Shown here: positions 1 through 64,000 of the stretch, piece by piece
Numbering within the stretch: position 1 is the stretch's first letter
How the letters are laid out: each line of letters begins with the position of its first letter
NCBI RefSeq assembly: GCF_003544895.1
Contig: NZ_CP032125.1
Location: forward strand, 3,052,001-3,116,000
Reading direction: 5' to 3'
Length of the DNA stretch: 64,000 nucleotides
Source of the DNA: Profundibacter amoris
Lineage (GTDB): Bacteria > Pseudomonadota > Alphaproteobacteria > Rhodobacterales > Rhodobacteraceae
The notes under the pieces: model-generated
Database searches by the model: none
Seen by the model: the letters and a program-made list of their open reading frames with translations, nothing else
Told to the model about the DNA's origin: nothing
Position numbers and translations under genes: made by a program

Positions 1-496
1 TGACAAATTCATCGGCAAAGCGCCCAAGCTGGTCAACAGCCACAGGGCCGGTGATCACCACATCGGTCACACGATCGCGCCACGCGCCGCGCCGCACGTT
101 CGGATCATCCGCCTGATCGGGCAAGGTGGTCACCGCATCCACCGCCGCCTGCACCTCGTCCGTGGCGCGGGCCATATCCCAGCCCGGTTCAAATTCGAGG
201 GCAACAATCCCCACACCTTCGCGCGATGTGCTGTTTGACGAGGTCACACCCTCGACCGACAGCAAAACCGGCTCCAGCACCTGCACAATGGCAGAATCCA
301 CATCCTCGGCTCCCGCGCCCTGCCAGGCAACGCTAACGGTCACTTTGTCGATCACCACATCGGGAAAAAACTGTGCCCGCATCCGTGGCAGTGCCGCGAT
401 GCCCAACGCAAGCAACACCACCAACAGCAGGTTGGCCGCCGTATTGTGGCGGGTGAAATAGGACAGGATTCCCTTTGAGGTGCCAGTGACAGACAT
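1..496 (-). CDS. RND-family efflux permease (AcrB-like), N-terminal part only
   Basis: Inner-membrane proton-driven pump subunit of a tripartite RND efflux system. Only the first 165 codons lie in the window; the rest is beyond position 1. Visible are a short cytoplasmic N-terminus, a first transmembrane helix at about residues 17-37, and the start of the periplasmic porter domain with the family pattern FFPDVVIDKVTVSVAW and the GxGAEDV region. It starts 3 bases after the stop of the upstream adaptor gene (500-1951), the usual adaptor-pump operon order, so both should be co-transcribed. The substrate cannot be told from this fragment. The family assignment is firm; drug versus metal efflux is open, although the heavy-metal type looks less likely from this N-terminus. 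Confidence 0.85.
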   Translation of the reverse strand, partial: MSVTGTSKGILSYFTRHNTAANLLLVVLLALGIAALPRMRAQFFPDVVIDKVTVSVAWQGAGAEDVDSAIVQVLEPVLLSVEGVTSSNSTSREGVGIVALEFEPGWDMARATDEVQAAVDAVTTLPDQADDPNVRRGAWRDRVTDVVITGPVAVDQLGRFADEFV

Positions 497-499
497 GCC

Positions 500-1951
500 C
501 TAGCCCCCCATCTTTGCTTCGATCCGTTGCACTGTTTGCGCCGGCACCTTGTCCTTGGCCAGTTGCGCCAGAACCTTGGCTTTGGCGGCTTCGGGCATCT
601 GGGCATTGCCTTTGACAAAGGCAATCAGCGCGGCGCGGCGTTCTTCGGACAATTCCAGCAGCGCGGCATCCTCTTGTGTTTCACCCGGACGCACCACCTT
701 GACCTTGATCCCCGCACCCAGCAGCGGCGATCGTTCCGCCACCACATCGCGCCCGACAATTTCGGGGCCGCGCACAATCACGTCATCGCCCTGCTTGCGC
801 AGAACCGTCACCGTGGCCTGCTCCAGCCGGTCGCCTTCGCCGATCAACAGCACATTGCCGCCGGAATCCACAGCCGATGCAGGCAACATAACCACATCGC
901 GCAACACAGGTTCCCTGACCTTCACGGTCACAAAATCACCGGGGCGGAACCCCTGTGCCGCGTCCAGCGTGGCAAACAGCAAGCGACCGGTCAGCCCCTC
1001 GCCCACCGCCGCGCTTTCGCGGCTGATGCGGCCTTGCGCCACCATATCCGCACCGGATGATTTCAGGATCACCGAAACCGGCGCCTTGATCAGTTTGCCG
1101 TCCTCATCCAGCAGCCGCGCATATTGGCTGGTGGACAGGCGGAAGGACACTTCCAGCGCGTTCGGATCCACCAGTTGCGCCAGCCTTTCGTTCAGGGTCA
1201 CAACCCCGCCCTGCACGGCCGTCACACTGTCCAGCGTGCCGTCAAATCCGGCGTAAATTTCGGTATCGGCCAGGCGCCGCTTTGCCTCGGCCAGATTGAC
1301 CTTTTGTCGGGTAAGTCGGGTTTTGGCACGGGTCAGGCGGGCCTGTGCCTGTTGCAAGGCCTGTCGCCGCGACAGCACGGCCTGACGGGCCACAGCCTCG
1401 GCCAGTTCTGCGGCCTCGACCGCCGCATCGGTGCCAACACCGCGTTCGCGCAGGTTCTTTTGGCGGGTCAGGGCCTGAAGGCGAAGCCGCGCCTGTTCCT
1501 CGGCCGATGCAACCTCGTCACGGGCCAGAACCAGTGCCGCGTCGGCCTCTTGCAATTCGGCTTCGGCCTCGACCAGATCGCCTTTGGCCCGTTCCAGCGC
1601 GGAGCGTGCGTTTTCGGGATCGATCCGCACCAGCAAATCACCGGATTTCACGGTGCCGCCTTCGACAAAGCCGTCGGCCAGCTCCACAATCCGGCCGGCC
1701 GCTGTGGCGCGCAAATCCAGCACCCGCTGGCTGCGGACCTCGCCAAAGGCAGTCATTTCCGGCACCACATCGCCCGCTGTCGCGGTTAGCACATTCACCG
1801 AGAACACCCGTTCACGCCGTGGCTGCGCCTTGCTTTCCTGTGCCCATTTATCCTGCAAGGCGGAATAAACCGAATTGCCTGCCCATGCCAACATCCCCAC
1901 TGTCAAAGACAGCAGGAACAGGCCAACAAGGCTGCGTCGCAAGAATCGCAT
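500..1951 (-). CDS. RND efflux periplasmic adaptor (HlyD/AcrA family)
   Basis: 483-residue membrane fusion protein linking an inner-membrane RND pump to an outer-membrane channel. It has an N-terminal signal/anchor helix (residues 8-26), a lipoyl-like half-motif at about 86-112 (GRIVELADGFVEGG...GDLLVRIDP), a long alpha-helical hairpin rich in Ala, Glu, Arg and Gln at about 113-225, then the second lipoyl half (TEIYAGFDGTLDSV) and the beta-barrel. The C-terminus (about 420-483) carries an extra charged Ala/Lys tail that is not typical of AcrA. It is immediately followed by the RND permease gene. Family membership is clear; the transported compound is unknown. Confidence 0.9.
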   Translation of the reverse strand: MRFLRRSLVGLFLLSLTVGMLAWAGNSVYSALQDKWAQESKAQPRRERVFSVNVLTATAGDVVPEMTAFGEVRSQRVLDLRATAAGRIVELADGFVEGGTVKSGDLLVRIDPENARSALERAKGDLVEAEAELQEADAALVLARDEVASAEEQARLRLQALTRQKNLRERGVGTDAAVEAAELAEAVARQAVLSRRQALQQAQARLTRAKTRLTRQKVNLAEAKRRLADTEIYAGFDGTLDSVTAVQGGVVTLNERLAQLVDPNALEVSFRLSTSQYARLLDEDGKLIKAPVSVILKSSGADMVAQGRISRESAAVGEGLTGRLLFATLDAAQGFRPGDFVTVKVREPVLRDVVMLPASAVDSGGNVLLIGEGDRLEQATVTVLRKQGDDVIVRGPEIVGRDVVAERSPLLGAGIKVKVVRPGETQEDAALLELSEERRAALIAFVKGNAQMPEAAKAKVLAQLAKDKVPAQTVQRIEAKMGG

Positions 1952-2031
1952 CTGGAACTTCCCTCTGGATCGCGGTCAGTTCCCAATATAAGCAGTATCA
2001 ACAGCAGTTACCACACCCGCGAAGGGGGTGA

Positions 2032-2523
2032 TCAGTTCACTTCGGACAGGTAAATCCCCAATCCGCCCTTCGGGTGGCGAAATGCCACAACCCAAAGCAC
2101 ACCCTGAACCTGCGCATTGACAATGGCCGATTTCAGGTCGGCATTGTCGGCCTCTGTCATGTAACAGGCGGTATAATACCGTGCCGATCCAAACTGGCTG
2201 CGCTGTTTAAGCGAGGTAAAGTAGCCATCATACTGGTCCGAAAAATATCCGTCACTGTCCAGCGTGCCGGTTTTGTGCACATTGGCACGGTCCTGCTGTA
2301 AAACAGCGGCAACATCGTTCAGGCGCACGCCCCTTGAATTTGTCAGATCACGCGGCGCAATCAGCGCGGTGTATGAGTCGATCACTTCGGCCTGCACCGG
2401 TTGCCCCCTATAGCGCAGTGTCACGGTATCACCCGCATCCTCGACACAATCTGCCGCCAGACCGGCGACGGGTAAAAGGGCACTTGTTACGACAGCTAAA
2501 ACTTTGAAAAGGTTACGGATCAT
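2032..2523 (-). CDS. Secreted protein of unknown function
   Basis: 163 residues beginning with a clear Sec signal peptide (residues 1-23, cleavage expected after LAA or GLAA). The mature part has two cysteines, one near its start (ADCVED) and one in YTACYM, which could form a disulfide in the periplasm. I do not recognise the family. It lies 80 bases upstream of the efflux adaptor gene on the same strand and could share its transcript, but nothing in the sequence links it to efflux. Confidence 0.7.
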   Translation of the reverse strand: MIRNLFKVLAVVTSALLPVAGLAADCVEDAGDTVTLRYRGQPVQAEVIDSYTALIAPRDLTNSRGVRLNDVAAVLQQDRANVHKTGTLDSDGYFSDQYDGYFTSLKQRSQFGSARYYTACYMTEADNADLKSAIVNAQVQGVLWVVAFRHPKGGLGIYLSEVN

Positions 2524-2560
2524 GGCCGTATTCTCCTTGGTTTTCCGAACCTAACATTTG

Positions 2561-3094
2561 TTATTTCCGGCGCTTGTGTTCGTCCAGCCGCGGGAAAATC
2601 TCGACGAAATTACAGGGGCCGTGGCGGTAATCCAGTTGCACCGACAGGATTTCATCCCATGCGTCCTTGCAGGCACCGGGGCTGCCGGGCAAGGCAAACA
2701 GATAGGTGCCGTTGGCCACACCGCCACAGGCGCGGGATTGCACGGCGGACATGCCGACCTTGGGGAATGAAATCATCGTGAACAGGGTGGAAAAGGCATC
2801 CATTTCCTTTTCGTAAACATCCCTATGCGCCTCGACGGTTACATCACGGCCCGTCAGGCCGGTGCCGCCGGTGGAGATCACCACATCCACGTCTTTGTTT
2901 GCACACCATTCGCGCAACTGGTCGGCAATCTGTTCCCGCTCGTCCCGCAGGATTTTGCGGTCGGCCACGATATGGCCCGCCCCCTCGATCCGGTCGACCA
3001 GCGTTTTGCCGGATTTATCGTCCTCGATCTTGCGCGTGTCCGAGACCGTCAGAACGGCGATACGGACGGGGATGAATTCTTTTTCGTTCGACAT
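2561..3094 (-). CDS. moaB: Molybdenum cofactor biosynthesis protein B
   Basis: MoaB/MogA-family protein that acts on molybdopterin (adenylylation step) in cofactor synthesis. From the chosen ATG at 3094 it is 177 residues, normal for MoaB. The molybdopterin-binding motif STGGTGLTGRD is at residues 74-84 and the second family motif ALPGSPG at 134-140. An upstream in-frame ATG at 3130 would add 12 residues; I prefer 3094 because conservation starts right after it. It stands apart from moaE-moaD (16333-17027), but all would supply the molybdenum cofactor for the formate dehydrogenase at 62124-64000. Confidence 0.92.
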   Translation of the reverse strand: MSNEKEFIPVRIAVLTVSDTRKIEDDKSGKTLVDRIEGAGHIVADRKILRDEREQIADQLREWCANKDVDVVISTGGTGLTGRDVTVEAHRDVYEKEMDAFSTLFTMISFPKVGMSAVQSRACGGVANGTYLFALPGSPGACKDAWDEILSVQLDYRHGPCNFVEIFPRLDEHKRRK

Positions 3095-3257
3095 GGTTTC
3101 ACTTTTCCCGTTTTCCTGTAGCGCACTCATCGCTCCCTGAACGGGCGCTCTTCGTTTGTCGCGAAGAAAGCCGTCAGACTTGATGAGCCGCCCTCTTGGA
3201 TTGTTTCATTAGCCAGTTTTGCCATCGCTTGTCATGCGCCAGATCAAGAATTGCAAA

Positions 3258-4046
3258 TTATCCCTCTGCCAATTTCGCCTTTAGCGCCAGCAGATCCGCC
3301 CAGGCCTCGCGTTTGGCATGGGGGCTGCGCAGCAGATAGGCCGGATGGAACATCGGCAACACCGGCAAGCCCATCACCGTATCCCAGTTACCGCGCATCC
3401 GCGTGATCCCCTTGCGGCCCAGCATCGCCAGACAGGAACTGTTGCCCATCAATACGATCACCTCGGGCGATACCAGTTCGATATGCCGCTCCACGAACGG
3501 GCGCAGCATGGCGATTTCCTCGGGTGATGGATCGCGGTTTTGTGGCGGGCGCCACGGCAGGATATTGGTGATATAGACCGAGGACGCCGGATCGGGTCCG
3601 GCACGGTCCAGACCAATCGCCGCCAGCATCTTGTCCAGCAACTGCCCCGCACGGCCAACGAAGGGACGCCCCTCGCGATCCTCGTCGCGGCCCGGCGCTT
3701 CGCCGATGATCATCACCCGCGATTGCGGATTGCCATCCGAGAACACAAGGTTTCGCGCGCCCCGCTTCAACTCGCAATGCTCGAATGCCGCCAATGCCAC
3801 GCGCAATGCAGGCAGGTCCGCCGCCGCTGCGGCCGCCGCCTTGGCCACTGCGACCCTATCCACCTCGACCGGTTTGACCGCAACGGGCGCCGCCGCTTTG
3901 GCCACAGGCGCGGGTTTGGGCTTGGGCGCTTCGCTCACCAACTCGTAGCGGTTCAGCGGTTCATCCCCGATCGCCTCGTCCGCGCCCAGTTCGACCTGCC
4001 ACTCCAGCGCGGCCCTGGCCTCAAAATATTCCGTTGCAGAATCCAT
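3258..4046 (-). CDS. Uracil-DNA glycosylase family 4/5-like protein
   Basis: 262-residue member of the uracil-DNA glycosylase superfamily, expected to remove uracil from DNA in base excision repair. Seen: the uracil-pocket motif GEAPGRDEDREGRPFVGRAG, the NILPWRPPQNRDPSPEE segment and the MFHPAYLLR motif near the C-terminus. The start at 4046 is preferred to 4202 because the extra 52 residues look like translated intergenic DNA. Oddity: three of the four cysteines that bind the [4Fe-4S] cluster in classic family 4 enzymes are missing. FEHCELK keeps one, the usual kCRPP is PWRPP, and the later Cys is Leu. The N-terminal third is an Ala/Pro/Lys-rich linker. It is therefore a cluster-less relative; activity is likely but unproven. 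Confidence 0.85.
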   Translation of the reverse strand: MDSATEYFEARAALEWQVELGADEAIGDEPLNRYELVSEAPKPKPAPVAKAAAPVAVKPVEVDRVAVAKAAAAAAADLPALRVALAAFEHCELKRGARNLVFSDGNPQSRVMIIGEAPGRDEDREGRPFVGRAGQLLDKMLAAIGLDRAGPDPASSVYITNILPWRPPQNRDPSPEEIAMLRPFVERHIELVSPEVIVLMGNSSCLAMLGRKGITRMRGNWDTVMGLPVLPMFHPAYLLRSPHAKREAWADLLALKAKLAEG

Positions 4047-4138
4047 GGGCCCCAAGGTAGGCCCGATTGCCACCAAGGTAAATGCCTTGCCGCAAACCCG
4101 CGGCTTTTCTATAAGCAGGAAAACAAGGATAGCCGCAT

Positions 4139-5095
4139 ATGAGTTTCGATCACAGACACCTCCTTGGAATTGAGCATCTAAAGCCTCATGAAATAACGGC
4201 AATTCTGGATTTGGCGGATCAGTATGTCGATCTGAATCGCCGTCAGGTGAAACATTCCGATGCCTTGGCCGGCCTGACGCAAATCAACATGTTCTTTGAA
4301 AATTCCACCCGCACGCAGGCGTCTTTCGAAATAGCCGGCAAACGGCTGGGGGCGGATGTGATGAATATGGCGATGCAGGCCTCAAGCATCAAAAAGGGCG
4401 AAACCCTGATTGACACCGCCCTGACCCTGAACGCCATGCACCCCGATCTGCTGGTGGTGCGCCACCCGCATTCGGGGGCTGTGGACCTGCTGGCGCAAAA
4501 GGTGAATTGCGCGGTTCTGAACGCCGGTGACGGCACCCATGAGCACCCGACCCAGGCCCTGCTGGACGCGCTGACGATCCGCCGCGCCAAGGGGCGGCTG
4601 CACCGGCTGAGCATCGCCATTTGCGGCGACATCGCCCATTCCCGCGTGGCGCGCAGCAACATCATGCTGCTGGGCAAGATGGAGAACCGCATCCGGCTGA
4701 TCGGCCCGCCCACATTGATGCCCGCCGGCATTGCCGAATTCGGGGTCGAGGTGTTCGACGACATGCGCGAGGGGCTGAAGGATGTGGACGTGGTGATGAT
4801 GCTGCGCCTGCAAAAAGAGCGGATGGACGGCGGATTCATCCCCTCGTCCCGCGAATATTACCACCGCTTCGGGCTGGACGCCGACAAGCTGTCCCACGCC
4901 AAAGAGGACGCTATCGTGATGCACCCCGGCCCGATGAACCGCGGTGTGGAAATCGACGGCACGCTGGCCGATGACATCAACCGGTCCGTTATTCAGGAAC
5001 AGGTGGAAATGGGGGTTGCTGTGCGCATGGCGGCAATGGACTTGCTGGCACGGAATTTACGGGCCAGAGACAGGCAAGAAGGGGTAATGGTGTGA
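4139..5095 (+). CDS. pyrB: Aspartate carbamoyltransferase catalytic subunit
   Basis: Joins carbamoyl phosphate and aspartate, the first committed step of pyrimidine synthesis. 318 residues, normal length. Seen: carbamoyl-phosphate loop [13 protein letters not shown], the HPHSG segment, [16 protein letters not shown], the aspartate-binding [13 protein letters not shown] region and the [12 protein letters not shown] motif. It starts an operon in which each next gene overlaps the previous one by four bases: two PH-like membrane proteins, then a dihydroorotase-like protein. The last codons overlap the GTG of the next gene. No pyrI is present, which fits ATCases that instead pair with a dihydroorotase-like partner. 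Confidence 0.97.
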
Positions 5096-5511
5096 GCCAG
5101 ACCGCCACGGACGAACAGATTATCATGACCATCCACGCCGACCGGCGCGCCTATAACCGCGAGCATGTGGTGCTGTTCCTGATCGGGGCCATCAGCATGT
5201 ATGGCACTCTGTGGGCCCTCGGAAACCCTTTCCCCTGGACCGGTATTGTCGGGGCGGCATTCGCCATCTTCATCCGCTGGTTCTATGTGGCCTCGGAAGC
5301 AATGGACGCGGTCTGGACCCTGACCGACACACGTCTTTACGGTCCCTCGGAACGCTCGATCCCGCTGGCCAGTATCAAAACCGTGCGCAGTCTGTTTTCC
5401 GCCGTGCAGGTGATCACCCATAACGGCGACAAATACATGCTGAAGTATCTGGCAGACCCCGAAGGCACCGTAAACGCCATTCTGTCCGCACGCGACAGGG
5501 GGATGGCATGA
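5092..5511 (+). CDS. Small membrane protein with bacterial PH-like domain
   Basis: 139 residues. Begins with GTG inside the pyrB stop region (GTGA overlap). Two hydrophobic helices at about 25-45 and 49-68 are followed by a soluble beta-rich region ([27 protein letters not shown]) typical of the YdbS/bPH type fold, in which a membrane-proximal PH-like domain follows two helices. Its substrate or partner is unknown. Tight coupling between pyrB and the dihydroorotase-like gene suggests co-regulation, but a role in pyrimidine synthesis is only inference. Product databases sometimes label proteins here by their neighbours, which should not be trusted. Confidence 0.75.
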
Positions 5512-6032
5512 CCATACCTGCCGGTTGGGAAGGAATCTTTGAAAAGGACGAGAAAATCCTCTGGCAGGGGCATCCCGATACAGCTGTGCATATCGGCCCG
5601 CGCGATATTCCCAGAATGGCATTCGGCAGTGTTTTCGCCGGATTTGCCCTGTTCTGGATGATTGGCGCTGCCGCAACCGGCGGCTATTTCTGGATGTTCG
5701 GCCTGTTGCATTTTACCGTTGGCCTGCTGCTGGCCTTGGGGCCGGTATTCTGGGGGCCTTACCGCCGCCGGCACACATGGTATACCCTGACCAACAAACA
5801 TGCCTATATCGCCACCGACCTGCCGGTGTTTGGACGCAAGCTGAAATCCTATCCCGTTACACGCGACATGCCGCTGGAACTGGAAAAGGCAGACATCCCG
5901 ACGGTCTACTTCGCCGAGGAATGGAAGCAGCGCAAGAACGGCAGCTACCGGCACAAGATCGGGTTCGAGAACATTTCCGACGGGCTGACAGTTTACGGCC
6001 TGCTCCGCGACATCCAGAGAAACAAGCCATGA
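5508..6032 (+). CDS. Second PH-like membrane protein in the pyr operon
   Basis: 174 residues, overlapping the previous gene by ATGA. N-terminal DEKILWQGHPD is the common opening of bPH proteins, followed by two membrane helices at about 36-58 and 62-84, then a PH-like stretch starting WYTLTNKHAYIAT and ending in a conserved-looking GFENISDG loop. The architecture parallels 5092-5511, so the two may form a heteromeric membrane complex. The exact function is unknown. Confidence 0.75.
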   Translation: MTIPAGWEGIFEKDEKILWQGHPDTAVHIGPRDIPRMAFGSVFAGFALFWMIGAAATGGYFWMFGLLHFTVGLLLALGPVFWGPYRRRHTWYTLTNKHAYIATDLPVFGRKLKSYPVTRDMPLELEKADIPTVYFAEEWKQRKNGSYRHKIGFENISDGLTVYGLLRDIQRNKP

Positions 6033-7294
6033 CATTGACCCTGACAAACGCCCGCCTGATCAACCCCGAAACGGGCACCGATACCATCGGCAGCCTGACG
6101 ATAAAGGACGGTGTGATCACCGGTATCAACACCGCCCCCGTTGGCGATGTGGTGGATTGTAGCGGCAAATGCCTTGCGCCGGGCATTGTCGATATCGGCG
6201 TTAAGGTCTGCGAGCCGGGCGAGCGGCACAAGGAAAGCTATCGCACCGCCGGTCTGGCGGCGGCGGCAGGCGGCGTGACCACCGTTGTCACCCGCCCCGA
6301 CACCATGCCCGCGATCGACAGCCCCGAGGTTCTGGAATTCGTTGCACGCCGTGCGCGTGAGGCATCGCAGGTGCGCATGATCCCGATGGCCGCCCTGACC
6401 AAAGGCCGCGACGGGCGCGAGATGGTCGAGATCGGGTTCCTGCAAGACGCCGGTGCCGCCGCCTTTACCGATTGCGACCGTGTGGTGACGGATACCAAGG
6501 TGTTCGCCCGCTGCCTGACCTACGCCCGAAGCCTGAACGCGCTGGTGATTGCCCATCCGCAAGACCCCGTGATGTCCAAAGGTGCGGCTGTGACCAGCGG
6601 CAAATTCGCCTCGCTTCGTGGCCTGCCTGCCGTGTCCCCCATGGCCGAACGCATAGGGCTGGAACGCGATCTGGCGCTGGTGGAAATGACCAATGCCGCC
6701 TATCACGCCGACAACCTGTCCTCCGCTACGGCCCTGCCCGCGCTGGAACGCGCCAAGGCGGCGGGGCTGGATGTGACCGCCGGGGCCAGCATCCATCACC
6801 TGACCCTGAACGAATTGGACGTGGGCAATTACCGCACCTTCTTCAAGGTCAAACCGCCGCTACGCTCCGAAGACGACCGCAAGGCGCTGGTCGCCGCCGT
6901 GGCCAGCGGGCTGATCGACATCATATCCTCGATGCACACCCCGCAGGACGAAGAAAGCAAACGCCTGCCCTATGAAGAGGCCGCATCAGGGGCTGTGGCG
7001 CTGGAAACCCTGCTGCCCGCCGCAATGCGCCTGTATCACGCGGGCGATATGGATTTGCCGACCCTCTGGCGCGCGCTGTCGCTGAACCCTGCCAAACGGC
7101 TGGGTCTGGATGGCGGACGGCTGGCCGAAGGGGCGCCTGCCGATCTGGTTCTGTTCGATCCGGATGCGCCTTTTGTGATGGATCGTTTCAAGCTACAGTC
7201 GAAATCGAAAAACACCCCCTTTGACGAACAGCGGATGCAGGGCAAAGTGCTGGCGACCTGGGTCGGTGGCAAAGAAGTCTTCAGAAAAGGATAA
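6029..7294 (+). CDS. Dihydroorotase-like protein with degenerate metal site (PyrC'/PyrX type)
   Basis: 421 residues with an amidohydrolase fold of the class I dihydroorotase type; start ATG at 6029 overlaps the previous stop by ATGA. Overall signature is present (PGIVDIGVKVCEPGERHKES, GLAAAAGGVTTVVTRPDT, IHHLTLNE). The metal and catalytic residues are not: the usual HxH after PG-I/F-VD is G57-V58-K59, the later HicHvST histidine is N229, and the catalytic Asp of the DHAP motif is replaced (IISSMHTP, residues 298-305). By analogy with Pseudomonas PyrC', it is probably a non-catalytic partner that assembles with PyrB. A catalytic dihydroorotase should then exist elsewhere in the genome. Many pipelines would simply call this pyrC. 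Confidence 0.88.
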   Translation: MTLTLTNARLINPETGTDTIGSLTIKDGVITGINTAPVGDVVDCSGKCLAPGIVDIGVKVCEPGERHKESYRTAGLAAAAGGVTTVVTRPDTMPAIDSPEVLEFVARRAREASQVRMIPMAALTKGRDGREMVEIGFLQDAGAAAFTDCDRVVTDTKVFARCLTYARSLNALVIAHPQDPVMSKGAAVTSGKFASLRGLPAVSPMAERIGLERDLALVEMTNAAYHADNLSSATALPALERAKAAGLDVTAGASIHHLTLNELDVGNYRTFFKVKPPLRSEDDRKALVAAVASGLIDIISSMHTPQDEESKRLPYEEAASGAVALETLLPAAMRLYHAGDMDLPTLWRALSLNPAKRLGLDGGRLAEGAPADLVLFDPDAPFVMDRFKLQSKSKNTPFDEQRMQGKVLATWVGGKEVFRKG

Positions 7295-7297
7295 CCC

Positions 7298-7915
7298 ATG
7301 CCGGAAATCACCAGCAGCATGCAGATGCTGATCCTTGCCGGCGTTTTGGGCTATGTGCTGGGGTCGATCCCCTTTGGCATGGTTCTGGCCAAAATCATGG
7401 GGCTGGGCAACCTGCGCGAAATCGGCTCGGGCAACATCGGCACAACCAATGTTCTGCGCACCGGTAACAAAAAAGCCGCCGCGCTGACGCTGATATTCGA
7501 TGCGGGCAAAGGTGCTGTCGCGGTTCTGCTGGCCCGCGCATTCATTGACGAGGATGCGGCACAAATCGCCGGTTTGGCGGCGTTTCTGGGCCATTTATTT
7601 CCCGTCTGGCTGGGCTTTCGTGGCGGCAAAGGGGTGGCGACGTTTCTGGGCATCCTGCTGGCGCTATACTGGCCGCTGGGACTGGCCGCCTGCGCCACAT
7701 GGCTGTTCTTTGCGCTGACCTTCCGGATTTCGTCACTGGCGGCACTGGCAGCGGCCGGTTTCACGCCGTTCTGGATGATCATTCTGGGAAATCTGGAGCC
7801 TTTGTTCCTTGGAATGGCCCTGACCCTGCTGATCTTTATCCGTCACGGGGCCAACATCAAACGGATCAAGGCCGGAACCGAGCCAAAAATCGGCAACAAA
7901 AACAGCGCAGCCTAG
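7298..7915 (+). CDS. plsY: Acyl-phosphate:glycerol-3-phosphate acyltransferase
   Basis: Inner-membrane enzyme that acylates glycerol-3-phosphate from acyl-phosphate, the first step of phospholipid synthesis. 205 residues, normal. Motifs: IGSGNIGTTNVLR at 42-54 (family GSGNxGxTN), FPVWLGFRGGKGVAT in the middle, and about five hydrophobic helices. Starts 3 bases after the dihydroorotase-like gene, so it ends the pyrB operon. The C-terminus has the basic NIKRIKAGTEPKIG region shared by PlsY proteins. Confidence 0.95.
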   Translation: MPEITSSMQMLILAGVLGYVLGSIPFGMVLAKIMGLGNLREIGSGNIGTTNVLRTGNKKAAALTLIFDAGKGAVAVLLARAFIDEDAAQIAGLAAFLGHLFPVWLGFRGGKGVATFLGILLALYWPLGLAACATWLFFALTFRISSLAALAAAGFTPFWMIILGNLEPLFLGMALTLLIFIRHGANIKRIKAGTEPKIGNKNSAA

Positions 7916-8002
7916 GGCAATCTGTCCTATTTCCCAAAATACATGTTGTGCCGCGCGGTTTTCCCTATATCCAAGCGGGAACGATACTTATCAGGCACCT
8001 TC

Positions 8003-9046
8003 ATGAACAACCCGAATTCGCCGCACATGGCCCCGACCGAACCCGATACCACACGCGAGTGGGTGCGCCATCTGGCAAAATACCGTGACCCAAAGCTGTT
8101 TCGCAGCCTTTTGGAGCTGACAGCAACGGCTGGACCCTTCATCGCCCTTTGGGCACTGGCGTGGTGGTCGCTTTCCTACAGCTACTGGCTGACATTCGCG
8201 TTATCCCTGCTGAACGGGTTTTTCGTGGTGCGGCTGTTCATCATCCAGCATGATTGCGGGCATAGCTCCTATTTCAAGAACCGTATCACCGGCGACTGGG
8301 TCGGGCGTGTGCTGGGGGTGTTTACGGTTACGCCATATGATGTCTGGAAACGGGCGCATAACATCCATCACTCGACCTCGGGCAATCTGGACCGGCGCGA
8401 ACTGGGGGATATCGACACCATCACCGTTGACGAATATCAGGCGCTTTCGCGCATGGGGCGGTTCAAATACCGTTTCTATCGCAACCCTGTCATCCTGTTT
8501 CTGATTGGTCCCAGCTATATTTTCCTGCTGACCAACCGCTTGCCGATGGGCATGATGAAATCCGGCGCGAAATACTGGTTCAGCGCGCTTGGCACCAATG
8601 CCGCCATTCTGGCCCTGCTGGCCGTGATCGTCTATTTTGGTGGCTGGATGCCCTTGCTGCTGATCTTCCTGCCCAGCACGGTGATGGGCGCAACGATTGG
8701 CGTCTGGTTGTTCTATGTGCAGCACCAGTTTGAAAACACCTACTGGGACCGCGACGAAAACTGGAACCTGCACGACGCCGCGCTGCACGGCAGCTCGCAT
8801 TACGTTCTGCCCGAGCCGCTGCAATGGCTGACCGGATACATCGGCATCCATCATGTGCACCACATGTATGCCCGCATCCCGTTTTACCGGCTGAAAGAAG
8901 TGCTGCGCGATTTCCCCGTGCTGAACGAGGCCCAGCGCCTGACCATCCGCGAAAGCCTGTCTTGCGTAAAGCTGCAACTGTGGGACGAAAAGAACCGCAA
9001 GCTGCTGAGCTATCGCGAGATGAAGGAGATGTACGGGGCGGTTTAA
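8003..9046 (+). CDS. Membrane fatty acid desaturase
   Basis: 347-residue di-iron acyl-lipid desaturase or hydroxylase. The three histidine boxes are visible: HDCGH at 83-87, HNIHH at 119-123 and HHVHH near the C-terminus in IGIHHVHHMYARIP. Four or more hydrophobic segments lie between them. I chose ATG 8003 rather than the upstream frame-open TTG/ATG region (7943) because conservation begins here. It follows plsY on the same strand and may adjust membrane lipid unsaturation; the substrate position cannot be told. A strong rho-independent terminator follows at 9089-9120. Confidence 0.92.
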   Translation: MNNPNSPHMAPTEPDTTREWVRHLAKYRDPKLFRSLLELTATAGPFIALWALAWWSLSYSYWLTFALSLLNGFFVVRLFIIQHDCGHSSYFKNRITGDWVGRVLGVFTVTPYDVWKRAHNIHHSTSGNLDRRELGDIDTITVDEYQALSRMGRFKYRFYRNPVILFLIGPSYIFLLTNRLPMGMMKSGAKYWFSALGTNAAILALLAVIVYFGGWMPLLLIFLPSTVMGATIGVWLFYVQHQFENTYWDRDENWNLHDAALHGSSHYVLPEPLQWLTGYIGIHHVHHMYARIPFYRLKEVLRDFPVLNEAQRLTIRESLSCVKLQLWDEKNRKLLSYREMKEMYGAV

Positions 9047-9071
9047 CCCTACCGAACATTCACAATGAAAT

Positions 9072-9091
9072 TAGGGCGTAGACCTATAAAC
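9072..9091 (+). repeat. 20-bp direct repeat, left copy
   Basis: TAGGGCGTAGACCTATAAAC occurs here and again, identical and in the same orientation, at 10286-10305. The copies bracket the regulator, membrane protein and small ORF of 9179-10288. This copy lies just before the terminator stem at 9089. Confidence 0.9.
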
Positions 9092-9120
9092 GCACAGCTT
9101 GCAAAGGCTGTGCGTTTTTT
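9089..9120 (+). terminator. Rho-independent terminator after the desaturase gene
   Basis: Perfect 10-bp stem, AACGCACAGC and GCTGTGCGTT, around an 8-base loop, running straight into a T tract. It separates the desaturase gene from the regulator gene at 9179. Confidence 0.88.
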
Positions 9121-9142
9121 GTTTACATTTACATGATTTCTA

Positions 9143-9166
9143 TTATTTCTGTCATTACAGAAATAA
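9143..9166. promoter_or_regulatory. Palindromic operator upstream of the GbsR/MarR-type regulator
   Basis: Perfect inverted repeat: arms TTATTTCTGT and ACAGAAATAA separated by CATT, 12 bases before the regulator start codon. The inner core TTTCTGT-N4-ACAGAAA is repeated exactly at 9722-9739 over the start codon of the next gene. A matched pair of palindromes flanking a DNA-binding protein gene is the pattern expected for an autoregulated local operator; binding itself is inferred. Confidence 0.75.
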
Positions 9167-9178
9167 GGAAATATATCT

Positions 9179-9706
9179 ATGGACCTCACCCCCGCCACCC
9201 GTGAATTCATCCTGCATTGGGGGGAAATGGGCACCAAATGGGGTGTAAACCGGTCTGTCGCGCAAATCCACGCGCTGCTGCACATCATGCCAAAACCCAT
9301 GACCGCCGAAGAGATCTGCGATGTTCTGGGGTTGGCGCGATCCAATGTTTCAACCGCCCTGAAAGAATTACAAAGCTGGAAACTGGTCAAAGCAACCCGC
9401 GAACTGGGGGACAGGCGCGATCATTTCAGTTCGGTTCAGGATGTATTCGATATGGTAGCGCTGATTGTCGAGGGGCGTCGCGAACGTGAATATCTGCCCA
9501 CCATCGACGCCCTGCGCCGTGTCACCAAAGAGGCCGAGGCTGACGGCACCCCGAAAGAAACCCGTGCCCGTATGACCGAAACGCTGGAAACCATGGAACA
9601 ACTGGACAACTGGTATCAGGACATCAACCGCCTGCCCCGTTCCGTGCAACTGACCATCATGAAACTGGGCGCTAAAATCGCCCGCTTCCTGCCGAAATCC
9701 GGCTAA
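9179..9706 (+). CDS. GbsR/MarR-family transcriptional regulator
   Basis: 175-residue cytoplasmic DNA-binding protein. The winged helix-turn-helix lies at about residues 28-85 (MTAEEICDVLGLARSNVSTALKEL as helix-turn-helix, then the wing with LGDRRDHF). The C-terminal half is helical (EGRREREYLPTIDALRRV...ETMEQLDNWYQDINRLP), consistent with dimerisation and effector sensing in the GbsR (COG1510-like) group. A 24-bp palindrome sits 12 bases upstream, and the same core covers the start of the next gene 23 bases downstream, so it probably represses both itself and the following membrane protein. The effector is unknown. Confidence 0.88.
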   Translation: MDLTPATREFILHWGEMGTKWGVNRSVAQIHALLHIMPKPMTAEEICDVLGLARSNVSTALKELQSWKLVKATRELGDRRDHFSSVQDVFDMVALIVEGRREREYLPTIDALRRVTKEAEADGTPKETRARMTETLETMEQLDNWYQDINRLPRSVQLTIMKLGAKIARFLPKSG

Positions 9707-9721
9707 TTTTTTACCTTGGAG

Positions 9722-9739
9722 TTTCTGTTATGACAGAAA
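9722..9739. promoter_or_regulatory. Second copy of the palindromic operator, over a start codon
   Basis: Arms TTTCTGT and ACAGAAA around TATG; the ATG at 9730 of the following gene lies inside the spacer. It matches the core of the 9143-9166 palindrome exactly in both arms and in spacer length. A bound protein here could block translation-proximal transcription, or the site may serve a downstream promoter. Confidence 0.7.
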
Positions 9740-10155
9740 TTTATGAAACTGACACCCTGAGAAACCGCCACCTGATCGATCCGGTTGCATTTATTGCGGC
9801 GCTTGTCCTTGCTCCTCTGCTGGTCGCAGCGCTGGGATTCTGGCTTGTGATCCCTGTATTCGCCGTTCTAATGGGCGGGCTGCCATATCTGCTTGCAGGT
9901 GGCCCGTTGTTGGCCTACGGGCTGCGTTATAATGAACCTTCTTTCTATGTTTTTGCCGGCATAGGCCTGCTTGCAAACACGGCGACTCCGTTGTTGGTCT
10001 TCTTGTTCTACATAGCGAAGGAAACACCAGAAGCAGCGCTAAGTCTTGCGGCCATGTCCTTCGGATTTGGCCTGATCTTTGCCCCGCTCTGGTGCGGCGT
10101 TTTTGCGATACTGTATCGCCACATGCGGCGTGAACTCTATTCCCACCCTCTTTGA
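9730..10155 (+). CDS. Unrecognised four-helix membrane protein
   Basis: 141 residues, strongly hydrophobic, with about four transmembrane helices (roughly 19-39, 43-64, 72-96, 104-129) and short charged ends (N-term MTEIYETDTLRNRH, C-term RHMRREL). I do not recognise a family. It follows the GbsR-type regulator by 23 bases, carries that regulator's putative operator over its start codon, and is followed by a 39-residue membrane ORF, so the three look like one module. The ATG is preceded by TTGGAG. Substrate or signal unknown. Confidence 0.72.
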   Translation: MTEIYETDTLRNRHLIDPVAFIAALVLAPLLVAALGFWLVIPVFAVLMGGLPYLLAGGPLLAYGLRYNEPSFYVFAGIGLLANTATPLLVFLFYIAKETPEAALSLAAMSFGFGLIFAPLWCGVFAILYRHMRRELYSHPL

Positions 10156-10168
10156 AAGGAGACCCGTA

Positions 10169-10288
10169 ATGACCTTTATCTACCTCACCTATTTCGCCGT
10201 GTTGCTGGCGCTTGTCGGTATGATCATGAAGATCGGTGCGGCGGCGGGGAATTGCCCCCGAACCACTGGTGCGACCAAATCCGCCTAG
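10169..10288 (+). CDS. 39-residue small membrane protein
   Basis: Begins at ATG 10169 behind a strong ribosome binding site (GAAAGGAGA), 13 bases after the upstream membrane protein. One hydrophobic helix (FIYLTYFAVLLALVGMIMKIG, positions about 3-23) and a polar tail with one Cys. The good Shine-Dalgarno site and tight spacing argue it is translated. Its stop codon TAG is the first three bases of the right copy of the 20-bp repeat. Function unknown; small single-helix proteins often modulate a larger membrane partner. Confidence 0.62.
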   Translation: MTFIYLTYFAVLLALVGMIMKIGAAAGNCPRTTGATKSA

Positions 10289-10305
10289 GGCGTAGACCTA
10301 TAAAC
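10286..10305 (+). repeat. 20-bp direct repeat, right copy
   Basis: Identical to 9072-9091, same orientation, 1,214 bases apart. A degenerate relative, TAGGTCGTAGAC, begins at the stop codon of the 15996-16322 gene (about 16320), so the element may be a wider family placed at gene ends. Confidence 0.9.
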
Positions 10306-10350
10306 CCTAGGAACGAATAGCGCATCCTTTCGGGTGCACCATTGTTTTGT

Positions 10351-11724
10351 TCAGTAATTATACTCGCCATATATCCGGCTCAGATCCCCGTTCCATTCGC
10401 CGTAATATTTCTCGAGCAGCTCGTCCGCAGGCACCTTGCCCTCTTCCACACTGTCGATCAGCGCATTCAGGAAATGGCGCTCGTCCAGCACCATGCCGCC
10501 GGCACCGGGTTTGGCGCGGGCCTTTAGCCCTTCTTCGGAAATCGCCAGAACCTCGCGGGCCAGATCCTGCATGCTGCGCCCGCCGACCTTTGCCTGAAGC
10601 GCATCGACAGAGGCCCCCACGCGCCACGCTTCGCGGGTTTCGGCATCCCAATCCTTAGCCAGATCCCACGCCGCATCCAGCGCAGCCTGATCATACATCA
10701 GGCCGGTCCAGAATGCCGGCAGGGCGCACAGCCGCCGCCACGGACCGCCATCGGCCCCGCGCATTTCCATATACTGTTTGATCCGCGCCTCGGGGAACAG
10801 GGTGGTCAGATGGTCCGCCCAATCCGACATGGTGGGTTTTTCACCCGGCAAGGCGGGCAGTTCACCCTTTAGAAAATCGCGGAACGACATGCCCAGCGCG
10901 TCAATATATTTGCCGTCGCGATAGACAAAATACATCGGCACATCCAGCGCGTATTCGACATAGCGTTCAAACCCCATCCCGTCCTCGAACACAAAGGGCA
11001 ACATACCCGTGCGCGCCGGATCCAGACCGCGCCAGATGCGCGACCGCCAGCTTTTGTGGCCGTTCGGTTTGCCCTCGAAAAACGGGGAATTGGCAAACAG
11101 CGCGGTGGCCACCGGTTGCAGCGCCAATGCGACGCGGAATTTCTGCACCATGTCCGCTTCAGAGCCGAAATCAAGGTTCACCTGAACCGTACAGGTGCGA
11201 TACATCATCTGCGTGCCGTGGGTGCCGACCTTGGCCATGTAATCGGTCATCAGGCGGTAACGGCCCTTGGGCATCACCGGCATGTCCTCGTGTTTCCAGA
11301 TCGGCGCGGCCCCCAGCCCCAGAAACCGCACGCCCGCGCCATCGGCCACGGACTGGACCTCGCGCAGGTGCACGTTTACCTCGTCGCAGGTCTGGTGGAT
11401 GGTGCACAGCGGCGCGCCCGACAGTTCCAGTTGCCCGCCCGGTTCCAGACTGATGTTGGCCCCGTCCTTGGACAGGCCGATGATATTTCCCTCTTCGTAA
11501 ACCGGATCCCAACCGAATTGCGCCCGCAACCCTTCCAGAATCGCCTTGATCGAATGTCTGCCCTCGTAGGGCAGCGGCTTGTGGGTGTCTTTGCAATAGC
11601 CGAATTTCTCGTGCTCGGTGCCGATGCGCCAATCATCCTTTGGCTTGCAGCCATCGGCCAGATATTGCGCCAGATCGGCGTGGTTTTCGATCGGGGCGCT
11701 GCCGCCGGATTGGGGGATGGACAT
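10351..11724 (-). CDS. gshA: Glutamate-cysteine ligase
   Basis: First enzyme of glutathione synthesis, joining glutamate and cysteine with ATP. 457 residues, matching the plant/alphaproteobacterial GCS2-type ligase. Seen: WRIGTEHEKFGY near the N-terminus, ISLEPGGQLELSGAP, the MYRTCTVQVNLDF substrate strand, and the YGEWNGDL C-terminal region. I chose the ATG at 11724 (MSIPQSGGSAPIE), with GAGG upstream, over the longer 11775 start. Expressed alone; the next gene on this strand begins at 12303. Confidence 0.94.
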   Translation of the reverse strand: MSIPQSGGSAPIENHADLAQYLADGCKPKDDWRIGTEHEKFGYCKDTHKPLPYEGRHSIKAILEGLRAQFGWDPVYEEGNIIGLSKDGANISLEPGGQLELSGAPLCTIHQTCDEVNVHLREVQSVADGAGVRFLGLGAAPIWKHEDMPVMPKGRYRLMTDYMAKVGTHGTQMMYRTCTVQVNLDFGSEADMVQKFRVALALQPVATALFANSPFFEGKPNGHKSWRSRIWRGLDPARTGMLPFVFEDGMGFERYVEYALDVPMYFVYRDGKYIDALGMSFRDFLKGELPALPGEKPTMSDWADHLTTLFPEARIKQYMEMRGADGGPWRRLCALPAFWTGLMYDQAALDAAWDLAKDWDAETREAWRVGASVDALQAKVGGRSMQDLAREVLAISEEGLKARAKPGAGGMVLDERHFLNALIDSVEEGKVPADELLEKYYGEWNGDLSRIYGEYNY

Positions 11725-11787
11725 GTTCTGGGCCTCGCTCTGTTCGCTATTCAATAAGGCCAGAGTTGGAGCCAAATGTGCGGGATG

Positions 11788-12303
11788 TCAATGCAGATAG
11801 GCTGTGCGTTTTTGCCATATCACGACAGGTTGAGCAGGGCGCGCATTCAACGCGTTCAGCATCTTTTGCGTGGCAAAGCCGTTCAGCACGCTGAAGGCAT
11901 CAAACAGGTCCTCGGAATGTTCGGCATCGGTAGGGATCGATAGCGAGGTCTGGCCCGGCTCGACCAACAGCCAATGATGCGTGCCGGATTCAGATGGGAT
12001 CAGTTCAACACGGATCAGCCCCTCGATCGACACCGAACCGCCGGTATGCGGGCCGAAATAGATGATCTGCCGTTCGTCCACCTGCACCACACCGGCCCCG
12101 CCATCGCCAATGCGAAACCGCGCCCGTTGCCAACCGGCAAACAGGCCCACCGCGCCGAGTGCGGCTATGACCCAGCCGAAACCGGCGATCAATCCGAATG
12201 ACGTCAGGCCCAGCCACAGCCCCCACAGGAACACCACCAGTGCCACCAGCACTTCGCGCCAGCGCCAGAAAAATGCGCGGGATTCGGGGCGGACAAAGGA
12301 CAT
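11788..12303 (-). CDS. Two-helix membrane protein of unknown function
   Basis: 171 residues: basic N-terminus, two adjacent membrane helices (about 18-37 and 39-60), then a soluble beta-rich domain with FGPHTGGSVSIEGLIRVELIPSESGTHHW. The pattern resembles small bPH-like or DUF-type proteins, but I cannot name it. Its ATG abuts the rsmE stop codon (no gap), so it is co-transcribed with rsmE. Confidence 0.72.
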   Translation of the reverse strand: MSFVRPESRAFFWRWREVLVALVVFLWGLWLGLTSFGLIAGFGWVIAALGAVGLFAGWQRARFRIGDGGAGVVQVDERQIIYFGPHTGGSVSIEGLIRVELIPSESGTHHWLLVEPGQTSLSIPTDAEHSEDLFDAFSVLNGFATQKMLNALNARPAQPVVIWQKRTAYLH

Positions 12304-13029
12304 CTACCAATCCCCCAACGTGGCCTGCCACAGCGTAATCGCCGCCACTGCCGCCGTATCTGCCCGCAAGATACGCGGGCCAAGGCTGATTTTGGTGACA
12401 AAGGGCAGTGCCGATAGCTGCTCACGTTCCTCACTGCTAAAACCCCCTTCGGGGCCAATCAGGATGGCCCATTTTTCCTGCCCTGCCTGCGCTGCCAGCA
12501 CTTCCCGCGCGCCCGCAAGGGATTCGTCGCAGAACACCAGTTGGCGATCCTTGGGCCAGTCGGCCAGCATGGCATCCAGCCGCCGGATGTCGTCAACTTC
12601 GGGCACATAGGTTGCGCCGCATTGCTCGGCGGCTTCCAGCGCGTGGGCTTGCAAACGGTCCTGCCGGATGCGCTCGGCATTGGTGAAGCGTGTCTGCACC
12701 GGACAAATCCGCGCCGCGCCCAGTTCGGTGGCCTTTTCCACGATAAACGCGGTGCGGGCCTTTTTGATCGGGGCGAACAGCAGCCACAGGTCGGGCGGCA
12801 TCTGCAACGGGCGGGTTTGCGACAGGCATTCCAGCACGCCCTTGCGCTTGCCGGCCTCGACCACCTCGGCCAGATATTCGCCATCTGCGCCGTTGAACAA
12901 CAGCACATGCGCGCCCTGTTTCAACCGCATCACCCCGAAAAGGTAATGCGCCTGATCACGGGTCAAAGGAATGGTTTGCCCCGCCCCCAATGCCTGCGTT
13001 ACACAGAGCCTGATCTTAGCATTCTTCAT
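12304..13029 (-). CDS. rsmE: 16S rRNA (uracil1498-N3)-methyltransferase
   Basis: Methylates U1498 of 16S rRNA using S-adenosylmethionine. 241 residues from the ATG at 13029. The SPOUT trefoil-knot motifs are clear: LIGPEGGFSSEE and the C-terminal LGPRILRADTAAVAAI. The N-terminal PUA-like domain includes HYLFGVMRLKQGAHVLLFNG. The start is only 12 bases from the divergent ubiA start at 13042; a longer start at 13071 is open but would run into ubiA. The next gene follows without a gap. Confidence 0.93.
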   Translation of the reverse strand: MKNAKIRLCVTQALGAGQTIPLTRDQAHYLFGVMRLKQGAHVLLFNGADGEYLAEVVEAGKRKGVLECLSQTRPLQMPPDLWLLFAPIKKARTAFIVEKATELGAARICPVQTRFTNAERIRQDRLQAHALEAAEQCGATYVPEVDDIRRLDAMLADWPKDRQLVFCDESLAGAREVLAAQAGQEKWAILIGPEGGFSSEEREQLSALPFVTKISLGPRILRADTAAVAAITLWQATLGDW

Positions 13030-13041
13030 GGACCGAACCAT

Positions 13042-14010
13042 ATGCCCGACACTTCCGAATTGCCAGAGCAACAGGGACAGGTTTCCGATGCCGTTAAAGG
13101 TAACTGGGTCGATACAATCGCGCCCGAATGGACCCGCCCCTATCTGCGCCTGAGCCGCGCCGACCGGCCGATCGGCACATGGCTGTTGCTGCTACCCTGC
13201 TGGTGGGGTGTGCTGCTGGCGGCGCTGCATGGCGGTGATTTTGGCAGGTTCGATATCTGGATCATCATCGCCTGTGCCGCCGGTGCCTGGCTGATGCGCG
13301 GCGCGGGCTGCACCTGGAACGACATCACCGACCGCAAGATCGACGCGCAGGTCGAGCGCACACGGTCGCGCCCCATCCCGTCAGGACAGGTCAGCGTCAG
13401 GGGCGCCATTATCTGGATGGCGCTGCAATCGCTGGTGGCCTTTGCCATTCTGCTGACCTTCAACCGCTACACCATCCTGCTGGGCATCAGTTCGCTGGTC
13501 TTGGTGGCAATCTATCCCTTTGCCAAACGCTTTACATGGTGGCCGCAGGTGTTCCTTGGACTGGCGTTCAACTGGGGCGCTTTGCTGGCATGGGCGGCCC
13601 ATTCGGGGCAACTGCACTGGCCTGCCGTATTGCTGTATCTGGCGGGCATCGCATGGACGCTGTTTTACGACACGATCTATGCCTTTCAGGATACCGAGGA
13701 CGACGCCATGATCGGAGTGAAATCCACCGCGCGGCTGTTTGGCGTCAATGCCACAAAATGGCTGACCGGCTTTATGATTCTGTCCGTAACCTTGCTGGCA
13801 ACGGCCGTGATTCTATCGCTTTCGGACAAACAGAACCCGATGGTCATGGTGATAGCACTGGCCGGACCGTGGGCCTTTGGCTGGCATCTGGCGTGGCAAA
13901 TGCGCAGTCTGGATACGGACAATCCGCAAATCTGCCTGCGATTGTTTCGCGCCAACCGTGATTCAGGCCTCATCTTTGCGCTGTTTCTTGCCGTTGCGCT
14001 ATTGCTGTGA
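13042..14010 (+). CDS. ubiA: 4-hydroxybenzoate polyprenyltransferase
   Basis: Inner-membrane prenyltransferase that attaches the polyprenyl tail to 4-hydroxybenzoate in ubiquinone synthesis. 322 residues with about eight helices. First Asp-rich motif N93-D94-ITD97-RKID101 and the second FYDTIYAFQDTEDD, both needed to bind Mg-prenyl diphosphate. The reading frame stays open far upstream, but residues before 13042 lie antisense to rsmE and look spurious. It is divergent from rsmE with 12 bases between start codons. Confidence 0.95.
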   Translation: MPDTSELPEQQGQVSDAVKGNWVDTIAPEWTRPYLRLSRADRPIGTWLLLLPCWWGVLLAALHGGDFGRFDIWIIIACAAGAWLMRGAGCTWNDITDRKIDAQVERTRSRPIPSGQVSVRGAIIWMALQSLVAFAILLTFNRYTILLGISSLVLVAIYPFAKRFTWWPQVFLGLAFNWGALLAWAAHSGQLHWPAVLLYLAGIAWTLFYDTIYAFQDTEDDAMIGVKSTARLFGVNATKWLTGFMILSVTLLATAVILSLSDKQNPMVMVIALAGPWAFGWHLAWQMRSLDTDNPQICLRLFRANRDSGLIFALFLAVALLL

Positions 14011-14071
14011 TTGAACATCGGCAAGATGCGGCCTAGACAGAGAAAAACCTCACCGGACAATTCGAGTTATC

Positions 14072-16003
14072 ATGCGCCTTTCCAAAATATTCTCGATCCT
14101 TGCTGTCTTTCTGATTGCTGGCACCGTTAGCACCTTTGGTGCCATGCGTGCGGCCGACTTTATCGAAGAACGCTCACTTGCAGATGTGACCAATGCGCTG
14201 GTTGCCCAAGACCATACATGGGTTTCCGTGCATGTGGACGGCCTGCGAGTGGAATTGACCGGCACTGCGCCAGACGAGGCCACACGCTTCAAGGCGCTGA
14301 CCGTCGCCAACAGCATTGTTGATGCGGAACGGGTGATCAACAGCATGGATGTGCTGGACGCCGCCGCCATTGCGCCGCCAAAATTCAGCGTCGAGATTTT
14401 GCGAAACAACGAGGGGATTTCGCTGATCGGGCTTATTCCGACATCCTCGGACCGCGAAGAAATCGTGTCGTCGATCGAGGGGTTGACCAAAGGCACCGAA
14501 ATTACCGACATGCTGGACACAAGCGACTATCCGGCCCCCGATGGATGGGAAGCGGCCTTGAAGTTTGGCCTGAATGCCGTGCACGATCTGCCCAAATCCA
14601 AGGTTTCGATATCCGAAGACGGTGTTGCGGTTACCGCCATTGCCGGCAGTATCGAGGAAAAGCGCAAGATCGAGGCCCAATTGGCCCGCAAGGCGCCGGA
14701 TAACATGTCGCTGATCACAAAAATCACGGCACCACGCCCCGTGATCACGCCTTTCACGACACGGTTTGTCATAGATGGCGACAATGCCCATTTCGACGCC
14801 TGTTCCGCCGACAGCGCCGACACCCACGCCAAAATCATCAGTGCCGCGCTGGATGTGGGCCTGAATGGCAAAACCGATTGCACCATCGGGCTGGGTGTGC
14901 CGACCACATCCTGGGGCGACGCCGTTGCCAGCGGCATCAAGGCGCTGAACGATATTGGCGGCGGCAGCATCACCTTTTCGGATGCCGATGTGACTCTGGT
15001 CGCACTGGATACCACCCCGCAGGCCACATTTGACCGCGTGGTAGGTGAGTTGAAAGCAGCCCTGCCCGATGTATTTTCACTGCATGCCGTTCTGCCCGAA
15101 CCCGTCAAAATTGACGGCACGGGCGAAGGCAAAGGATCGCCCGAATTTGTCGCAACCCTCAGCCCCGAAGGTCAGGTGCAATTGCGTGGACGTGTCACGA
15201 ATGAACGCACACGTGCCGCCGTTGACAGCTATTCCCGCGCCCGTTTCGGCAGCAAGGTCGTTTATGATGCCACCCGTCTGGACGAAGAACTGCCCGATGG
15301 CTGGCCGATCCGCGTTCTGGCGGGTCTTGAAGCGTTGGCGGAACTGAACCACGGTAGCGTTGTGGTGCAGGAAAACTTTGTCGAAGTGCGTGGCATTACC
15401 GGCAATCCCGATGCACGGGCGAATGTTGCACGGCTGTTGTCCGAGAAACTGGGCGCGTCTGAGAATTACGGTATCGACATAAAATACGAAAAAGCGCTGG
15501 ATCCGGTTGCAGGGCTGCTGAAACCTGCTGAATGCGTTGATAACATCAATGAAATTCTGTCAGAACGTAAAATCAGCTTTGCCCCGGGATCGGCGGAACT
15601 GGACAGTGCGGGTCAGGCCGTTGTGGACCGGATTGCCGATATCCTGAAAACCTGCAACAAACCGCGGATTGAAATTGCCGGCCACACAGACAGCCAGGGC
15701 CGCGAAGTGATGAACCTGAACCTGTCGCAAGCCCGTGCCGATGCCGTTTTGCAAGGGTTGATTGCACGCAAGGTTCTAACCTCTGGGATGCGCGCCAAAG
15801 GCTATGGCGAATCTGTGCCCGTCGCGGACAACAAAACGGAAGAGGGCCGCGAGGCCAACCGGCGGATCGAGTTCAACCTGATTGTTCCGGCAAAAGTGCA
15901 AGAAGAGGCCACGGGCCTTGAACAGATGGAAGCCCCGGCAGTAGAACAACCACATACAGACAACAGCCATCCCGAACCGGCGGAGACCACACCTAATGAA
16001 TAG
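14072..16003 (+). CDS. OmpA-family envelope protein with BON-like repeats
   Basis: 643 residues. Signal/anchor helix at about 6-27, then a long periplasmic part made of BON-like units (for example VSVHVDGLRVELTGTAPDEATRFKA and similar LxGxIxxxxxR strands later), and a C-terminal OmpA peptidoglycan-binding domain at about 490-605 with IEIAGHTDSQG, NLNLSQARADAV and GYGESVPVADNKTEEGREANRRIEF. The last 35 residues are Glu/Pro-rich. It overlaps the next gene by 8 bases. It probably tethers the envelope to peptidoglycan; the role of the BON-like array (lipid or surface binding in other proteins) is inferred. Confidence 0.85.
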   Translation: MRLSKIFSILAVFLIAGTVSTFGAMRAADFIEERSLADVTNALVAQDHTWVSVHVDGLRVELTGTAPDEATRFKALTVANSIVDAERVINSMDVLDAAAIAPPKFSVEILRNNEGISLIGLIPTSSDREEIVSSIEGLTKGTEITDMLDTSDYPAPDGWEAALKFGLNAVHDLPKSKVSISEDGVAVTAIAGSIEEKRKIEAQLARKAPDNMSLITKITAPRPVITPFTTRFVIDGDNAHFDACSADSADTHAKIISAALDVGLNGKTDCTIGLGVPTTSWGDAVASGIKALNDIGGGSITFSDADVTLVALDTTPQATFDRVVGELKAALPDVFSLHAVLPEPVKIDGTGEGKGSPEFVATLSPEGQVQLRGRVTNERTRAAVDSYSRARFGSKVVYDATRLDEELPDGWPIRVLAGLEALAELNHGSVVVQENFVEVRGITGNPDARANVARLLSEKLGASENYGIDIKYEKALDPVAGLLKPAECVDNINEILSERKISFAPGSAELDSAGQAVVDRIADILKTCNKPRIEIAGHTDSQGREVMNLNLSQARADAVLQGLIARKVLTSGMRAKGYGESVPVADNKTEEGREANRRIEFNLIVPAKVQEEATGLEQMEAPAVEQPHTDNSHPEPAETTPNE

Positions 16004-16322
16004 AACCGAAATTATCACCGCCATTGCGATCATTCTATTTGTCGCCTTTGTGCTAGGCTGGTTCGCACATTGGCTGTTGCACCGGTTCACCCGTGTCTCG
16101 CAGGCCGATCTGGGTGAGTTGGACAACATGGCGCAGGCCCTGCACGAAGCCGAGGAAACCCGCGATCAGGCAATTACCTATTTGCAGCAACGCGAAGCGG
16201 AAATGACCAACCAGTTGACCCAGACCGAAGCGGAATTATCAGCCGCAATGGACGGCTTGCGTGCTGCGCGGCAAGAGGCGGAAGAACTGCGGGCCTATGT
16301 CGAGAAGATTAATCGGGACTAG
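15996..16322 (+). CDS. Membrane-anchored coiled-coil protein, partner of the OmpA/BON protein
   Basis: 108 residues: one N-terminal helix (about 6-29) and then a continuous heptad-like coiled coil from about 35 to 104, rich in Glu, Gln and Ala. Start ATG at 15996 overlaps the 3' end of the OmpA-like gene, so translation is likely coupled. No family name can be given. The single anchor and coiled coil recall YtxH or DUF-type spacer proteins of the inner membrane. Confidence 0.7.
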   Translation: MNRTEIITAIAIILFVAFVLGWFAHWLLHRFTRVSQADLGELDNMAQALHEAEETRDQAITYLQQREAEMTNQLTQTEAELSAAMDGLRAARQEAEELRAYVEKINRD

Positions 16323-16332
16323 GTCGTAGACG

Positions 16333-16776
16333 CTACCATTTGGTTAGCGCGTCTTCGTCCTCGTCCTTGGCGGCGACCCATTCGGCACCATCGGTGGTGA
16401 ATTCTTTCTTCCAGAACGGCGCGCGGGATTTCAGGTAATCCATCAGGAACATCGCCGCCTCGAACGCGTCCCCCCGATGCGGGGATGCCGTGGCCACCAT
16501 CATGATCAGATCACCGGGGCGCAGGGTGCCGTAGCGGTGGATGATCAGGCAACCCTTCAGGTTCCAGCGTTTCATCGCCTCGGCCTCGATCCCTTTCAGG
16601 GCGTTTTCGGTCATGCCGGGGTAATGTTCCATCTCCATGCGTTCCAGATCACCATCCGGCGTGTTGCGCACGATGCCGGTGAAACTGACCACCGCCCCCG
16701 CATCATCACGTCCAAGGGCAAAACCCTGAACCTCGGCCCCCAGATCAAACGCTTGTTCCTGAACCCGAACGGTCAT
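16333..16776 (-). CDS. moaE: Molybdopterin synthase catalytic subunit
   Basis: Transfers sulfur from the MoaD thiocarboxylate to precursor Z, making molybdopterin. 147 residues, normal. Seen: GAVVSFTGIVR, MEMEHYPGMTE, and the active-site stretch IHRYGTLRPGD with ASPHRGDAFEA; the Lys-containing FWKKE segment near the end matches the catalytic lysine region. It follows moaD with a 2-base gap. Confidence 0.95.
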   Translation of the reverse strand: MTVRVQEQAFDLGAEVQGFALGRDDAGAVVSFTGIVRNTPDGDLERMEMEHYPGMTENALKGIEAEAMKRWNLKGCLIIHRYGTLRPGDLIMMVATASPHRGDAFEAAMFLMDYLKSRAPFWKKEFTTDGAEWVAAKDEDEDALTKW

Positions 16777-16778
16777 TG

Positions 16779-17027
16779 TCAGCCACCTGTCATCGGCGGG
16801 AAAAATGCCACTTCGCGCGCACCGGCCAGCGGGGCGTCAAAACCGGTCAGTTCCTGATCTACAGCCACCCGCAGGGCTGAAACATCCTCGAACGCGGCGG
16901 CATAGCGTTCTTCGCGCGCTTTCAGTTCCTCGACCAGATCGGCCACCGTTGCGGCACCGGTTTCAACCTGTTCTTTCGGCAATCCGATGCGTTCGCGCAC
17001 CCATGCGAAATACAGAACGTCAATCAT
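16779..17027 (-). CDS. moaD: Molybdopterin synthase sulfur carrier subunit
   Basis: 82-residue ubiquitin-like sulfur carrier ending in the required Gly-Gly (PPMTGG), which is activated as a thiocarboxylate. Starts with IDVLYFAWVRERIG, the first beta strand of the fold. Overlaps pgsA by 4 bases upstream and precedes moaE. Confidence 0.95.
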   Translation of the reverse strand: MIDVLYFAWVRERIGLPKEQVETGAATVADLVEELKAREERYAAAFEDVSALRVAVDQELTGFDAPLAGAREVAFFPPMTGG

Positions 17028-17692
17028 TTCGTGTCATCCTTCAGAAACGGCAGGGCTTTGACAAAGTAGTCCCAGCCGGTGATCAGCGTCAAACCCGCCG
17101 CGATCCACAGCAGGGCAATACCGCCATAATAGCTGGCCGCAGCCCCCTTTTGCACCCAGAGCAAACCGCTAAGGTCCTCTTGTTCGCCCGCCAGAATTGC
17201 GTCGATAATCGCGGGGTCCATCGCCTGTGTCAGTTCCACAAACCGGTCCGCAAATATACCTTGGGAAAACAGCACCGCGATGGCGATCATCTGTGCCGTG
17301 GTTTTCCATTTTGCCAGATTGGTGACCTTCAGCTTGCTGGCCTTGTCACCCAGAAATTCACGCAGGCCGGAAACGAACACCTCGCGAAAGAAGATCATCG
17401 TCGCGGGCAGCAAAATCCACGCCTTCACACCGGAAAATCCGATGATCACCAGCAGGGCGATCAACACCATCGCCTTGTCCGCGATCGGATCCAGCATGGC
17501 GCCGAATTTGCTCTCCTGTTTCCAAGCCCGTGCCAGATAGCCATCAACGAAATCGGTCAACGCCGCGCTGATAAACAGAACCAGCGCAAACCAGTCCGCC
17601 CAAGGGGTGTTGAAATACAGAAACATCACCGCCAAAGCGGGCGCCGCCAGCAGACGGATCACAGTCAGAATATTGGGCACGTTCCATATCAT
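17024..17692 (-). CDS. pgsA: CDP-diacylglycerol--glycerol-3-phosphate 3-phosphatidyltransferase
   Basis: Makes phosphatidylglycerol phosphate at the inner membrane. 222 residues. The CDP-alcohol phosphotransferase motif DG-x2-AR-x8-G-x3-D-x3-D is complete in the segment DGYLARAWKQES...GAMLDPIAD. N-terminal MIWNVPNILTVIRL is typical. There is a longer than usual loop near the C-terminus (roughly 145-180, FADRFVELTQAMDPAIIDAI) compared with the E. coli enzyme. Lies between uvrC and moaD in one operon. Confidence 0.93.
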   Translation of the reverse strand: MIWNVPNILTVIRLLAAPALAVMFLYFNTPWADWFALVLFISAALTDFVDGYLARAWKQESKFGAMLDPIADKAMVLIALLVIIGFSGVKAWILLPATMIFFREVFVSGLREFLGDKASKLKVTNLAKWKTTAQMIAIAVLFSQGIFADRFVELTQAMDPAIIDAILAGEQEDLSGLLWVQKGAAASYYGGIALLWIAAGLTLITGWDYFVKALPFLKDDTK

Positions 17693-17710
17693 ATCGCTAT
17701 CCTTAACCGC

Positions 17711-19597
17711 TCAACCTTTGTCATGGAAGAAGTCATAGAGTGTTTCTGCCAACCGGTGCGAAATTCCCTCAACTTTCTTCAAGTCCTCCAACCCTGCGCG
17801 GCTAACCGCCTTGGCGCTGCCGAAATGTGCCAAAAGCGCGCGTTTTCGCGCCGCACCCACGCCCGGAACCCCGTCCAGTGGCGTTGCACCCATGGATTTG
17901 GCCCGTTTGGCGCGGTGGGTGCCGATGGCAAAACGGTGTACCTCGTCGCGCAGGCGCTGCACGAAATACAGCACCGGATCATTATGCCGCAGGGCAAAGG
18001 GGCGTTTGCCGGTGCGGTAGAATTCCTCTTTGCCCGCGTCACGGTCCTCGCCTTTGGCCACTCCGACCATCGCAATGTCGTCCACCCCGTATTCGCGCAT
18101 GATTTCCGCCACCGCCGAAACCTGCCCCGCGCCGCCGTCAATCAGCAGCAGGTCGGGCCAGTTGTCACCCTTGCGGTCGGGATCTTCTTTCAGCAGGCGT
18201 TTGAACCGGCGGCCCAGCACCTCTTTCATCATGCCGAAATCATCGCCGGGGGTCAGGTCGGCATCCTTGATGTTGAACTTGCGATACTGGCTTTTGATAT
18301 AGCCCTCCGGCCCCGCCACGATCATCGCCCCGACCGCGTGCGCGCCTTGAATATGCGAGTTGTCGTAAACCTCGATCCTTTTGGGCGACGCGTCCAGATC
18401 AAAGGCTTCGGCCAGCCCTTTCAACAGTTTCGCCTGTGTGGCCGTTTCCGCCATCCGGCGGGCCAGACTTTCGCGGGCGTTGCGGGCGGCACCCTCGACC
18501 AGCTCGGCTTTTTCACCACGTTTGGGCACGATGATTTCAACCTTGCGACCGGCCTTCTGGCTTAGCGCCTCTTGCATCAGGTCGTCATTTTCAATCGGGT
18601 GGGATAGCAATATCTGGCGGGGGGGCAGTTTGTTGTCATAGAACTGGCCAAGGAACGCCTCGAGCACCTCACGTTCATCCGCCCCAGCCCCGGTGCGCGG
18701 ATAGAAATCCTTGTTACCCCAGTTCTGGTTGGCGCGGATAAAGAACACCTGAACGCAGGCCTGCCCGCCTTCCATATGAAGCGCAATCACGTCCGCATCG
18801 GCCACGGTTTGCGGGTTGATGCCCTGCACCTGTTGCACCTGCGTCAACGCCTTGATCCGGTCGCGCAGGGCAGCGGCGCGTTCAAATTCCAGCGCGTCAC
18901 TTGCCTGTTGCATTTGCGCGGCCAGTTCACCCTGAACCTTGGTCGATTTGCCGGATAAAAACTGTTCGGCATCCCGCACCAGATCGGCATATTCCGATTC
19001 TGTGATCAGCCCGACACACGGCCCCGAGCAGCGCTTGATCTGATACAACAGACACGGGCCGGTGCGGCCGGAAAACACCGAATCCGAGCAGTTGCGCAGC
19101 AGGAATACCTTTTGCAACTGGTTCAGCACGCGGTTTACGGCACCGGCACTGGCGAAGGGGCCGAAATAGCTGCCTGCCTCGCCCTTGCGGCCGCGGTGTT
19201 TCTTGATCTGGGCAAAGGGATGGGTTTTGGCCAGCAGGATTGACGGAAAGCTTTTGTCGTCTCGCAGCAGTACGTTGTAATAGGGCTTTAGCTGCTTGAT
19301 CAGGTTCTGTTCCAGCAACAGCGCCTCGGTTTCCGTTTTGGTGGTCAGAAACATCATGCTGGCGGTCTGGTGGATCATCCGTGCAATCCGCACCGTATGT
19401 CCGCGCGGGTTGGCATAGTTCGACACCCGTTTTTTCAGATGCCGCGCCTTGCCGACATACAAAACACGCCCTTCGGCATCCAGCATCCGGTACACGCCCG
19501 GACTGCCGTCCAGCGTGTTCAGATAGCTGCGGATCAGGGCATGCCCCGTCAAGGGTGCCTCTGCCGGTTTGTCGTCTGTCGTGTCGTTCATCTTCAC
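17711..19597 (-). CDS. uvrC: Excinuclease ABC subunit C
   Basis: Makes both incisions in nucleotide excision repair with UvrB. 628 residues. N-terminal GIY-YIG nuclease domain ([22 protein letters not shown]), a central Cys-containing region (CSGPCVGLI), the UVR domain ([19 protein letters not shown]), the second nuclease with YDNSHIQG and LLIDGG, and C-terminal helix-hairpin-helix ([18 protein letters not shown]). First gene of the uvrC-pgsA-moaD-moaE operon. Confidence 0.97.
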
Positions 19598-19879
19598 CCC
19601 GAAGTGATTCCCGCCTGTGGCTGCAACCTTATCCGTTATCTGGCAAGAGAAAACATCTCCACCGGAACTGTGGATAAGTTTGTAGGTAACTTTGCCCGAT
19701 CCCGAATTTTTCGTTTGTTTTGGCCAATTTCGCCGAATTGCCTAATTTTTAGGCACAGTTTTAAGGTATTGTTTTTGCACGTTATTTTTCTTTCCACAGG
19801 GCAAATTATTGAATTCATTAGGAAAAATGTAACAGTTCTGTGACCGGCCGGTCAAAAGTGCACAACTTTGGCCGGAGGG
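19598..19879. other. Intergenic region upstream of uvrC
   Basis: 282 bases, more AT-rich than the neighbours. It should contain the uvrC promoter on the minus strand. A 7-bp inverted repeat, TGCCTAA and TTAGGCA around TTT, sits at 19739-19755. It lacks a following T run in either direction, so it is not a convincing terminator. No credible gene seen. Confidence 0.5.
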
Positions 19880-20662
19880 TCATTCAACCCCAAGCACATC
19901 AGCGGTTTTCCATGCCAAATTCTGCCCGCCGTCCACGCACAAAAGCTGCCCCGTCACAGCCGGAGCATCCAGAAAATACCCCAGTGCCGCAGTCACATCT
20001 TCCGGATGCGCGCCACGGCCCAGCGGCACATTGGCGCGCTGGTTGCTGAAATGGTCCTCTGACTGTCGTGCGCCGCGCAATGTTGGCCCCGGTCCGATCG
20101 CATTGACACGAATATCGGGGGCCAGCGCCTGTGCCGCGGTCTGTGTAAAGGCCCACAGACCCATCTTGGCGATGGTGTAGGTCATGAATTCCGGTGTCAG
20201 TTTGCGCACCCGCTGGTCCAGCATATTCACCACCAAGGCGATCGAGAGCGGTTCACCGTTTTCATCCAGCATTGCCTTGGGGGCCTGTGCGGCGAAACAC
20301 TGGGTCAGCACGAACGGTGCCCGCAGGTTCGACCCTATATGCCTGTCCCAGCTTTCACGCGTCGCCGTTTCCAACGTGTCATATTCAAAGATCGAGGCGT
20401 TGTTCACCAGACAGTCAATCGCACCGCCCAGACCATCGACGGCACGGCCAATCAGCGACTGAACCTCGTGTTCATTCAGCAGGTCGGCCTGTAGCGCGAC
20501 TGCCTGTTGACCCATCGCCTGTATCTGCGCCACAACTTCGTTCGCGTCTGATTCTGAACTGGCGAAATGCACCGCCACATCATAGCCGCGCCCAGCCAGA
20601 TAGAGCGCCATTGCACGCCCCAACCGGATGCCTGCCCCCGTTACCAATGCGCGTTTTGTCAT
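19880..20662 (-). CDS. Short-chain dehydrogenase/reductase, pteridine-reductase (FolM/PTR1)-like
   Basis: 260-residue NAD(P)H-dependent oxidoreductase. Seen: TGAGIRLGRAMALYLAGRG (cofactor loop with Arg, favouring NADPH), VNNASIFE, and the catalytic YTIAK. The GPGPTLRG and VPLGRGAHPEDV regions, and MLDQR after the VN strand, are more like dihydromonapterin/pteridine reductases than fatty-acid FabG. Such enzymes reduce biopterin or dihydrofolate-type substrates. It sits 12 bases after the exchanger gene on the same strand, so it is probably co-transcribed. The general class is certain; the substrate is a family-based guess. Confidence 0.85.
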   Translation of the reverse strand: MTKRALVTGAGIRLGRAMALYLAGRGYDVAVHFASSESDANEVVAQIQAMGQQAVALQADLLNEHEVQSLIGRAVDGLGGAIDCLVNNASIFEYDTLETATRESWDRHIGSNLRAPFVLTQCFAAQAPKAMLDENGEPLSIALVVNMLDQRVRKLTPEFMTYTIAKMGLWAFTQTAAQALAPDIRVNAIGPGPTLRGARQSEDHFSNQRANVPLGRGAHPEDVTAALGYFLDAPAVTGQLLCVDGGQNLAWKTADVLGVE

Positions 20663-20674
20663 ATCGCCTCCGGG

Positions 20675-21634
20675 TTAAACCAAGATGACAACAATATAGG
20701 CTGCATAAGCCGCAGATAAAACCACGCCCCAGCCTTTGGTGATATTCTGTTTGAGAAACACAAACGGGATCAACAATGCCGATGATGCCAGCATCACCCA
20801 CAGGTCGAACCGCAAGATACCGTCCGCCACCGGAATATCGCCAACGAAACTGGCGATACCGATGATTGCCAACAGGTTGAACATGTTCGATCCAATGACA
20901 TTGCCCAGCGCCACATCTGCCTGCCTGCGAATGACTGCCATAACGGTTGTTGCCAGTTCGGGCAGCGAAGTGCCAACAGCCACCAGCGTCAGCCCGATCA
21001 CCGTGTCGCTAACCCCGTAGTCAGTGGCGATATTCACCGCCCCTTCGACCAACAGGTTCGCGCCCAATGGCAAGCCAATCAGCCCCAGCACCATAAACAC
21101 CCCGATTTGCCACCACGGCATGTCCAGATCGGCGCCCTCAATTTCTTCCAGATCTTCTGCGGCAGCACAGGCGATTTTACTTTCGCGGCGATGCGAGCGG
21201 GCCTCGAGAAACGAATCCGACAGCACAAACCCAAGAGCCGCCAACAGCACAACACCGTGAATCCATGTTATCGGGCCAAGGAAGCACATGGCGATAAACA
21301 ACAGGGTTGCGAACATCATAAACAGGTAATTCTTGCGCGTGTCACATTCCGAGGTATGGAAAGTGGCAATCAGCGCCGGCAGACCCAGAACCAGCAGCAC
21401 ATTGGCGGTATTAGAGCCCACCACATTGCCCAGCGCCAGCCCCGGTGCGCCGTCATGGATCGCCTGAATCGCAATCAGCAATTCAGGGGCCGAGGTGCCA
21501 AAGGCCACGATCGTCAGGCTGACGATCAGTGCGGGCACACCCAGCCGCAAACTCAGGTTCACTGCCCCTTTGACCAGCGCATCGCCCGCAAGCAACAAAA
21601 TAACCAGCCCAAGGCCGGCATACACCCAATCCAT
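20675..21634 (-). CDS. Calcium/sodium antiporter (CaCA family, YrbG-like)
   Basis: 319 residues from ATG 21634, about ten membrane helices. It shows the two alpha-repeats of the cation/Ca2+ exchanger superfamily, TIVAFGTSAPELLIA and TLVAVGTSLPELATT, plus GNVVGSN and GNVIGSN, which form the ion sites. The middle cytoplasmic loop (about 155-180) is acidic (EDLEEIEGADLD) and may be regulatory. The longer start at 21706 would overlap the small zinc-ribbon gene and is rejected. Stop and start of neighbouring genes are 2-12 bases apart. Confidence 0.93.
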   Translation of the reverse strand: MDWVYAGLGLVILLLAGDALVKGAVNLSLRLGVPALIVSLTIVAFGTSAPELLIAIQAIHDGAPGLALGNVVGSNTANVLLVLGLPALIATFHTSECDTRKNYLFMMFATLLFIAMCFLGPITWIHGVVLLAALGFVLSDSFLEARSHRRESKIACAAAEDLEEIEGADLDMPWWQIGVFMVLGLIGLPLGANLLVEGAVNIATDYGVSDTVIGLTLVAVGTSLPELATTVMAVIRRQADVALGNVIGSNMFNLLAIIGIASFVGDIPVADGILRFDLWVMLASSALLIPFVFLKQNITKGWGVVLSAAYAAYIVVILV

Positions 21635-21636
21635 TT

Positions 21637-21804
21637 CTAACCCTTGTTCTTTCGCTTGCAGACACAAGGCCCGCTGCCGATCCGGTAACGCCCGCATTTG
21701 GGGCATTTGCGGCTTTCCAGTTTCGCCTGTCCGGGAAACCGCAGGCGGCCGAACATCGCCAGAACCAGCATTCCAATCAGAAACAGACTGACAACTTTAA
21801 CCAT
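21637..21804 (-). CDS. 55-residue membrane protein with zinc-ribbon-like cysteines
   Basis: Short ORF between the S49 peptidase (3-base gap) and the exchanger (2-base gap), all on the minus strand. Read directly: N-terminal hydrophobic helix MVKVVSLFLIGMLVLAMFG, then a basic tail with CPKCGRY and a second CVCKRK, four cysteines spaced like a minimal zinc ribbon. The tight operon packing and the CxxC pairs make it likely real. Function unknown. Confidence 0.68.
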   Translation of the reverse strand: MVKVVSLFLIGMLVLAMFGRLRFPGQAKLESRKCPKCGRYRIGSGPCVCKRKNKG

Positions 21805-21807
21805 AGT

Positions 21808-22605
21808 CTAAAGCCCAAACCGCGCAAAATGCGCACGTTCCTCTATTCCATCCAGCGCATCACCCACAATGCGCGCGCCAAACCGTTGCAAGATCGACCG
21901 CTTTGCCCCGTAACGGGCAAAACGCACCTTCTTGCCATAACGCTCTTTCATCACCGGCACCAGATGGCCGATGCCGTCAATCAGCCCGACATCCTGTGCC
22001 GCGCGCCCGACCCAGATTTCACCGGTGAACAAATCCTTACCCTCGGGCAGTTTTCCGGCACGTCGTGTGGTAATCTGGGTTTTAAAGTTCGCATGGATTT
22101 GCTCCAGCATCCCCTTCAGCCGCTTCACATCCGCCGGTTTTTCCGGCTGGAACGGGTCCAGCATGGATTTGGATTTACCGGCAGTATAAACGCGGCGTTC
22201 AACCCCATGGCGGTTGATAAATTCGTTCAGACCGAACCCCATCGAAATAACGCCGATCGACCCGATGATCGAGCTTTCGTCAGCGATGATTTCATCCGCC
22301 GCACTGGCCAGCCAATAACCACCCGAAGCCGCCACATCCTCGACAAAGGCCACTACGGGAATTTTCTTTTCCTCGGACAGCCGCCGGATGCGGGCCGCGA
22401 TCAGCGACGATTGCACGGGCGAGCCACCGGGTGAATTGATCAGCAACGCCACGGCCTTTGGTTTGCCGCGTTTGAAGGCCTTTTCGATTACGGGGGCCAG
22501 CGTTTCATCGTTCAGCGTTCCGCGCCCACCGGTCGAAATCGTGCCCGACAGGCGGATCACGGCGACAACGGGGGCGGATTTAATAAAGGGGATCCAGCGT
22601 TTCAT
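21808..22605 (-). CDS. S49-family (SppA/SohB-like) serine peptidase
   Basis: 265 residues from ATG 22605. Membrane-associated protease related to signal peptide peptidase. The Ser/Lys dyad is visible: S94 in AASGGYWLASAADEI and K146 in TAGKSKSMLDPF. LLINSPGGSP at about 55-63 forms the oxyanion loop. No strong N-terminal membrane helix is present, so it may be peripheral or cytoplasmic. It heads an operon with the zinc-ribbon small gene, the exchanger and the SDR. Confidence 0.9.
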   Translation of the reverse strand: MKRWIPFIKSAPVVAVIRLSGTISTGGRGTLNDETLAPVIEKAFKRGKPKAVALLINSPGGSPVQSSLIAARIRRLSEEKKIPVVAFVEDVAASGGYWLASAADEIIADESSIIGSIGVISMGFGLNEFINRHGVERRVYTAGKSKSMLDPFQPEKPADVKRLKGMLEQIHANFKTQITTRRAGKLPEGKDLFTGEIWVGRAAQDVGLIDGIGHLVPVMKERYGKKVRFARYGAKRSILQRFGARIVGDALDGIEERAHFARFGL

Positions 22606-22675
22606 AATGTAGGATGTAGAGTGCCGCATGGGTGCAAACAAGGTCGCGGTCAAAATCAGCGGTTAGTGTTGCCAA

Positions 22676-24163
22676 TTAATAACCCATCGCCCCTTTGACG
22701 GCCCGTTTCCACGCGGCATATTTTGCGTCGCGCTCTGCATCGCCCATTACAGGTTGAAAGCGCCGCTCCAGCGCCCAGCTGCGGGCGAATTCATCCTGCT
22801 GCGGGTAAACGCCCGCCTTCATTCCAGCGATCCACGCCACCCCCAGCGCCGTGGTTTCCAGCACCGTCGGGAGATCCACCTGCGCGCCCAGAATGTCGGA
22901 CAAAAACTGCATGGTCCAGTCGCTCGCGCTCATGCCGCCATCCACCCGCAACACCGCTTCGCCGCCTGCACCCTGCCAGTCGGCCTGCATCGCCTCCAGC
23001 AAATCGCGGGTCTGGTAGCCAACGCTTTCCAGCGCCGCGCGGGCCAGTTCGGCCGGACCGGTGCCACGAGTCAAGCCGAAAACAGCACCGCGACAATCGG
23101 CATCCCAGTAAGGCGCGCCAAGGCCGGTAAAGGCGGGCACCAGAACCACATTCTGCCCCGCGTCCGCTGCCTGTGCCAGCGCCTGCGTTTCGCTGGCGTC
23201 TTTGATAATCCCCAGCCCGTCGCGCAGCCATTGCACCGCCGCACCGGCAATAAAAATCGAGCCTTCCAGCGCATAGGTGGTGACCCCGCCGAATTGATAG
23301 GCAATGGTGCCCAACAAACGGTTCTGGCTGCTGACCAGCGTTTGCCCCGTGTTCAACAGCGCAAAACACCCCGTGCCATAGGTCGATTTCATCATGCCGG
23401 GCGCAAAACACGCCTGCCCCACCGTGGCCGCCTGTTGATCCCCCGCAACCCCGCGAACAGGGATCGGGGTGCCGAACAGATCGGCGGAGGTTTCACCAAA
23501 ATCCCCGTCGCAATCCCGCACCTCGGGCAGCATGGACAGGGGGATGTCCAGCAGGGCGCCGATTTCCTTGTCCCAGTGACCATCGCGGATATTGTAAAGC
23601 AGAGTTCGCGCCGCGTTGGTGGCGTCAGTTGCATGAACCGCGCCGCCGGTTAGACGCCAGATCAGATAGCAATCAACAGTGCCAAACAGCAGATCACCTG
23701 CCTCGGCCTTGGCACGGGCACCTTCCACGTTATCCAGCAACCACTTGACCTTGGTGCCGGAAAAATACGGGTCCAGCAACAGGCCGGTTTTACGGGTGAT
23801 TTCACCCTCGTGCCCTGCCGCCTTTAGCGCCTCGCAAATCGGCGCGGTGCGCCGGTCCTGCCAGACGATGGCATTGTGGATGGGCGCGCCGGTTTTCCTG
23901 TCCCAGACAATCGTGGTTTCGCGCTGGTTGGTGATGCCAATGGCGGCGATGTCACTGGCAGTTGCGCCCACCTGATCCATCGCATCGCGGGCGGTCTGGA
24001 TCACGGTTTGCCACAGGTCTTCGGGGTTATGTTCCACCCAGCCGGATTGCGGAAAATGCTGGGTGAATTCCTGCTGCGCCGTGGCCGCGACCTTTAGATC
24101 GCCATCAAACAAAATCGTGCGCGATGATGTGGTGCCTTGGTCGATTGCCATCACATAGGTCAT
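22676..24163 (-). CDS. glpK: Glycerol kinase
   Basis: Phosphorylates glycerol to glycerol-3-phosphate. 495 residues, normal. Start ATG 24163 ([15 protein letters not shown]) has a GGGGG-rich Shine-Dalgarno site; the longer start at 24250 runs through the upstream terminator and is rejected. Seen: [28 protein letters not shown]-type segment, [30 protein letters not shown] and [13 protein letters not shown]. No glp transporter or GlpD neighbours occur here. It supplies the substrate of PlsY and PgsA pathways in principle. Confidence 0.96.
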
Positions 24164-24218
24164 AAGATTCCCCCCTTGTTGTCCGGTAGAGTGTTTCGCA
24201 AATCGCCCCCCCGCACAA

Positions 24219-24247
24219 CAAAAAACCCCGCCGAGGGCACGGCGGGG
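24219..24247 (-). terminator. Rho-independent terminator after ccrM
   Basis: Perfect 8-bp GC stem, CCCCGCCG and CGGCGGGG around 6 bases, followed on the minus strand by a run of T. It ends the methyltransferase transcript before glpK. Confidence 0.88.
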
Positions 24248-24303
24248 CAAGTTAGTGCGCTGTAGTCAGGCCACAGGCACCGGCGGTATTCGTTCGGATT
24301 GTG

Positions 24304-25428
<1,125 letters not shown>

Positions 25429-25470
25429 CTACCGTTGCGCGTTTTTGCGCTTGTTGTTGAGGCCTAGGAT

Positions 25471-25509
25471 GAGTCATTGACGATTCGCCGTCAATTTCTT
25501 TTTTGAATC
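25471..25509 (-). promoter_or_regulatory. Cluster of GANTC sites and a palindrome upstream of ccrM
   Basis: Three GANTC sites in 39 bases: GAGTC at 25471, GATTC at 25482, GAATC at 25505. The middle one sits inside the inverted repeat TTGACG/CGTCAA (25478-25495). This lies 52-90 bases upstream of the ccrM start, where a promoter would be. Methylation state of such sites controls ccrM transcription in Caulobacter; the same is inferred here. Confidence 0.6.
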
Positions 25510-25531
25510 AAGAGGTTAGAAAAAACTCTTG

Positions 25532-26146
25532 CTACAACATCTTGTATACGGGTTTGAACGAACGTCTATGGTGTGGGGTCACCCCAAGTTTTTGTAGTGA
25601 CTCCAAATGCACAGCTGTGGGGTATCCGGCGTTCTTTTCCCAGCCATAGCCCGGATACTGTTGCGCCAAATCCACCATGATGCGGTCGCGCACTGTTTTG
25701 GCCATGATTGATGCGGCGGCAATCGACACGGATTTGCCATCGCCTTTGACAACGGCCTGCGCGGAAAGTGTCAGACCCTTTGGGATTAGATTGCCGTCGA
25801 TCAGAACGTGGTCGGGGGGTTTGGGCAGTCCGGCCACCGCCCGCTCCATCGCCAGATGTGAGGCACGCAGGATGTTCAATTCGTCAATCTCGGCAACAGT
25901 GGCGTGGGCGACCGATACGGTGGCACATTCCAGCAGCAGATCATACAGCGCCTCGCGGCGTTTGGCGGTCAGTTTTTTGGAATCGTTCAGACCGGCGGGG
26001 ATGTTCTGCGGGTCCAGAATGACGGCAGCGGCGGTAACAGGGCCGCAAAGGGGGCCGCGCCCGACTTCATCAACGCCGGCAATCAGGGTGTGACCGGCAT
26101 CTATTGCGGTTTGTTCAAGGGTGAAATCTGGGGCTGGTTTTGTCAT
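25532..26146 (-). CDS. rnhB: Ribonuclease HII
   Basis: Removes ribonucleotides and RNA primers from DNA. 204 residues from ATG 26146. Active-site motifs [14 protein letters not shown] at the N-terminus (Asp-Glu pair), HVLIDGN, and the C-terminal [21 protein letters not shown]. The longer start at 26242 would include terminator sequence and is rejected. The gene lies upstream of ccrM on the same strand, 112 bases away. Confidence 0.95.
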
Positions 26147-26183
26147 ATGCCCAGAAAACCCAGAACCACCCCCCCATGCAAGA

Positions 26184-26221
26184 GAAAAGGGCGGGGAGCC
26201 TTTTTCAGGCTCTCCCGCCCC
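26184..26221 (-). terminator. Terminator after the secreted basic protein gene
   Basis: GC-rich hairpin with arms GGGCGGGAGAGCC and GGCTCCCCGCCC (one-base bulge) and a minus-strand TTTTCT tail. It lies between the gene ending at 26273 and rnhB. Confidence 0.8.
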
Positions 26222-26272
26222 AAAGGTGCGAGGACGCAACAAAATCGCACCTTTTACCCGAAGGTATCGGGG

Positions 26273-26665
26273 TTACTGCACCGCCACGCGGTAGCCGTTG
26301 TCACGCAGGCAATAGGGACCGTAAACATTACGACGACCGTAGTCGGTGTTGATCCGGCGTTTGCACTGTTGCGGCAGGCTTAGGCGGGGTGCGTATTTGG
26401 CAACACAATGGGCACCGTAGGCACGGATGGCGCCATTGGGCGTGTAAAAGGTTTTCAGGCAACGGTTCGGCACTGCCGGCTGGACCGGAACTGGCGCGGG
26501 GCGGCGGCGATCATTGTCTTTGATAATCCGGCTAAGAATATAGAGCGCGGCAAGCCCGCCCAGAATTTTAGCACCGTCATTGGGTTTGGCTGCGGCAGGC
26601 AGTGCCGAAATTGATGTAACAGCAATTGATGCGGCGAGCACGGTGGCGATCAGTTTCTTGGTCAT
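26273..26665 (-). CDS. Small secreted basic protein of unknown function
   Basis: 130 residues from ATG 26665, preceded by GAAAGGAAA. Sec signal peptide (residues 1-26, cut near AAAK). A hydrophobic stretch (AKILGGLAALYILSRII) follows, then a Pro/Arg-rich linker and a C-terminal domain with four Cys (RCLKTF, HCVAKY, QCKRRI, YCLRDN) that could make two disulfides. I do not recognise the family beyond its likeness to other small periplasmic proteins of Rhodobacterales. Monocistronic with its own terminator. Confidence 0.72.
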   Translation of the reverse strand: MTKKLIATVLAASIAVTSISALPAAAKPNDGAKILGGLAALYILSRIIKDNDRRRPAPVPVQPAVPNRCLKTFYTPNGAIRAYGAHCVAKYAPRLSLPQQCKRRINTDYGRRNVYGPYCLRDNGYRVAVQ

Positions 26666-26831
26666 GTCGTTTCCTTTCGATATGAGCCGGCGTGTGTTCG
26701 CCGGAAGCGATGAGATGAATTTGGGGGCAAAGCGGCGCGCTAGACAATAACGGCACATTGTTATCGGATATCAGCGGGGGAAACGGGGGGTTGTTATTGA
26801 ATAGCACCGCATAATCCGCCATGTTCCACAC

Positions 26832-27113
26832 ATGATGAAAAAGCTGATCCTGACCCTGGCCATATTGGCCGCCTCGCCCGCAAGCGCATCCTGCTATGCC
26901 GATTACAAGGCCAAGCAGGACGGCCCCTTGCGCCTGCATTATGGTGTGATCGAATTGCCCGATACCGCCTGCACCCCGCAGGCCGCAAAGCCGCAGATCG
27001 CCCAACGCATTTCGGCCGATGGCTGGCAATTGCTGAATATTCTGTCCATATTCGGGACAGAGGGCCTTGAGGAAAGGAAAGACAGTGCCGGACAATACTT
27101 CCTCCGCTACTGA
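26832..27113 (+). CDS. Small secreted protein preceding the membrane-bound regulator
   Basis: 93 residues with a signal peptide (MMKKLILTLAILAASPASAS; cleavage after ASA). Mature part about 73 residues with two Cys (SCYADY, TACTPQ) and an ending GQYFLRY. No family recognised. Its last 29 bases overlap the GTG start of the next gene, so the two are translationally linked. ATG 26835 is an equally possible start. A periplasmic partner for the downstream membrane-anchored DNA-binding protein is a reasonable guess. Confidence 0.7.
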   Translation: MMKKLILTLAILAASPASASCYADYKAKQDGPLRLHYGVIELPDTACTPQAAKPQIAQRISADGWQLLNILSIFGTEGLEERKDSAGQYFLRY

Positions 27114-27789
27114 GACACGTTTAACCGGAACAAAGGTTGTCACACTGGGGATCGCCGCGATTGTGCTGATCCTGTTGGTGGCAGCCGTTTTGCTGTTCAT
27201 GAACCTGCCGGATGCCAATGCGTTCAATGCACGGGTGGAACAGCTGTTTGTGGAAAACAACGACCTGACCAACAACGCCGAAATCAAGCTGTTGGAAATT
27301 CTGGCGCAATCTGGCACATCGTTTTCCGACACCTTGGCGTCCTATCGCACAGTAATCTTTGTGCTGCTGGTGTTCGCCACCGCCCTGCTGATCGCTGCGC
27401 TGGTGTTTTTGGTCACCATCATTGCCCTGAACAAACGCATGGGCGAGATCGAGCGCACGGGGATTCAGGTATCTTCCCTGCTGATCAGCCGCGAGGAAAA
27501 CACGGTTTATCTGAACAACATGGAATTCAAACTGACCGAAGCGGCGATTGAAACCCTGTCGGTTCTGGCCGAAGCCCGGATGGACGAGGAACTGTTGTCC
27601 GGCTCGGAAATCGAGGGCATGATCTCGGGCCGGCCCGCATCGGATTGTGACGAGGCCGCAGGCGCCACCCGCATCAAACGGCTGCGCGATTCACTGGGCA
27701 ACCAGATGGTCAGCGAACTGCTGGTCAAGAACATCGCGCGGCGTGGTTATATGCTGGCGATCGACAAGGATGTGATCCGGATGGTTTAG
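27085..27789 (+). CDS. Membrane-anchored OmpR-type winged-helix protein (ToxR-like, reversed layout)
   Basis: 234 residues from GTG 27085, which has GAGGAAAGG at the right distance; a TTG at 27067 is less likely. Two membrane helices (about 17-40 and 88-114) bracket a periplasmic loop of about 48 residues. The cytoplasmic C-terminal half carries an OmpR/PhoB-type winged helix: VYLNNMEFKLTEAAIETLSVLAEA, then ATRIKRLRDSLGNQ and LVKNIARRGYMLAI, matching the recognition helix and the terminal hairpin GYxL. There is no receiver domain, so it would sense through its periplasmic loop like ToxR/CadC. Unlike those, the DNA-binding domain is at the C-terminus. Targets unknown. Confidence 0.78.
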   Translation: MPDNTSSATETRLTGTKVVTLGIAAIVLILLVAAVLLFMNLPDANAFNARVEQLFVENNDLTNNAEIKLLEILAQSGTSFSDTLASYRTVIFVLLVFATALLIAALVFLVTIIALNKRMGEIERTGIQVSSLLISREENTVYLNNMEFKLTEAAIETLSVLAEARMDEELLSGSEIEGMISGRPASDCDEAAGATRIKRLRDSLGNQMVSELLVKNIARRGYMLAIDKDVIRMV

Positions 27790-27901
27790 GGCAGGTATAA
27801 ACTGCTCTTCTGCTATCAATGATATTCCCAACAAAATTTTGGTCCCCCAAGGATTCTGCGCTAGGGTGGAGAGTGCTCAAATAAAAATCTGGGAGGAACA
27901 A

Positions 27902-29629
27902 ATGAATTTTACAGCAAAACTATTGGGAACAACCCTGCTATCGGCAATCGCATTGGCAAATACCGCAATAGCACAGGAGTTGTCCCGTGTGGCAACAATG
28001 CCCGCAGGTGCAGAAGTCACAGGTCTGTCGGTCAATGGCATGGGCGAGGTATTCCTGAACGCCCAACATGTCGGCGGCAGCAACTACCTGAAGGAAGACG
28101 GACAACCCGCCACCCTGGGTTATCTGGACGGGTTTGACACCGCAAATTATACAGGCGGAAACGTGGATATCGCCCCCGAAGATAATCGCGGAGTGGTCCA
28201 TACCGCAACGGGAGCGTATATCACGTTGGCCAAAGCCGGGGACAAGCTGGGCGATGGCAAAGTATTGGGCGGGGTTTATGATACCTCGGGCAATCTGATG
28301 TATATTTCGAACGCGCCCGATTTTAACGGCTTTATCCCGACCAGCGGCAACACGGCCTATCTTTACACAGGCTGGGAAGGCGCGGGGCGCGATGGTGCCG
28401 GTGCGGTCAGCCGCCTGCCGCTAAAGCGTGTCGATGGCAAATGGCAGGCTGATTTGGCAGGTGGTGCCATGCTGGATGTCAGTTCGATTGACGGGGCGCA
28501 GGTGGTATGTTCGGGCACAGTCACCCCTTGGGGCACGCCGTTGCTGGCCGAAGAAAACTTCTTTTTCAACTCGGCAGTCTGGAACCACCCGAACCAGTAT
28601 GATGACGATGAAAACCCCGGCTACAAGGGTGGCAACGATATTACCTATATCAAGCCCAAGAATATGATGCAGTATCTGGGCCGGATGGCGAACCCGTATC
28701 GCTATGGCTATCTGTTCGAAATCAACAATGCGGCAACGGCCAGCGATTACAGCTTTGTCAAACATTACGCCACTGGCCGTCTTAGCCATGAAACGGCGGC
28801 CATCATGCCGGACGCGCGCACGCTGTATATGAGCGATGATGATTCCGCAAAATACAACGACAAGACTTATAACACCGCTTCGGGCGGGGTGTTGTTCAAG
28901 TTTGTGGCCGATGTGAAAGGTGATCTGGGTGCAGGCACGTTGTATGCCGCCAAACTGACCCAGGATGACACGCCGGACCCGCAAAAGGCCGGATTTGATG
29001 TGGAGTGGGTTGAACTGGCACACGGTAACAATGCGCAGATCGAGGGCTGGATTGCTGAATACGACAATGTCACCACCGATGACTATGTTGAAGGGCAAAC
29101 CAGCTATATCTCGAATGACGACATCATGAACTGGGCCGAGGGCAAAACCGGCAATGATCTGAACGGGGATGGCATAGTTGGATCATATCCCGATGACCGC
29201 CCCGCGTTTCTGGAAAGCCGCCGTGCGGCCGCCGCATTGGGGGCCACAAACGAGTGGGACAAACTGGAAGGCGCGACATCCTTTGGAAACACGGTTTATG
29301 TGGCGGCCTCGGCGCTGTCCTGGACCATGGATAAATCATGGGGTCAGCCCGATTGGGTCACTGGCGAACGTGACGAAACCGACGGCGGTGCAATTGCCCT
29401 GAACAAGGAAGATTGCGGTGGCGTCTATGTGGCCAATACCGGCAGTGATTATAACATCACGCGGCTGGATCCCTATGTGGTTGGCAAAACAATCGAGGAT
29501 GGCAGTTGCGATATGGAACGCCCCGCCAACCCCGACAATATTCTGGCAATGCCGGATGGGTCATTGTTGATAGGCGAAGATGCAGGGCCGAAAAAGCACA
29601 CTCTGGATATGTTGTGGCTGGCGAAGTAA
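27902..29629 (+). CDS. PhoX-like (DUF839) secreted phosphatase family protein
   Basis: 575 residues from ATG 27902 with GGGAGGAAC upstream. Signal peptide at 1-24 (MNFTAKLLGTTLLSAIALAN, cut after AIA). This is a Sec rather than the usual Tat type, as no twin Arg is present. Beta-propeller-like repeats with acidic metal-binding stretches: WNHPNQYDDDENPG, LYMSDDDS, GSYPDDRPAFLE, and a terminal PDGSLLIGEDAG. DUF839 proteins include calcium-iron alkaline phosphatase PhoX, but this group differs, so enzyme activity is unproven. Monocistronic, with a terminator at 29654. Confidence 0.82.
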   Translation: MNFTAKLLGTTLLSAIALANTAIAQELSRVATMPAGAEVTGLSVNGMGEVFLNAQHVGGSNYLKEDGQPATLGYLDGFDTANYTGGNVDIAPEDNRGVVHTATGAYITLAKAGDKLGDGKVLGGVYDTSGNLMYISNAPDFNGFIPTSGNTAYLYTGWEGAGRDGAGAVSRLPLKRVDGKWQADLAGGAMLDVSSIDGAQVVCSGTVTPWGTPLLAEENFFFNSAVWNHPNQYDDDENPGYKGGNDITYIKPKNMMQYLGRMANPYRYGYLFEINNAATASDYSFVKHYATGRLSHETAAIMPDARTLYMSDDDSAKYNDKTYNTASGGVLFKFVADVKGDLGAGTLYAAKLTQDDTPDPQKAGFDVEWVELAHGNNAQIEGWIAEYDNVTTDDYVEGQTSYISNDDIMNWAEGKTGNDLNGDGIVGSYPDDRPAFLESRRAAAALGATNEWDKLEGATSFGNTVYVAASALSWTMDKSWGQPDWVTGERDETDGGAIALNKEDCGGVYVANTGSDYNITRLDPYVVGKTIEDGSCDMERPANPDNILAMPDGSLLIGEDAGPKKHTLDMLWLAK

Positions 29630-29653
29630 CCTAGCCCTACAAGAAAAGAAAAG

Positions 29654-29682
29654 CCCCCCGCTGTTTAGCAGCAGCGGGGTTT
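29654..29682 (+). terminator. Rho-independent terminator after the PhoX-like gene
   Basis: Stem CCCCGCTG and CAGCGGGG around 8 bases, followed by TTT. It lies between the PhoX-like gene and the convergent polysaccharide-export gene. Confidence 0.8.
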
Positions 29683-29703
29683 ATCAATATGGTGCGACAT
29701 GCT

Positions 29704-31044
29704 CTAATTCGAGGCCGCCCCGATACTTGCAGTAATAAGCGATGGCACGATCTGTTTCACGACACGGCCCCAACGCGTAATCGGCTGTTCGGCGATGAAA
29801 ATAATATCGTTTGGCCGCAGTTCCATTTTGGTTGCCAGCAGGAAATTGACCGCATTGCGCGCATCAATATGCCAGGCCGTCACTGCCCCGAAATCCGCCG
29901 GGTTCGGAGATGCCCGCAGGATATAAATCTGCGACGGGTTCGCGAATTCTGTCAGCGCCCCGCCACCGGAATACAGTGCATCGGCAACAGTCGCCTTGCG
30001 CCCGAACGGAAGGGGGAAGCGGTTTTGGTTCTTAACTTCGCCAACCAGATAGACATAGTCGCGATCCACCGCATCCAGTTCTATTCTGGATTTGAAATTC
30101 GAGCGGCTTTCCTCAAGCGACGCCCGCCGAAGCGAGATTTCCGCATTCAATTCGTTCAAAGCAAGAATGCGGGAATTCTGCCGGAATTCTGCCAGTTTGA
30201 TCTGTTCTTCGAAATAAGCCTGCGCCTGGTCCAGTTTGTAATCGGTATCAACGAAAATCCGGTCGCCGTCTTTAAGGCGTATCTGCGTATTCGGCAATGA
30301 TTTCAACGGCATCTGGTATAGCTTGCCATCCCGATACAACCGCAAGATCACGTATTTCCCATCCGGAGCATCAACACCGCCCGCTTTGGCAAGGGCTTCG
30401 TTCAGATATAGCGGCGTCAGGGTTATAGGCTCGATAGCAGGGTTTTTCACCGCACCGCCAACTGAAACCCGCTTTGAATTGAACTCGGCAACTTCCAAAC
30501 TGAAAGTCGGATCAATCTGGTTTTCAACAAGTTGCTGGAACACGATTGTTTCGGCTTCTTCCAAGGTTTTACCAGCCAGAGGAATCCGCCCGACATCGGG
30601 AATGGCAATCGCACCGTCATCCTGAACGGTATACCCCTGCCTGCGGTTTTGCGCCGCCAGCAGCCCTGACAATTCCTCAACGGTTGTGCCTGCCTGACGG
30701 GTCGCAAGCACCAGCACATCACCCACACCAATCCGGTAAGGGCGGTCAGGGATCGAGGGTGGCAGACGTGTCTCAATCGTTGTTGGGCGTGATTGTGGCT
30801 CTAGAGCGGGCTGCGGCAATGCTCCGGCACCCCGCATGCTGCCGCCCGCGCCAGCATTCTGGAAAAACACTGCGGGCAGTTGCTTGGGCCGGTAATTGGA
30901 CTTGTTCGCAATCAGCACAGTTTCCGGATTCAGATTTACGACGCGAACCTTTGTTCCATCCGCCTGTTCCGAGACCGAAGGCGAGATATACGCAACCCCG
31001 CAGCCGGAAAGGAAAAGGCCCAATGCTATCCAGATAGTTTTCAT
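29704..31044 (-). CDS. Outer-membrane polysaccharide export protein (Wza-like)
   Basis: 446 residues. Lipoprotein signal with lipobox LSGC (residues 12-15), then the poly-export domain (PYRIGVGDVLVLATRQ, AIPDVGRIPLAGKTLEEAE) and SLBB-type repeats (VSVGGAVKNPAIEPITLTPLYLNEALAKAGG; YVYLVGEVKNQNRFPLP; then RPNDIIFIAEQP). This makes the outer-membrane channel for capsule or EPS. It is longer than E. coli Wza by an inserted helical segment at about 270-330. It pairs with the Wzc-like kinase at 36733 and lies downstream of the YjbE-like gene with an intervening terminator. Confidence 0.93.
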   Translation of the reverse strand: MKTIWIALGLFLSGCGVAYISPSVSEQADGTKVRVVNLNPETVLIANKSNYRPKQLPAVFFQNAGAGGSMRGAGALPQPALEPQSRPTTIETRLPPSIPDRPYRIGVGDVLVLATRQAGTTVEELSGLLAAQNRRQGYTVQDDGAIAIPDVGRIPLAGKTLEEAETIVFQQLVENQIDPTFSLEVAEFNSKRVSVGGAVKNPAIEPITLTPLYLNEALAKAGGVDAPDGKYVILRLYRDGKLYQMPLKSLPNTQIRLKDGDRIFVDTDYKLDQAQAYFEEQIKLAEFRQNSRILALNELNAEISLRRASLEESRSNFKSRIELDAVDRDYVYLVGEVKNQNRFPLPFGRKATVADALYSGGGALTEFANPSQIYILRASPNPADFGAVTAWHIDARNAVNFLLATKMELRPNDIIFIAEQPITRWGRVVKQIVPSLITASIGAASN

Positions 31045-31135
31045 TTGGTAAATCGCCCAAAGTTCATTTTTCAGAGTTATCGCAAATCTTGCCGTATAAG
31101 GGAATGCCTTGAAAGCAATTTACATCCCTGTAACG

Positions 31136-31165
31136 AAAAGGGGCGAACCTGATGCGGTTCGCCCC
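31136..31165 (-). terminator. Rho-independent terminator downstream of the YjbE-like gene
   Basis: Perfect 10-bp stem, GGGGCGAACC and GGTTCGCCCC around 6 bases, with TTTT on the minus strand. It separates 31214-31444 from the Wza-like gene, which then needs its own promoter in 31045-31135. Confidence 0.9.
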
Positions 31166-31213
31166 GGAAACACTCAGACCACTTCATCATAAGACGTGGT
31201 CATGTGCAGATTT

Positions 31214-31444
31214 TTAGTTCGTTGTTGTGGAAGAGCTGCCACCGCCTGCTGCAGCAGCAACAACCACCAGAGCAAGCAGGCCAAGCACGGCACCGCCACC
31301 CAGGCCACCCATCGAGCCAGCCGGTTCGGGCGCAACCATTGTTTCGCCTTCAATAGCCGGATCGACCAGGCTACCTGCAGATGCAGAAACAACAGAAGTT
31401 ACAGCCAACGCAGCTGCCAAAGAAAGAGTAAGATGAAACCGCAT
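31214..31444 (-). CDS. YjbE/GfcA-like small secreted protein
   Basis: 76 residues from ATG 31444, with a strong GGAGG site. Signal peptide (MRFHLTLSLAAALAVTSVVSASAG), a short acidic stretch, then a Gly/Ala/Val hydrophobic segment and a low-complexity tail GGGSSSTTTN. The layout (signal, small hydrophobic core, Ser/Thr-rich tail) is that of E. coli YjbE and GfcA, first proteins of the YjbEFGH and group 4 capsule operons. The YjbF- and YjbH-like genes just upstream strengthen this. Their exact role in polysaccharide output is not understood. Confidence 0.68.
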   Translation of the reverse strand: MRFHLTLSLAAALAVTSVVSASAGSLVDPAIEGETMVAPEPAGSMGGLGGGAVLGLLALVVVAAAAGGGSSSTTTN

Positions 31445-31566
31445 ATTGGCCTCCATAAAAGTTACACAAGATTAGACATTATCTTGGTTAGTTATTAACA
31501 TAGGCTTGCTTAAGAAAAAACATTTCTTTTTAATGCCCCCCTTAATCTGTGCGAATTAATGCCAAT

Positions 31567-32256
31567 TTATCGCGACAACTGTTGCGAAAAAACATACCCT
31601 ACATCGGGTCCGATCCATTGTTTGCTTTGCCGGATACGATTTCGATTTGATATCCAATAGGTATTCCTGATTTGAAATTCCGGGTTACTACAACTCTCGA
31701 TCACCTTACGTAAGGTAAGCTTTAATTCATATATTTCAATGACTTCGGAACCTTTATTTTTGACGCTACAAACAAAACTGCGCCGAACGGCCTGATCTTC
31801 GCCATCCAGATAATCATAGATACGGACATATGAGCCAGAACCGGACCGGACAGCAGCAAGGGCCTGACCGGTGTCTGCCGCCATCAGGTCGGGCCCAAGT
31901 CCCCGTGTGGCAACAAGCAGCCCACCGCGATAGCCGAGGGTAATTCCATCCGAACTGATCCAGGTCACCACGCCCCTGTTTTCACCAAACGGGCTGAGGG
32001 TTGCATAAGCATTTCTACTGTCGAGACCCACAAACAGGATTGGCGTTCCCGCCTTGTCGATGGCTTCCCTGGTCAGGTGTTTTCTGGGATCGACGGGTTT
32101 CGCTTTTGGCTTTAACGCCCCAACAGCAGATTTAAGGGCCAGAGACAGAATAGTCGGATCGGGTGCGTTAGCCCCGCTTTTTTCCTGCTTTTCACAAGCC
32201 GAGAGAAGCCCAAGGCTCAACATTAGTCCCAGTGTAATAAATAGATTTACCCTCAT
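31567..32256 (-). CDS. YjbF/GfcB-family lipoprotein
   Basis: 229 residues with a lipoprotein signal (LLSAC, Cys about residue 21). The mature part holds GTPILFVGLDSRNAYATLSPFGENRGVVTWISSDGITLGYRGGLLVATRGLGPDLMAAD in segments typical of YjbF/GfcB: the TWIS-dG-x-TL pattern followed by an ATRGLG motif. Outer-membrane lipoprotein linked to polysaccharide secretion. Overlaps the YjbH-like gene by ATGA, so both are one operon. No YjbG-like gene follows. Confidence 0.85.
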   Translation of the reverse strand: MRVNLFITLGLMLSLGLLSACEKQEKSGANAPDPTILSLALKSAVGALKPKAKPVDPRKHLTREAIDKAGTPILFVGLDSRNAYATLSPFGENRGVVTWISSDGITLGYRGGLLVATRGLGPDLMAADTGQALAAVRSGSGSYVRIYDYLDGEDQAVRRSFVCSVKNKGSEVIEIYELKLTLRKVIESCSNPEFQIRNTYWISNRNRIRQSKQWIGPDVGYVFSQQLSR

Positions 32257-34436
32257 CGCCAGAACCGCCCCCAGCGGCTTTTCAAATCGGGATCATGTAG
32301 TTCACGAACCGTTTCATACAGTCTTCCGTTTACATTCAGCCGTGCGCCACCATCGCGGGTTAGCGGGCGAATGGTGGTTACGGCTTTGCGCCGGGTGGGC
32401 TGACCGGTGACCCAGCTGATCGGGATTGTCAGCTTGATCCCCTTGTCAAATGATCCCTCGCCGAAATCTTCGAAGGAAACATTGGTGAATGTGGCAAAGG
32501 CCCCGACCTTCCAGCCATTCCTGAATTCACGATCCAGCGAGATGGTAGCCCCCCAGTCACCCGCCAGATAGCGCCCAACGTCCAGTTGACCGTGAAACCC
32601 GTTGCCAAATGCGTAATAGGCCGAAGCATGGCCGGTAAACACATCGTAATCCTGGAATCCGAACAACTGATCAAAATCGCGCTTTTTGGCATAGTTCACC
32701 TCAAGCCCGAATGCGAGGCGACTGTCGATGGGTTTCCACAATATTTCACTGGACACACCGCCATACATCTTTTCCAGATAACCAACAGTAAACCGGCCAT
32801 ACAGGTTCTTTGCGGGCTGGTAATAGTAATCCAGCGTCAGGTGATCCAGAAGCGGGCCATCCGCCTTGGCATACAGATTTGCATCGGTCCGCACATGTGG
32901 CAGAACCGAGCCAGCCGCCCGACCGGAATCCAGATTTCCGATGATCGGTTGGCGAAGCGCACCTGACAATGACAGCCCGCGGGCAATTTCATATCGTCCC
33001 GACAGTTCGGCGCCAAAATCAGCCCGTAGGGGCTGATCCGGATCGAAAAAGCTGACGTCCATATAAGGGGACAGACCCCATGTCAGGCGTGGATACAGAC
33101 CAGGACGCGATTGCGGGCCCTCGGCTGGCGACGATGGATCTATTTGCGCGCGGGCATAGGACAGCCATGCGCTGTCTGAGGTATTTTCCAGCGTTTCCAT
33201 ATCCGAGCGGCGAACCGTGATTACGCTGGGCACCATACCATTCACGACCGGTTCGATTTTAAACACTTCGACCGAGGCAGGCATGACCTGTGTCAGCAAT
33301 CTGGCAGTACGGCCGATTGCCTGCGGCATGGCCTCGTATCTATTGTTCCGGATTCTGACCCGGGCTGTTGTTCCCGACATTTCCAGCGCTTCCAGTTCCA
33401 TACCTTCGGCGGCCAATAGCTGCGACAGGATGTTTTCGATCCTGGCTGTTCTGGCGTCATCCACAATCCATCCGGTCCCCCAGTCTGCGGGTGATACATT
33501 GCGGGATATTCTGGGTTTGACCGGCACCGGCCCCCGACCAAGGCTTCCTTTGGCAGGCGGGTGTTTCGGGTTGAACCGAAAGCTGGCGCCGACCGAAAAA
33601 ACCGAACCGTACAGATAGGACGCGGACAGATCGACACCTGGACGAAGCCGGTAATTCAAACCGAAATTCACCGGCGAGCGATGCACGAAACGGTCTGCGG
33701 GCAAGCCGCGTGTGCTTTCGGTGACATAGGCATCAGACGAATATTCGAGTTTCAATGTCAGCCGGTCATTCGCGGCCCATGAAACACCCCCGAAAAAGGC
33801 GGCGTCCCCACGAAACCATGCGTTTGTATTTGGCTCCCCTCCCAATCCGGAAAAGCCCGGGCGCGTATAGAAACCCGAATTCAACCGACCAAGCGGATTT
33901 GAGAACCCGTTGTATGATCCCAGCCTGCCCCAACCGATACCGCCGGTAACGGACAGCCGGTCGCCAATGGATTTGGTGGCAACGATATACTCAGCCGAAA
34001 ACAGCCCTGTGCCCATGAAATCCTGCAAGCCAATCGCGATGGCGGGACGATAGCGCCCCTCATCAATCAAACGGTAACGAAAATCAAAGCTGCGGTCCCA
34101 GGTTCGCTCGCCGGTCACACTGAAATTATCCAGTGTTGCATAGCGAAAACTTGCAGACAAACGCGGTGTTAGCTGGAATGTCAGGGTGGCGCGGGCCTGC
34201 CCGTCAAAGGTGGAAAATGTTTGCGCAAGCTCATCATCTTCGGCGCTTTGGGCAGTTGGCATATCTATCAGTCCGGGGGTGCCATAAAGGGAATAGCTGT
34301 ATCCCTGCGACTGGGCATAGGCCGGAAGAATCCAGTATGAACATGCAATGAATACGGCAGACGCCTTGCCAAGCGCCCTCGCCTGCGACTGCTTCGGGAT
34401 CTTTACGTTGTCTTTGCGCGTTCTGGTCAAGGCCAA
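32253..34436 (-). CDS. YjbH/GfcD-family outer-membrane protein
   Basis: 727 residues. Signal-like segment near 27-41 (VFIACSYWILPAYAQ), then YSLYGTPGLIDMPTAQ, the hallmark opening of YjbH proteins, and a long alternation of amphipathic beta strands ending in aromatic residues (for example LTLDYYYQPAKNLYGRFTVGYLEKMYGG), as in outer-membrane barrels. C-terminal half has FGLEVNYAKKRDFDQLFGFQDYDV, also family-typical. Start codon is TTG (34436, or TTG 34430, spacing from GGAG favours either poorly). It is probably the barrel of the YjbEF-H export set. Confidence 0.86.
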   Translation of the reverse strand: MALTRTRKDNVKIPKQSQARALGKASAVFIACSYWILPAYAQSQGYSYSLYGTPGLIDMPTAQSAEDDELAQTFSTFDGQARATLTFQLTPRLSASFRYATLDNFSVTGERTWDRSFDFRYRLIDEGRYRPAIAIGLQDFMGTGLFSAEYIVATKSIGDRLSVTGGIGWGRLGSYNGFSNPLGRLNSGFYTRPGFSGLGGEPNTNAWFRGDAAFFGGVSWAANDRLTLKLEYSSDAYVTESTRGLPADRFVHRSPVNFGLNYRLRPGVDLSASYLYGSVFSVGASFRFNPKHPPAKGSLGRGPVPVKPRISRNVSPADWGTGWIVDDARTARIENILSQLLAAEGMELEALEMSGTTARVRIRNNRYEAMPQAIGRTARLLTQVMPASVEVFKIEPVVNGMVPSVITVRRSDMETLENTSDSAWLSYARAQIDPSSPAEGPQSRPGLYPRLTWGLSPYMDVSFFDPDQPLRADFGAELSGRYEIARGLSLSGALRQPIIGNLDSGRAAGSVLPHVRTDANLYAKADGPLLDHLTLDYYYQPAKNLYGRFTVGYLEKMYGGVSSEILWKPIDSRLAFGLEVNYAKKRDFDQLFGFQDYDVFTGHASAYYAFGNGFHGQLDVGRYLAGDWGATISLDREFRNGWKVGAFATFTNVSFEDFGEGSFDKGIKLTIPISWVTGQPTRRKAVTTIRPLTRDGGARLNVNGRLYETVRELHDPDLKSRWGRFWR

Positions 34437-34576
34437 TCTACTCCGCGTTCACCTGTTGTGACTGACTGTTAAACAGGAACCGTGCTTTTCTCAACTGTCG
34501 TTTGGTTTTTAATCCCGACCTGTGCAACGGCTATCGTTAACAATGCAGACTGATCGGGGGGCACGAACCGGCCCTG

Positions 34577-36457
34577 CTATTGGGCAATTTCCTGTTGATA
34601 GTGATGATATCCCTCGACGCGGGTTGCGATCAGTTGGCGCAACCGGATTTCATCGCCTTCATCAATCGAGGCCCTGATTTCCCGGATCATAGCAGCCACT
34701 TCGATCTGGGACAGCTTCGCCTCTTCGGCCCGCAGGATTTTCGGGTGCGGCGTCAGGCACAGGCTGTCGCTGTCGATCAGCAGTTCCTCGTATAGTTTTT
34801 CACCCGGCCGCAATCCGGTAATTTTGATTTCGATGTCGCCCTGACCGGTTTGCGGATCAAACACATACCGGCCCGACAGGGTGATCAACTGGCGGGCGAT
34901 ATCAATAATCTTGCGGGGTTTGCCCATGTCCAGCACGAAGACGTCCCCGCCTTCGACATAGGCCCCCGCCAGCAACACCAGACGTGCGGCTTCGGGTATT
35001 GTCATGAAATAGCGGGTGACTTCGGGATGGGTCACGGTAACCGGCCCGCCCATTTCAATCTGTTTTTGAAACAACGGCAACACCGAGCCGGACGAGCCTA
35101 AAACATTGCCGAACCTGACCATGGAAAATTTGGTCGCCGAATGGCGGATCTGGATATCCTGCACCACAAGTTCGGCCATCCGTTTGGTGGCCCCCATGAC
35201 ATTCGTGGGCCGCACGGCTTTGTCCGTCGAGACCAGAATGAAACGTTCGATCTGCGCCTGCGCGGCGGCTTCGGCAACGATCTGGGTGCCAAGGACATTG
35301 TTTCGCGCCCCTTCCAGTTCGTTGCTTTCGACAAGCGGGACATGTTTATAAGCAGCGGCATGAACGATGATTTCAACGCCTTCGTCCGCAACAACATTCG
35401 ACACACGCGGTGCATTTGTAACAGAGCCTAGATAGGCAGACACTTCGATTCCGGCGTGATTTGCCTTGGGGCGTAGTTCCTGATCAATCGAATACAGCTG
35501 GAATTCACCCTGTTCGAACAATACAATCCGCGCCGGATTACAGCTGACAAGTTGCCGGCAAAGCTCGGACCCGATTGATCCGCCGGCCCCCGTTACCATC
35601 ACGACACGCCCGGCATATGTTTTGGCAATTTCCGGCGTGTCCAGATCAACTTTGTCGCGCCCCAGCAATTCGTCCGGGGTAACCGGCCGCAGGTCTTCGA
35701 TGATCGCATTACCAGCCATCATATCAACATATGAGGGCAATACATGCACCTCGACACCCAATCCTGTGAGCTTGGAAATGATGTCCTTCTGGCGTTCTTT
35801 TTCGACCGACGGCATAGCAACCAGAATACGCCCGACCCGGTGCTTGTTGATCAGTTTCTCCATATCGGAAGGCGCACAAACAGGTAGCCCTGCAACCATC
35901 AAGCCATGCAAATTTGAATTGTCGTCAATAAATGCGACTGGTCTGGCTTCTTTTGACTGGCGAAGGGCCGACGCCAACTGGATACCGGCGGAACCACCGC
36001 CGTATATCAACACATGCTGCCGCCCCCCTGCGCGATCAGACAAGTACGTGATAACATACAATCCCAATACCCGCATCAGGACCGAAGCAACAAAGAACAG
36101 CATTCCAAAAATCAACGGGACAGAACGCGAGCCGGATAGTTGCAATAAGTAGCTAACAGCCATTGCGGTGACCGAAAGCGATACCGCCGCCAACCCAACC
36201 TGCAACATGGCGCGGGTTTCAAAGGCATTCAGCTTGATCTTTGGAAGATTGAAAAAATAGATAATTGCACCGCCAAATACCGTCATCAGGACGAAAAGCT
36301 CCCACGATTCCATGACCATAGGAAATGGTGTGGCCGTTCCATATCTAAGCGCAAATGCCGTATAAAGAGAGATGGGGATAAGCAGGATGTCTGCTGTCAG
36401 GAACACCATACGTTTCGCAGAGCGAGACATATTCAACAGATTGTCGAGCAAAAACAT
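34577..36457 (-). CDS. Membrane-bound nucleotide-sugar 4,6-dehydratase (CapD/WbpM/PglF-like)
   Basis: 626 residues from ATG 36457, chosen because AAAGG lies 8-12 bases upstream; the open frame to 36514 crosses operator palindromes. Four N-terminal membrane helices, a first Rossmann region (VLIYGGGSAGIQLASAL), then the catalytic SDR domain with VTGAGGSIGSELCRQL and the STDKAVRPTNVMGATKRMAEL active-site stretch (Met in place of Tyr, Met-x3-Lys). These enzymes convert UDP-GlcNAc to the UDP-4-keto-6-deoxy sugar used for QuiNAc, bacillosamine and similar residues. A downstream SDR at 41602 could complete UDP-QuiNAc synthesis (inference). Confidence 0.92.
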   Translation of the reverse strand: MFLLDNLLNMSRSAKRMVFLTADILLIPISLYTAFALRYGTATPFPMVMESWELFVLMTVFGGAIIYFFNLPKIKLNAFETRAMLQVGLAAVSLSVTAMAVSYLLQLSGSRSVPLIFGMLFFVASVLMRVLGLYVITYLSDRAGGRQHVLIYGGGSAGIQLASALRQSKEARPVAFIDDNSNLHGLMVAGLPVCAPSDMEKLINKHRVGRILVAMPSVEKERQKDIISKLTGLGVEVHVLPSYVDMMAGNAIIEDLRPVTPDELLGRDKVDLDTPEIAKTYAGRVVMVTGAGGSIGSELCRQLVSCNPARIVLFEQGEFQLYSIDQELRPKANHAGIEVSAYLGSVTNAPRVSNVVADEGVEIIVHAAAYKHVPLVESNELEGARNNVLGTQIVAEAAAQAQIERFILVSTDKAVRPTNVMGATKRMAELVVQDIQIRHSATKFSMVRFGNVLGSSGSVLPLFQKQIEMGGPVTVTHPEVTRYFMTIPEAARLVLLAGAYVEGGDVFVLDMGKPRKIIDIARQLITLSGRYVFDPQTGQGDIEIKITGLRPGEKLYEELLIDSDSLCLTPHPKILRAEEAKLSQIEVAAMIREIRASIDEGDEIRLRQLIATRVEGYHHYQQEIAQ

Positions 36458-36732
36458 ATACACTACCTTTTCATATGTGCACATATTGCTGTGCACACAT
36501 TGGCCCCACTTCACAAAACCGCCCTACCCCTTACAACTAACCCATTCGATTTAGCTTGAATAGAGAAAAATCTACACAGGCAAGGTAACGAATAGTAAGC
36601 CGCCAAATAACACAGCAAAGTTCAAATGCGACCCTAGGTATATCGCTATGACAGGCATACAGGATTTGTTACATTGACCTTGAATAACAGGTATGCAAAG
36701 CAGTCATCCGGTCCCGGAGTAATGAGCATTTC
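36458..36732. promoter_or_regulatory. Divergent promoter region between the CapD-like and Wzc-like genes
   Basis: 275 bases of AT-rich sequence between two divergent capsule genes, with no credible ORF. It must carry both promoters. Two TGTGCACA palindromes (next entry) are close to the CapD-like start. No clear -35/-10 pair could be assigned by eye. Confidence 0.55.
36476..36497. promoter_or_regulatory. Tandem TGTGCACA palindromes upstream of the CapD-like gene
   Basis: TGTGCACA at 36476-36483 and again at 36490-36497, 14 bases start to start. The first is extended to a 14-bp perfect palindrome, ATATGTGCACATAT. They lie 19-40 bases before the chosen start of 34577-36457. Two equal palindromes with fixed spacing look like a regulator binding site. 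Confidence 0.6.
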
Positions 36733-38868
36733 ATGAATACAGCACGTATGAACCTACCAGTATCTTCTTTGGATTCACAGGCCTCGCCCGAGAGCGAGAT
36801 TGATCTCATGCTGCTTTTTCGCACGTTATGGCGGGGCAAAATCTGGATCATTCTAGCGACGGTTATCGCCATATTGATTGGCGGTTATTATGCCTATTCA
36901 ATTGCAACGCCCTTATACACAACACGGGCTGTAGTTATGCTGGAAAACCGGCAGGAACAGGTGGTCGATATCGAGAGTGTCATGACCGGCCTTTCCGGCG
37001 ATCAGGCGACTGTAAATACCGAAGTTGAAGTCATCCGTTCCCGAGGGTTGCTGGAAAAGCTTGTTCTGAAACTTGACCTGCTGAATGACCCCGAATACAA
37101 CACAGAACTACAGCCGGAACCCATCATCTCGGTCACTAAAATTGTCAATTTTTCCAGAGGGTTGATGGGTCTACCCCCAAAGGAAAAAAAACAGCTTAGC
37201 GAGCGCGACATTCTGGATGCGACGATTGATGAATTGTTGAAAAAACTGTCGGTATCCAATATCCGGCAAAGTTATGTTTTCAATATTGTTGCAACCTCGG
37301 AAGACCCCGAGAAAGCCGCATTGATTGCCAACACCCTTGGCGAACTCTACATCCGTGATCAGCTTGAGGTGAAATTCGACGCAACAGCGCAGGCAACCGA
37401 GTGGCTAACCGAGCGGGTTACCCAATTGCAAGTGGAACTGGAAGATGCCGAGTCCGCGGTTAAGGAATTTGTCTCGAATACGGATCTGGTCGGGCCGGAA
37501 TCTCTGGATGCTTTGAACCGGCAACTTAAGGATTTGCGGGAAAGGATGCTGAAAACCAAAGCCACGCAGATCGTTGCACAAAAGCAGGCGGATCATTTGC
37601 GCGCATTGGCCGAATCTGGCGAATTTGAGGAAATTGTCAAACAGACCAATGACCCGACTTTGCGTCGGCTGTTTCTTGCGCAGGGCAATGCAAATGACGG
37701 CAGTTCGAAAGCCTTTCAAGCGCGGTTGGAAAATGTATTGCAAAATACCGATCAGAAAAACGCACAGATGATCAATCAGATCAACGCCCTTAGCCAGTCG
37801 ATCGACAGCCTGCAAATCCAGATCGAAAGCCAATCAAAGGACCTTGTCCAGCTCCAGCAATTGCAACGGGAAGCCGAGGCCAGCCGCCTGATCTATGAAT
37901 ATTTCCTTAGCCGGATGAAAGAAACAAGCGTCCAGCAGGGCATTCAGCAAGCGGACAGTCGTGTTCTTTCATATGCTGTGGTTCCGTTAAGGCCCGCATC
38001 GCCGCGCAAGGCAATCATTCTGTTCCTGTCAGCGATCATGGGAATGATTTTCGGGTCGGGAATGGTGCTGCTGAAAGAATACGCGCAGAATACTTTCCGC
38101 ACGCCCGAAGACCTTGAGCACCTGTCCGGCGCAACTGTGATGGGTCAAATCCCGATCATTCCGGCCAGAAACCGGAAAAAAGTTCTGAAATATCTGACCG
38201 ATAAACCGACCTCGGCAGCCGCAGAAGCGATCCGAAACCTGAGGACTTCAATACTGCTGTCCAACGTCGACAAACCGCCCAAGATCATTATGTCAACTTC
38301 CTCGATCCCCGGGGAAGGGAAAACAACGCAGTCCCTTGCTTTGGCTCAAAACCTGTCAGGCCTCGGGAAAAAGGTGCTGCTGGTTGAAGGGGATATTCGT
38401 CGCCGAACCTTCGCGGAGTATTTCGACATCAAAGATAAACAGGGGTTGTTGGCCGTGCTGTCCGGCGAGGCCAAGCTGGAAGATGTTGCCATTTTCAACG
38501 AGTATCTGAAGGCCGATATCCTTATCGGAGAGAAATCCGCCATCAATGCGGCCGATGTTTTTTCCTCGGACAGGTTTCATAAATTTCTGGATGATCTGCG
38601 CAAGAAATACGATTACGTCATTATCGATACTCCGCCGGTTCTTGCCGTGCCAGATGCCCGCGTTATCGGTCAATCGGTTGATGCCATCCTTTACACGGTG
38701 AAATGGGACAGCACCACACGCCGTCAGGTTTCCGAGGGGCTGAAGTCGCTCAGAAGCGTTGGCGCGGCTGTGACGGGACTGGTTTTGGCGCAGATAAACA
38801 AGCGCGGCATGAAGCGTTATGGCTATGGTGACAGCTATGGGGCTTATGGCGATTATTATGACAACTGA
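36733..38868 (+). CDS. Wzc-like polysaccharide co-polymerase and tyrosine autokinase
   Basis: 711 residues. Wzz domain with first helix at about 36-57 and second near 420-445 (IILFLSAIMGMIFGSGMVLL), a long periplasmic coiled coil between, then the cytoplasmic BY-kinase: Walker A SSIPGEGKTTQSL, Walker A' VLLVEGDIRRR, Walker B YVIIDTPPVLAVPDA. Tyr-rich tail KRYGYGDSYGAYGDYYDN (six Tyr) for autophosphorylation. It controls chain length and export through the Wza-like channel at 29704. The A' motif has EGD where most kinases have DAD or DxD, a small oddity. No Wzb-type phosphatase gene follows. Confidence 0.94.
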   Translation: MNTARMNLPVSSLDSQASPESEIDLMLLFRTLWRGKIWIILATVIAILIGGYYAYSIATPLYTTRAVVMLENRQEQVVDIESVMTGLSGDQATVNTEVEVIRSRGLLEKLVLKLDLLNDPEYNTELQPEPIISVTKIVNFSRGLMGLPPKEKKQLSERDILDATIDELLKKLSVSNIRQSYVFNIVATSEDPEKAALIANTLGELYIRDQLEVKFDATAQATEWLTERVTQLQVELEDAESAVKEFVSNTDLVGPESLDALNRQLKDLRERMLKTKATQIVAQKQADHLRALAESGEFEEIVKQTNDPTLRRLFLAQGNANDGSSKAFQARLENVLQNTDQKNAQMINQINALSQSIDSLQIQIESQSKDLVQLQQLQREAEASRLIYEYFLSRMKETSVQQGIQQADSRVLSYAVVPLRPASPRKAIILFLSAIMGMIFGSGMVLLKEYAQNTFRTPEDLEHLSGATVMGQIPIIPARNRKKVLKYLTDKPTSAAAEAIRNLRTSILLSNVDKPPKIIMSTSSIPGEGKTTQSLALAQNLSGLGKKVLLVEGDIRRRTFAEYFDIKDKQGLLAVLSGEAKLEDVAIFNEYLKADILIGEKSAINAADVFSSDRFHKFLDDLRKKYDYVIIDTPPVLAVPDARVIGQSVDAILYTVKWDSTTRRQVSEGLKSLRSVGAAVTGLVLAQINKRGMKRYGYGDSYGAYGDYYDN

Positions 38869-38954
38869 CCCCTACCGTTCGATACAATAGGGATTTTGTA
38901 AATGTATTGACAAATTCTACACCGGATTTTCGCATCACTTTTCCGGGGTTATCC

Positions 38955-40712
38955 ATGTCTGACATATCTGCCAATCTGTCCTTGCCTTTCATCCTGCCAT
39001 CGCAGGCACAAAAACACGTCACCTTTAATGAAGGGATGCGGCGGCTGGATACGCTTGTTCAGCTGATGGTCCTTGCGGTGGATCAAACAGCACCACCGGC
39101 AACACCAAATGACGGGGACAGGTATATCGTGCCTGCCGGCGCCACGGGTGACTGGGCGGGACACGAGGGCGATATTGCCGTGTTCGAAGAAACCAGCTGG
39201 CAATTTCTAACGCCCGGCAAAGGCTGGGTCGGCTGGGTCGATACCGCGAATGAATTACACGTTTTTGATGGCACCGACTGGTTGCCAATCAGCGATACAT
39301 TCGATCTGCAAAATCTGGATATGGTCGGGATTTCGACAACCGCCGATACGATCAACCGGCTGGCCGTTGCATCCGAAGCCAGCCTGTTCACACATGCAGG
39401 TGCAGGCCACCAGATGAAGCTGAACAAATCCACTGCCGCGGATACTGCCAGCCTGCTGTTTCAAACCGGCTGGTCCGGACGGGCCGAAATGGGCACCACG
39501 GGGACGGATGACTTTGAAATCAAAGTCAGCGGGGACGGGGCGGTTTTCCACTCTGCCATGATTGCCACCGCCGCCACGGGTCGCGTTCAATTCCCGTCCG
39601 GAGTCGACGGGTTATCCCCTGCGGAATTCGGAAACGGATCGCTGCTGACCACCGATTACAGTGCCTCGAAAGGGGTTGATCTGGTTGCCAATTCAACCGG
39701 ATTGCTGGGGAACAGTTATAACTATCCGGCTGAATTCACCTATGATCCGGTGGTTACACCGAATTTGCCGGCCAGCTTCTATTTCCCCGGCTACTTTACC
39801 AATACCGCCAAAATGCAGGAATTCCTGCCTGTTGATCCAAACAAGGTTTATCGCCTGCAATCCTATATCCGTCAGGAAAGCCAACCCGGAGACTGGAGCG
39901 CCTTTACCTATGGTGAAAGACACACACAGTATATGGGCCTGTATGCTTATGATGCGGATTGGCAGGTCATTTCCGCACAACACCACATGCGCTATAAACA
40001 CAGCAGCATAGACAGCCTGACCACACTTGCGGCCCCGCTTGCCCCGGGGGATACCTCTATATCGCTGACAAATGCCAGTGGCTGGAATGAAACCGACACA
40101 ACAGCCAACAAACGCGGGGTCATTATTTTTGGTTACAAGAACAGTGCCGGATACACATATGACTATTACAGCCGGTTGGTTGAACCGGATCTGTTCGATC
40201 TGGGACAGGTAAACAAAACCACCCATATTGTCACCCTGAACAAACCCCTTCCGGCCCACATGGGCAACCCGGACGATCCGGGCGGGATCTGGCCCGCAGG
40301 CACCAGGATCGCCAATTCATCCAGTGGCAATTCATTCAAATATGCGTTCTATGCCGGACTGCATGTCCCCGAGGTAGACCGGTGGTATCTGACAACCGGA
40401 CATATCGGCGGGATCGATACTTCGGGAACGAACTATACCTCCAACTTCGCCCCGGGAACCACCTATGTGATCCCTTTCTGGCTGCCCAATTTCAGCAACC
40501 GCGCGGGCGGATATGCGGGGCATCCAGACACGGGGACGGGCCATAAGGTATGGTTTACCGGTGCGTCGGTTACACCCGAACCTCTGGCTGTCATGTCCGA
40601 GGTTCTGACAGGGGCCGACACGGGCCGCAAAGATATCAAGGTGCCGACAGGGGATTTCGCTGCGGGGACTATATCGCTTGCCGCCACCAGCATCAGCATT
40701 GATCCGGTATAA
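38955..40712 (+). CDS. DUF2793-domain protein, tail-fibre-like
   Basis: 585 residues from ATG 38955. The N-terminal about 120 residues match DUF2793 (LSLPFILPSQAQKHVTFNEGMRRLDTLVQ, DGDRYIVPAGATGDWAGHEGDIAVFEETSWQFLTP), known from phage and gene-transfer-agent tail proteins in Rhodobacterales. The rest (about 230-585) is beta-rich with many Tyr, Gly and Asn, e.g. NKVYRLQSYIRQES and FWLPNFSNRAGGYAGHPDTG, suggesting a carbohydrate-binding or fibre-like structure. No signal peptide is visible. Placed between the Wzc kinase and a phosphatase gene, it may be a glycan-binding factor or a relic of phage origin. Function unproven. Confidence 0.72.
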   Translation: MSDISANLSLPFILPSQAQKHVTFNEGMRRLDTLVQLMVLAVDQTAPPATPNDGDRYIVPAGATGDWAGHEGDIAVFEETSWQFLTPGKGWVGWVDTANELHVFDGTDWLPISDTFDLQNLDMVGISTTADTINRLAVASEASLFTHAGAGHQMKLNKSTAADTASLLFQTGWSGRAEMGTTGTDDFEIKVSGDGAVFHSAMIATAATGRVQFPSGVDGLSPAEFGNGSLLTTDYSASKGVDLVANSTGLLGNSYNYPAEFTYDPVVTPNLPASFYFPGYFTNTAKMQEFLPVDPNKVYRLQSYIRQESQPGDWSAFTYGERHTQYMGLYAYDADWQVISAQHHMRYKHSSIDSLTTLAAPLAPGDTSISLTNASGWNETDTTANKRGVIIFGYKNSAGYTYDYYSRLVEPDLFDLGQVNKTTHIVTLNKPLPAHMGNPDDPGGIWPAGTRIANSSSGNSFKYAFYAGLHVPEVDRWYLTTGHIGGIDTSGTNYTSNFAPGTTYVIPFWLPNFSNRAGGYAGHPDTGTGHKVWFTGASVTPEPLAVMSEVLTGADTGRKDIKVPTGDFAAGTISLAATSISIDPV

Positions 40713-40722
40713 ATTGATTGCG

Positions 40723-40755
40723 TCCTTCAGGTCTGCTTGTGTCAGGCCTGAAGGA
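40723..40755. terminator. Hairpin between convergent genes (weak terminator candidate)
   Basis: Perfect 9-bp arms TCCTTCAGG and CCTGAAGGA around 15 bases, at the meeting point of the DUF2793 gene and the minus-strand phosphatase gene. No T run follows on either strand, so termination is uncertain. Confidence 0.4.
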
Positions 40756-41503
40756 AGTCAATTCCATCATGGCTTATGCTGGCTGCGGTTAGCCGGCCTG
40801 TTGCATAGGCACCGGTATCAATCGCAACACGGCCGTTTTCGATTGTCGGGCTGTCTACGATGGTATGGCCATGCACTGTCCAGATTCCATCCTGTCGGGC
40901 CTTGTCTCTGAAATCCTTGTGCCCCCATTTCAGCACCCGTTCTTCCTGCTGGTCAATCGGAACCATAGGGTCGGCCGCGGCATGAACCACCGCCACATTT
41001 CCGCTTTGCCAAAAGGTCGGAAGCGCGCGCAGCCAGTCAATCAGATCTTGGCCCATCGCCTCGATCAGTTGATCCCGGGCGTATTCCAGCGCATCGCCGC
41101 TGCTGCCGGTCGAAACCCCTGAAACGCCAAAACTGGCCAGCGTTTGCAATCCGCCAAATTTGATCCAGCGCTCGCCACGATCCACAGGGTGATCAATGAA
41201 CTTGAGCATCATGTCTTCGTGATTGCCGGCCAGACAAACCGCAGGGGTATCCTGTAACGCAAACAACCGTCTTAGAACCGCCGCGCTTTCTTCGCCACGA
41301 TCCACATAATCCCCGACGAACACAAGCCGCGCCTGCCCCTCCTTGTCGGCCTGATCTATCTTGTCCAGCAGGCGGGCCAGCAAACTGTCACAACCGTGCA
41401 AATCCCCGATGACAAAGAATGGTTCGTCCGGTGCAACCGGCGCATCAAAGGGTTGTGTGTCTGTGTCAGGGTTGTTTGAGAAAAGTCGGCGTAGGAGTTT
41501 CAT
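40742..41503 (-). CDS. PPP-type metallophosphoesterase (Ser/Thr protein phosphatase-like)
   Basis: 253 residues. Di-metal motifs of the PPP family are complete: GDLHGCD, GDYVDRGEES, GNHEDMM, then WGHKDFRD and VHGHTIVDSP in the C-terminal half. Similar proteins are called bis(5'-nucleosyl)-tetraphosphatase-like or PrpA/B-like phosphatases. It lies beside the capsule tyrosine kinase gene but is on the opposite strand. It could act on capsule regulatory phosphoproteins or on nucleotides; nothing in the sequence decides. Confidence 0.88.
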   Translation of the reverse strand: MKLLRRLFSNNPDTDTQPFDAPVAPDEPFFVIGDLHGCDSLLARLLDKIDQADKEGQARLVFVGDYVDRGEESAAVLRRLFALQDTPAVCLAGNHEDMMLKFIDHPVDRGERWIKFGGLQTLASFGVSGVSTGSSGDALEYARDQLIEAMGQDLIDWLRALPTFWQSGNVAVVHAAADPMVPIDQQEERVLKWGHKDFRDKARQDGIWTVHGHTIVDSPTIENGRVAIDTGAYATGRLTAASISHDGIDFLQA

Positions 41504-41601
41504 GGGCGCTTTATATTTTATTCATATGACTGCCACCATATTCAGACAGAACTAAATCCGAAATGTGATATGGCGACGCAATGACAAATACCTTTACGTT
41601 G

Positions 41602-42510
41602 CTAGAATTTCAGGCTGTCCGGCATTTTTTCTACCGGTGTCCAGTCAAAGCAGTCTTGCAACAGCGTCGATTGCCCGATCACAACCGGATCCAGGGCACC
41701 GCTTACCATGTCGGACTTGTTCAGCATCTTGGCCACGGCCCGCAATACCCCAGTCGGGACCGGCAGCAAACGCGCCTTTTTGCCTTGTGCCGCCGCGATA
41801 TAACGGATCAGCGTATTCGTCGGGACAAGCTCTCCATCGTGGACTTCGATAAATTTGCGGTCACATTTTTCCCATGCCTCGCTGTTGGCAATAACGATAT
41901 GCGACACCAAATCAGCCAGATTGCGAACGGACAGATAGGGGCGGGGTTGCAAGGCAAGACCAAGCGGGATCGGCAGCCCTTTGGCTGTCAGTTTGAACAG
42001 CGGAGCAATGCCGCCTTTCATTCCCGAGCCATAGATTGCGGGCGGGCGCAGGAACAGCATATTCTGGTCTGGCGAAAGCTGTTCAAGGAATACCTCGTCC
42101 GTTGCCGCTTTTTCCTTGCCGTAGCGGTTACTACGCCCCGCGGTCTGGTTGGTCGGTGTGGCCGCAACGGAACTCATTATGATTGTCTTGGAAATGCCTG
42201 CGCCCTTTGCCGCATTGGCCAGATTTTGCGCCATACGCACATTTTCGCTGTTCTCGATCAAAGAATCCGCATCGTTGCCGCCTGTATTACCGGCCAGATG
42301 AATCAAGGTTTCCTTACCCGACAGCCAGTCAGGGTTCGGCATTTCCCGGGCCAAATCCAGTTGGAAATTTTCGGAAATACCATCAATATCATGGCCGGTT
42401 GAACGCGTAATCGTGCTAACCCTGTGACCATCCCGCACAAGCCGTTTCACGATATGCCGCCCGACAAAACCGTTTGCGCCGGTTACGATAATCGGAATAC
42501 AACTGCCCAT
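41602..42510 (-). CDS. NAD-dependent sugar-nucleotide epimerase/reductase (WbpV/WcaG-like SDR)
   Basis: 302 residues from ATG 42510 (GGGGGTAGT upstream). Extended SDR: VTGANGFVGRHIVKRL, HLAGNTGG, SSVAATPTNQT and the catalytic YGKEK, followed by LRPPAIYGSGMKGG. This last pattern and length resemble WbpV/WreQ-type enzymes that reduce the 4-keto-6-deoxy product of a CapD/WbpM dehydratase to UDP-QuiNAc. With 34577-36457 present, UDP-QuiNAc synthesis is plausible but inferred. Divergent from the glycosyltransferase gene at 42573. Confidence 0.8.
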   Translation of the reverse strand: MGSCIPIIVTGANGFVGRHIVKRLVRDGHRVSTITRSTGHDIDGISENFQLDLAREMPNPDWLSGKETLIHLAGNTGGNDADSLIENSENVRMAQNLANAAKGAGISKTIIMSSVAATPTNQTAGRSNRYGKEKAATDEVFLEQLSPDQNMLFLRPPAIYGSGMKGGIAPLFKLTAKGLPIPLGLALQPRPYLSVRNLADLVSHIVIANSEAWEKCDRKFIEVHDGELVPTNTLIRYIAAAQGKKARLLPVPTGVLRAVAKMLNKSDMVSGALDPVVIGQSTLLQDCFDWTPVEKMPDSLKF

Positions 42511-42572
42511 ACTACCCCCTGAACTGATCACGTCTGCCTTCCACCCTGTATCAACAATAAACAGTGCCCGCC

Positions 42573-43811
42573 ATGCAAATTGCATTCGTATCGCAATACT
42601 TTCACCCCGAGCCGTTCTCGAATTCAGAGATCGCACAGGCGATGCAGCAACGCGGGCATGATGTCGAGGTGTTAACAGCGGTGCCCAACTATCCGGCGGG
42701 CGAATTCTATGATGGCTATTCCAACAAACAAAAGCGCCGCGAAATCTGGAAGGGTATAGGTATCCGGCGGGTGTTCACTTTGCCGCGCAAATCCGGCGCT
42801 TTACGGTTGATTCTGAATTATTTCACATTCGCCATCACGGCAAGCTGGGCGGCGCGGTTCGGGCGTTGGAAAAAACCGGATGTGGTATTTGTCAGCCAGT
42901 TGTCACCTGTTTTGATGGGACTGCCCGCCATCATACTGGCACGGCGCTACAAGGTGCCGTTGGTTTTGTGGGTTCAGGACATCTGGCCGGAAAGCGCCAC
43001 CTTTACCCTTGGTTTGAAAAACCCGCTGCTGGTTAAGCCCCTGCACTGGATGTCCGGCTGGATTTACCGGCGGGCTGATCACATACTGGTGCAAAGCGCG
43101 GCTTTCCCGCCGATGATCACCCGTTTTGGCATTCCCGAATCCAAAATCCGCATCTTTCCAAACACCGCACCGGATTGCTATTTTCCGGTTGACCCGAAAG
43201 ATGCCAAAGACAAGGCGCGACTGGTGCCGCAGACAGGTTTTCGCATTATGTTTGCGGGAAACATCGGCGAAAGCCAGGATTTCGATACCATTCTGGACAC
43301 TGCAAAAGCATTGCAAGCAGATACGGACGTTCAGTGGGTCATTATCGGTTCAGGGCGCGATTTATCCCGCGTTCAGGAACGGGTTGCCAATGAGGGTCTG
43401 ATCGACGTGTTCCATTTTCCGGGGCGCCACCCGCAAGAGGAAATGTCGGCATTCTTTGCCCATGCCGATGCCATGCTGGTCAGCCTTAAGGATACCCCGA
43501 TTTTTTCCCTGACGGTTCCTTATAAAATTCAAAGTTATATGGCCTGCGGCAAGCCTATCATCGCATCGCTTGATGGCGAAGGTGCACGGATTGTTGGCAA
43601 AGCAAAGGCCGGCGTTGTGTCCCCGGCCTGCAATCCGAAAGCACTGGAAACGGCAATCCGCGACATGCTGGGAAAAACAGATCTGGAGCGCAAACAGATG
43701 GGCCAGAATTCGCTGCACTACTTTCAACAGCACTATGCCTCTGACATGTTATACGACCGGCTGGCGCAATGGCTGCAAAAGGCCGCTGATTCCTGTGAAC
43801 CCCTGAAATAG
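42573..43811 (+). CDS. GT4 glycosyltransferase, WbuB-like (FucNAc transferase candidate)
   Basis: 412 residues from ATG 42573 (a GTG at 42564 is possible). GT-B fold: N-terminal MQIAFVSQYFHPEPFSNSEIAQAMQQRGHDVEVLTAVPNYP in sections, the ELLWV-type VLWVQDIWPESA motif and C-terminal VPYKIQSYMACGKPIIAS...GEGARIV donor site. The PNYPxGxxYxGY and DIWPES signatures are those of WbuB, the transferase next to the fnl genes in E. coli O26, which fits the CapEFG set downstream. Transfer of L-FucNAc is therefore likely but inferred. Confidence 0.88.
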   Translation: MQIAFVSQYFHPEPFSNSEIAQAMQQRGHDVEVLTAVPNYPAGEFYDGYSNKQKRREIWKGIGIRRVFTLPRKSGALRLILNYFTFAITASWAARFGRWKKPDVVFVSQLSPVLMGLPAIILARRYKVPLVLWVQDIWPESATFTLGLKNPLLVKPLHWMSGWIYRRADHILVQSAAFPPMITRFGIPESKIRIFPNTAPDCYFPVDPKDAKDKARLVPQTGFRIMFAGNIGESQDFDTILDTAKALQADTDVQWVIIGSGRDLSRVQERVANEGLIDVFHFPGRHPQEEMSAFFAHADAMLVSLKDTPIFSLTVPYKIQSYMACGKPIIASLDGEGARIVGKAKAGVVSPACNPKALETAIRDMLGKTDLERKQMGQNSLHYFQQHYASDMLYDRLAQWLQKAADSCEPLK

Positions 43812-44046
43812 AACGTTTATCTTTACGTAGCGGCAGTTAATAAATGGGCGCCCTCACTAGCGGTAAATGATGTGGTAACCCCCTTGTTGCACACCCATAG
43901 CAGTATTTGTTTCTTGTTATTGGCATGTCATTCCAATAGTGGTGAGCAGGTGAAAGTTAAGGTTAATCAGGGTGAAATGAGGGGCTTCTACGATGCTTCT
44001 TATCCCTGTTACCGATTAAAGAGTTGCAAACCGGGACAAACGTATA
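43812..44046. other. Intergenic region before the 164-residue unknown gene
   Basis: 235 bases, AT-rich compared with neighbours. A 64-codon open frame at 43872-44066 overlaps the next gene, has no good ribosome site and poor codon use, so I do not call it. Possibly the promoter of the 44047-52194 gene run. Confidence 0.5.
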
Positions 44047-44541
44047 ATGGCCTTGAAACCTCCTGAATTTGTTTTCGTCCACAGCTATTCCAGTACGGCT
44101 GATAACTGGCATGATGTCATGCTGGGCAAAAACGGCGTGGATGGCCGGATTGGCAAAGCGCAAAAACTGGCCGATGAATATTCCATCCCCCTGATTGCTA
44201 ATGACATAGCCGATGCCCGAAACAGGAAACTCTATCGGGACTTGGGTATTACCAACCTTGCAACCGCCAGAAACACCCGCGATGAAGTGGTTTCCGCCCT
44301 TAAGGCAAGCGTGGATGGCGCGGTTCTGTTTGTCACATCACCTGATCATTTGCCCCGCGTTGTGCGCGATGTGATGGCAGAAAACGGTGTTCGCTGCCTT
44401 TTTGCCGCATCCGATATTTCTTTTTCCCCGTCTGGTGCAAAAGGTGTAAATGTCATTGAACCGGCACACGAAAAATATCCGGTTCATAATATACGCGACA
44501 GTCAAAGCCCCACAGAACCCGACAAAATAGCGTCCAGATAA
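44047..44541 (+). CDS. Unknown small protein with weak YdcF/DUF218-like features
   Basis: 164 residues, no signal peptide or membrane helix. A Rossmann-like alternation is visible; the strand-helix stretch ARNTRDEVVSALKA... VLFVTSPDHLPRVVRDVMAENG resembles the DUF218 (YdcF/SanA/ElyC) core, where a VTS/VTN-x-x-H-x-x-R pattern is typical, but the usual signal-anchored start is absent and the protein is short. It begins the FucNAc gene run and lies 13 bases before the CapE-like gene. A role in sugar-nucleotide or lipid-carrier handling is only a guess. Confidence 0.62.
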   Translation: MALKPPEFVFVHSYSSTADNWHDVMLGKNGVDGRIGKAQKLADEYSIPLIANDIADARNRKLYRDLGITNLATARNTRDEVVSALKASVDGAVLFVTSPDHLPRVVRDVMAENGVRCLFAASDISFSPSGAKGVNVIEPAHEKYPVHNIRDSQSPTEPDKIASR

Positions 44542-44554
44542 AACCCGAGGTACC

Positions 44555-45598
44555 ATGAGCACCCGTAATCGCGATATTAAATGCGCCCTGATCACCGGCG
44601 GGACCGGATCGTTTGGCAAAACCATGCTGCGTGACCTGCTGGATCAGGGAACCCCCGAGGTCCGGATCATCAGCCGTGACGAGGAAAAACAGGATGCCTT
44701 GCGCAATGTTTTGCGTGACGAACGGGTCCGTTACTATATCGGCGATATCCGCGACAGGGAAAGTCTGGATCGCGCCATGCACGGGGTCGAATGTGTGTTC
44801 CACGCGGCCGCCCTGAAACAGGTTCCCAGTTGCGAGTTTTTTCCGCACGAAGCGGTGCGCACAAACATCCTTGGCTCGGAAAATGTGATCCGGTCGGGCA
44901 TTGCGGCAGGTGTGCGCAACATCGTCTGCCTGTCAACCGACAAGGCCGTTTTTCCGGTCAATGCCATGGGCATGTCAAAGGCCCTGATGGAAAAAACCGC
45001 ACAGGCCGCGGCGCGGGAACTGGGAAATATGGCCAAGACCACGATTGCCTGTGTGCGTTATGGCAATGTCATGTATTCCCGTGGCTCGGCCATCCCGCTG
45101 TTTGTGCGCCAGATCAAGGAAGGCAAACCGATCACTGTTACCGAACCCAGCATGACCCGTTTCCTGATGCCGTTGCGCGACAGTGTTTCTCTGGTGAACC
45201 ATGCCTTTAGCCATGCACGGCAAGGGGATTTGTTCATCAAAAAGGCGCCTGCCTCGACCATTGTCGATCTGGTGGCAGCGCTTAAGGAACTGTTTGAGGT
45301 GCCGGATCACCCTGTGGAAATCATCGGCTGGCGCCATGCCGAAAAGCTGTATGAAACACTGGCCAGTGCACAGGAACTGATGACCAGCGAGGACATGGGC
45401 GAATACTATCGCATCCTGCCCGACCAGCGCGATCTGAACTACAAGAAATTCTTTAGCGAAGGGGACACGCAGACGGTCGAGCAAGACGATTACCATTCGC
45501 ACAACACCGATCAGCTGGATGTCGAGGGTGTAAAAACCCTGTTGCGCACCCTGCCGGAAATTCAGACCGAGCTTGCGGCCTGGAAAGGCGGCGCATGA
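44555..45598 (+). CDS. UDP-GlcNAc 4,6-dehydratase/5-epimerase (CapE/FnlA/WbjB)
   Basis: 347 residues. First enzyme of UDP-N-acetyl-L-fucosamine synthesis: dehydrates UDP-GlcNAc and inverts C5. Nucleotide loop ITGGTGSFGKTM (13-24); active-site LSTDKAVFPVNAMGMSK (126-142) with Met138 in place of Tyr and Lys142, as in CapE. Also HAAALKQVPSCEFFPHEAVRTNILGSENV and the C-terminal WRHAEKLYETLASAQEL. Followed by CapF- and CapG-like genes with 4-base overlaps, giving the full three-step set. Length matches CapE (about 340). Confidence 0.93.
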   Translation: MSTRNRDIKCALITGGTGSFGKTMLRDLLDQGTPEVRIISRDEEKQDALRNVLRDERVRYYIGDIRDRESLDRAMHGVECVFHAAALKQVPSCEFFPHEAVRTNILGSENVIRSGIAAGVRNIVCLSTDKAVFPVNAMGMSKALMEKTAQAAARELGNMAKTTIACVRYGNVMYSRGSAIPLFVRQIKEGKPITVTEPSMTRFLMPLRDSVSLVNHAFSHARQGDLFIKKAPASTIVDLVAALKELFEVPDHPVEIIGWRHAEKLYETLASAQELMTSEDMGEYYRILPDQRDLNYKKFFSEGDTQTVEQDDYHSHNTDQLDVEGVKTLLRTLPEIQTELAAWKGGA

Positions 45599-46719
45599 TA
45601 CGGGTTGTCGTAACAGGCGCGGCAGGGTTGATCGGCTGGCACGCCTGCGCGCGCCTGCACGCCGAAAACTGTGCGGCCGGTTTCAAAGGAAATCCAAACC
45701 CCTATGACATTATACCGCTGGACCACGCCGGATTTGACGACGATACCCAATTGCAAAACGCACTTGCCGGTGCCGATGCGGTGTTGCATTTCGCCGGTGT
45801 GAACCGCGCAGCCGATGACGTGGTAGAAGCCGCCAATCCGGCCATTGCCGAACGGATGATCGCGGCTTGTCAGGCGGTGGATGCGAAGCCCCATATCGTA
45901 TATGCAAATTCGACCCACGCGGGGTCGGACACCCCCTATGGGCGCTCGAAAAAACGGGCTGCCGAAATTCTGGCGCAAAGTAGCCGCGCGTTTACCGATC
46001 TGGTTTTGCCGCACATTTTTGGCGAAACCGCACGCCCGTTCTACAACAACGTCACCGCGACCCTGATCCACCAGTTGGTCAACAACAAAACGCCCGAGGT
46101 CAATCCCGATGGCAAGGTGCAACTGCTCCATGCAGGCGTGGCGGCGCAAACGGCTATTGATGCTGTCATCAACCGCACCACCGGCCAGATAACCCCTACC
46201 CCGCAACCCATGACCATTCCGGCGCTGCTGGCAAAATTGCAGGGGTTCCATGACAGCTATCAGGCCAATATCTATCCCGATCTGACGGATGCATTTGATC
46301 TGGCCCTGTTCAACACTTACCGCGCGGCGACCTATCCTGACGGCTGGCCCCGCCCGCTGAAACTGAACACCGACAGCCGCGGCACCCTGTTTGAAGCCGT
46401 CAAAGGCGGCGGCGGCGGACAGGTGTTTTTGTCAACCACCAAACCGGGCGTCACCCGTGGCGACCATTTCCACCTGAACAAGGTCGAGCGGTTTTTGGTG
46501 ATACAGGGCGACGCCATGGTCAGAGTGCGCAAGGTGCTGGACAATACCGTTTGGGAATACCGCGTTTGCGGCGACGCCCCTGCACCGGTCGACATGCCGA
46601 CCCTGCACACCCATTCGATCGAAAACATCGGCAAGGGCGATCTGTTGACCCTGTTCTGGACCCATGATCTGTTTGATCCGGCCAATCCCGACACCTATGC
46701 AGACAAGGTTTTACCATGA
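45595..46719 (+). CDS. CapF/FnlB/WbjC-like reductase-epimerase with cupin domain
   Basis: 374 residues. Second step of UDP-L-FucNAc synthesis: epimerises C3 and reduces C4. N-terminal SDR half (VVVTGAAGLIGWHACARL, HFAGVNRA, TPYGRSKKRAAE with YGRSK) and a C-terminal cupin half with metal ligands in GVTRGDHFHLNKVERFLVIQGDAMVRVRK and the later PTLHTHSIENIG. This fusion is unique to CapF and relatives. Overlaps the flanking genes by 4 bases each. Confidence 0.95.
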   Translation: MIRVVVTGAAGLIGWHACARLHAENCAAGFKGNPNPYDIIPLDHAGFDDDTQLQNALAGADAVLHFAGVNRAADDVVEAANPAIAERMIAACQAVDAKPHIVYANSTHAGSDTPYGRSKKRAAEILAQSSRAFTDLVLPHIFGETARPFYNNVTATLIHQLVNNKTPEVNPDGKVQLLHAGVAAQTAIDAVINRTTGQITPTPQPMTIPALLAKLQGFHDSYQANIYPDLTDAFDLALFNTYRAATYPDGWPRPLKLNTDSRGTLFEAVKGGGGGQVFLSTTKPGVTRGDHFHLNKVERFLVIQGDAMVRVRKVLDNTVWEYRVCGDAPAPVDMPTLHTHSIENIGKGDLLTLFWTHDLFDPANPDTYADKVLP

Positions 46720-47876
46720 GCAAATCAAACAAACTGAAGGTCATGACGATCCTTGGCACCCGCCCCGAAATCATCCGGCTGTCACGGGTCATGGACCGGC
46801 TGGACCGCTATTGCGACCATATCATCGTGCATACGGGGCAGAACTGGGATTACGAGCTGAACGAAGTGTTCTTTGAAGATCTGGGCGTGCGCAAACCCGA
46901 CCATTTTCTGGGGGTTGGCGGTGGCAGCCTTGGGGAAACGCTGGGCGGTATTTTGCAGAAAACCGAACAGGTGCTGGAACAGGAAAAGCCCGACGCGGTG
47001 GTGATCCTTGGCGATACCAATTCGGCCATTTCCGCGATCATGGCGCGGCGTCTGAAAATTCCGGTCTATCACATGGAGGCCGGCAACCGGTCATTCGACC
47101 GCAACGTGCCCGAAGAAACCAACCGCCGTCTGGTGGACCACATCGCCGATTTCAATCTGGTCTATACCGAACACGCCCGCCGGCACCTGTTGGCCGAAGG
47201 GCTGGAACACCGGCGGATCACCCTGACCGGCAGCCCGATGCGCGAAGTTCTGGAACATTACCGCGACAGGATCGAGGCATCGGACATTCTGGCAAAGCTG
47301 GAACTGGAGCGTGGCAAATATTTCATCGTATCCCTGCACCGCGAGGAAAATGTAGACAACGCCGCAAGGCTGACATCACTGGTGGAAACCCTGAACGCGC
47401 TGGCGGATCAATACGCATTTCCCGTTATCGTTTCGACCCACCCGCGCACCCGCAAACGGCTGGACGCGCTGGGCTTGTCGCTTCATCCGCTGGTCAAGGA
47501 TGCAAAACCGTTCGGGTTTCATGATTACAACCATCTGCAAATGAACGCGTTTTGTGCCGTGTCCGACAGTGGCACGATTGCCGAAGAGGCCTCGATCCTC
47601 GGCTTTCCCGCGATCACCCCGCGAGATGCCATTGAACGTCCCGAAGCGCTGGATGTGGGATGTATCATCATGACAGGGCTGGATCGTGATACGATGCTGG
47701 ACAGCATCGCCGCTATCACCTGCAGCTTTGCGGCGCGCGAACAATCCGGCCAACCCCACCCCGTTCCAGCCGATTACTGCATCACCAACACATCGGAACG
47801 GGTGGTCAACCTGCTGCTGGGCACCGCACGTCTGTCAAACCGGTGGGACGGCATTCGCGATAACCGAACCGAATGA
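46716..47876 (+). CDS. UDP-N-acetylglucosamine 2-epimerase family (CapG/FnlC/WbjD)
   Basis: 386 residues. Third step: epimerises C2 to give UDP-L-FucNAc. Non-hydrolysing 2-epimerase motifs: TILGTRPEIIRLSRVM, HTGQNWDYELNEVFF, HMEAGNRSFDRNVPEETNRR and VSDSGTIAEEASILGFPAI. The N-terminal GTRPEI and the EAGNR form, rather than EAGLR of WecB, agree with CapG. Completes the CapEFG set. Confidence 0.95.
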   Translation: MSKSNKLKVMTILGTRPEIIRLSRVMDRLDRYCDHIIVHTGQNWDYELNEVFFEDLGVRKPDHFLGVGGGSLGETLGGILQKTEQVLEQEKPDAVVILGDTNSAISAIMARRLKIPVYHMEAGNRSFDRNVPEETNRRLVDHIADFNLVYTEHARRHLLAEGLEHRRITLTGSPMREVLEHYRDRIEASDILAKLELERGKYFIVSLHREENVDNAARLTSLVETLNALADQYAFPVIVSTHPRTRKRLDALGLSLHPLVKDAKPFGFHDYNHLQMNAFCAVSDSGTIAEEASILGFPAITPRDAIERPEALDVGCIIMTGLDRDTMLDSIAAITCSFAAREQSGQPHPVPADYCITNTSERVVNLLLGTARLSNRWDGIRDNRTE

Positions 47877-49027
47877 CCGCCCCGCAAAAGATCATCTGCT
47901 TTTTGTTCGACCCCAACATCGGCGGGCCGACGATCCGTGCGCGCAGCGTTTATCAGCAGATGATGGCGCAGGGTTTCGACATCCGCGTGGCCTTTCCCAA
48001 AGGCGAAGGAACCGCCGCCGCTTATCTGGCCGAAAAGCACATACCGGTTGATCAACTGGCCATTTCCAAACCGGTCATGCCCCGCAAAGTGGGTGCTTTC
48101 CTAAAGTTCGCCCTCGGCTCTCCGCTGGCCCTGTTCCGGGTTGTTCGCTATCTGCGGCGGGAAAAGCCGGATGTCATTCATGTGAACGGCGCCTTTGATA
48201 CCCTTCCCGCCATCGCCGGGCGGCTGGCAGGGGTTCCGGTTGTCTGGCATCTGAATGATACGGTTTTCGGCCCCCGATTGTCCGGCATATTGGGGCGATT
48301 GGTGCGGCTGGTTGCCAGTGAAATTGTCATTGCCGCCACCCGCGTCGGGGAACATTATGGTGTCATGGGGGCCAATCCACGCGTGATCTTTGCGCCGGTG
48401 GATGTGCACCGCTTCAAGGCGCGGGACACCGGCAAAGTGCCGGGCCAGAACCCAAAGCTGACGCTTGTCGGTAACTGGAACTGGATCAAGGGGCATGATC
48501 GTTTCATTGATGTTTTACTGGACCTGAAACAACAGGGCATAGCGACCCGCGGCATTGCCGCCGGTGGTTTTCTGGACGGGCAACGCGCCTATTGGGAACC
48601 CCTGCTGGACCGGATCAAAACCAATGGGCTGACCGACAGTTTCAAGGCCCCCGGCTTTGTCAAAGACACCGTTGGTCTGCTGACCGGTAGCGATCTGCTG
48701 CTGCTGACCTCGCATTCCGAGGCCAGCCCGATGTCGTTGCTGGAAGCAATGTCCATCGGCCTGCCGGTGGTCAGTTTCGATGTTGGCGGGGCAAAGGAAA
48801 TGCTGGGACAGGGGGATGGCGCGGCTGGCATTGTCGTGCCAAACGGCGACACAAAGGCAATGGCAAATGCTGTCGCAACCCTGCTGGATGACACAAACCT
48901 TTATCAACAAATGGCGCAAAACGGCCAACGGCGGGCACGCGACAAATTCTCGCTTGAAACCTGTATAGAACGGCATATAGCGGCCTATGAGGCCGCAGTG
49001 CAAAGCAAGAGTAGGACAGTAAAATGA
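47873..49027 (+). CDS. Glycosyltransferase, GT4 family
   Basis: 384 residues, GT-B fold. N-terminal GGPTIRARSVYQQMMAQGFDI, then HVNGAFDTLPAIAGRLAGVPVVWHLND in pieces, and the C-terminal donor site SHSEASPMSLLEAMSIGLPVVSFDVGGAKEML, with the EX7E-type pattern SEASPMSLLE. Adds one sugar to the lipid-linked repeat unit; which one cannot be read from sequence. Overlaps its neighbours by 4 bases on both sides. Confidence 0.9.
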   Translation: MTAPQKIICFLFDPNIGGPTIRARSVYQQMMAQGFDIRVAFPKGEGTAAAYLAEKHIPVDQLAISKPVMPRKVGAFLKFALGSPLALFRVVRYLRREKPDVIHVNGAFDTLPAIAGRLAGVPVVWHLNDTVFGPRLSGILGRLVRLVASEIVIAATRVGEHYGVMGANPRVIFAPVDVHRFKARDTGKVPGQNPKLTLVGNWNWIKGHDRFIDVLLDLKQQGIATRGIAAGGFLDGQRAYWEPLLDRIKTNGLTDSFKAPGFVKDTVGLLTGSDLLLLTSHSEASPMSLLEAMSIGLPVVSFDVGGAKEMLGQGDGAAGIVVPNGDTKAMANAVATLLDDTNLYQQMAQNGQRRARDKFSLETCIERHIAAYEAAVQSKSRTVK

Positions 49028-49998
49028 AGTGGATTATCACCGGCGGGTGCGGATTTATCGGCCGCGCCCTGATCCGGCACCTGAATTCCGAAGGCGGCCA
49101 CAAGATCAGGGTCTATGACAACCTGAGCGTCGGAACCCGCGATGATCTTGCCGGCGAAGCGCCCTTTGTCGAACTGCCAGATGACAACCTGTCCGACTGG
49201 TCTGCCGATCTGGCCCTGATAAAAGGCGACATTCTGGAGGCCGACCATCTGCGCGCTGCTGCTGCCGGTGCCGATATTCTGATCCATCTGGCCGCAAACA
49301 CCGGCGTTGCCCCCTCGGTCGAGGATCCCTATAGCGACTGCCACACCAATGTCATGGGCACCCTGAATGCGCTCGAGGCCTGCCGCCACGAAAACCTGAA
49401 CCGGATGGTTTTTGCATCCTCCGGCGCGCCGCTCGGGGTTCAGACCCCTCCCTTGCACGAGGAAATGGCCGCGCACCCTGCATCACCCTATGGCGCCTCG
49501 AAACTGGCGGGCGAGGGGTATTGCTCGGCCTATTTTCATTGCTACGGAGTTGAGTCAGTGGTGTTGCGGTTTGGCAATGTTTATGGCGAAGGCTCGACCC
49601 GCAAGGCCTCGGTTGTGGCGAAATTCATCAAGCTGGCGATGGCCGGTGAAACGCTGGAAATCTATGGCGATGGTTCGCAAACCCGCGACTTTATCTATAT
49701 CGGCGATCTGATCCGTGCGGTTTATGCCGCCGCGACCACCCCCGGTGTTGGCGGGGAAACCTTCCAGATTGCCACCTCGGCGGAAACAACCGTGGGCGCG
49801 CTGACCGAACGACTGGTCGCCGCCATCCAAGAGGTCACAGGCATCGAACCAAAGTGGATCAACGGGGAACAAAGGGCCGGTGACGTGGCCCGCAACTTTT
49901 CGGACACCAGCAAAGCGGCGGCCCAATTGAACTGGACGCCAAAGATGGATCTGGACGAAGGGTTGCGCCGCACCGTGCGCTTTTTTGCAGAACAATGA
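49024..49998 (+). CDS. NAD-dependent epimerase/dehydratase (UDP-sugar 4-epimerase-like)
   Basis: 324 residues. Extended SDR: IITGGCGFIGRALIRHL, HLAANTGVAPSVEDPYSD, ASSGAPLGVQ, catalytic YGASK and RFGNVYGEGS. The GGCGFIG start and SSGAP-type variation are like UDP-glucose/GlcNAc 4-epimerases (GalE, WbpP) of polysaccharide loci. It makes one more sugar donor; the exact substrate is not decided. 37 bases before the sulfoquinovose-synthase-like gene. Confidence 0.88.
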   Translation: MKWIITGGCGFIGRALIRHLNSEGGHKIRVYDNLSVGTRDDLAGEAPFVELPDDNLSDWSADLALIKGDILEADHLRAAAAGADILIHLAANTGVAPSVEDPYSDCHTNVMGTLNALEACRHENLNRMVFASSGAPLGVQTPPLHEEMAAHPASPYGASKLAGEGYCSAYFHCYGVESVVLRFGNVYGEGSTRKASVVAKFIKLAMAGETLEIYGDGSQTRDFIYIGDLIRAVYAAATTPGVGGETFQIATSAETTVGALTERLVAAIQEVTGIEPKWINGEQRAGDVARNFSDTSKAAAQLNWTPKMDLDEGLRRTVRFFAEQ

Positions 49999-50035
49999 TT
50001 GTTCGTCTAGTTTATGTAGTTTGAAGGAGTGACCA

Positions 50036-51184
50036 ATGAAAGTTCTTATTCTGGGCGGAGATGGCTATCTGGGATGGCCGACAGCAATGGATTTTGCCGC
50101 TGCCGGGCATGATGTCACCGTTATCGACAATTATCTTCGCCGGATCATCGCCGAGGAAACCGACAGCGAAGCCCTGCTTCCTACCCCGACATTGACACAG
50201 CGGGCGGCGATATTTGCTGCATTGACCGGCAAGAAAATCACCGTGCGTATTGGTGATCTGGCGGACCCGGACATTATGATGGATGTGGTCAGGGATACAG
50301 CCCCCGATACGATCATCCACTATGCCGAACAGCCCTCGGCCCCCTATTCGATGCGCGGGTTCCCCGAGGCGCGCCGCACCTTCAAGAACAATCTGGATGT
50401 TACATTCAACTGCATCTGGGCGATGCTGGAACACGCCCCCAAGGCACATCTGGTCAAGCTGGGTACGATGGGCGAATACGGCACACCCAATATCGACATC
50501 GAAGAAGGCTGGATCGACATTGACCACAAGGGGCGTTCAGGCCGTTTTTTGTTCCCCCGCGCCGCCGGATCGCTTTACCATACAACCAAGGTGCTGGATA
50601 CCGATCTGCTGTGGTTCTATGTGCGCACCTATGGTCTGCGCGTGACAGACCTGATGCAGGGGCCGGTTTACGGGCTGTCGACAGATCAGGCCGATCTGGA
50701 TCCGGCCCTAAGCCCGAATTTCCACTATGACGACATATTCGGAACCGTGGTAAACCGTTTTCTGGTTCAGGCCGTGGCGGATATTCCGCTGACCGTTTAT
50801 GGCGGCGGTGGACAGACCCGTGGCTATCTGAACCTGCGCGACACCCTGCAATGCGTGCGCCTTGCTGCGGATAATCCCGCTGACGAAGGCGAATTGAAGA
50901 TTTTCAACCAGTTGACCGAAACCTTCACCGTCAACGAACTGGCCGACAAGGTGAAAAAAGTGGGGGATGGCATGGGCCTGAATGTCCAGATCAAATCCAT
51001 CCCGAACCCTCGCAAGGAACTGGAAGAGCATTACTATAACCCCGTCCATACCGGCCTGATCGAGATGGGGCTGGAGCCACATTATATGACCGATGATGTG
51101 GTTGCCGCGATGCTGGAACGTATCATCGCCGCAAAAGGCAAGATCGACACAAACCGCATTATGCCAAGGGTAAGCTGGAAATGA
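50036..51184 (+). CDS. UDP-sulfoquinovose synthase-like (SQD1/SqdB family)
   Basis: 382 residues matching the SQD1 family along the whole length. Seen: LGGDGYLGWPTA (start of the NAD fold), LTGKKITVRIGDL, HYAEQPSAPYSM, KLGTMGEYGTPNIDIEEG (Thr144), catalytic Tyr181-x3-Lys185 in YHTTK, YGGGGQTRGYLNLRDT, NQLTETFTVNELA, NPRKELEEHYYNPVHTGLIEMGLEPHY and the ending IMPRVSWK. SQD1 adds sulfite to UDP-glucose to make UDP-sulfoquinovose, normally for sulfolipid. Here the gene sits among polysaccharide genes, with no sqdC/sqdX-type sulfolipid partner nearby, so a sulfonated sugar in the polysaccharide is a real possibility. A different acceptor nucleophile cannot be excluded. Confidence 0.87.
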   Translation: MKVLILGGDGYLGWPTAMDFAAAGHDVTVIDNYLRRIIAEETDSEALLPTPTLTQRAAIFAALTGKKITVRIGDLADPDIMMDVVRDTAPDTIIHYAEQPSAPYSMRGFPEARRTFKNNLDVTFNCIWAMLEHAPKAHLVKLGTMGEYGTPNIDIEEGWIDIDHKGRSGRFLFPRAAGSLYHTTKVLDTDLLWFYVRTYGLRVTDLMQGPVYGLSTDQADLDPALSPNFHYDDIFGTVVNRFLVQAVADIPLTVYGGGGQTRGYLNLRDTLQCVRLAADNPADEGELKIFNQLTETFTVNELADKVKKVGDGMGLNVQIKSIPNPRKELEEHYYNPVHTGLIEMGLEPHYMTDDVVAAMLERIIAAKGKIDTNRIMPRVSWK

Positions 51185-52194
51185 GTATTTGTAAAAACTT
51201 CAAGGGCCGCAGCGTCCTGATCACCGGGGCCTGCGGAACTGTTGGCGCCGAACTGACCCGTCAGGTTCTGGAAGCGGGGGCCGAACGGATCGTTTGTGTC
51301 GACAACAACGAAACCGAGCTTTTCTTTTTGCAGGAAAAATACAAAGCCGGCGGGGCCGTCAAATGCTATCTGGCGGATATCCGTGACCGCGAGGCCCTGA
51401 CACAACGGATGCAGGGGGTCGAAATTGTTCTGCACGCTGCCGCGTTGAAACATGTCGGTCTATGCGAAGACAGCCCCGCGCAAGCTATCCGCACAAATAT
51501 CGAAGGCACACAGAACGTCATTGATGCGGCCCTTGCCAATCGGGTTGAACGGGTGATTTTCACATCGTCCGACAAGGCGGTGAACCCGACCAACGTTATG
51601 GGCACATCCAAACTGATGGGTGAACGGCTGATGACTGCGGCCAGCCTGAACAACCGCAATTGCGAAACGGTTTTCGCCTCGACACGCTTTGGCAATGTGC
51701 TGGGATCACGCGGCTCGGTCGTGCCCCTGTTCAAACGCCAGATCGAATCCGGCGGGCCAGTCACCCTGACCGACCCCAGCATGACCCGTTTCATCATGAC
51801 ACTGGAAGAGGCGGTCAAACTGGTCTTGCAATCCGCCTTTATGGCAACCGGTGGCGAAGTGTTCGTTACCAAAATGCCCGTTGCCCGAATTGAAGATATT
51901 GCATCCCACATGGTGCAGGCATTAAGCGGCGACAACCCCGTCAAGATTACGGAAATCGGCGCCAAACCCGGCGAGAAAATGTACGAAGAACTGATGAACG
52001 ACGAAGAGGTCCGCCGGACATGGGAAACCGGTGATTTCTTTGTTGTGCTGCCCGCGCTGGCCGGAGATTACGAGGAACTCTATCCAATCTCGGTTGGGCG
52101 TCAAAAGGCAGACAGGCCGTATAATTCATCGGTGGAACCGGCAATGACAGCCGATGAGTTGGCCAAGTATTTCACCGAAAAACAAATCCTTTGA
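51181..52194 (+). CDS. Short CapD/PseB-like nucleotide-sugar dehydratase
   Basis: 337 residues, the soluble version of the 4,6-dehydratase family. Motifs: LITGACGTVGAELTRQVLEAGAE, HAAALKHVGLCEDSPAQAIRTNIEGTQNV, SSDKAVNPTNVMGTSKLMGER and GSRGSVVPLFKRQIESGGPVTLTDPSMTRF. No membrane helices. It presumably makes a 4-keto-6-deoxy UDP-HexNAc. Having this along with the CapE-like and long CapD-like enzymes suggests at least two 6-deoxy sugars in the repeat unit. Overlaps the SQD1-like gene by 4 bases. Confidence 0.9.
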   Translation: MSICKNFKGRSVLITGACGTVGAELTRQVLEAGAERIVCVDNNETELFFLQEKYKAGGAVKCYLADIRDREALTQRMQGVEIVLHAAALKHVGLCEDSPAQAIRTNIEGTQNVIDAALANRVERVIFTSSDKAVNPTNVMGTSKLMGERLMTAASLNNRNCETVFASTRFGNVLGSRGSVVPLFKRQIESGGPVTLTDPSMTRFIMTLEEAVKLVLQSAFMATGGEVFVTKMPVARIEDIASHMVQALSGDNPVKITEIGAKPGEKMYEELMNDEEVRRTWETGDFFVVLPALAGDYEELYPISVGRQKADRPYNSSVEPAMTADELAKYFTEKQIL

Positions 52195-52323
52195 ACTGAA
52201 CTGTGTGTAACCTGATGGCACTGGTATGCGGCAAATAGAACCTGTCATTTCTCAACCTCCCGTTTTCGGGTGGGGACCAGCCATGTCTTGCGGTGATTTG
52301 TTGCCTTCGGATAGGCCTTTGCA

Positions 52324-53592
52324 ATGAAGATTGCCGCCCTACCGATCAGTTTTATCGCGGCCTTTCTTGCACGGGCGGCCGCCGCTTTCGGGGGCCTTGC
52401 CCTGAGTGTGATCATTGCCAGGCTGAATGGTGTTTCCGAAATGGGCGCCTTCGCCTTTGCGTTGTCGGTTTTGCATTTCTCTATGATTTTCTCCCGATAC
52501 GGGTTGGATATGGTGTTGACCCGCACCGTGGCGCGGGGGGCAAAAGGAAACATGCTACCGGTGCTGCACCGGTATCTGAAACGCATAATCACAGCATCGC
52601 TTGTTGTTCTGGTTGCCGTGCTGATCATCGGCAAACTGGCAGGAATTTCCCAAAGCCGTATGGAAGTGCTGCGCCTGCTCATGTTGGGATTGCCGTTTCT
52701 TGTCGGGGTTTCGCTATTTGTCGGGTATCTGAAAGGCGCCGGACACCCCGCGATTGCGGCCCTGTGCGAAACAGGTGGGCTGGCGGGCCTGACCACTGTT
52801 GCCATTGCCCTGATGTATTGGTCCGTCGGGCCGGTTTCGATCATTGCCATTTCTGTTTTATACACAGTGATCTGTTTGATCGTTTTCACGGCGCTATTCT
52901 TTCTGGTGCGCAGAATGGAACGCCACAACACTCCGGAAACTCCTGTGCAACAGGCGCAATCCACCGAAGGTGCAAAGTGGTTCTGGATCGTTGCCAATGC
53001 GGTTTTTCTTAGTCAGGCGGGGGCGTTGGTCATAGGCGGCATGGTTCTAAGTGACATTGATGTCGGCCATCTTCGCCTTGCCGAACGTCTGGGTCTGATG
53101 GCAGGCTTTGCCCTGACCGTCACAGACCCCGTGGTCGCCCGTTTCTTTGCGCGGGATCACGGGAACCGCATATTGCTGAAACGGCATTTCATGCTTGCAT
53201 CGGGGTTCGCCACCCTTTTCGCCCTGACAATTTCCATCATCATAATCTTTTTTAACGACAGATTGCTGGACCTTGTGGGCGGGGATGCCGAAATTGGCCG
53301 CACATTGTTGTATGTTTATCTGGCGGGCAGTGTTTTCAACGCAATGACCGGCACCTCCAGTATGCTTCTTTCCATGACAGGGAACGAAAAATTCCTGATG
53401 CGCACGGTAGTCATGACGTTCCTGCTGGCCATGCCGTCCTATTATTTTGGTGGGCTTGCCGGTGGCGCGATGGGGTTTGCCATCGCCTATCTGTTGATAC
53501 TGGTTCTGAAGAATTCGATCATCTTCTTGCGTGTTCTGCAAATCCTGTCCGGACCTGGGGCGGATATGGACCCCGACCGCAAAAACGGCTAG
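52324..53592 (+). CDS. Wzx-like polysaccharide flippase
   Basis: 422 residues, about 12 membrane helices, MOP-superfamily (polysaccharide transporter). N-terminal SFIAAFLARAAAAFGGLALSVIIARLNGVSEMGAFAFALSV and RYGLDMVLTRTVARG are typical of O-antigen flippases; the pattern repeats in the second half (FMTGTSSMLLSMTGNEKF). Moves the lipid-linked repeat unit to the periplasm. 129 bases after the dehydratase gene and 8 bases before the polymerase gene. Confidence 0.88.
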   Translation: MKIAALPISFIAAFLARAAAAFGGLALSVIIARLNGVSEMGAFAFALSVLHFSMIFSRYGLDMVLTRTVARGAKGNMLPVLHRYLKRIITASLVVLVAVLIIGKLAGISQSRMEVLRLLMLGLPFLVGVSLFVGYLKGAGHPAIAALCETGGLAGLTTVAIALMYWSVGPVSIIAISVLYTVICLIVFTALFFLVRRMERHNTPETPVQQAQSTEGAKWFWIVANAVFLSQAGALVIGGMVLSDIDVGHLRLAERLGLMAGFALTVTDPVVARFFARDHGNRILLKRHFMLASGFATLFALTISIIIIFFNDRLLDLVGGDAEIGRTLLYVYLAGSVFNAMTGTSSMLLSMTGNEKFLMRTVVMTFLLAMPSYYFGGLAGGAMGFAIAYLLILVLKNSIIFLRVLQILSGPGADMDPDRKNG

Positions 53593-53600
53593 GCCAAGGC

Positions 53601-54953
53601 ATGGAATACCCCGTTGACCATAATTCAGCAGCCCCGCAATCAGGCAAGGGACGCCCCCTTCGCGATCTGACCGTTCTTGCCGTTTTTGCAATAACCTATC
53701 TGGCGCCAATCCTCGTTTCCTTCTTTCTGGAAGGGTCGGCATCATCCAGAACCTATTTCCTGATCCTGACCGTAACGCTGGCGGCATCCTCGGTCTATAT
53801 ACTGTCAAGGGGGGGCATTACGCTGGTGTTCTATTTCCAGCTTTTGTCATTCGCCCTTTTCGCCTACGGGCTTCAGCAGATTATCGGTGCCACTTTTGTT
53901 TTGGGCAACCAGCTTTCGGAAATATCGACAACCGCCTTTTTTGTCTTTTTCCTGCATATCATTTTCTGCATTATCGGGTTTCGTATAACCCGCCGCCCGG
54001 TCCTTCGCCCGCCTGCGAAACAAACCCGAAAACCGAATTTGCTATATGTCTCGGCCGGATGTGCACTGGTTGTCGCTCTGGCCTTTATTATCATCGGGCC
54101 AATGCCGTATCTGTCATCCAGAACCGAAATATATTTGCTTGATAACGGGGCCAATGCGGGGTCAAGCATTCTGGAATACTGGTCAAAGATTGTCTTCTTT
54201 TTTGCCGCGATTGCTTCGCTTCGCACCTCGAACAAATTCAAGGCGCCCCGCCTTGCCACCTGGGTCCTGATCGGGATCGCCATTGCTATTGCCAACCCTG
54301 TCAACACACCGCGCTACATCAGTATTACCGCGCTTATGGTGTTTGGTATGATCTGGCTATTACTAAGCCCGATAAGACGCAATATCCGGCTGGTGGTCGG
54401 GTTGCTTCCCCTATTGCTGGCCGTGGTGCAACCCCTGACATCCCTGATGCGCAGCGGTCTGGAAAACCTGAGCTTTGCAAACGCAATGGGGCTGTATAGC
54501 TCGATCGAGTTTTCAAGCTTTGAGGTTTTCCTGAATACCGTTCGGATCTATCAGGGCAGTTCCGGCATTTCAAACTATTCCCTAAGCGCGATATTCATCT
54601 TTATCCCCCGTTCGATCTGGCCGGGCAAAGCCGAAGGGATCGGAGTTGAAGTGGCCGAGCAAAGCGGTTTTACCTTTCTCAACACCGCCCTGCCTTCGTT
54701 CGCTAATTTCTATGTGGACTACGGGTTTATCGGAATTATCATCGGCAGTCTGATCGTCGGTGCCCTGTTGCGTCGATTTGATCTGCCCAAACTAAACGCC
54801 TTTTCCTTTACCAACCGTCGGCAAATGTATTCCATCATCCTGTTTGCCCTGATCCCGATCTTTGCGCGTGGCGATTTTTCGTCCGTGGCTATCGCCGCCT
54901 ACCCAATGCTATTCGCTTACGAGTATGTCCGGTTTCTGGCGCGCTTGCGTTAA
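53601..54953 (+). CDS. Wzy-like polysaccharide repeat-unit polymerase
   Basis: 450 residues, 10-12 membrane helices, with the large periplasmic loop near residues 310-370 (EVFLNTVRIYQGSSGISNYSLSAIFIFIPRSIWPGKAEGIGVEVAEQSG), as in O-antigen/EPS polymerases (EpsG/WzyE-type). Sequence is divergent, as is usual for Wzy, so the call rests on topology and on its position right after the flippase. Ends 14 bases from the convergent sensor kinase gene. Confidence 0.82.
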   Translation: MEYPVDHNSAAPQSGKGRPLRDLTVLAVFAITYLAPILVSFFLEGSASSRTYFLILTVTLAASSVYILSRGGITLVFYFQLLSFALFAYGLQQIIGATFVLGNQLSEISTTAFFVFFLHIIFCIIGFRITRRPVLRPPAKQTRKPNLLYVSAGCALVVALAFIIIGPMPYLSSRTEIYLLDNGANAGSSILEYWSKIVFFFAAIASLRTSNKFKAPRLATWVLIGIAIAIANPVNTPRYISITALMVFGMIWLLLSPIRRNIRLVVGLLPLLLAVVQPLTSLMRSGLENLSFANAMGLYSSIEFSSFEVFLNTVRIYQGSSGISNYSLSAIFIFIPRSIWPGKAEGIGVEVAEQSGFTFLNTALPSFANFYVDYGFIGIIIGSLIVGALLRRFDLPKLNAFSFTNRRQMYSIILFALIPIFARGDFSSVAIAAYPMLFAYEYVRFLARLR

Positions 54954-54967
54954 CCGCAACCATCCGG

Positions 54968-56972
<2,005 letters not shown>

Positions 56973-56980
<8 letters not shown>

Positions 56981-58349
56981 CCCACATCGCGCATTTGCGG
57001 TCGATGGTTTTGCGTGACACACCCAACCGCCGCGCGGCCTCGGCGCGGTTGCCACCACAGGCGTCCAGAACCGTCAGGATATGGCGGCGCTCGACTGCTT
57101 GCAGGGAATCCGGCGCGGCATCGGTGTCGTCCTCGTCACCACAGGAAAATTCCTGCGGGAATTCCCCAAGGATAAGCGAGCGTTCAATCAGATTGCGCAA
57201 TTCACGCACATTACCGGGCCAGTCATAGCAGGACAGCTTCAACAGCACCTGTTCGGTCAGCGGCAGCGGCGGCACGCGCAATTCATGCGACAGCTTTTTC
57301 ATGAACATCGCCGCCAGTTCCGGCAAGTCACTGATGCGTTCCCGCAAGGTGGGCATGCGAACATTCAGCACGTTGATCCGGTGATACAGATCCTCGCGGA
57401 ATTTACCCTGTTCAACAGCCGCCGGAAGGTCGGCATTGGTGGCAAATATGAAGCGAAGGTTCAGCGGAACCTCGCGTTGTGATCCAAAGGGGCGGATGCG
57501 CATTTCCTCGATTACCCGCAGCAGGGTGGCCTGCAACGACAGCGGCATTTCCGCGATTTCATCAAAGAACAATGTCCCGCCGCTGGCGTAAAGCAAAAGG
57601 CCATCCTGCCGTCCGTGGGCTTGTGACGGATCATTCTGCACATTGCCAAACAGTTCATTCGCGATCACCTCGGGTGAAAACGACGCGCAGTTGACCGGCA
57701 CAAAGGGTTTGTCGGCGCGGTCCGACATGGCGTGCAGGGTGCGGGCAGCGATTTCCTTGCCGGTGCCGGTATCGCCGGTAAACAGCACCGGCGTCGGCAG
57801 CGGCGCCACCCGTTGCAGGGTTTCGCGGATATCGACAATTTCTTTTGAATTTCCCAGCAACCGCCCCCGCCCTGCCGTGGCATCTGCCGACAATTCATAT
57901 TTCAGCAGGTAGTTCTCGCGTTGCAGGTGCAGCCGGTCCATGCTGCGGGCCACCGCGTTCAGTATCTGGTTCGAGCGGAACGGTTTCAGCACGAAATCCA
58001 CCGCACCCGCCCGCAGCGCCTGAATGGCGGTTTCCAGATCGGCAAAGGCGGTGATCAGGATTGCATCGGCGAAAAACCCGACCTGACGCTGTTCCCGCAG
58101 CCATTCAAGGCCGGATTTCCCCGGCAGGATATTATCAAGGATAACAATGTCATAGTGGTTGTTGTCCAGCAGTTTTGAGGCTTCTTCCACATCGGCAGCC
58201 TGTTCGACCCGCTTACACCGCGGCCCCAGAATTTTGGTCAGAAAATTGCGCATTCCCGGCTCGTCATCCACCACAAGGATTGAGCACAGCTCAAGCCCAA
58301 CGCCGAATTCGGGCGAAGTATTGGTCGGGGGGGTGTCGGGTTTATTCAT
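56973..58349 (-). CDS. NtrC-type response regulator lacking the GAFTGA loop
   Basis: 458 residues from ATG 58349 (a GTG at 58355 is possible). Receiver at 22-140 with phospho-acceptor Asp72 (ILDNILPG), then an AAA+ domain with Walker A GDTGTGKE (192-199) and Walker B GGTLFFDEI (257-265), then a Fis-type helix-turn-helix at the C-terminus (GGNRAEAARRLGVSRKTIDRK). Key point: where sigma-54 activators have GAFTGA (about 236-243) this has NVQNDPSQA, so it should not open sigma-54 promoters. Rhodobacter capsulatus NtrC and HupR are known precedents working without it. Likely controls the neighbouring fdh genes (inference). Confidence 0.9.
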
Positions 58350-58415
58350 CGGCACCCTATGTCTGTAATCCGGTTGATCATGATCCGTCTAACCTGCGCT
58401 ATCGGGCCTCAATTA

Positions 58416-59705
58416 TCAACCTTCTGCTTGCTCTATATCCTTCAAGGTTTCGGCAACCAGTTCGCCCAGCCCCAGCACTTCGAGGTGATCCATGTCGCGT
58501 TCTTCCAGACCTTCCTCGAACACAGTGCGACAGTTGGCACAGGGCACGACCACGGCTTCCAACCCGTCAATCGCGTTCAACTGGTCCGCCTTGCACCCGA
58601 AGGCCGCATTCTGCAAATCGGCTGCACGCGGGTTGGCCGAAACACCGCCACCGCCACCGCAACACAGGTTGCCAAGGCCGGCATTTTCCATCTCGACAAA
58701 ATCGGAACATGAATCATCCAGCAGCGAGCGCGGCTCTTTCAGCAACCCGCCACGTCGGATAATCTGGCAGGGATCATGCAGCGTCATCTTGCGCCCGTCC
58801 TTGGCCCCTGCCGGTATCTTGCCGTCACGGCGCAACTGGTCCAGCAGTTCGATAATGTGCACCACCTCGAATTTGAACGGACGGCCAACCATATTCGGCC
58901 CTGCCCAACGGATTGCACCATAGGCGTGGCCACATTCGGGGCTGATCACATATTTCACGCCCAACTCCTCGGCGGCATCTACGACGCGGGTAACGATTTC
59001 CTTGGCCAAGGGGCCGGAACCGATCTGGACACCGACGTTGGTTGCCTCGTAGGCCTTGGTGGAAATGGTCCAGCTGATACCGGCCTTTTTGAAAATTTTC
59101 GCATAGGCGCCGATGATTTCGGGAAAGCCCATAATCTCCATCGACGACAGGATCGCCATGTAATCGGCCCCCTGTTTGTCGACCTCGATCTTGATACCGG
59201 TTTCCTTTTCCTGGTGGGCAATCTGCGCCAGCAGGGCCTTGGGGGTCACGCCCATCGGGCTGCCGGTTTTCTCTACAAAATCCACCGATCGTTTCAACCC
59301 GTCCGGCACGATATCCGCTGCCGCATAGCCTTCGCGCATCTTGCGGATGGTGCCGGCGATGTCGATGCCCATCGGGCAAACCATGGTGCAACGCCCACAC
59401 ATGGTGCAGCTGTCGTAAACCAGCGTTTCCCATTCGCGCAGCTCGTCCTCGGTTACGGCCGGGGGCAGCAGGCCGAACATCTTGCGAATGCTGTGCAGCG
59501 GCGCTTTTTCCCGTTTGTAGGCCTTGACCATCGGGAACAATTTGTAGGTGGGTGTGTATTTCGGATCCTTGGTGGCCATGTAGAAATGGCACGCCTCGGC
59601 ACATTCGCCGCAATGCACGCAGGCCTCGAAAAACGAGGCGACCTCGCCATCGGTAAATTGCAGGAATTTATCAACGGCGATTTGGGCTTTGTTATCACTG
59701 CTCAT
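58416..59705 (-). CDS. CCG-domain iron-sulfur protein (HdrD/DsrK/GlpC-like)
   Basis: 429 residues from ATG 59705. Two 4Fe-4S sites near the N-terminus (CVHCGECAEACHFY and CTMCGRCTMVCPMG), then two CCG-type cysteine clusters: CGHAYGAIRWAG with HDPCQIIRRGG, and LGNLCCGGGGGVSANP with PCANCRTVFEEG. Such subunits pair with a NarI-type cytochrome b (here 59702-60343, overlapping by 4 bases) to move electrons between a quinone pool and a disulfide or other acceptor. The name of the substrate cannot be given. It is the last structural gene before the regulator. Confidence 0.9.
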   Translation of the reverse strand: MSSDNKAQIAVDKFLQFTDGEVASFFEACVHCGECAEACHFYMATKDPKYTPTYKLFPMVKAYKREKAPLHSIRKMFGLLPPAVTEDELREWETLVYDSCTMCGRCTMVCPMGIDIAGTIRKMREGYAAADIVPDGLKRSVDFVEKTGSPMGVTPKALLAQIAHQEKETGIKIEVDKQGADYMAILSSMEIMGFPEIIGAYAKIFKKAGISWTISTKAYEATNVGVQIGSGPLAKEIVTRVVDAAEELGVKYVISPECGHAYGAIRWAGPNMVGRPFKFEVVHIIELLDQLRRDGKIPAGAKDGRKMTLHDPCQIIRRGGLLKEPRSLLDDSCSDFVEMENAGLGNLCCGGGGGVSANPRAADLQNAAFGCKADQLNAIDGLEAVVVPCANCRTVFEEGLEERDMDHLEVLGLGELVAETLKDIEQAEG

Positions 59706-60343
59706 GGGTTCATCCCCTTCCGGCCATAGGTCGCGCCGGTGTGGCCGCGCGACAGAACAAAGGTGAAGGCGTGCATCAATCGGCTGAACGGGAAGTAGAT
59801 CAGCCAGATATCGACGAACAGCATATGGATGCCGCGCAGCACGTCGTGGCTTTGTTGCAGCGCCAGACAGCCGGTCAGCATGACAAGGAACGTCAGCCAT
59901 GTGCCGATATGGTCATCCCAATCGGAAATCAACCGCATTACAGGGTCCGAAATCCGGCGTACCCACAGCACAATCAAACCCGCAAAGGCAATTTCCGACA
60001 CAAGGATAAAGCCCCAGCGTGGCAGCGGTGTCCACGAAATACCCAGATATTGTTTGATGAAATCAATATGGAACGCGCCAAAGAAAAACAGCACAAACAG
60101 GCCTATATGGAAGGAATAACCACCGATGATATGGATCCAAGTGCGCCGCGCAAACATGCCGCGCGGTATGAAATGGCGCAGGTTTCCTTTGACGAAACCG
60201 GCTGCCGCCGACCCTTTGGGCGGGGAAATATCACGCTTGCGCCCCATACGGATCAGACCGAAAACGCGCCATGCAGCGGCCAGCACAAAAACAGCGGCGG
60301 AAAAATAAAACAGCGGACCCTCGACAAATTGCAGGAACGTCAT
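59702..60343 (-). CDS. NarI/HdrE-like membrane cytochrome b subunit
   Basis: 213 residues, five or six membrane helices. Heme-ligand-like histidines occur in WIHIIGGYSFHIGLF, GAFHIDF, and SHDVLRGIHML with SRLMHAF. Overlaps fdhC (60340) and the CCG protein by 4 bases, so it is translationally coupled to both. It probably exchanges electrons with quinone and hands them to or from the CCG partner. Confidence 0.86.
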   Translation of the reverse strand: MTFLQFVEGPLFYFSAAVFVLAAAWRVFGLIRMGRKRDISPPKGSAAAGFVKGNLRHFIPRGMFARRTWIHIIGGYSFHIGLFVLFFFGAFHIDFIKQYLGISWTPLPRWGFILVSEIAFAGLIVLWVRRISDPVMRLISDWDDHIGTWLTFLVMLTGCLALQQSHDVLRGIHMLFVDIWLIYFPFSRLMHAFTFVLSRGHTGATYGRKGMNP

Positions 60344-61413
60344 GATGTGCCCTCCTTGTCGGTAGACTCGGTTGCGGATTTTCCAGTCACCTCTTCGTAC
60401 CACAGGTCATGGTGCGCCTTGGCCCAGTTTTCGTCCACTTGGCCCTTCAGCATTGAATCAAGAGACCCCTCCATCCCGACAGTGCCGACATAGATGTGTC
60501 CAAACAGAACCGAAATCAGCAGGATCGCCCCGCCAGCATGCAGGATGGTCGACAGTTGCAACCAGCGCAGATCATCCACCAGCCACGGGAACAGCAACAG
60601 GATGCCAGTCACGCTCATCACGATACCGACAAGGATAACGATCCAGAACCATGTCTTTTCCCCAAAATTGAACTGCGAGGAACTGACGTGGCCGCCGAAA
60701 AATCCGCCCATTTTGAAGATCCATTTCAGATCGACAATTTGGAAAAAATTGCCGCGCACGAATTTGAAGAACATCCACAGAAGCGCCAGAATAAACAGTG
60801 GGCCAAACAGGTTGTGCCCTTGCATCGACGCACTGGTCAGGATCGAATTTACTTCTTTTCCCAGATAGGGCGCGATCAGCGGACGGCCCAGCAGGATAAT
60901 CAAGCCGGTGATCCCCAGAATGATAAACACGCCAGCCATGAACCAATGCGCAACCCGCTGGTTGATGTTGAACCGCGTCAGGGTGTTGTCTGAATACCCC
61001 CCGGGGATGCGCATTTTGCCCTTGATCAGGTGGTATAACAGCAGAATGCCGATCACCCCCAGCGGGAACCAACCGGCATATTTGCGGATATAGTTTTCAC
61101 GGATCAACCGCCAGTGTTCCCCGGTGGTGGTCATTACAGCCCCTTCAGGCAGGGCGGAAATCATCTGTTTGATATCGTTCGGATCACCCCCGCGAAAATT
61201 GCGCCAGAAATCGGATTGGGAATCTTCACCCAACGCATTCGACGGGCCTTCTTCTATCCCGTCATCCAGATTTACCGCATTCCCGGGCGCACGGACACTT
61301 TGTGCATATGTCTGGGACACCCCAAACAGCATCAGGATCACAAGCAGCAGGGCGAACCCTGCGACAAGCTTACCAACCGATATGCGGGCGGGTTTGAATA
61401 GTGTATCTTGCAA
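60340..61413 (-). CDS. fdhC: Formate dehydrogenase cytochrome b556 subunit
   Basis: 357 residues if started at the TTG 61413, which has AGAAAGG at a good distance; the frame is open to another TTG at 61482. N-terminal signal/anchor helix, a periplasmic segment of about 90 residues (unusual for E. coli FdoI, usual for FDH3-type gamma subunits), then four helices with FNINQRVAHWFMAGVFIILGITG, MQGHNLFGPLFILALL and STILHAGGAILLISVLFGHIYVGT carrying the heme and quinone-site histidines. Passes electrons from the Fe-S subunit to the quinone pool. Confidence 0.88.
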   Translation of the reverse strand: MQDTLFKPARISVGKLVAGFALLLVILMLFGVSQTYAQSVRAPGNAVNLDDGIEEGPSNALGEDSQSDFWRNFRGGDPNDIKQMISALPEGAVMTTTGEHWRLIRENYIRKYAGWFPLGVIGILLLYHLIKGKMRIPGGYSDNTLTRFNINQRVAHWFMAGVFIILGITGLIILLGRPLIAPYLGKEVNSILTSASMQGHNLFGPLFILALLWMFFKFVRGNFFQIVDLKWIFKMGGFFGGHVSSSQFNFGEKTWFWIVILVGIVMSVTGILLLFPWLVDDLRWLQLSTILHAGGAILLISVLFGHIYVGTVGMEGSLDSMLKGQVDENWAKAHHDLWYEEVTGKSATESTDKEGTS

Positions 61414-61515
61414 AGCTATTGACCTTTCTGACAAGGCTACGCGCGCGAAACCTTCGCGTCGCGGGGCAGTGGCGCGCGGCAAACGCGCGCGCCACGTTGT
61501 TTTCAGATCAAAGGA

Positions 61516-62109
61516 TCAGCCGCCCTTTTGGTTATAGGCAGTGCCCCAGCCCCAGGCGCCGGAGCCAAAGCCGCGTGCCACGACCCGTTCGCGGTAGATG
61601 CCGGACACAACGTCCCCGTCACCTGCCAGCAGGGCCTTGGTTGCGCACATCTCGGCGCAGATCGGCAGTTTGCCTTCCGCAATACGGTTGCGACCGTATT
61701 TCTGGAACTCGGCCTGACTGTTGTCCTCTTCCGGGCCACCAGCGCAGAAGGTGCATTTGTCCATCTTGCCGCGCGAACCATAGTTGCCGGCCTGTGGATA
61801 TTGCGGCGCACCAAACGGACACGCAAAGAAGCAATAGCCACAACCGATGCATAGATCCTTGTTGTGCAGCACAATGCCGTCGGCTGTCTGATAGAAACAG
61901 TCGGTCGGGCAAACGGCCATACAGGGCGCATCCGAACAATGCATACAGGCCATCGAGATCGAGCGTTCACCCGGTGTGCCATCATTGATGGTCACAACCC
62001 GGCGACGGTTGATGCCCCAAGGCACCTCGTGCTCGTTCTTGCAGGCAGTTACGCAGCCGTTGCATTCAATGCAGCGCTCCGCATCACAGAGAAATTTAAC
62101 TCGTGCCAT
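61516..62109 (-). CDS. fdhB: Formate dehydrogenase iron-sulfur subunit
   Basis: 197 residues. Four 4Fe-4S clusters' worth of cysteines: CIECNGCVTACKNEHEVPWG, CMHCSDAPCMAVCPTDCF, CIGCGYCFFACPFGAPQ and CTFCAGG...CAEMCATKAL. This matches FDH3-type beta subunits, with no C-terminal membrane helix. Lies 14 bases after fdhA and carries electrons to the cytochrome subunit. Confidence 0.94.
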   Translation of the reverse strand: MARVKFLCDAERCIECNGCVTACKNEHEVPWGINRRRVVTINDGTPGERSISMACMHCSDAPCMAVCPTDCFYQTADGIVLHNKDLCIGCGYCFFACPFGAPQYPQAGNYGSRGKMDKCTFCAGGPEEDNSQAEFQKYGRNRIAEGKLPICAEMCATKALLAGDGDVVSGIYRERVVARGFGSGAWGWGTAYNQKGG

Positions 62110-62123
62110 TTCTCAATTCTCCT

Positions 62124-64000
62124 TTACGCTACAGTGATTTTGCAAAGGGACGCCTTGGTCTCTTGCATTTGGGTGACGGAATCATAGCCATATGTCATGG
62201 CCGTATTGGCGCTTTCGCCCAATACATAAGGGTCGGCACCTTCGGGGTATTTGTCCCGCAGGTCCTTGCCTTCGAACTGGCCACCAAAGTGGAACGGCAT
62301 AAAGACAACGCCTTCGCCGACCCGTTGGGTTACCATCGCGGCCACTTTGACCTTGGCGCCTTCGGCCCCTTCAAGCCAGACCTGTTGGCCATCACGAATA
62401 CCCAGATTGTTGGCATCACGGGTATTGATCTCGACAAACATTTCCTGCTGAAGCTCGGCCAGCCACGGGTTGGAACGGCTTTCGTCGCCGCCACCCTCGT
62501 ATTCGACCAGACGGCCCGAAGTCAGGATCAGCGGATAGTCCTTGCTGAAGTCCTTTTTCTGGATCGATTCATACAGCGTTGGCAAACGATAGGCCTGTTT
62601 ATCCGCATAGGTCGGATAATCCGCTACCAGATCACGCCGCGATGTATAAAGCGGCTCGCGGTGGATCGGCACAGGGTCGGGGAAAGTCCAGACCACGGCG
62701 CGTGCCTTGGCGTTGCCGAACGGCGCACATTCATGCATGATCGCAACCCGCTGGATGCCGCCCGACAGGTCGGTCTTCCAGTTGGTTTTCGGTCCGGCCA
62801 CAGCGTCGATAGCGGCACGTTCCTCATCCGTCAGGTCTTTGTCCCAACCCAGATCCATCAGCATCTGCATTGTGAATTCGGGATAACCGTCCTGAATTTC
62901 GGACCCTTGCGAATAGACACCTTCGGCCAACAGGTTCACCCCGTCACGTTCCACACCGAAACGGGCGCGGAAGGTCAGGCCACCTTTGGAGACAGGCTTG
63001 GACATGTCATAAAGGTTTGGTGTGCCGGGGTGACCCATTTCGGGGGTGCCCCAACACGGCCAAGGCAGACCGTAGTATTCACCGTCGTTCGGGCCACCAA
63101 CGGCCTGAAGCGTGGTGCGGTCGAACGTGTGCTGGTTGGCCATATGGCTTTTGATCCGCTCGGGCGAACAGCCGGTATAACCGATGGTCCATGTCCCGCT
63201 GTTGATTTCGCGGGTGATGTCCTCGATGTTCGGCTCGTCCTCGGCATCCATCGAAATGTTGCGGAAGAACCTGTCGGCCCAGCCGAATTTCTTGGCAAAC
63301 TTGGCCATGATGATGTGATCCGGCAGTGATTCAAACACCGGCTCGATCACTTTGTCACGCCACTGGAATGACCGGTTGGATGCCGTCACCGAACCGCGCG
63401 TTTCGAACTGGGTCGAAGCGGGCAGCAGGTAAACACCGTCGGTGCGGTCATGAAGCACGGCTGAAACCGTTGGATAGGGGTCAACAACGACCAGCATATC
63501 CAGCTTCTCCATCGCGGTTTTCATTTCTTTGCCACGGGTCTGGCTGTTTGGCGCATGGCCCCACAGGATCATACCGCGCACATTGTTGGGCTGGTCGATG
63601 TTGTCCTTGTCTTCCAGAACACCGTCAATCCAGCGGCTGACCGGAATACCCTTCAGGTTCATCAGGGATTTGTCCTTGCCGTCAGCGCCTTTGATGCTGT
63701 CGAAACGGGACTTCATCCAGTCAAGGTCTTCGCCCCATACGCGCGACCAGTGCGCCCATGCGCCTGCGGACAGGCCATAGTAACCGGGCAGAGTGTGGGA
63801 CAGCACGCACATATCCGTTGCGCCCTGAACATTGTCGTGGCCGCGGAAAATGTTGGTGCCGCCGCCGCTGGTGCCCATGTTGCCAAGGGCCAGTTGCAGG
63901 ATGCAATAGGCGCGGGTGTTGTTGTTGCCGTTGGTGTGCTGGGTGCCACCCATGCACCAGATCAGGGTGCCGGGGCGGTTGTTGGCCAACGTGCGGGCAA
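62124..64000 (-). CDS. fdhA: Formate dehydrogenase large (molybdopterin) subunit, C-terminal part
   Basis: Open at the window edge; about 625 C-terminal residues are visible, the N-terminus with the first 4Fe-4S site and the catalytic Cys or Sec is outside. Visible: LANNRPGTLIWCMGGTQHTNGNNNTRAYCILQLALGNMG in pieces, GGGTNIFRGHDNVQGATDM (MGD binding), GMILWGHAPNSQ, DPYPTVSAV, LLPASTQFETRGSVTASNRSFQWR, and the C-terminal beta-barrel LILTSGRLVEYEGGGDESRSNP...DANNLGIRDGQQVWLEG. This is a formate dehydrogenase of the FDH3/FdnG type. Needs molybdenum cofactor from the moa genes in this window. An internal Met at 63989 is not the true start. Confidence 0.95.
   Translation of the reverse strand, partial: ARTLANNRPGTLIWCMGGTQHTNGNNNTRAYCILQLALGNMGTSGGGTNIFRGHDNVQGATDMCVLSHTLPGYYGLSAGAWAHWSRVWGEDLDWMKSRFDSIKGADGKDKSLMNLKGIPVSRWIDGVLEDKDNIDQPNNVRGMILWGHAPNSQTRGKEMKTAMEKLDMLVVVDPYPTVSAVLHDRTDGVYLLPASTQFETRGSVTASNRSFQWRDKVIEPVFESLPDHIIMAKFAKKFGWADRFFRNISMDAEDEPNIEDITREINSGTWTIGYTGCSPERIKSHMANQHTFDRTTLQAVGGPNDGEYYGLPWPCWGTPEMGHPGTPNLYDMSKPVSKGGLTFRARFGVERDGVNLLAEGVYSQGSEIQDGYPEFTMQMLMDLGWDKDLTDEERAAIDAVAGPKTNWKTDLSGGIQRVAIMHECAPFGNAKARAVVWTFPDPVPIHREPLYTSRRDLVADYPTYADKQAYRLPTLYESIQKKDFSKDYPLILTSGRLVEYEGGGDESRSNPWLAELQQEMFVEINTRDANNLGIRDGQQVWLEGAEGAKVKVAAMVTQRVGEGVVFMPFHFGGQFEGKDLRDKYPEGADPYVLGESANTAMTYGYDSVTQMQETKASLCKITVA

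Follow-up and report, generated by a model that had tools for sequence, protein, structure and literature searches.

A gene within a polysaccharide locus of Profundibacter amoris probably encodes a sulfite-using synthase of the SQD1 family, which would supply the exopolysaccharide of that locus with an activated C-sulfonate (6-deoxy-6-sulfo) sugar. The gene lies in the 64,000-nucleotide stretch of DNA that was analyzed as a whole (contig NZ_CP032125.1, positions 3,052,001 to 3,116,000), hereafter referred to as the window. The original prediction was a sulfonated sugar in the polysaccharide, made by an SQD1-like enzyme. The sulfonated sugar gained support from the PAPS reductase genes found beside orthologues, whereas a plain SQD1 making sulfoquinovose is argued against by a proline at position 101 and by the partnership with a UDP-GlcNAc-type dehydratase.

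Identification of an SQD1 family member

The open reading frame of the SqdB-like gene is intact. The SQD1 structures 1qrr and 1i24 align to residues 2–382 of its product with an E-value of about 1e-122, which rules out a chance match or an artefact, and the identity to Arabidopsis SQD1 is 47.8%. Thr144, Tyr181 and Lys185 align with Thr145, Tyr182 and Lys186 of SQD1, bearing out the earlier reading of an SQD1 match throughout, with the catalytic Tyr181-x3-Lys185 and Thr144. The homology to UDP-sulfoquinovose synthases is full-length, with the Thr and Tyr-x3-Lys triad and the bound-NAD motif present, and the active-site Thr, Met, Glu, Tyr, His and Lys are retained. The NCBIfam model UDPsulfquin_syn (NF041015) also matched end to end, with 430 bits and an E-value of 7e-129; this score falls below the equivalog cut-off of 575 bits, a value exceeded in just one of 14 control genomes, so that the model appears narrow. 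Judged from its sequence, the protein is a member of the SQD1 family and not a canonical UDP-sulfoquinovose synthase.

Arg101 of SQD1 is replaced by proline in the window protein (EQPSAPYSM vs EQRSAPYSM), a substitution that the original prediction did not mention. The protein thus belongs to the family and yet lacks one of the residues that define the known synthases. In Agl3 of Sulfolobus, activity is abolished by R101A, and also by H95A, M145A, Y182A and K186A (PMC4388408); these other essential residues (H95, M145, Y182 and K186) are retained in the Pro101 proteins. Among 84,980 species genomes scanned, 544 related loci were found; the best 80 (66–97% identical), which come from one archaeal MAG and from about twelve phyla of bacteria, were analyzed. 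Position 101 is proline in 81 of 81 sequences, that is, in the window protein and in these best 80 of the 544 loci. A tree built from 39 sequences recovers the Pro101 proteins as monophyletic (99/88) and needs only one change of state at this position; on this tree they form a clade separate from the sulfolipid enzymes.

As controls, we used the SqdB proteins of three plasmids (L103, L104 and L106) and of four genomes from the organism's own family (L129–L132), all of which are encoded in an sqdB-sqdD-sqdC arrangement. Arg101, the residue of SQD1 itself, is present in all seven, and SqdD lies beside all seven. In the P. amoris genome (3.56 Mb, one contig, rated 100% complete), the window gene is the sole SqdB-family gene, and searches with SqdD and SqdC of Palleronia returned no match, as anticipated by the claim that the gene has no sulfolipid partner; the genome-wide check suggested at that stage for a second sqdB, sqdC or sqdD thus came back with a single SqdB-family gene. 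SqdD was likewise absent within 10 kb at 80 of 80 orthologue loci.

No close orthologue was found in the plasmid collection, where matches were at most 48% identical, or in the phage collection, where they were weak. On one plasmid of Pseudonocardia autotrophica (L105), an SqdB-like gene of the Arg101 type (48% identical) has an MFS transporter, a GT2 glycosyltransferase and a PLP-dependent member of the cysteine synthase family nearby, with no match to SqdD or SqdC.

Organization of the exopolysaccharide locus

The SqdB-like gene is flanked on both sides by glycan genes (Table 1), in the order FnlA-like, WbjC-like, WecB-like, GT4, C2, SqdB-like and C1, with neighbors mostly overlapping by 4 bp. 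It shares 4 bp with the dehydratase gene C1, whose start codon overlaps its stop codon (ATGA at 51181), so that its earlier placement among glycan genes, in overlap with a dehydratase, proved correct. C2 and the SqdB-like gene are 37 bp apart, and the gap contains a GGAG motif. Wzx/Wzy-like genes lie downstream of C1, and Wzc/Wza-like genes and a WbpM/CapD-type dehydratase lie upstream; together these mark a Wzx/Wzy exopolysaccharide locus, with Wzx, Wzy and the glycosyltransferases identified by family search and Wzc and Wza by reading of the sequence. The FnlA-, WbjC- and WecB-like genes look, by their sequences, like a UDP-L-FucNAc pathway, and C1 is therefore an additional dehydratase paralogue, one of three in the locus. 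FnlA was considered as a duplicate of C1 and rejected, as the two separate on the tree.

Table 1. Features of the polysaccharide locus, with positions in the window.
Feature	Position	Strand	Basis or remark
Wza-like polysaccharide export lipoprotein	29704..31044	-	read from sequence
Membrane WbpM/CapD-type UDP-GlcNAc 4,6-dehydratase, third dehydratase paralogue	34577..36514	-	
Wzc-like chain-length determinant / tyrosine kinase	36733..38868	+	read from sequence
GT4 glycosyltransferase (WcaI-like)	42564..43811	+	family search
Uncharacterised 164-aa protein	44047..44541	+	homologues at L025, L029, L032, L035
FnlA-like UDP-GlcNAc 4,6-dehydratase/5-epimerase, paralogue separate from C1	44555..45598	+	family search, tree
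WbjC/FnlB-like reductase, UDP-L-FucNAc pathway	45595..46719	+	NF047837
UDP-GlcNAc 2-epimerase (WecB/FnlC-like), UDP-L-FucNAc pathway	46716..47876	+	TIGR00236 above cut-off
GT4 glycosyltransferase ('GGPxxR' type), candidate transferase	47873..49027	+	overlaps C2 by 4 bp
C2, GalE/epimerase-like SDR, predicted 4-epimerase or 4-keto reductase	49024..49998	+	no dehydratase acid/base pair
SqdB/SQD1-like sulfosugar synthase, Pro101 clade, 382 aa, candidate	50036..51184	+	homology, motifs, tree
C1, soluble predicted UDP-GlcNAc dehydratase, Polysacc_synt_2 family	51181..52194	+	closest solved relative Pen (6bwc), SDK...MxxxK
Wzx-type flippase	52324..53592	+	MatE
Wzy-type polymerase	53601..54953	+	TIGR04370, 37.3 bits, just under cut-off 40

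Two further features of the window were recorded. The family of the uncharacterised protein at 44047–44541 (160–220 aa, no Pfam match) is encoded immediately upstream of the cassette in the four relatives, whereas in the window the upstream distance is about 5 kb. The minus strand at 58416–63989 carries an Fe-S reductase and formate-dehydrogenase-like subunits, as read from the sequence, which are unrelated to the polysaccharide locus.

A conserved cassette with two companion enzymes

C1 adjoins the SqdB-like gene in 66 of the 81 loci, and C2 lies within 2.5 kb of it in 36 of 81, many of the exceptions being loci cut by contig ends. The cassette spans about twelve phyla, and C1 and C2 are arranged around the SqdB-like gene in two alternative orders. 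The best PDB match of C1 is 6bwc, the structure of Pen, a UDP-GlcNAc 5,6-dehydratase (PMC8987622), and in a tree (98/97) C1 clusters with Pen and is separated from FnlA/CapE and FlaA1; the same tree places two long proteins of the WbpM type among the C1 sequences, on a very long branch. The active site of C1 reads SDK...MxxxK and departs from the Pen-type [ST]DK...YxxxK; according to the published motif table, MxxxK is the PglF/WbpM form and Pen has YxxxK (PMC8987622). C2 retains YxxxK and has no dehydratase acid/base pair, and would therefore suit a predicted role as a 4-epimerase or 4-keto reductase.

A single conserved transferase for the cassette was sought and not found, the related GT4 being limited to 16 loci. 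Separately, sulfotransferase genes lie near the cassette at L025, L028, L029, L037, L038, L055, L062, L073, L079, L084 and L093, some of them with CysD/CysN, and sulfate esters may occur alongside sulfonates in these polysaccharides.

A second genomic context was found for more distant Pro101 proteins, encoded on viral contigs and in one genome (G037), which adjoin a UDP-GlcNAc 2-epimerase, a 2-hydroxyacid dehydrogenase, a cytidylyltransferase and NeuB; Arg101-type viral SqdB-like genes lack these NeuB-type neighbors. Loci with SqdB-like genes in this setting are L117, L118, L120, L122, L125, L126 and L127 (viral contigs) together with L128; position 101 is proline wherever it is readable, which excludes the partial L126, and the neighbors named apply to loci uncut by contig ends. 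These genes possibly belong to a sulfonated nonulosonic-acid-like pathway that is partly virus-encoded.

Linkage to a dedicated sulfite source

PAPS reductase produces sulfite. Of the 80 loci, 15 have a PAPS reductase gene (PF01507) no more than about 4 kb away from the SqdB-like gene, against an expected 0.32, an enrichment of about 50-fold; the naive P value of 2e-20 ignores kinship among the loci. Two members of PF01507 were tested, and both scored above the phosphoadenylyl-sulfate reductase cut-off. The loci concerned come from Rhodobacterales, Erythrobacter, Rhodanobacter, Robiginitomaculum, Bacteroidota, Chloroflexota and others, with the gene at several positions, and CysD/CysN are present in some of them as well as in some other loci. 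With the sulfite reductase of the P. amoris genome as the query, no homologue was found near any cassette. Six of the 14 genomes with such a locus contain no sulfite reductase domain (G065–G068, G072 and G073), some of these being MAGs and possibly incomplete, and in another six a second PAPS reductase gene, at a different site, adjoins one for sulfite reductase (G061–G064, G069 and G070). These two sets of genomes identify the cassette's PAPS reductase as a dedicated sulfite source. We regard this linkage as strong indirect evidence that sulfite is the co-substrate.

In P. amoris, the only PAPS reductase adjoins the assimilatory sulfite reductase and none is encoded in the window; the sulfite for the window enzyme would therefore come from assimilation. 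Three relatives (L025, L031 and L035) have proteins 77–79% identical to the window protein, the same gene order and a PAPS reductase within 4 kb, and it is from them that we infer that the window enzyme itself uses sulfite.

Proposed product and alternative explanations

Following the established chemistry of SQD1 and Agl3, a tightly bound NAD+ would oxidise the UDP-sugar at C4, loss of water across C5–C6 would give a 4-keto-5,6-ene, and sulfite would add at C6 before C4 is reduced back; for the window enzyme, the order of these steps is taken over from that scheme. C1 probably shares this sugar as its substrate and might, for instance, provide UDP-6-deoxy-GlcNAc-5,6-ene, and inversion or reduction at C4 is the probable task of C2. 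What most likely results is a sulfonated N-acetylhexosamine donor, which would then be transferred by a local GT4 enzyme, the presumed transferase, and exported via Wzx/Wzy. A sulfonated HexNAc rather than sulfoquinovose is suggested by three observations, namely that characterised members of the C1 family use UDP-GlcNAc, that residue 101 is changed, and that the distant Pro101 proteins, unlike the Arg101-type viral ones, adjoin UDP-GlcNAc 2-epimerase and NeuB. Sulfoquinovose itself is a possible product. Counting against the proposed sulfite-using synthase are Pro101 across the clade, the absence of a PAPS reductase from the window, the 65 of 80 loci that have no adjacent PAPS reductase, the MxxxK of C1 and the WbpM-type long branch among its relatives; in addition, C1 and C2 could make separate sugars.

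The alternative that survives best, although we consider it unlikely, is an ordinary UDP-sulfoquinovose synthase that converts UDP-glucose and sulfite to UDP-sulfoquinovose for the polysaccharide, with C1 and C2 making other sugars or epimerising the product, for instance to 6-sulfofucose. UDP-sulfoquinovose synthase is indeed the best family match, the active-site residues are retained, the PAPS reductase linkage fits, and Agl3 produces UDP-sulfoquinovose for archaeal glycans (PMC4388408). However, the essential Arg101 is proline in all 81 sequences of the clade, the constant companion is a UDP-GlcNAc-type dehydratase, Pro101 relatives adjoin UDP-GlcNAc 2-epimerase and NeuB, and the score lies under the equivalog cut-off.

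A loss of sulfite use through R101P was our initial reading, in which the enzyme would be a plain 5,6-dehydratase or a C4/C5-epimerising SDR for an unusual deoxy or amino sugar without sulfonate. The replacement of Arg101 agrees with this, as do the formation of UDP-glucose-5,6-ene by Agl3 without sulfite (PMC4388408) and the lack of an adjacent PAPS reductase at most loci, including the window. The reading was nevertheless set back by the dedicated PAPS reductases, as an enrichment of about 50-fold, dedicated in 12 genomes, is hard to explain simply without sulfite, and it now appears improbable. A role in sulfolipid (SQDG) synthesis, with the gene placed in a glycan locus by chance, is rejected as extremely improbable even though this is the genome's only SqdB-family member, since SqdD and SqdC (the sole partners searched) have no match in the genome, the gene overlaps glycan genes within an operon, sqdBDC-type SqdB genes all encode Arg101 and fall in another clade, and orthologues in other phyla sit in polysaccharide-type loci.

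Extending the proposed sulfite-using synthase to the family, we tentatively suggest, as an idea that may well not hold, a widespread bacterial pathway to sulfonated (6-deoxy-6-sulfo) HexNAc for surface polysaccharides, in which a Pen-like dehydratase would be followed by the Pro101 enzyme with dedicated sulfite, and a sister viral and alphaproteobacterial branch would lead to a sulfonated nonulosonic-acid-type sugar.

Relation to known systems and significance

Sulfonated sugars in nature are known mainly from sulfolipid and from a few archaeal glycans. SQD1/SqdB of plants, cyanobacteria and alphaproteobacterial sqdBDC operons shares with the window enzyme the fold family, length, NAD site, Thr/Tyr/Lys triad, His183 and Gln209; the window enzyme differs in Pro101, its separate clade, the absence of SqdD/SqdC, its polysaccharide cassette with C1 and C2, and an identity of 38–48%. 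Agl3 of Sulfolobus acidocaldarius, of the same family, directs a sulfonated sugar to a glycan and not to a lipid, as is proposed here, but requires Arg101 (PMC4388408) and serves an archaeal N-glycan; for Agl3, the literature searched describes no cassette of C1, C2 and PAPS reductase. Pen/Pal of Bacillus thuringiensis, in which Pen is the closest solved structure to C1, provides a two-enzyme 5,6-ene route that models the proposed step. It differs from the cassette in having no SqdB-like partner or sulfite, in the YxxxK of Pen versus the MxxxK of C1, and in leading to pseudaminic acid. The 6-C-sulfofucose in the N-glycan of Thermoplasma acidophilum is likewise a sulfonated sugar in a cell-surface glycan, but it is archaeal and not an amino sugar; according to a 2025 paper, how sulfofucose is synthesized had yet to be identified (PMC12421959). 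The literature searched, which was thin on subscription journals, yielded no route to a sulfonated sugar in bacterial polysaccharides, and the novelty is thus provisional.

If the proposal is true, bacterial polysaccharides would count among the sources of C-S sugars, given that the cassette occurs in about twelve phyla. The resulting polymers would be strongly acidic, with a sulfonate resistant to sulfatases, and residue 101 alone is predicted to separate sulfolipid from glycan enzymes. Such polysaccharides would also provide an origin for the sulfosugars that environmental bacteria degrade.
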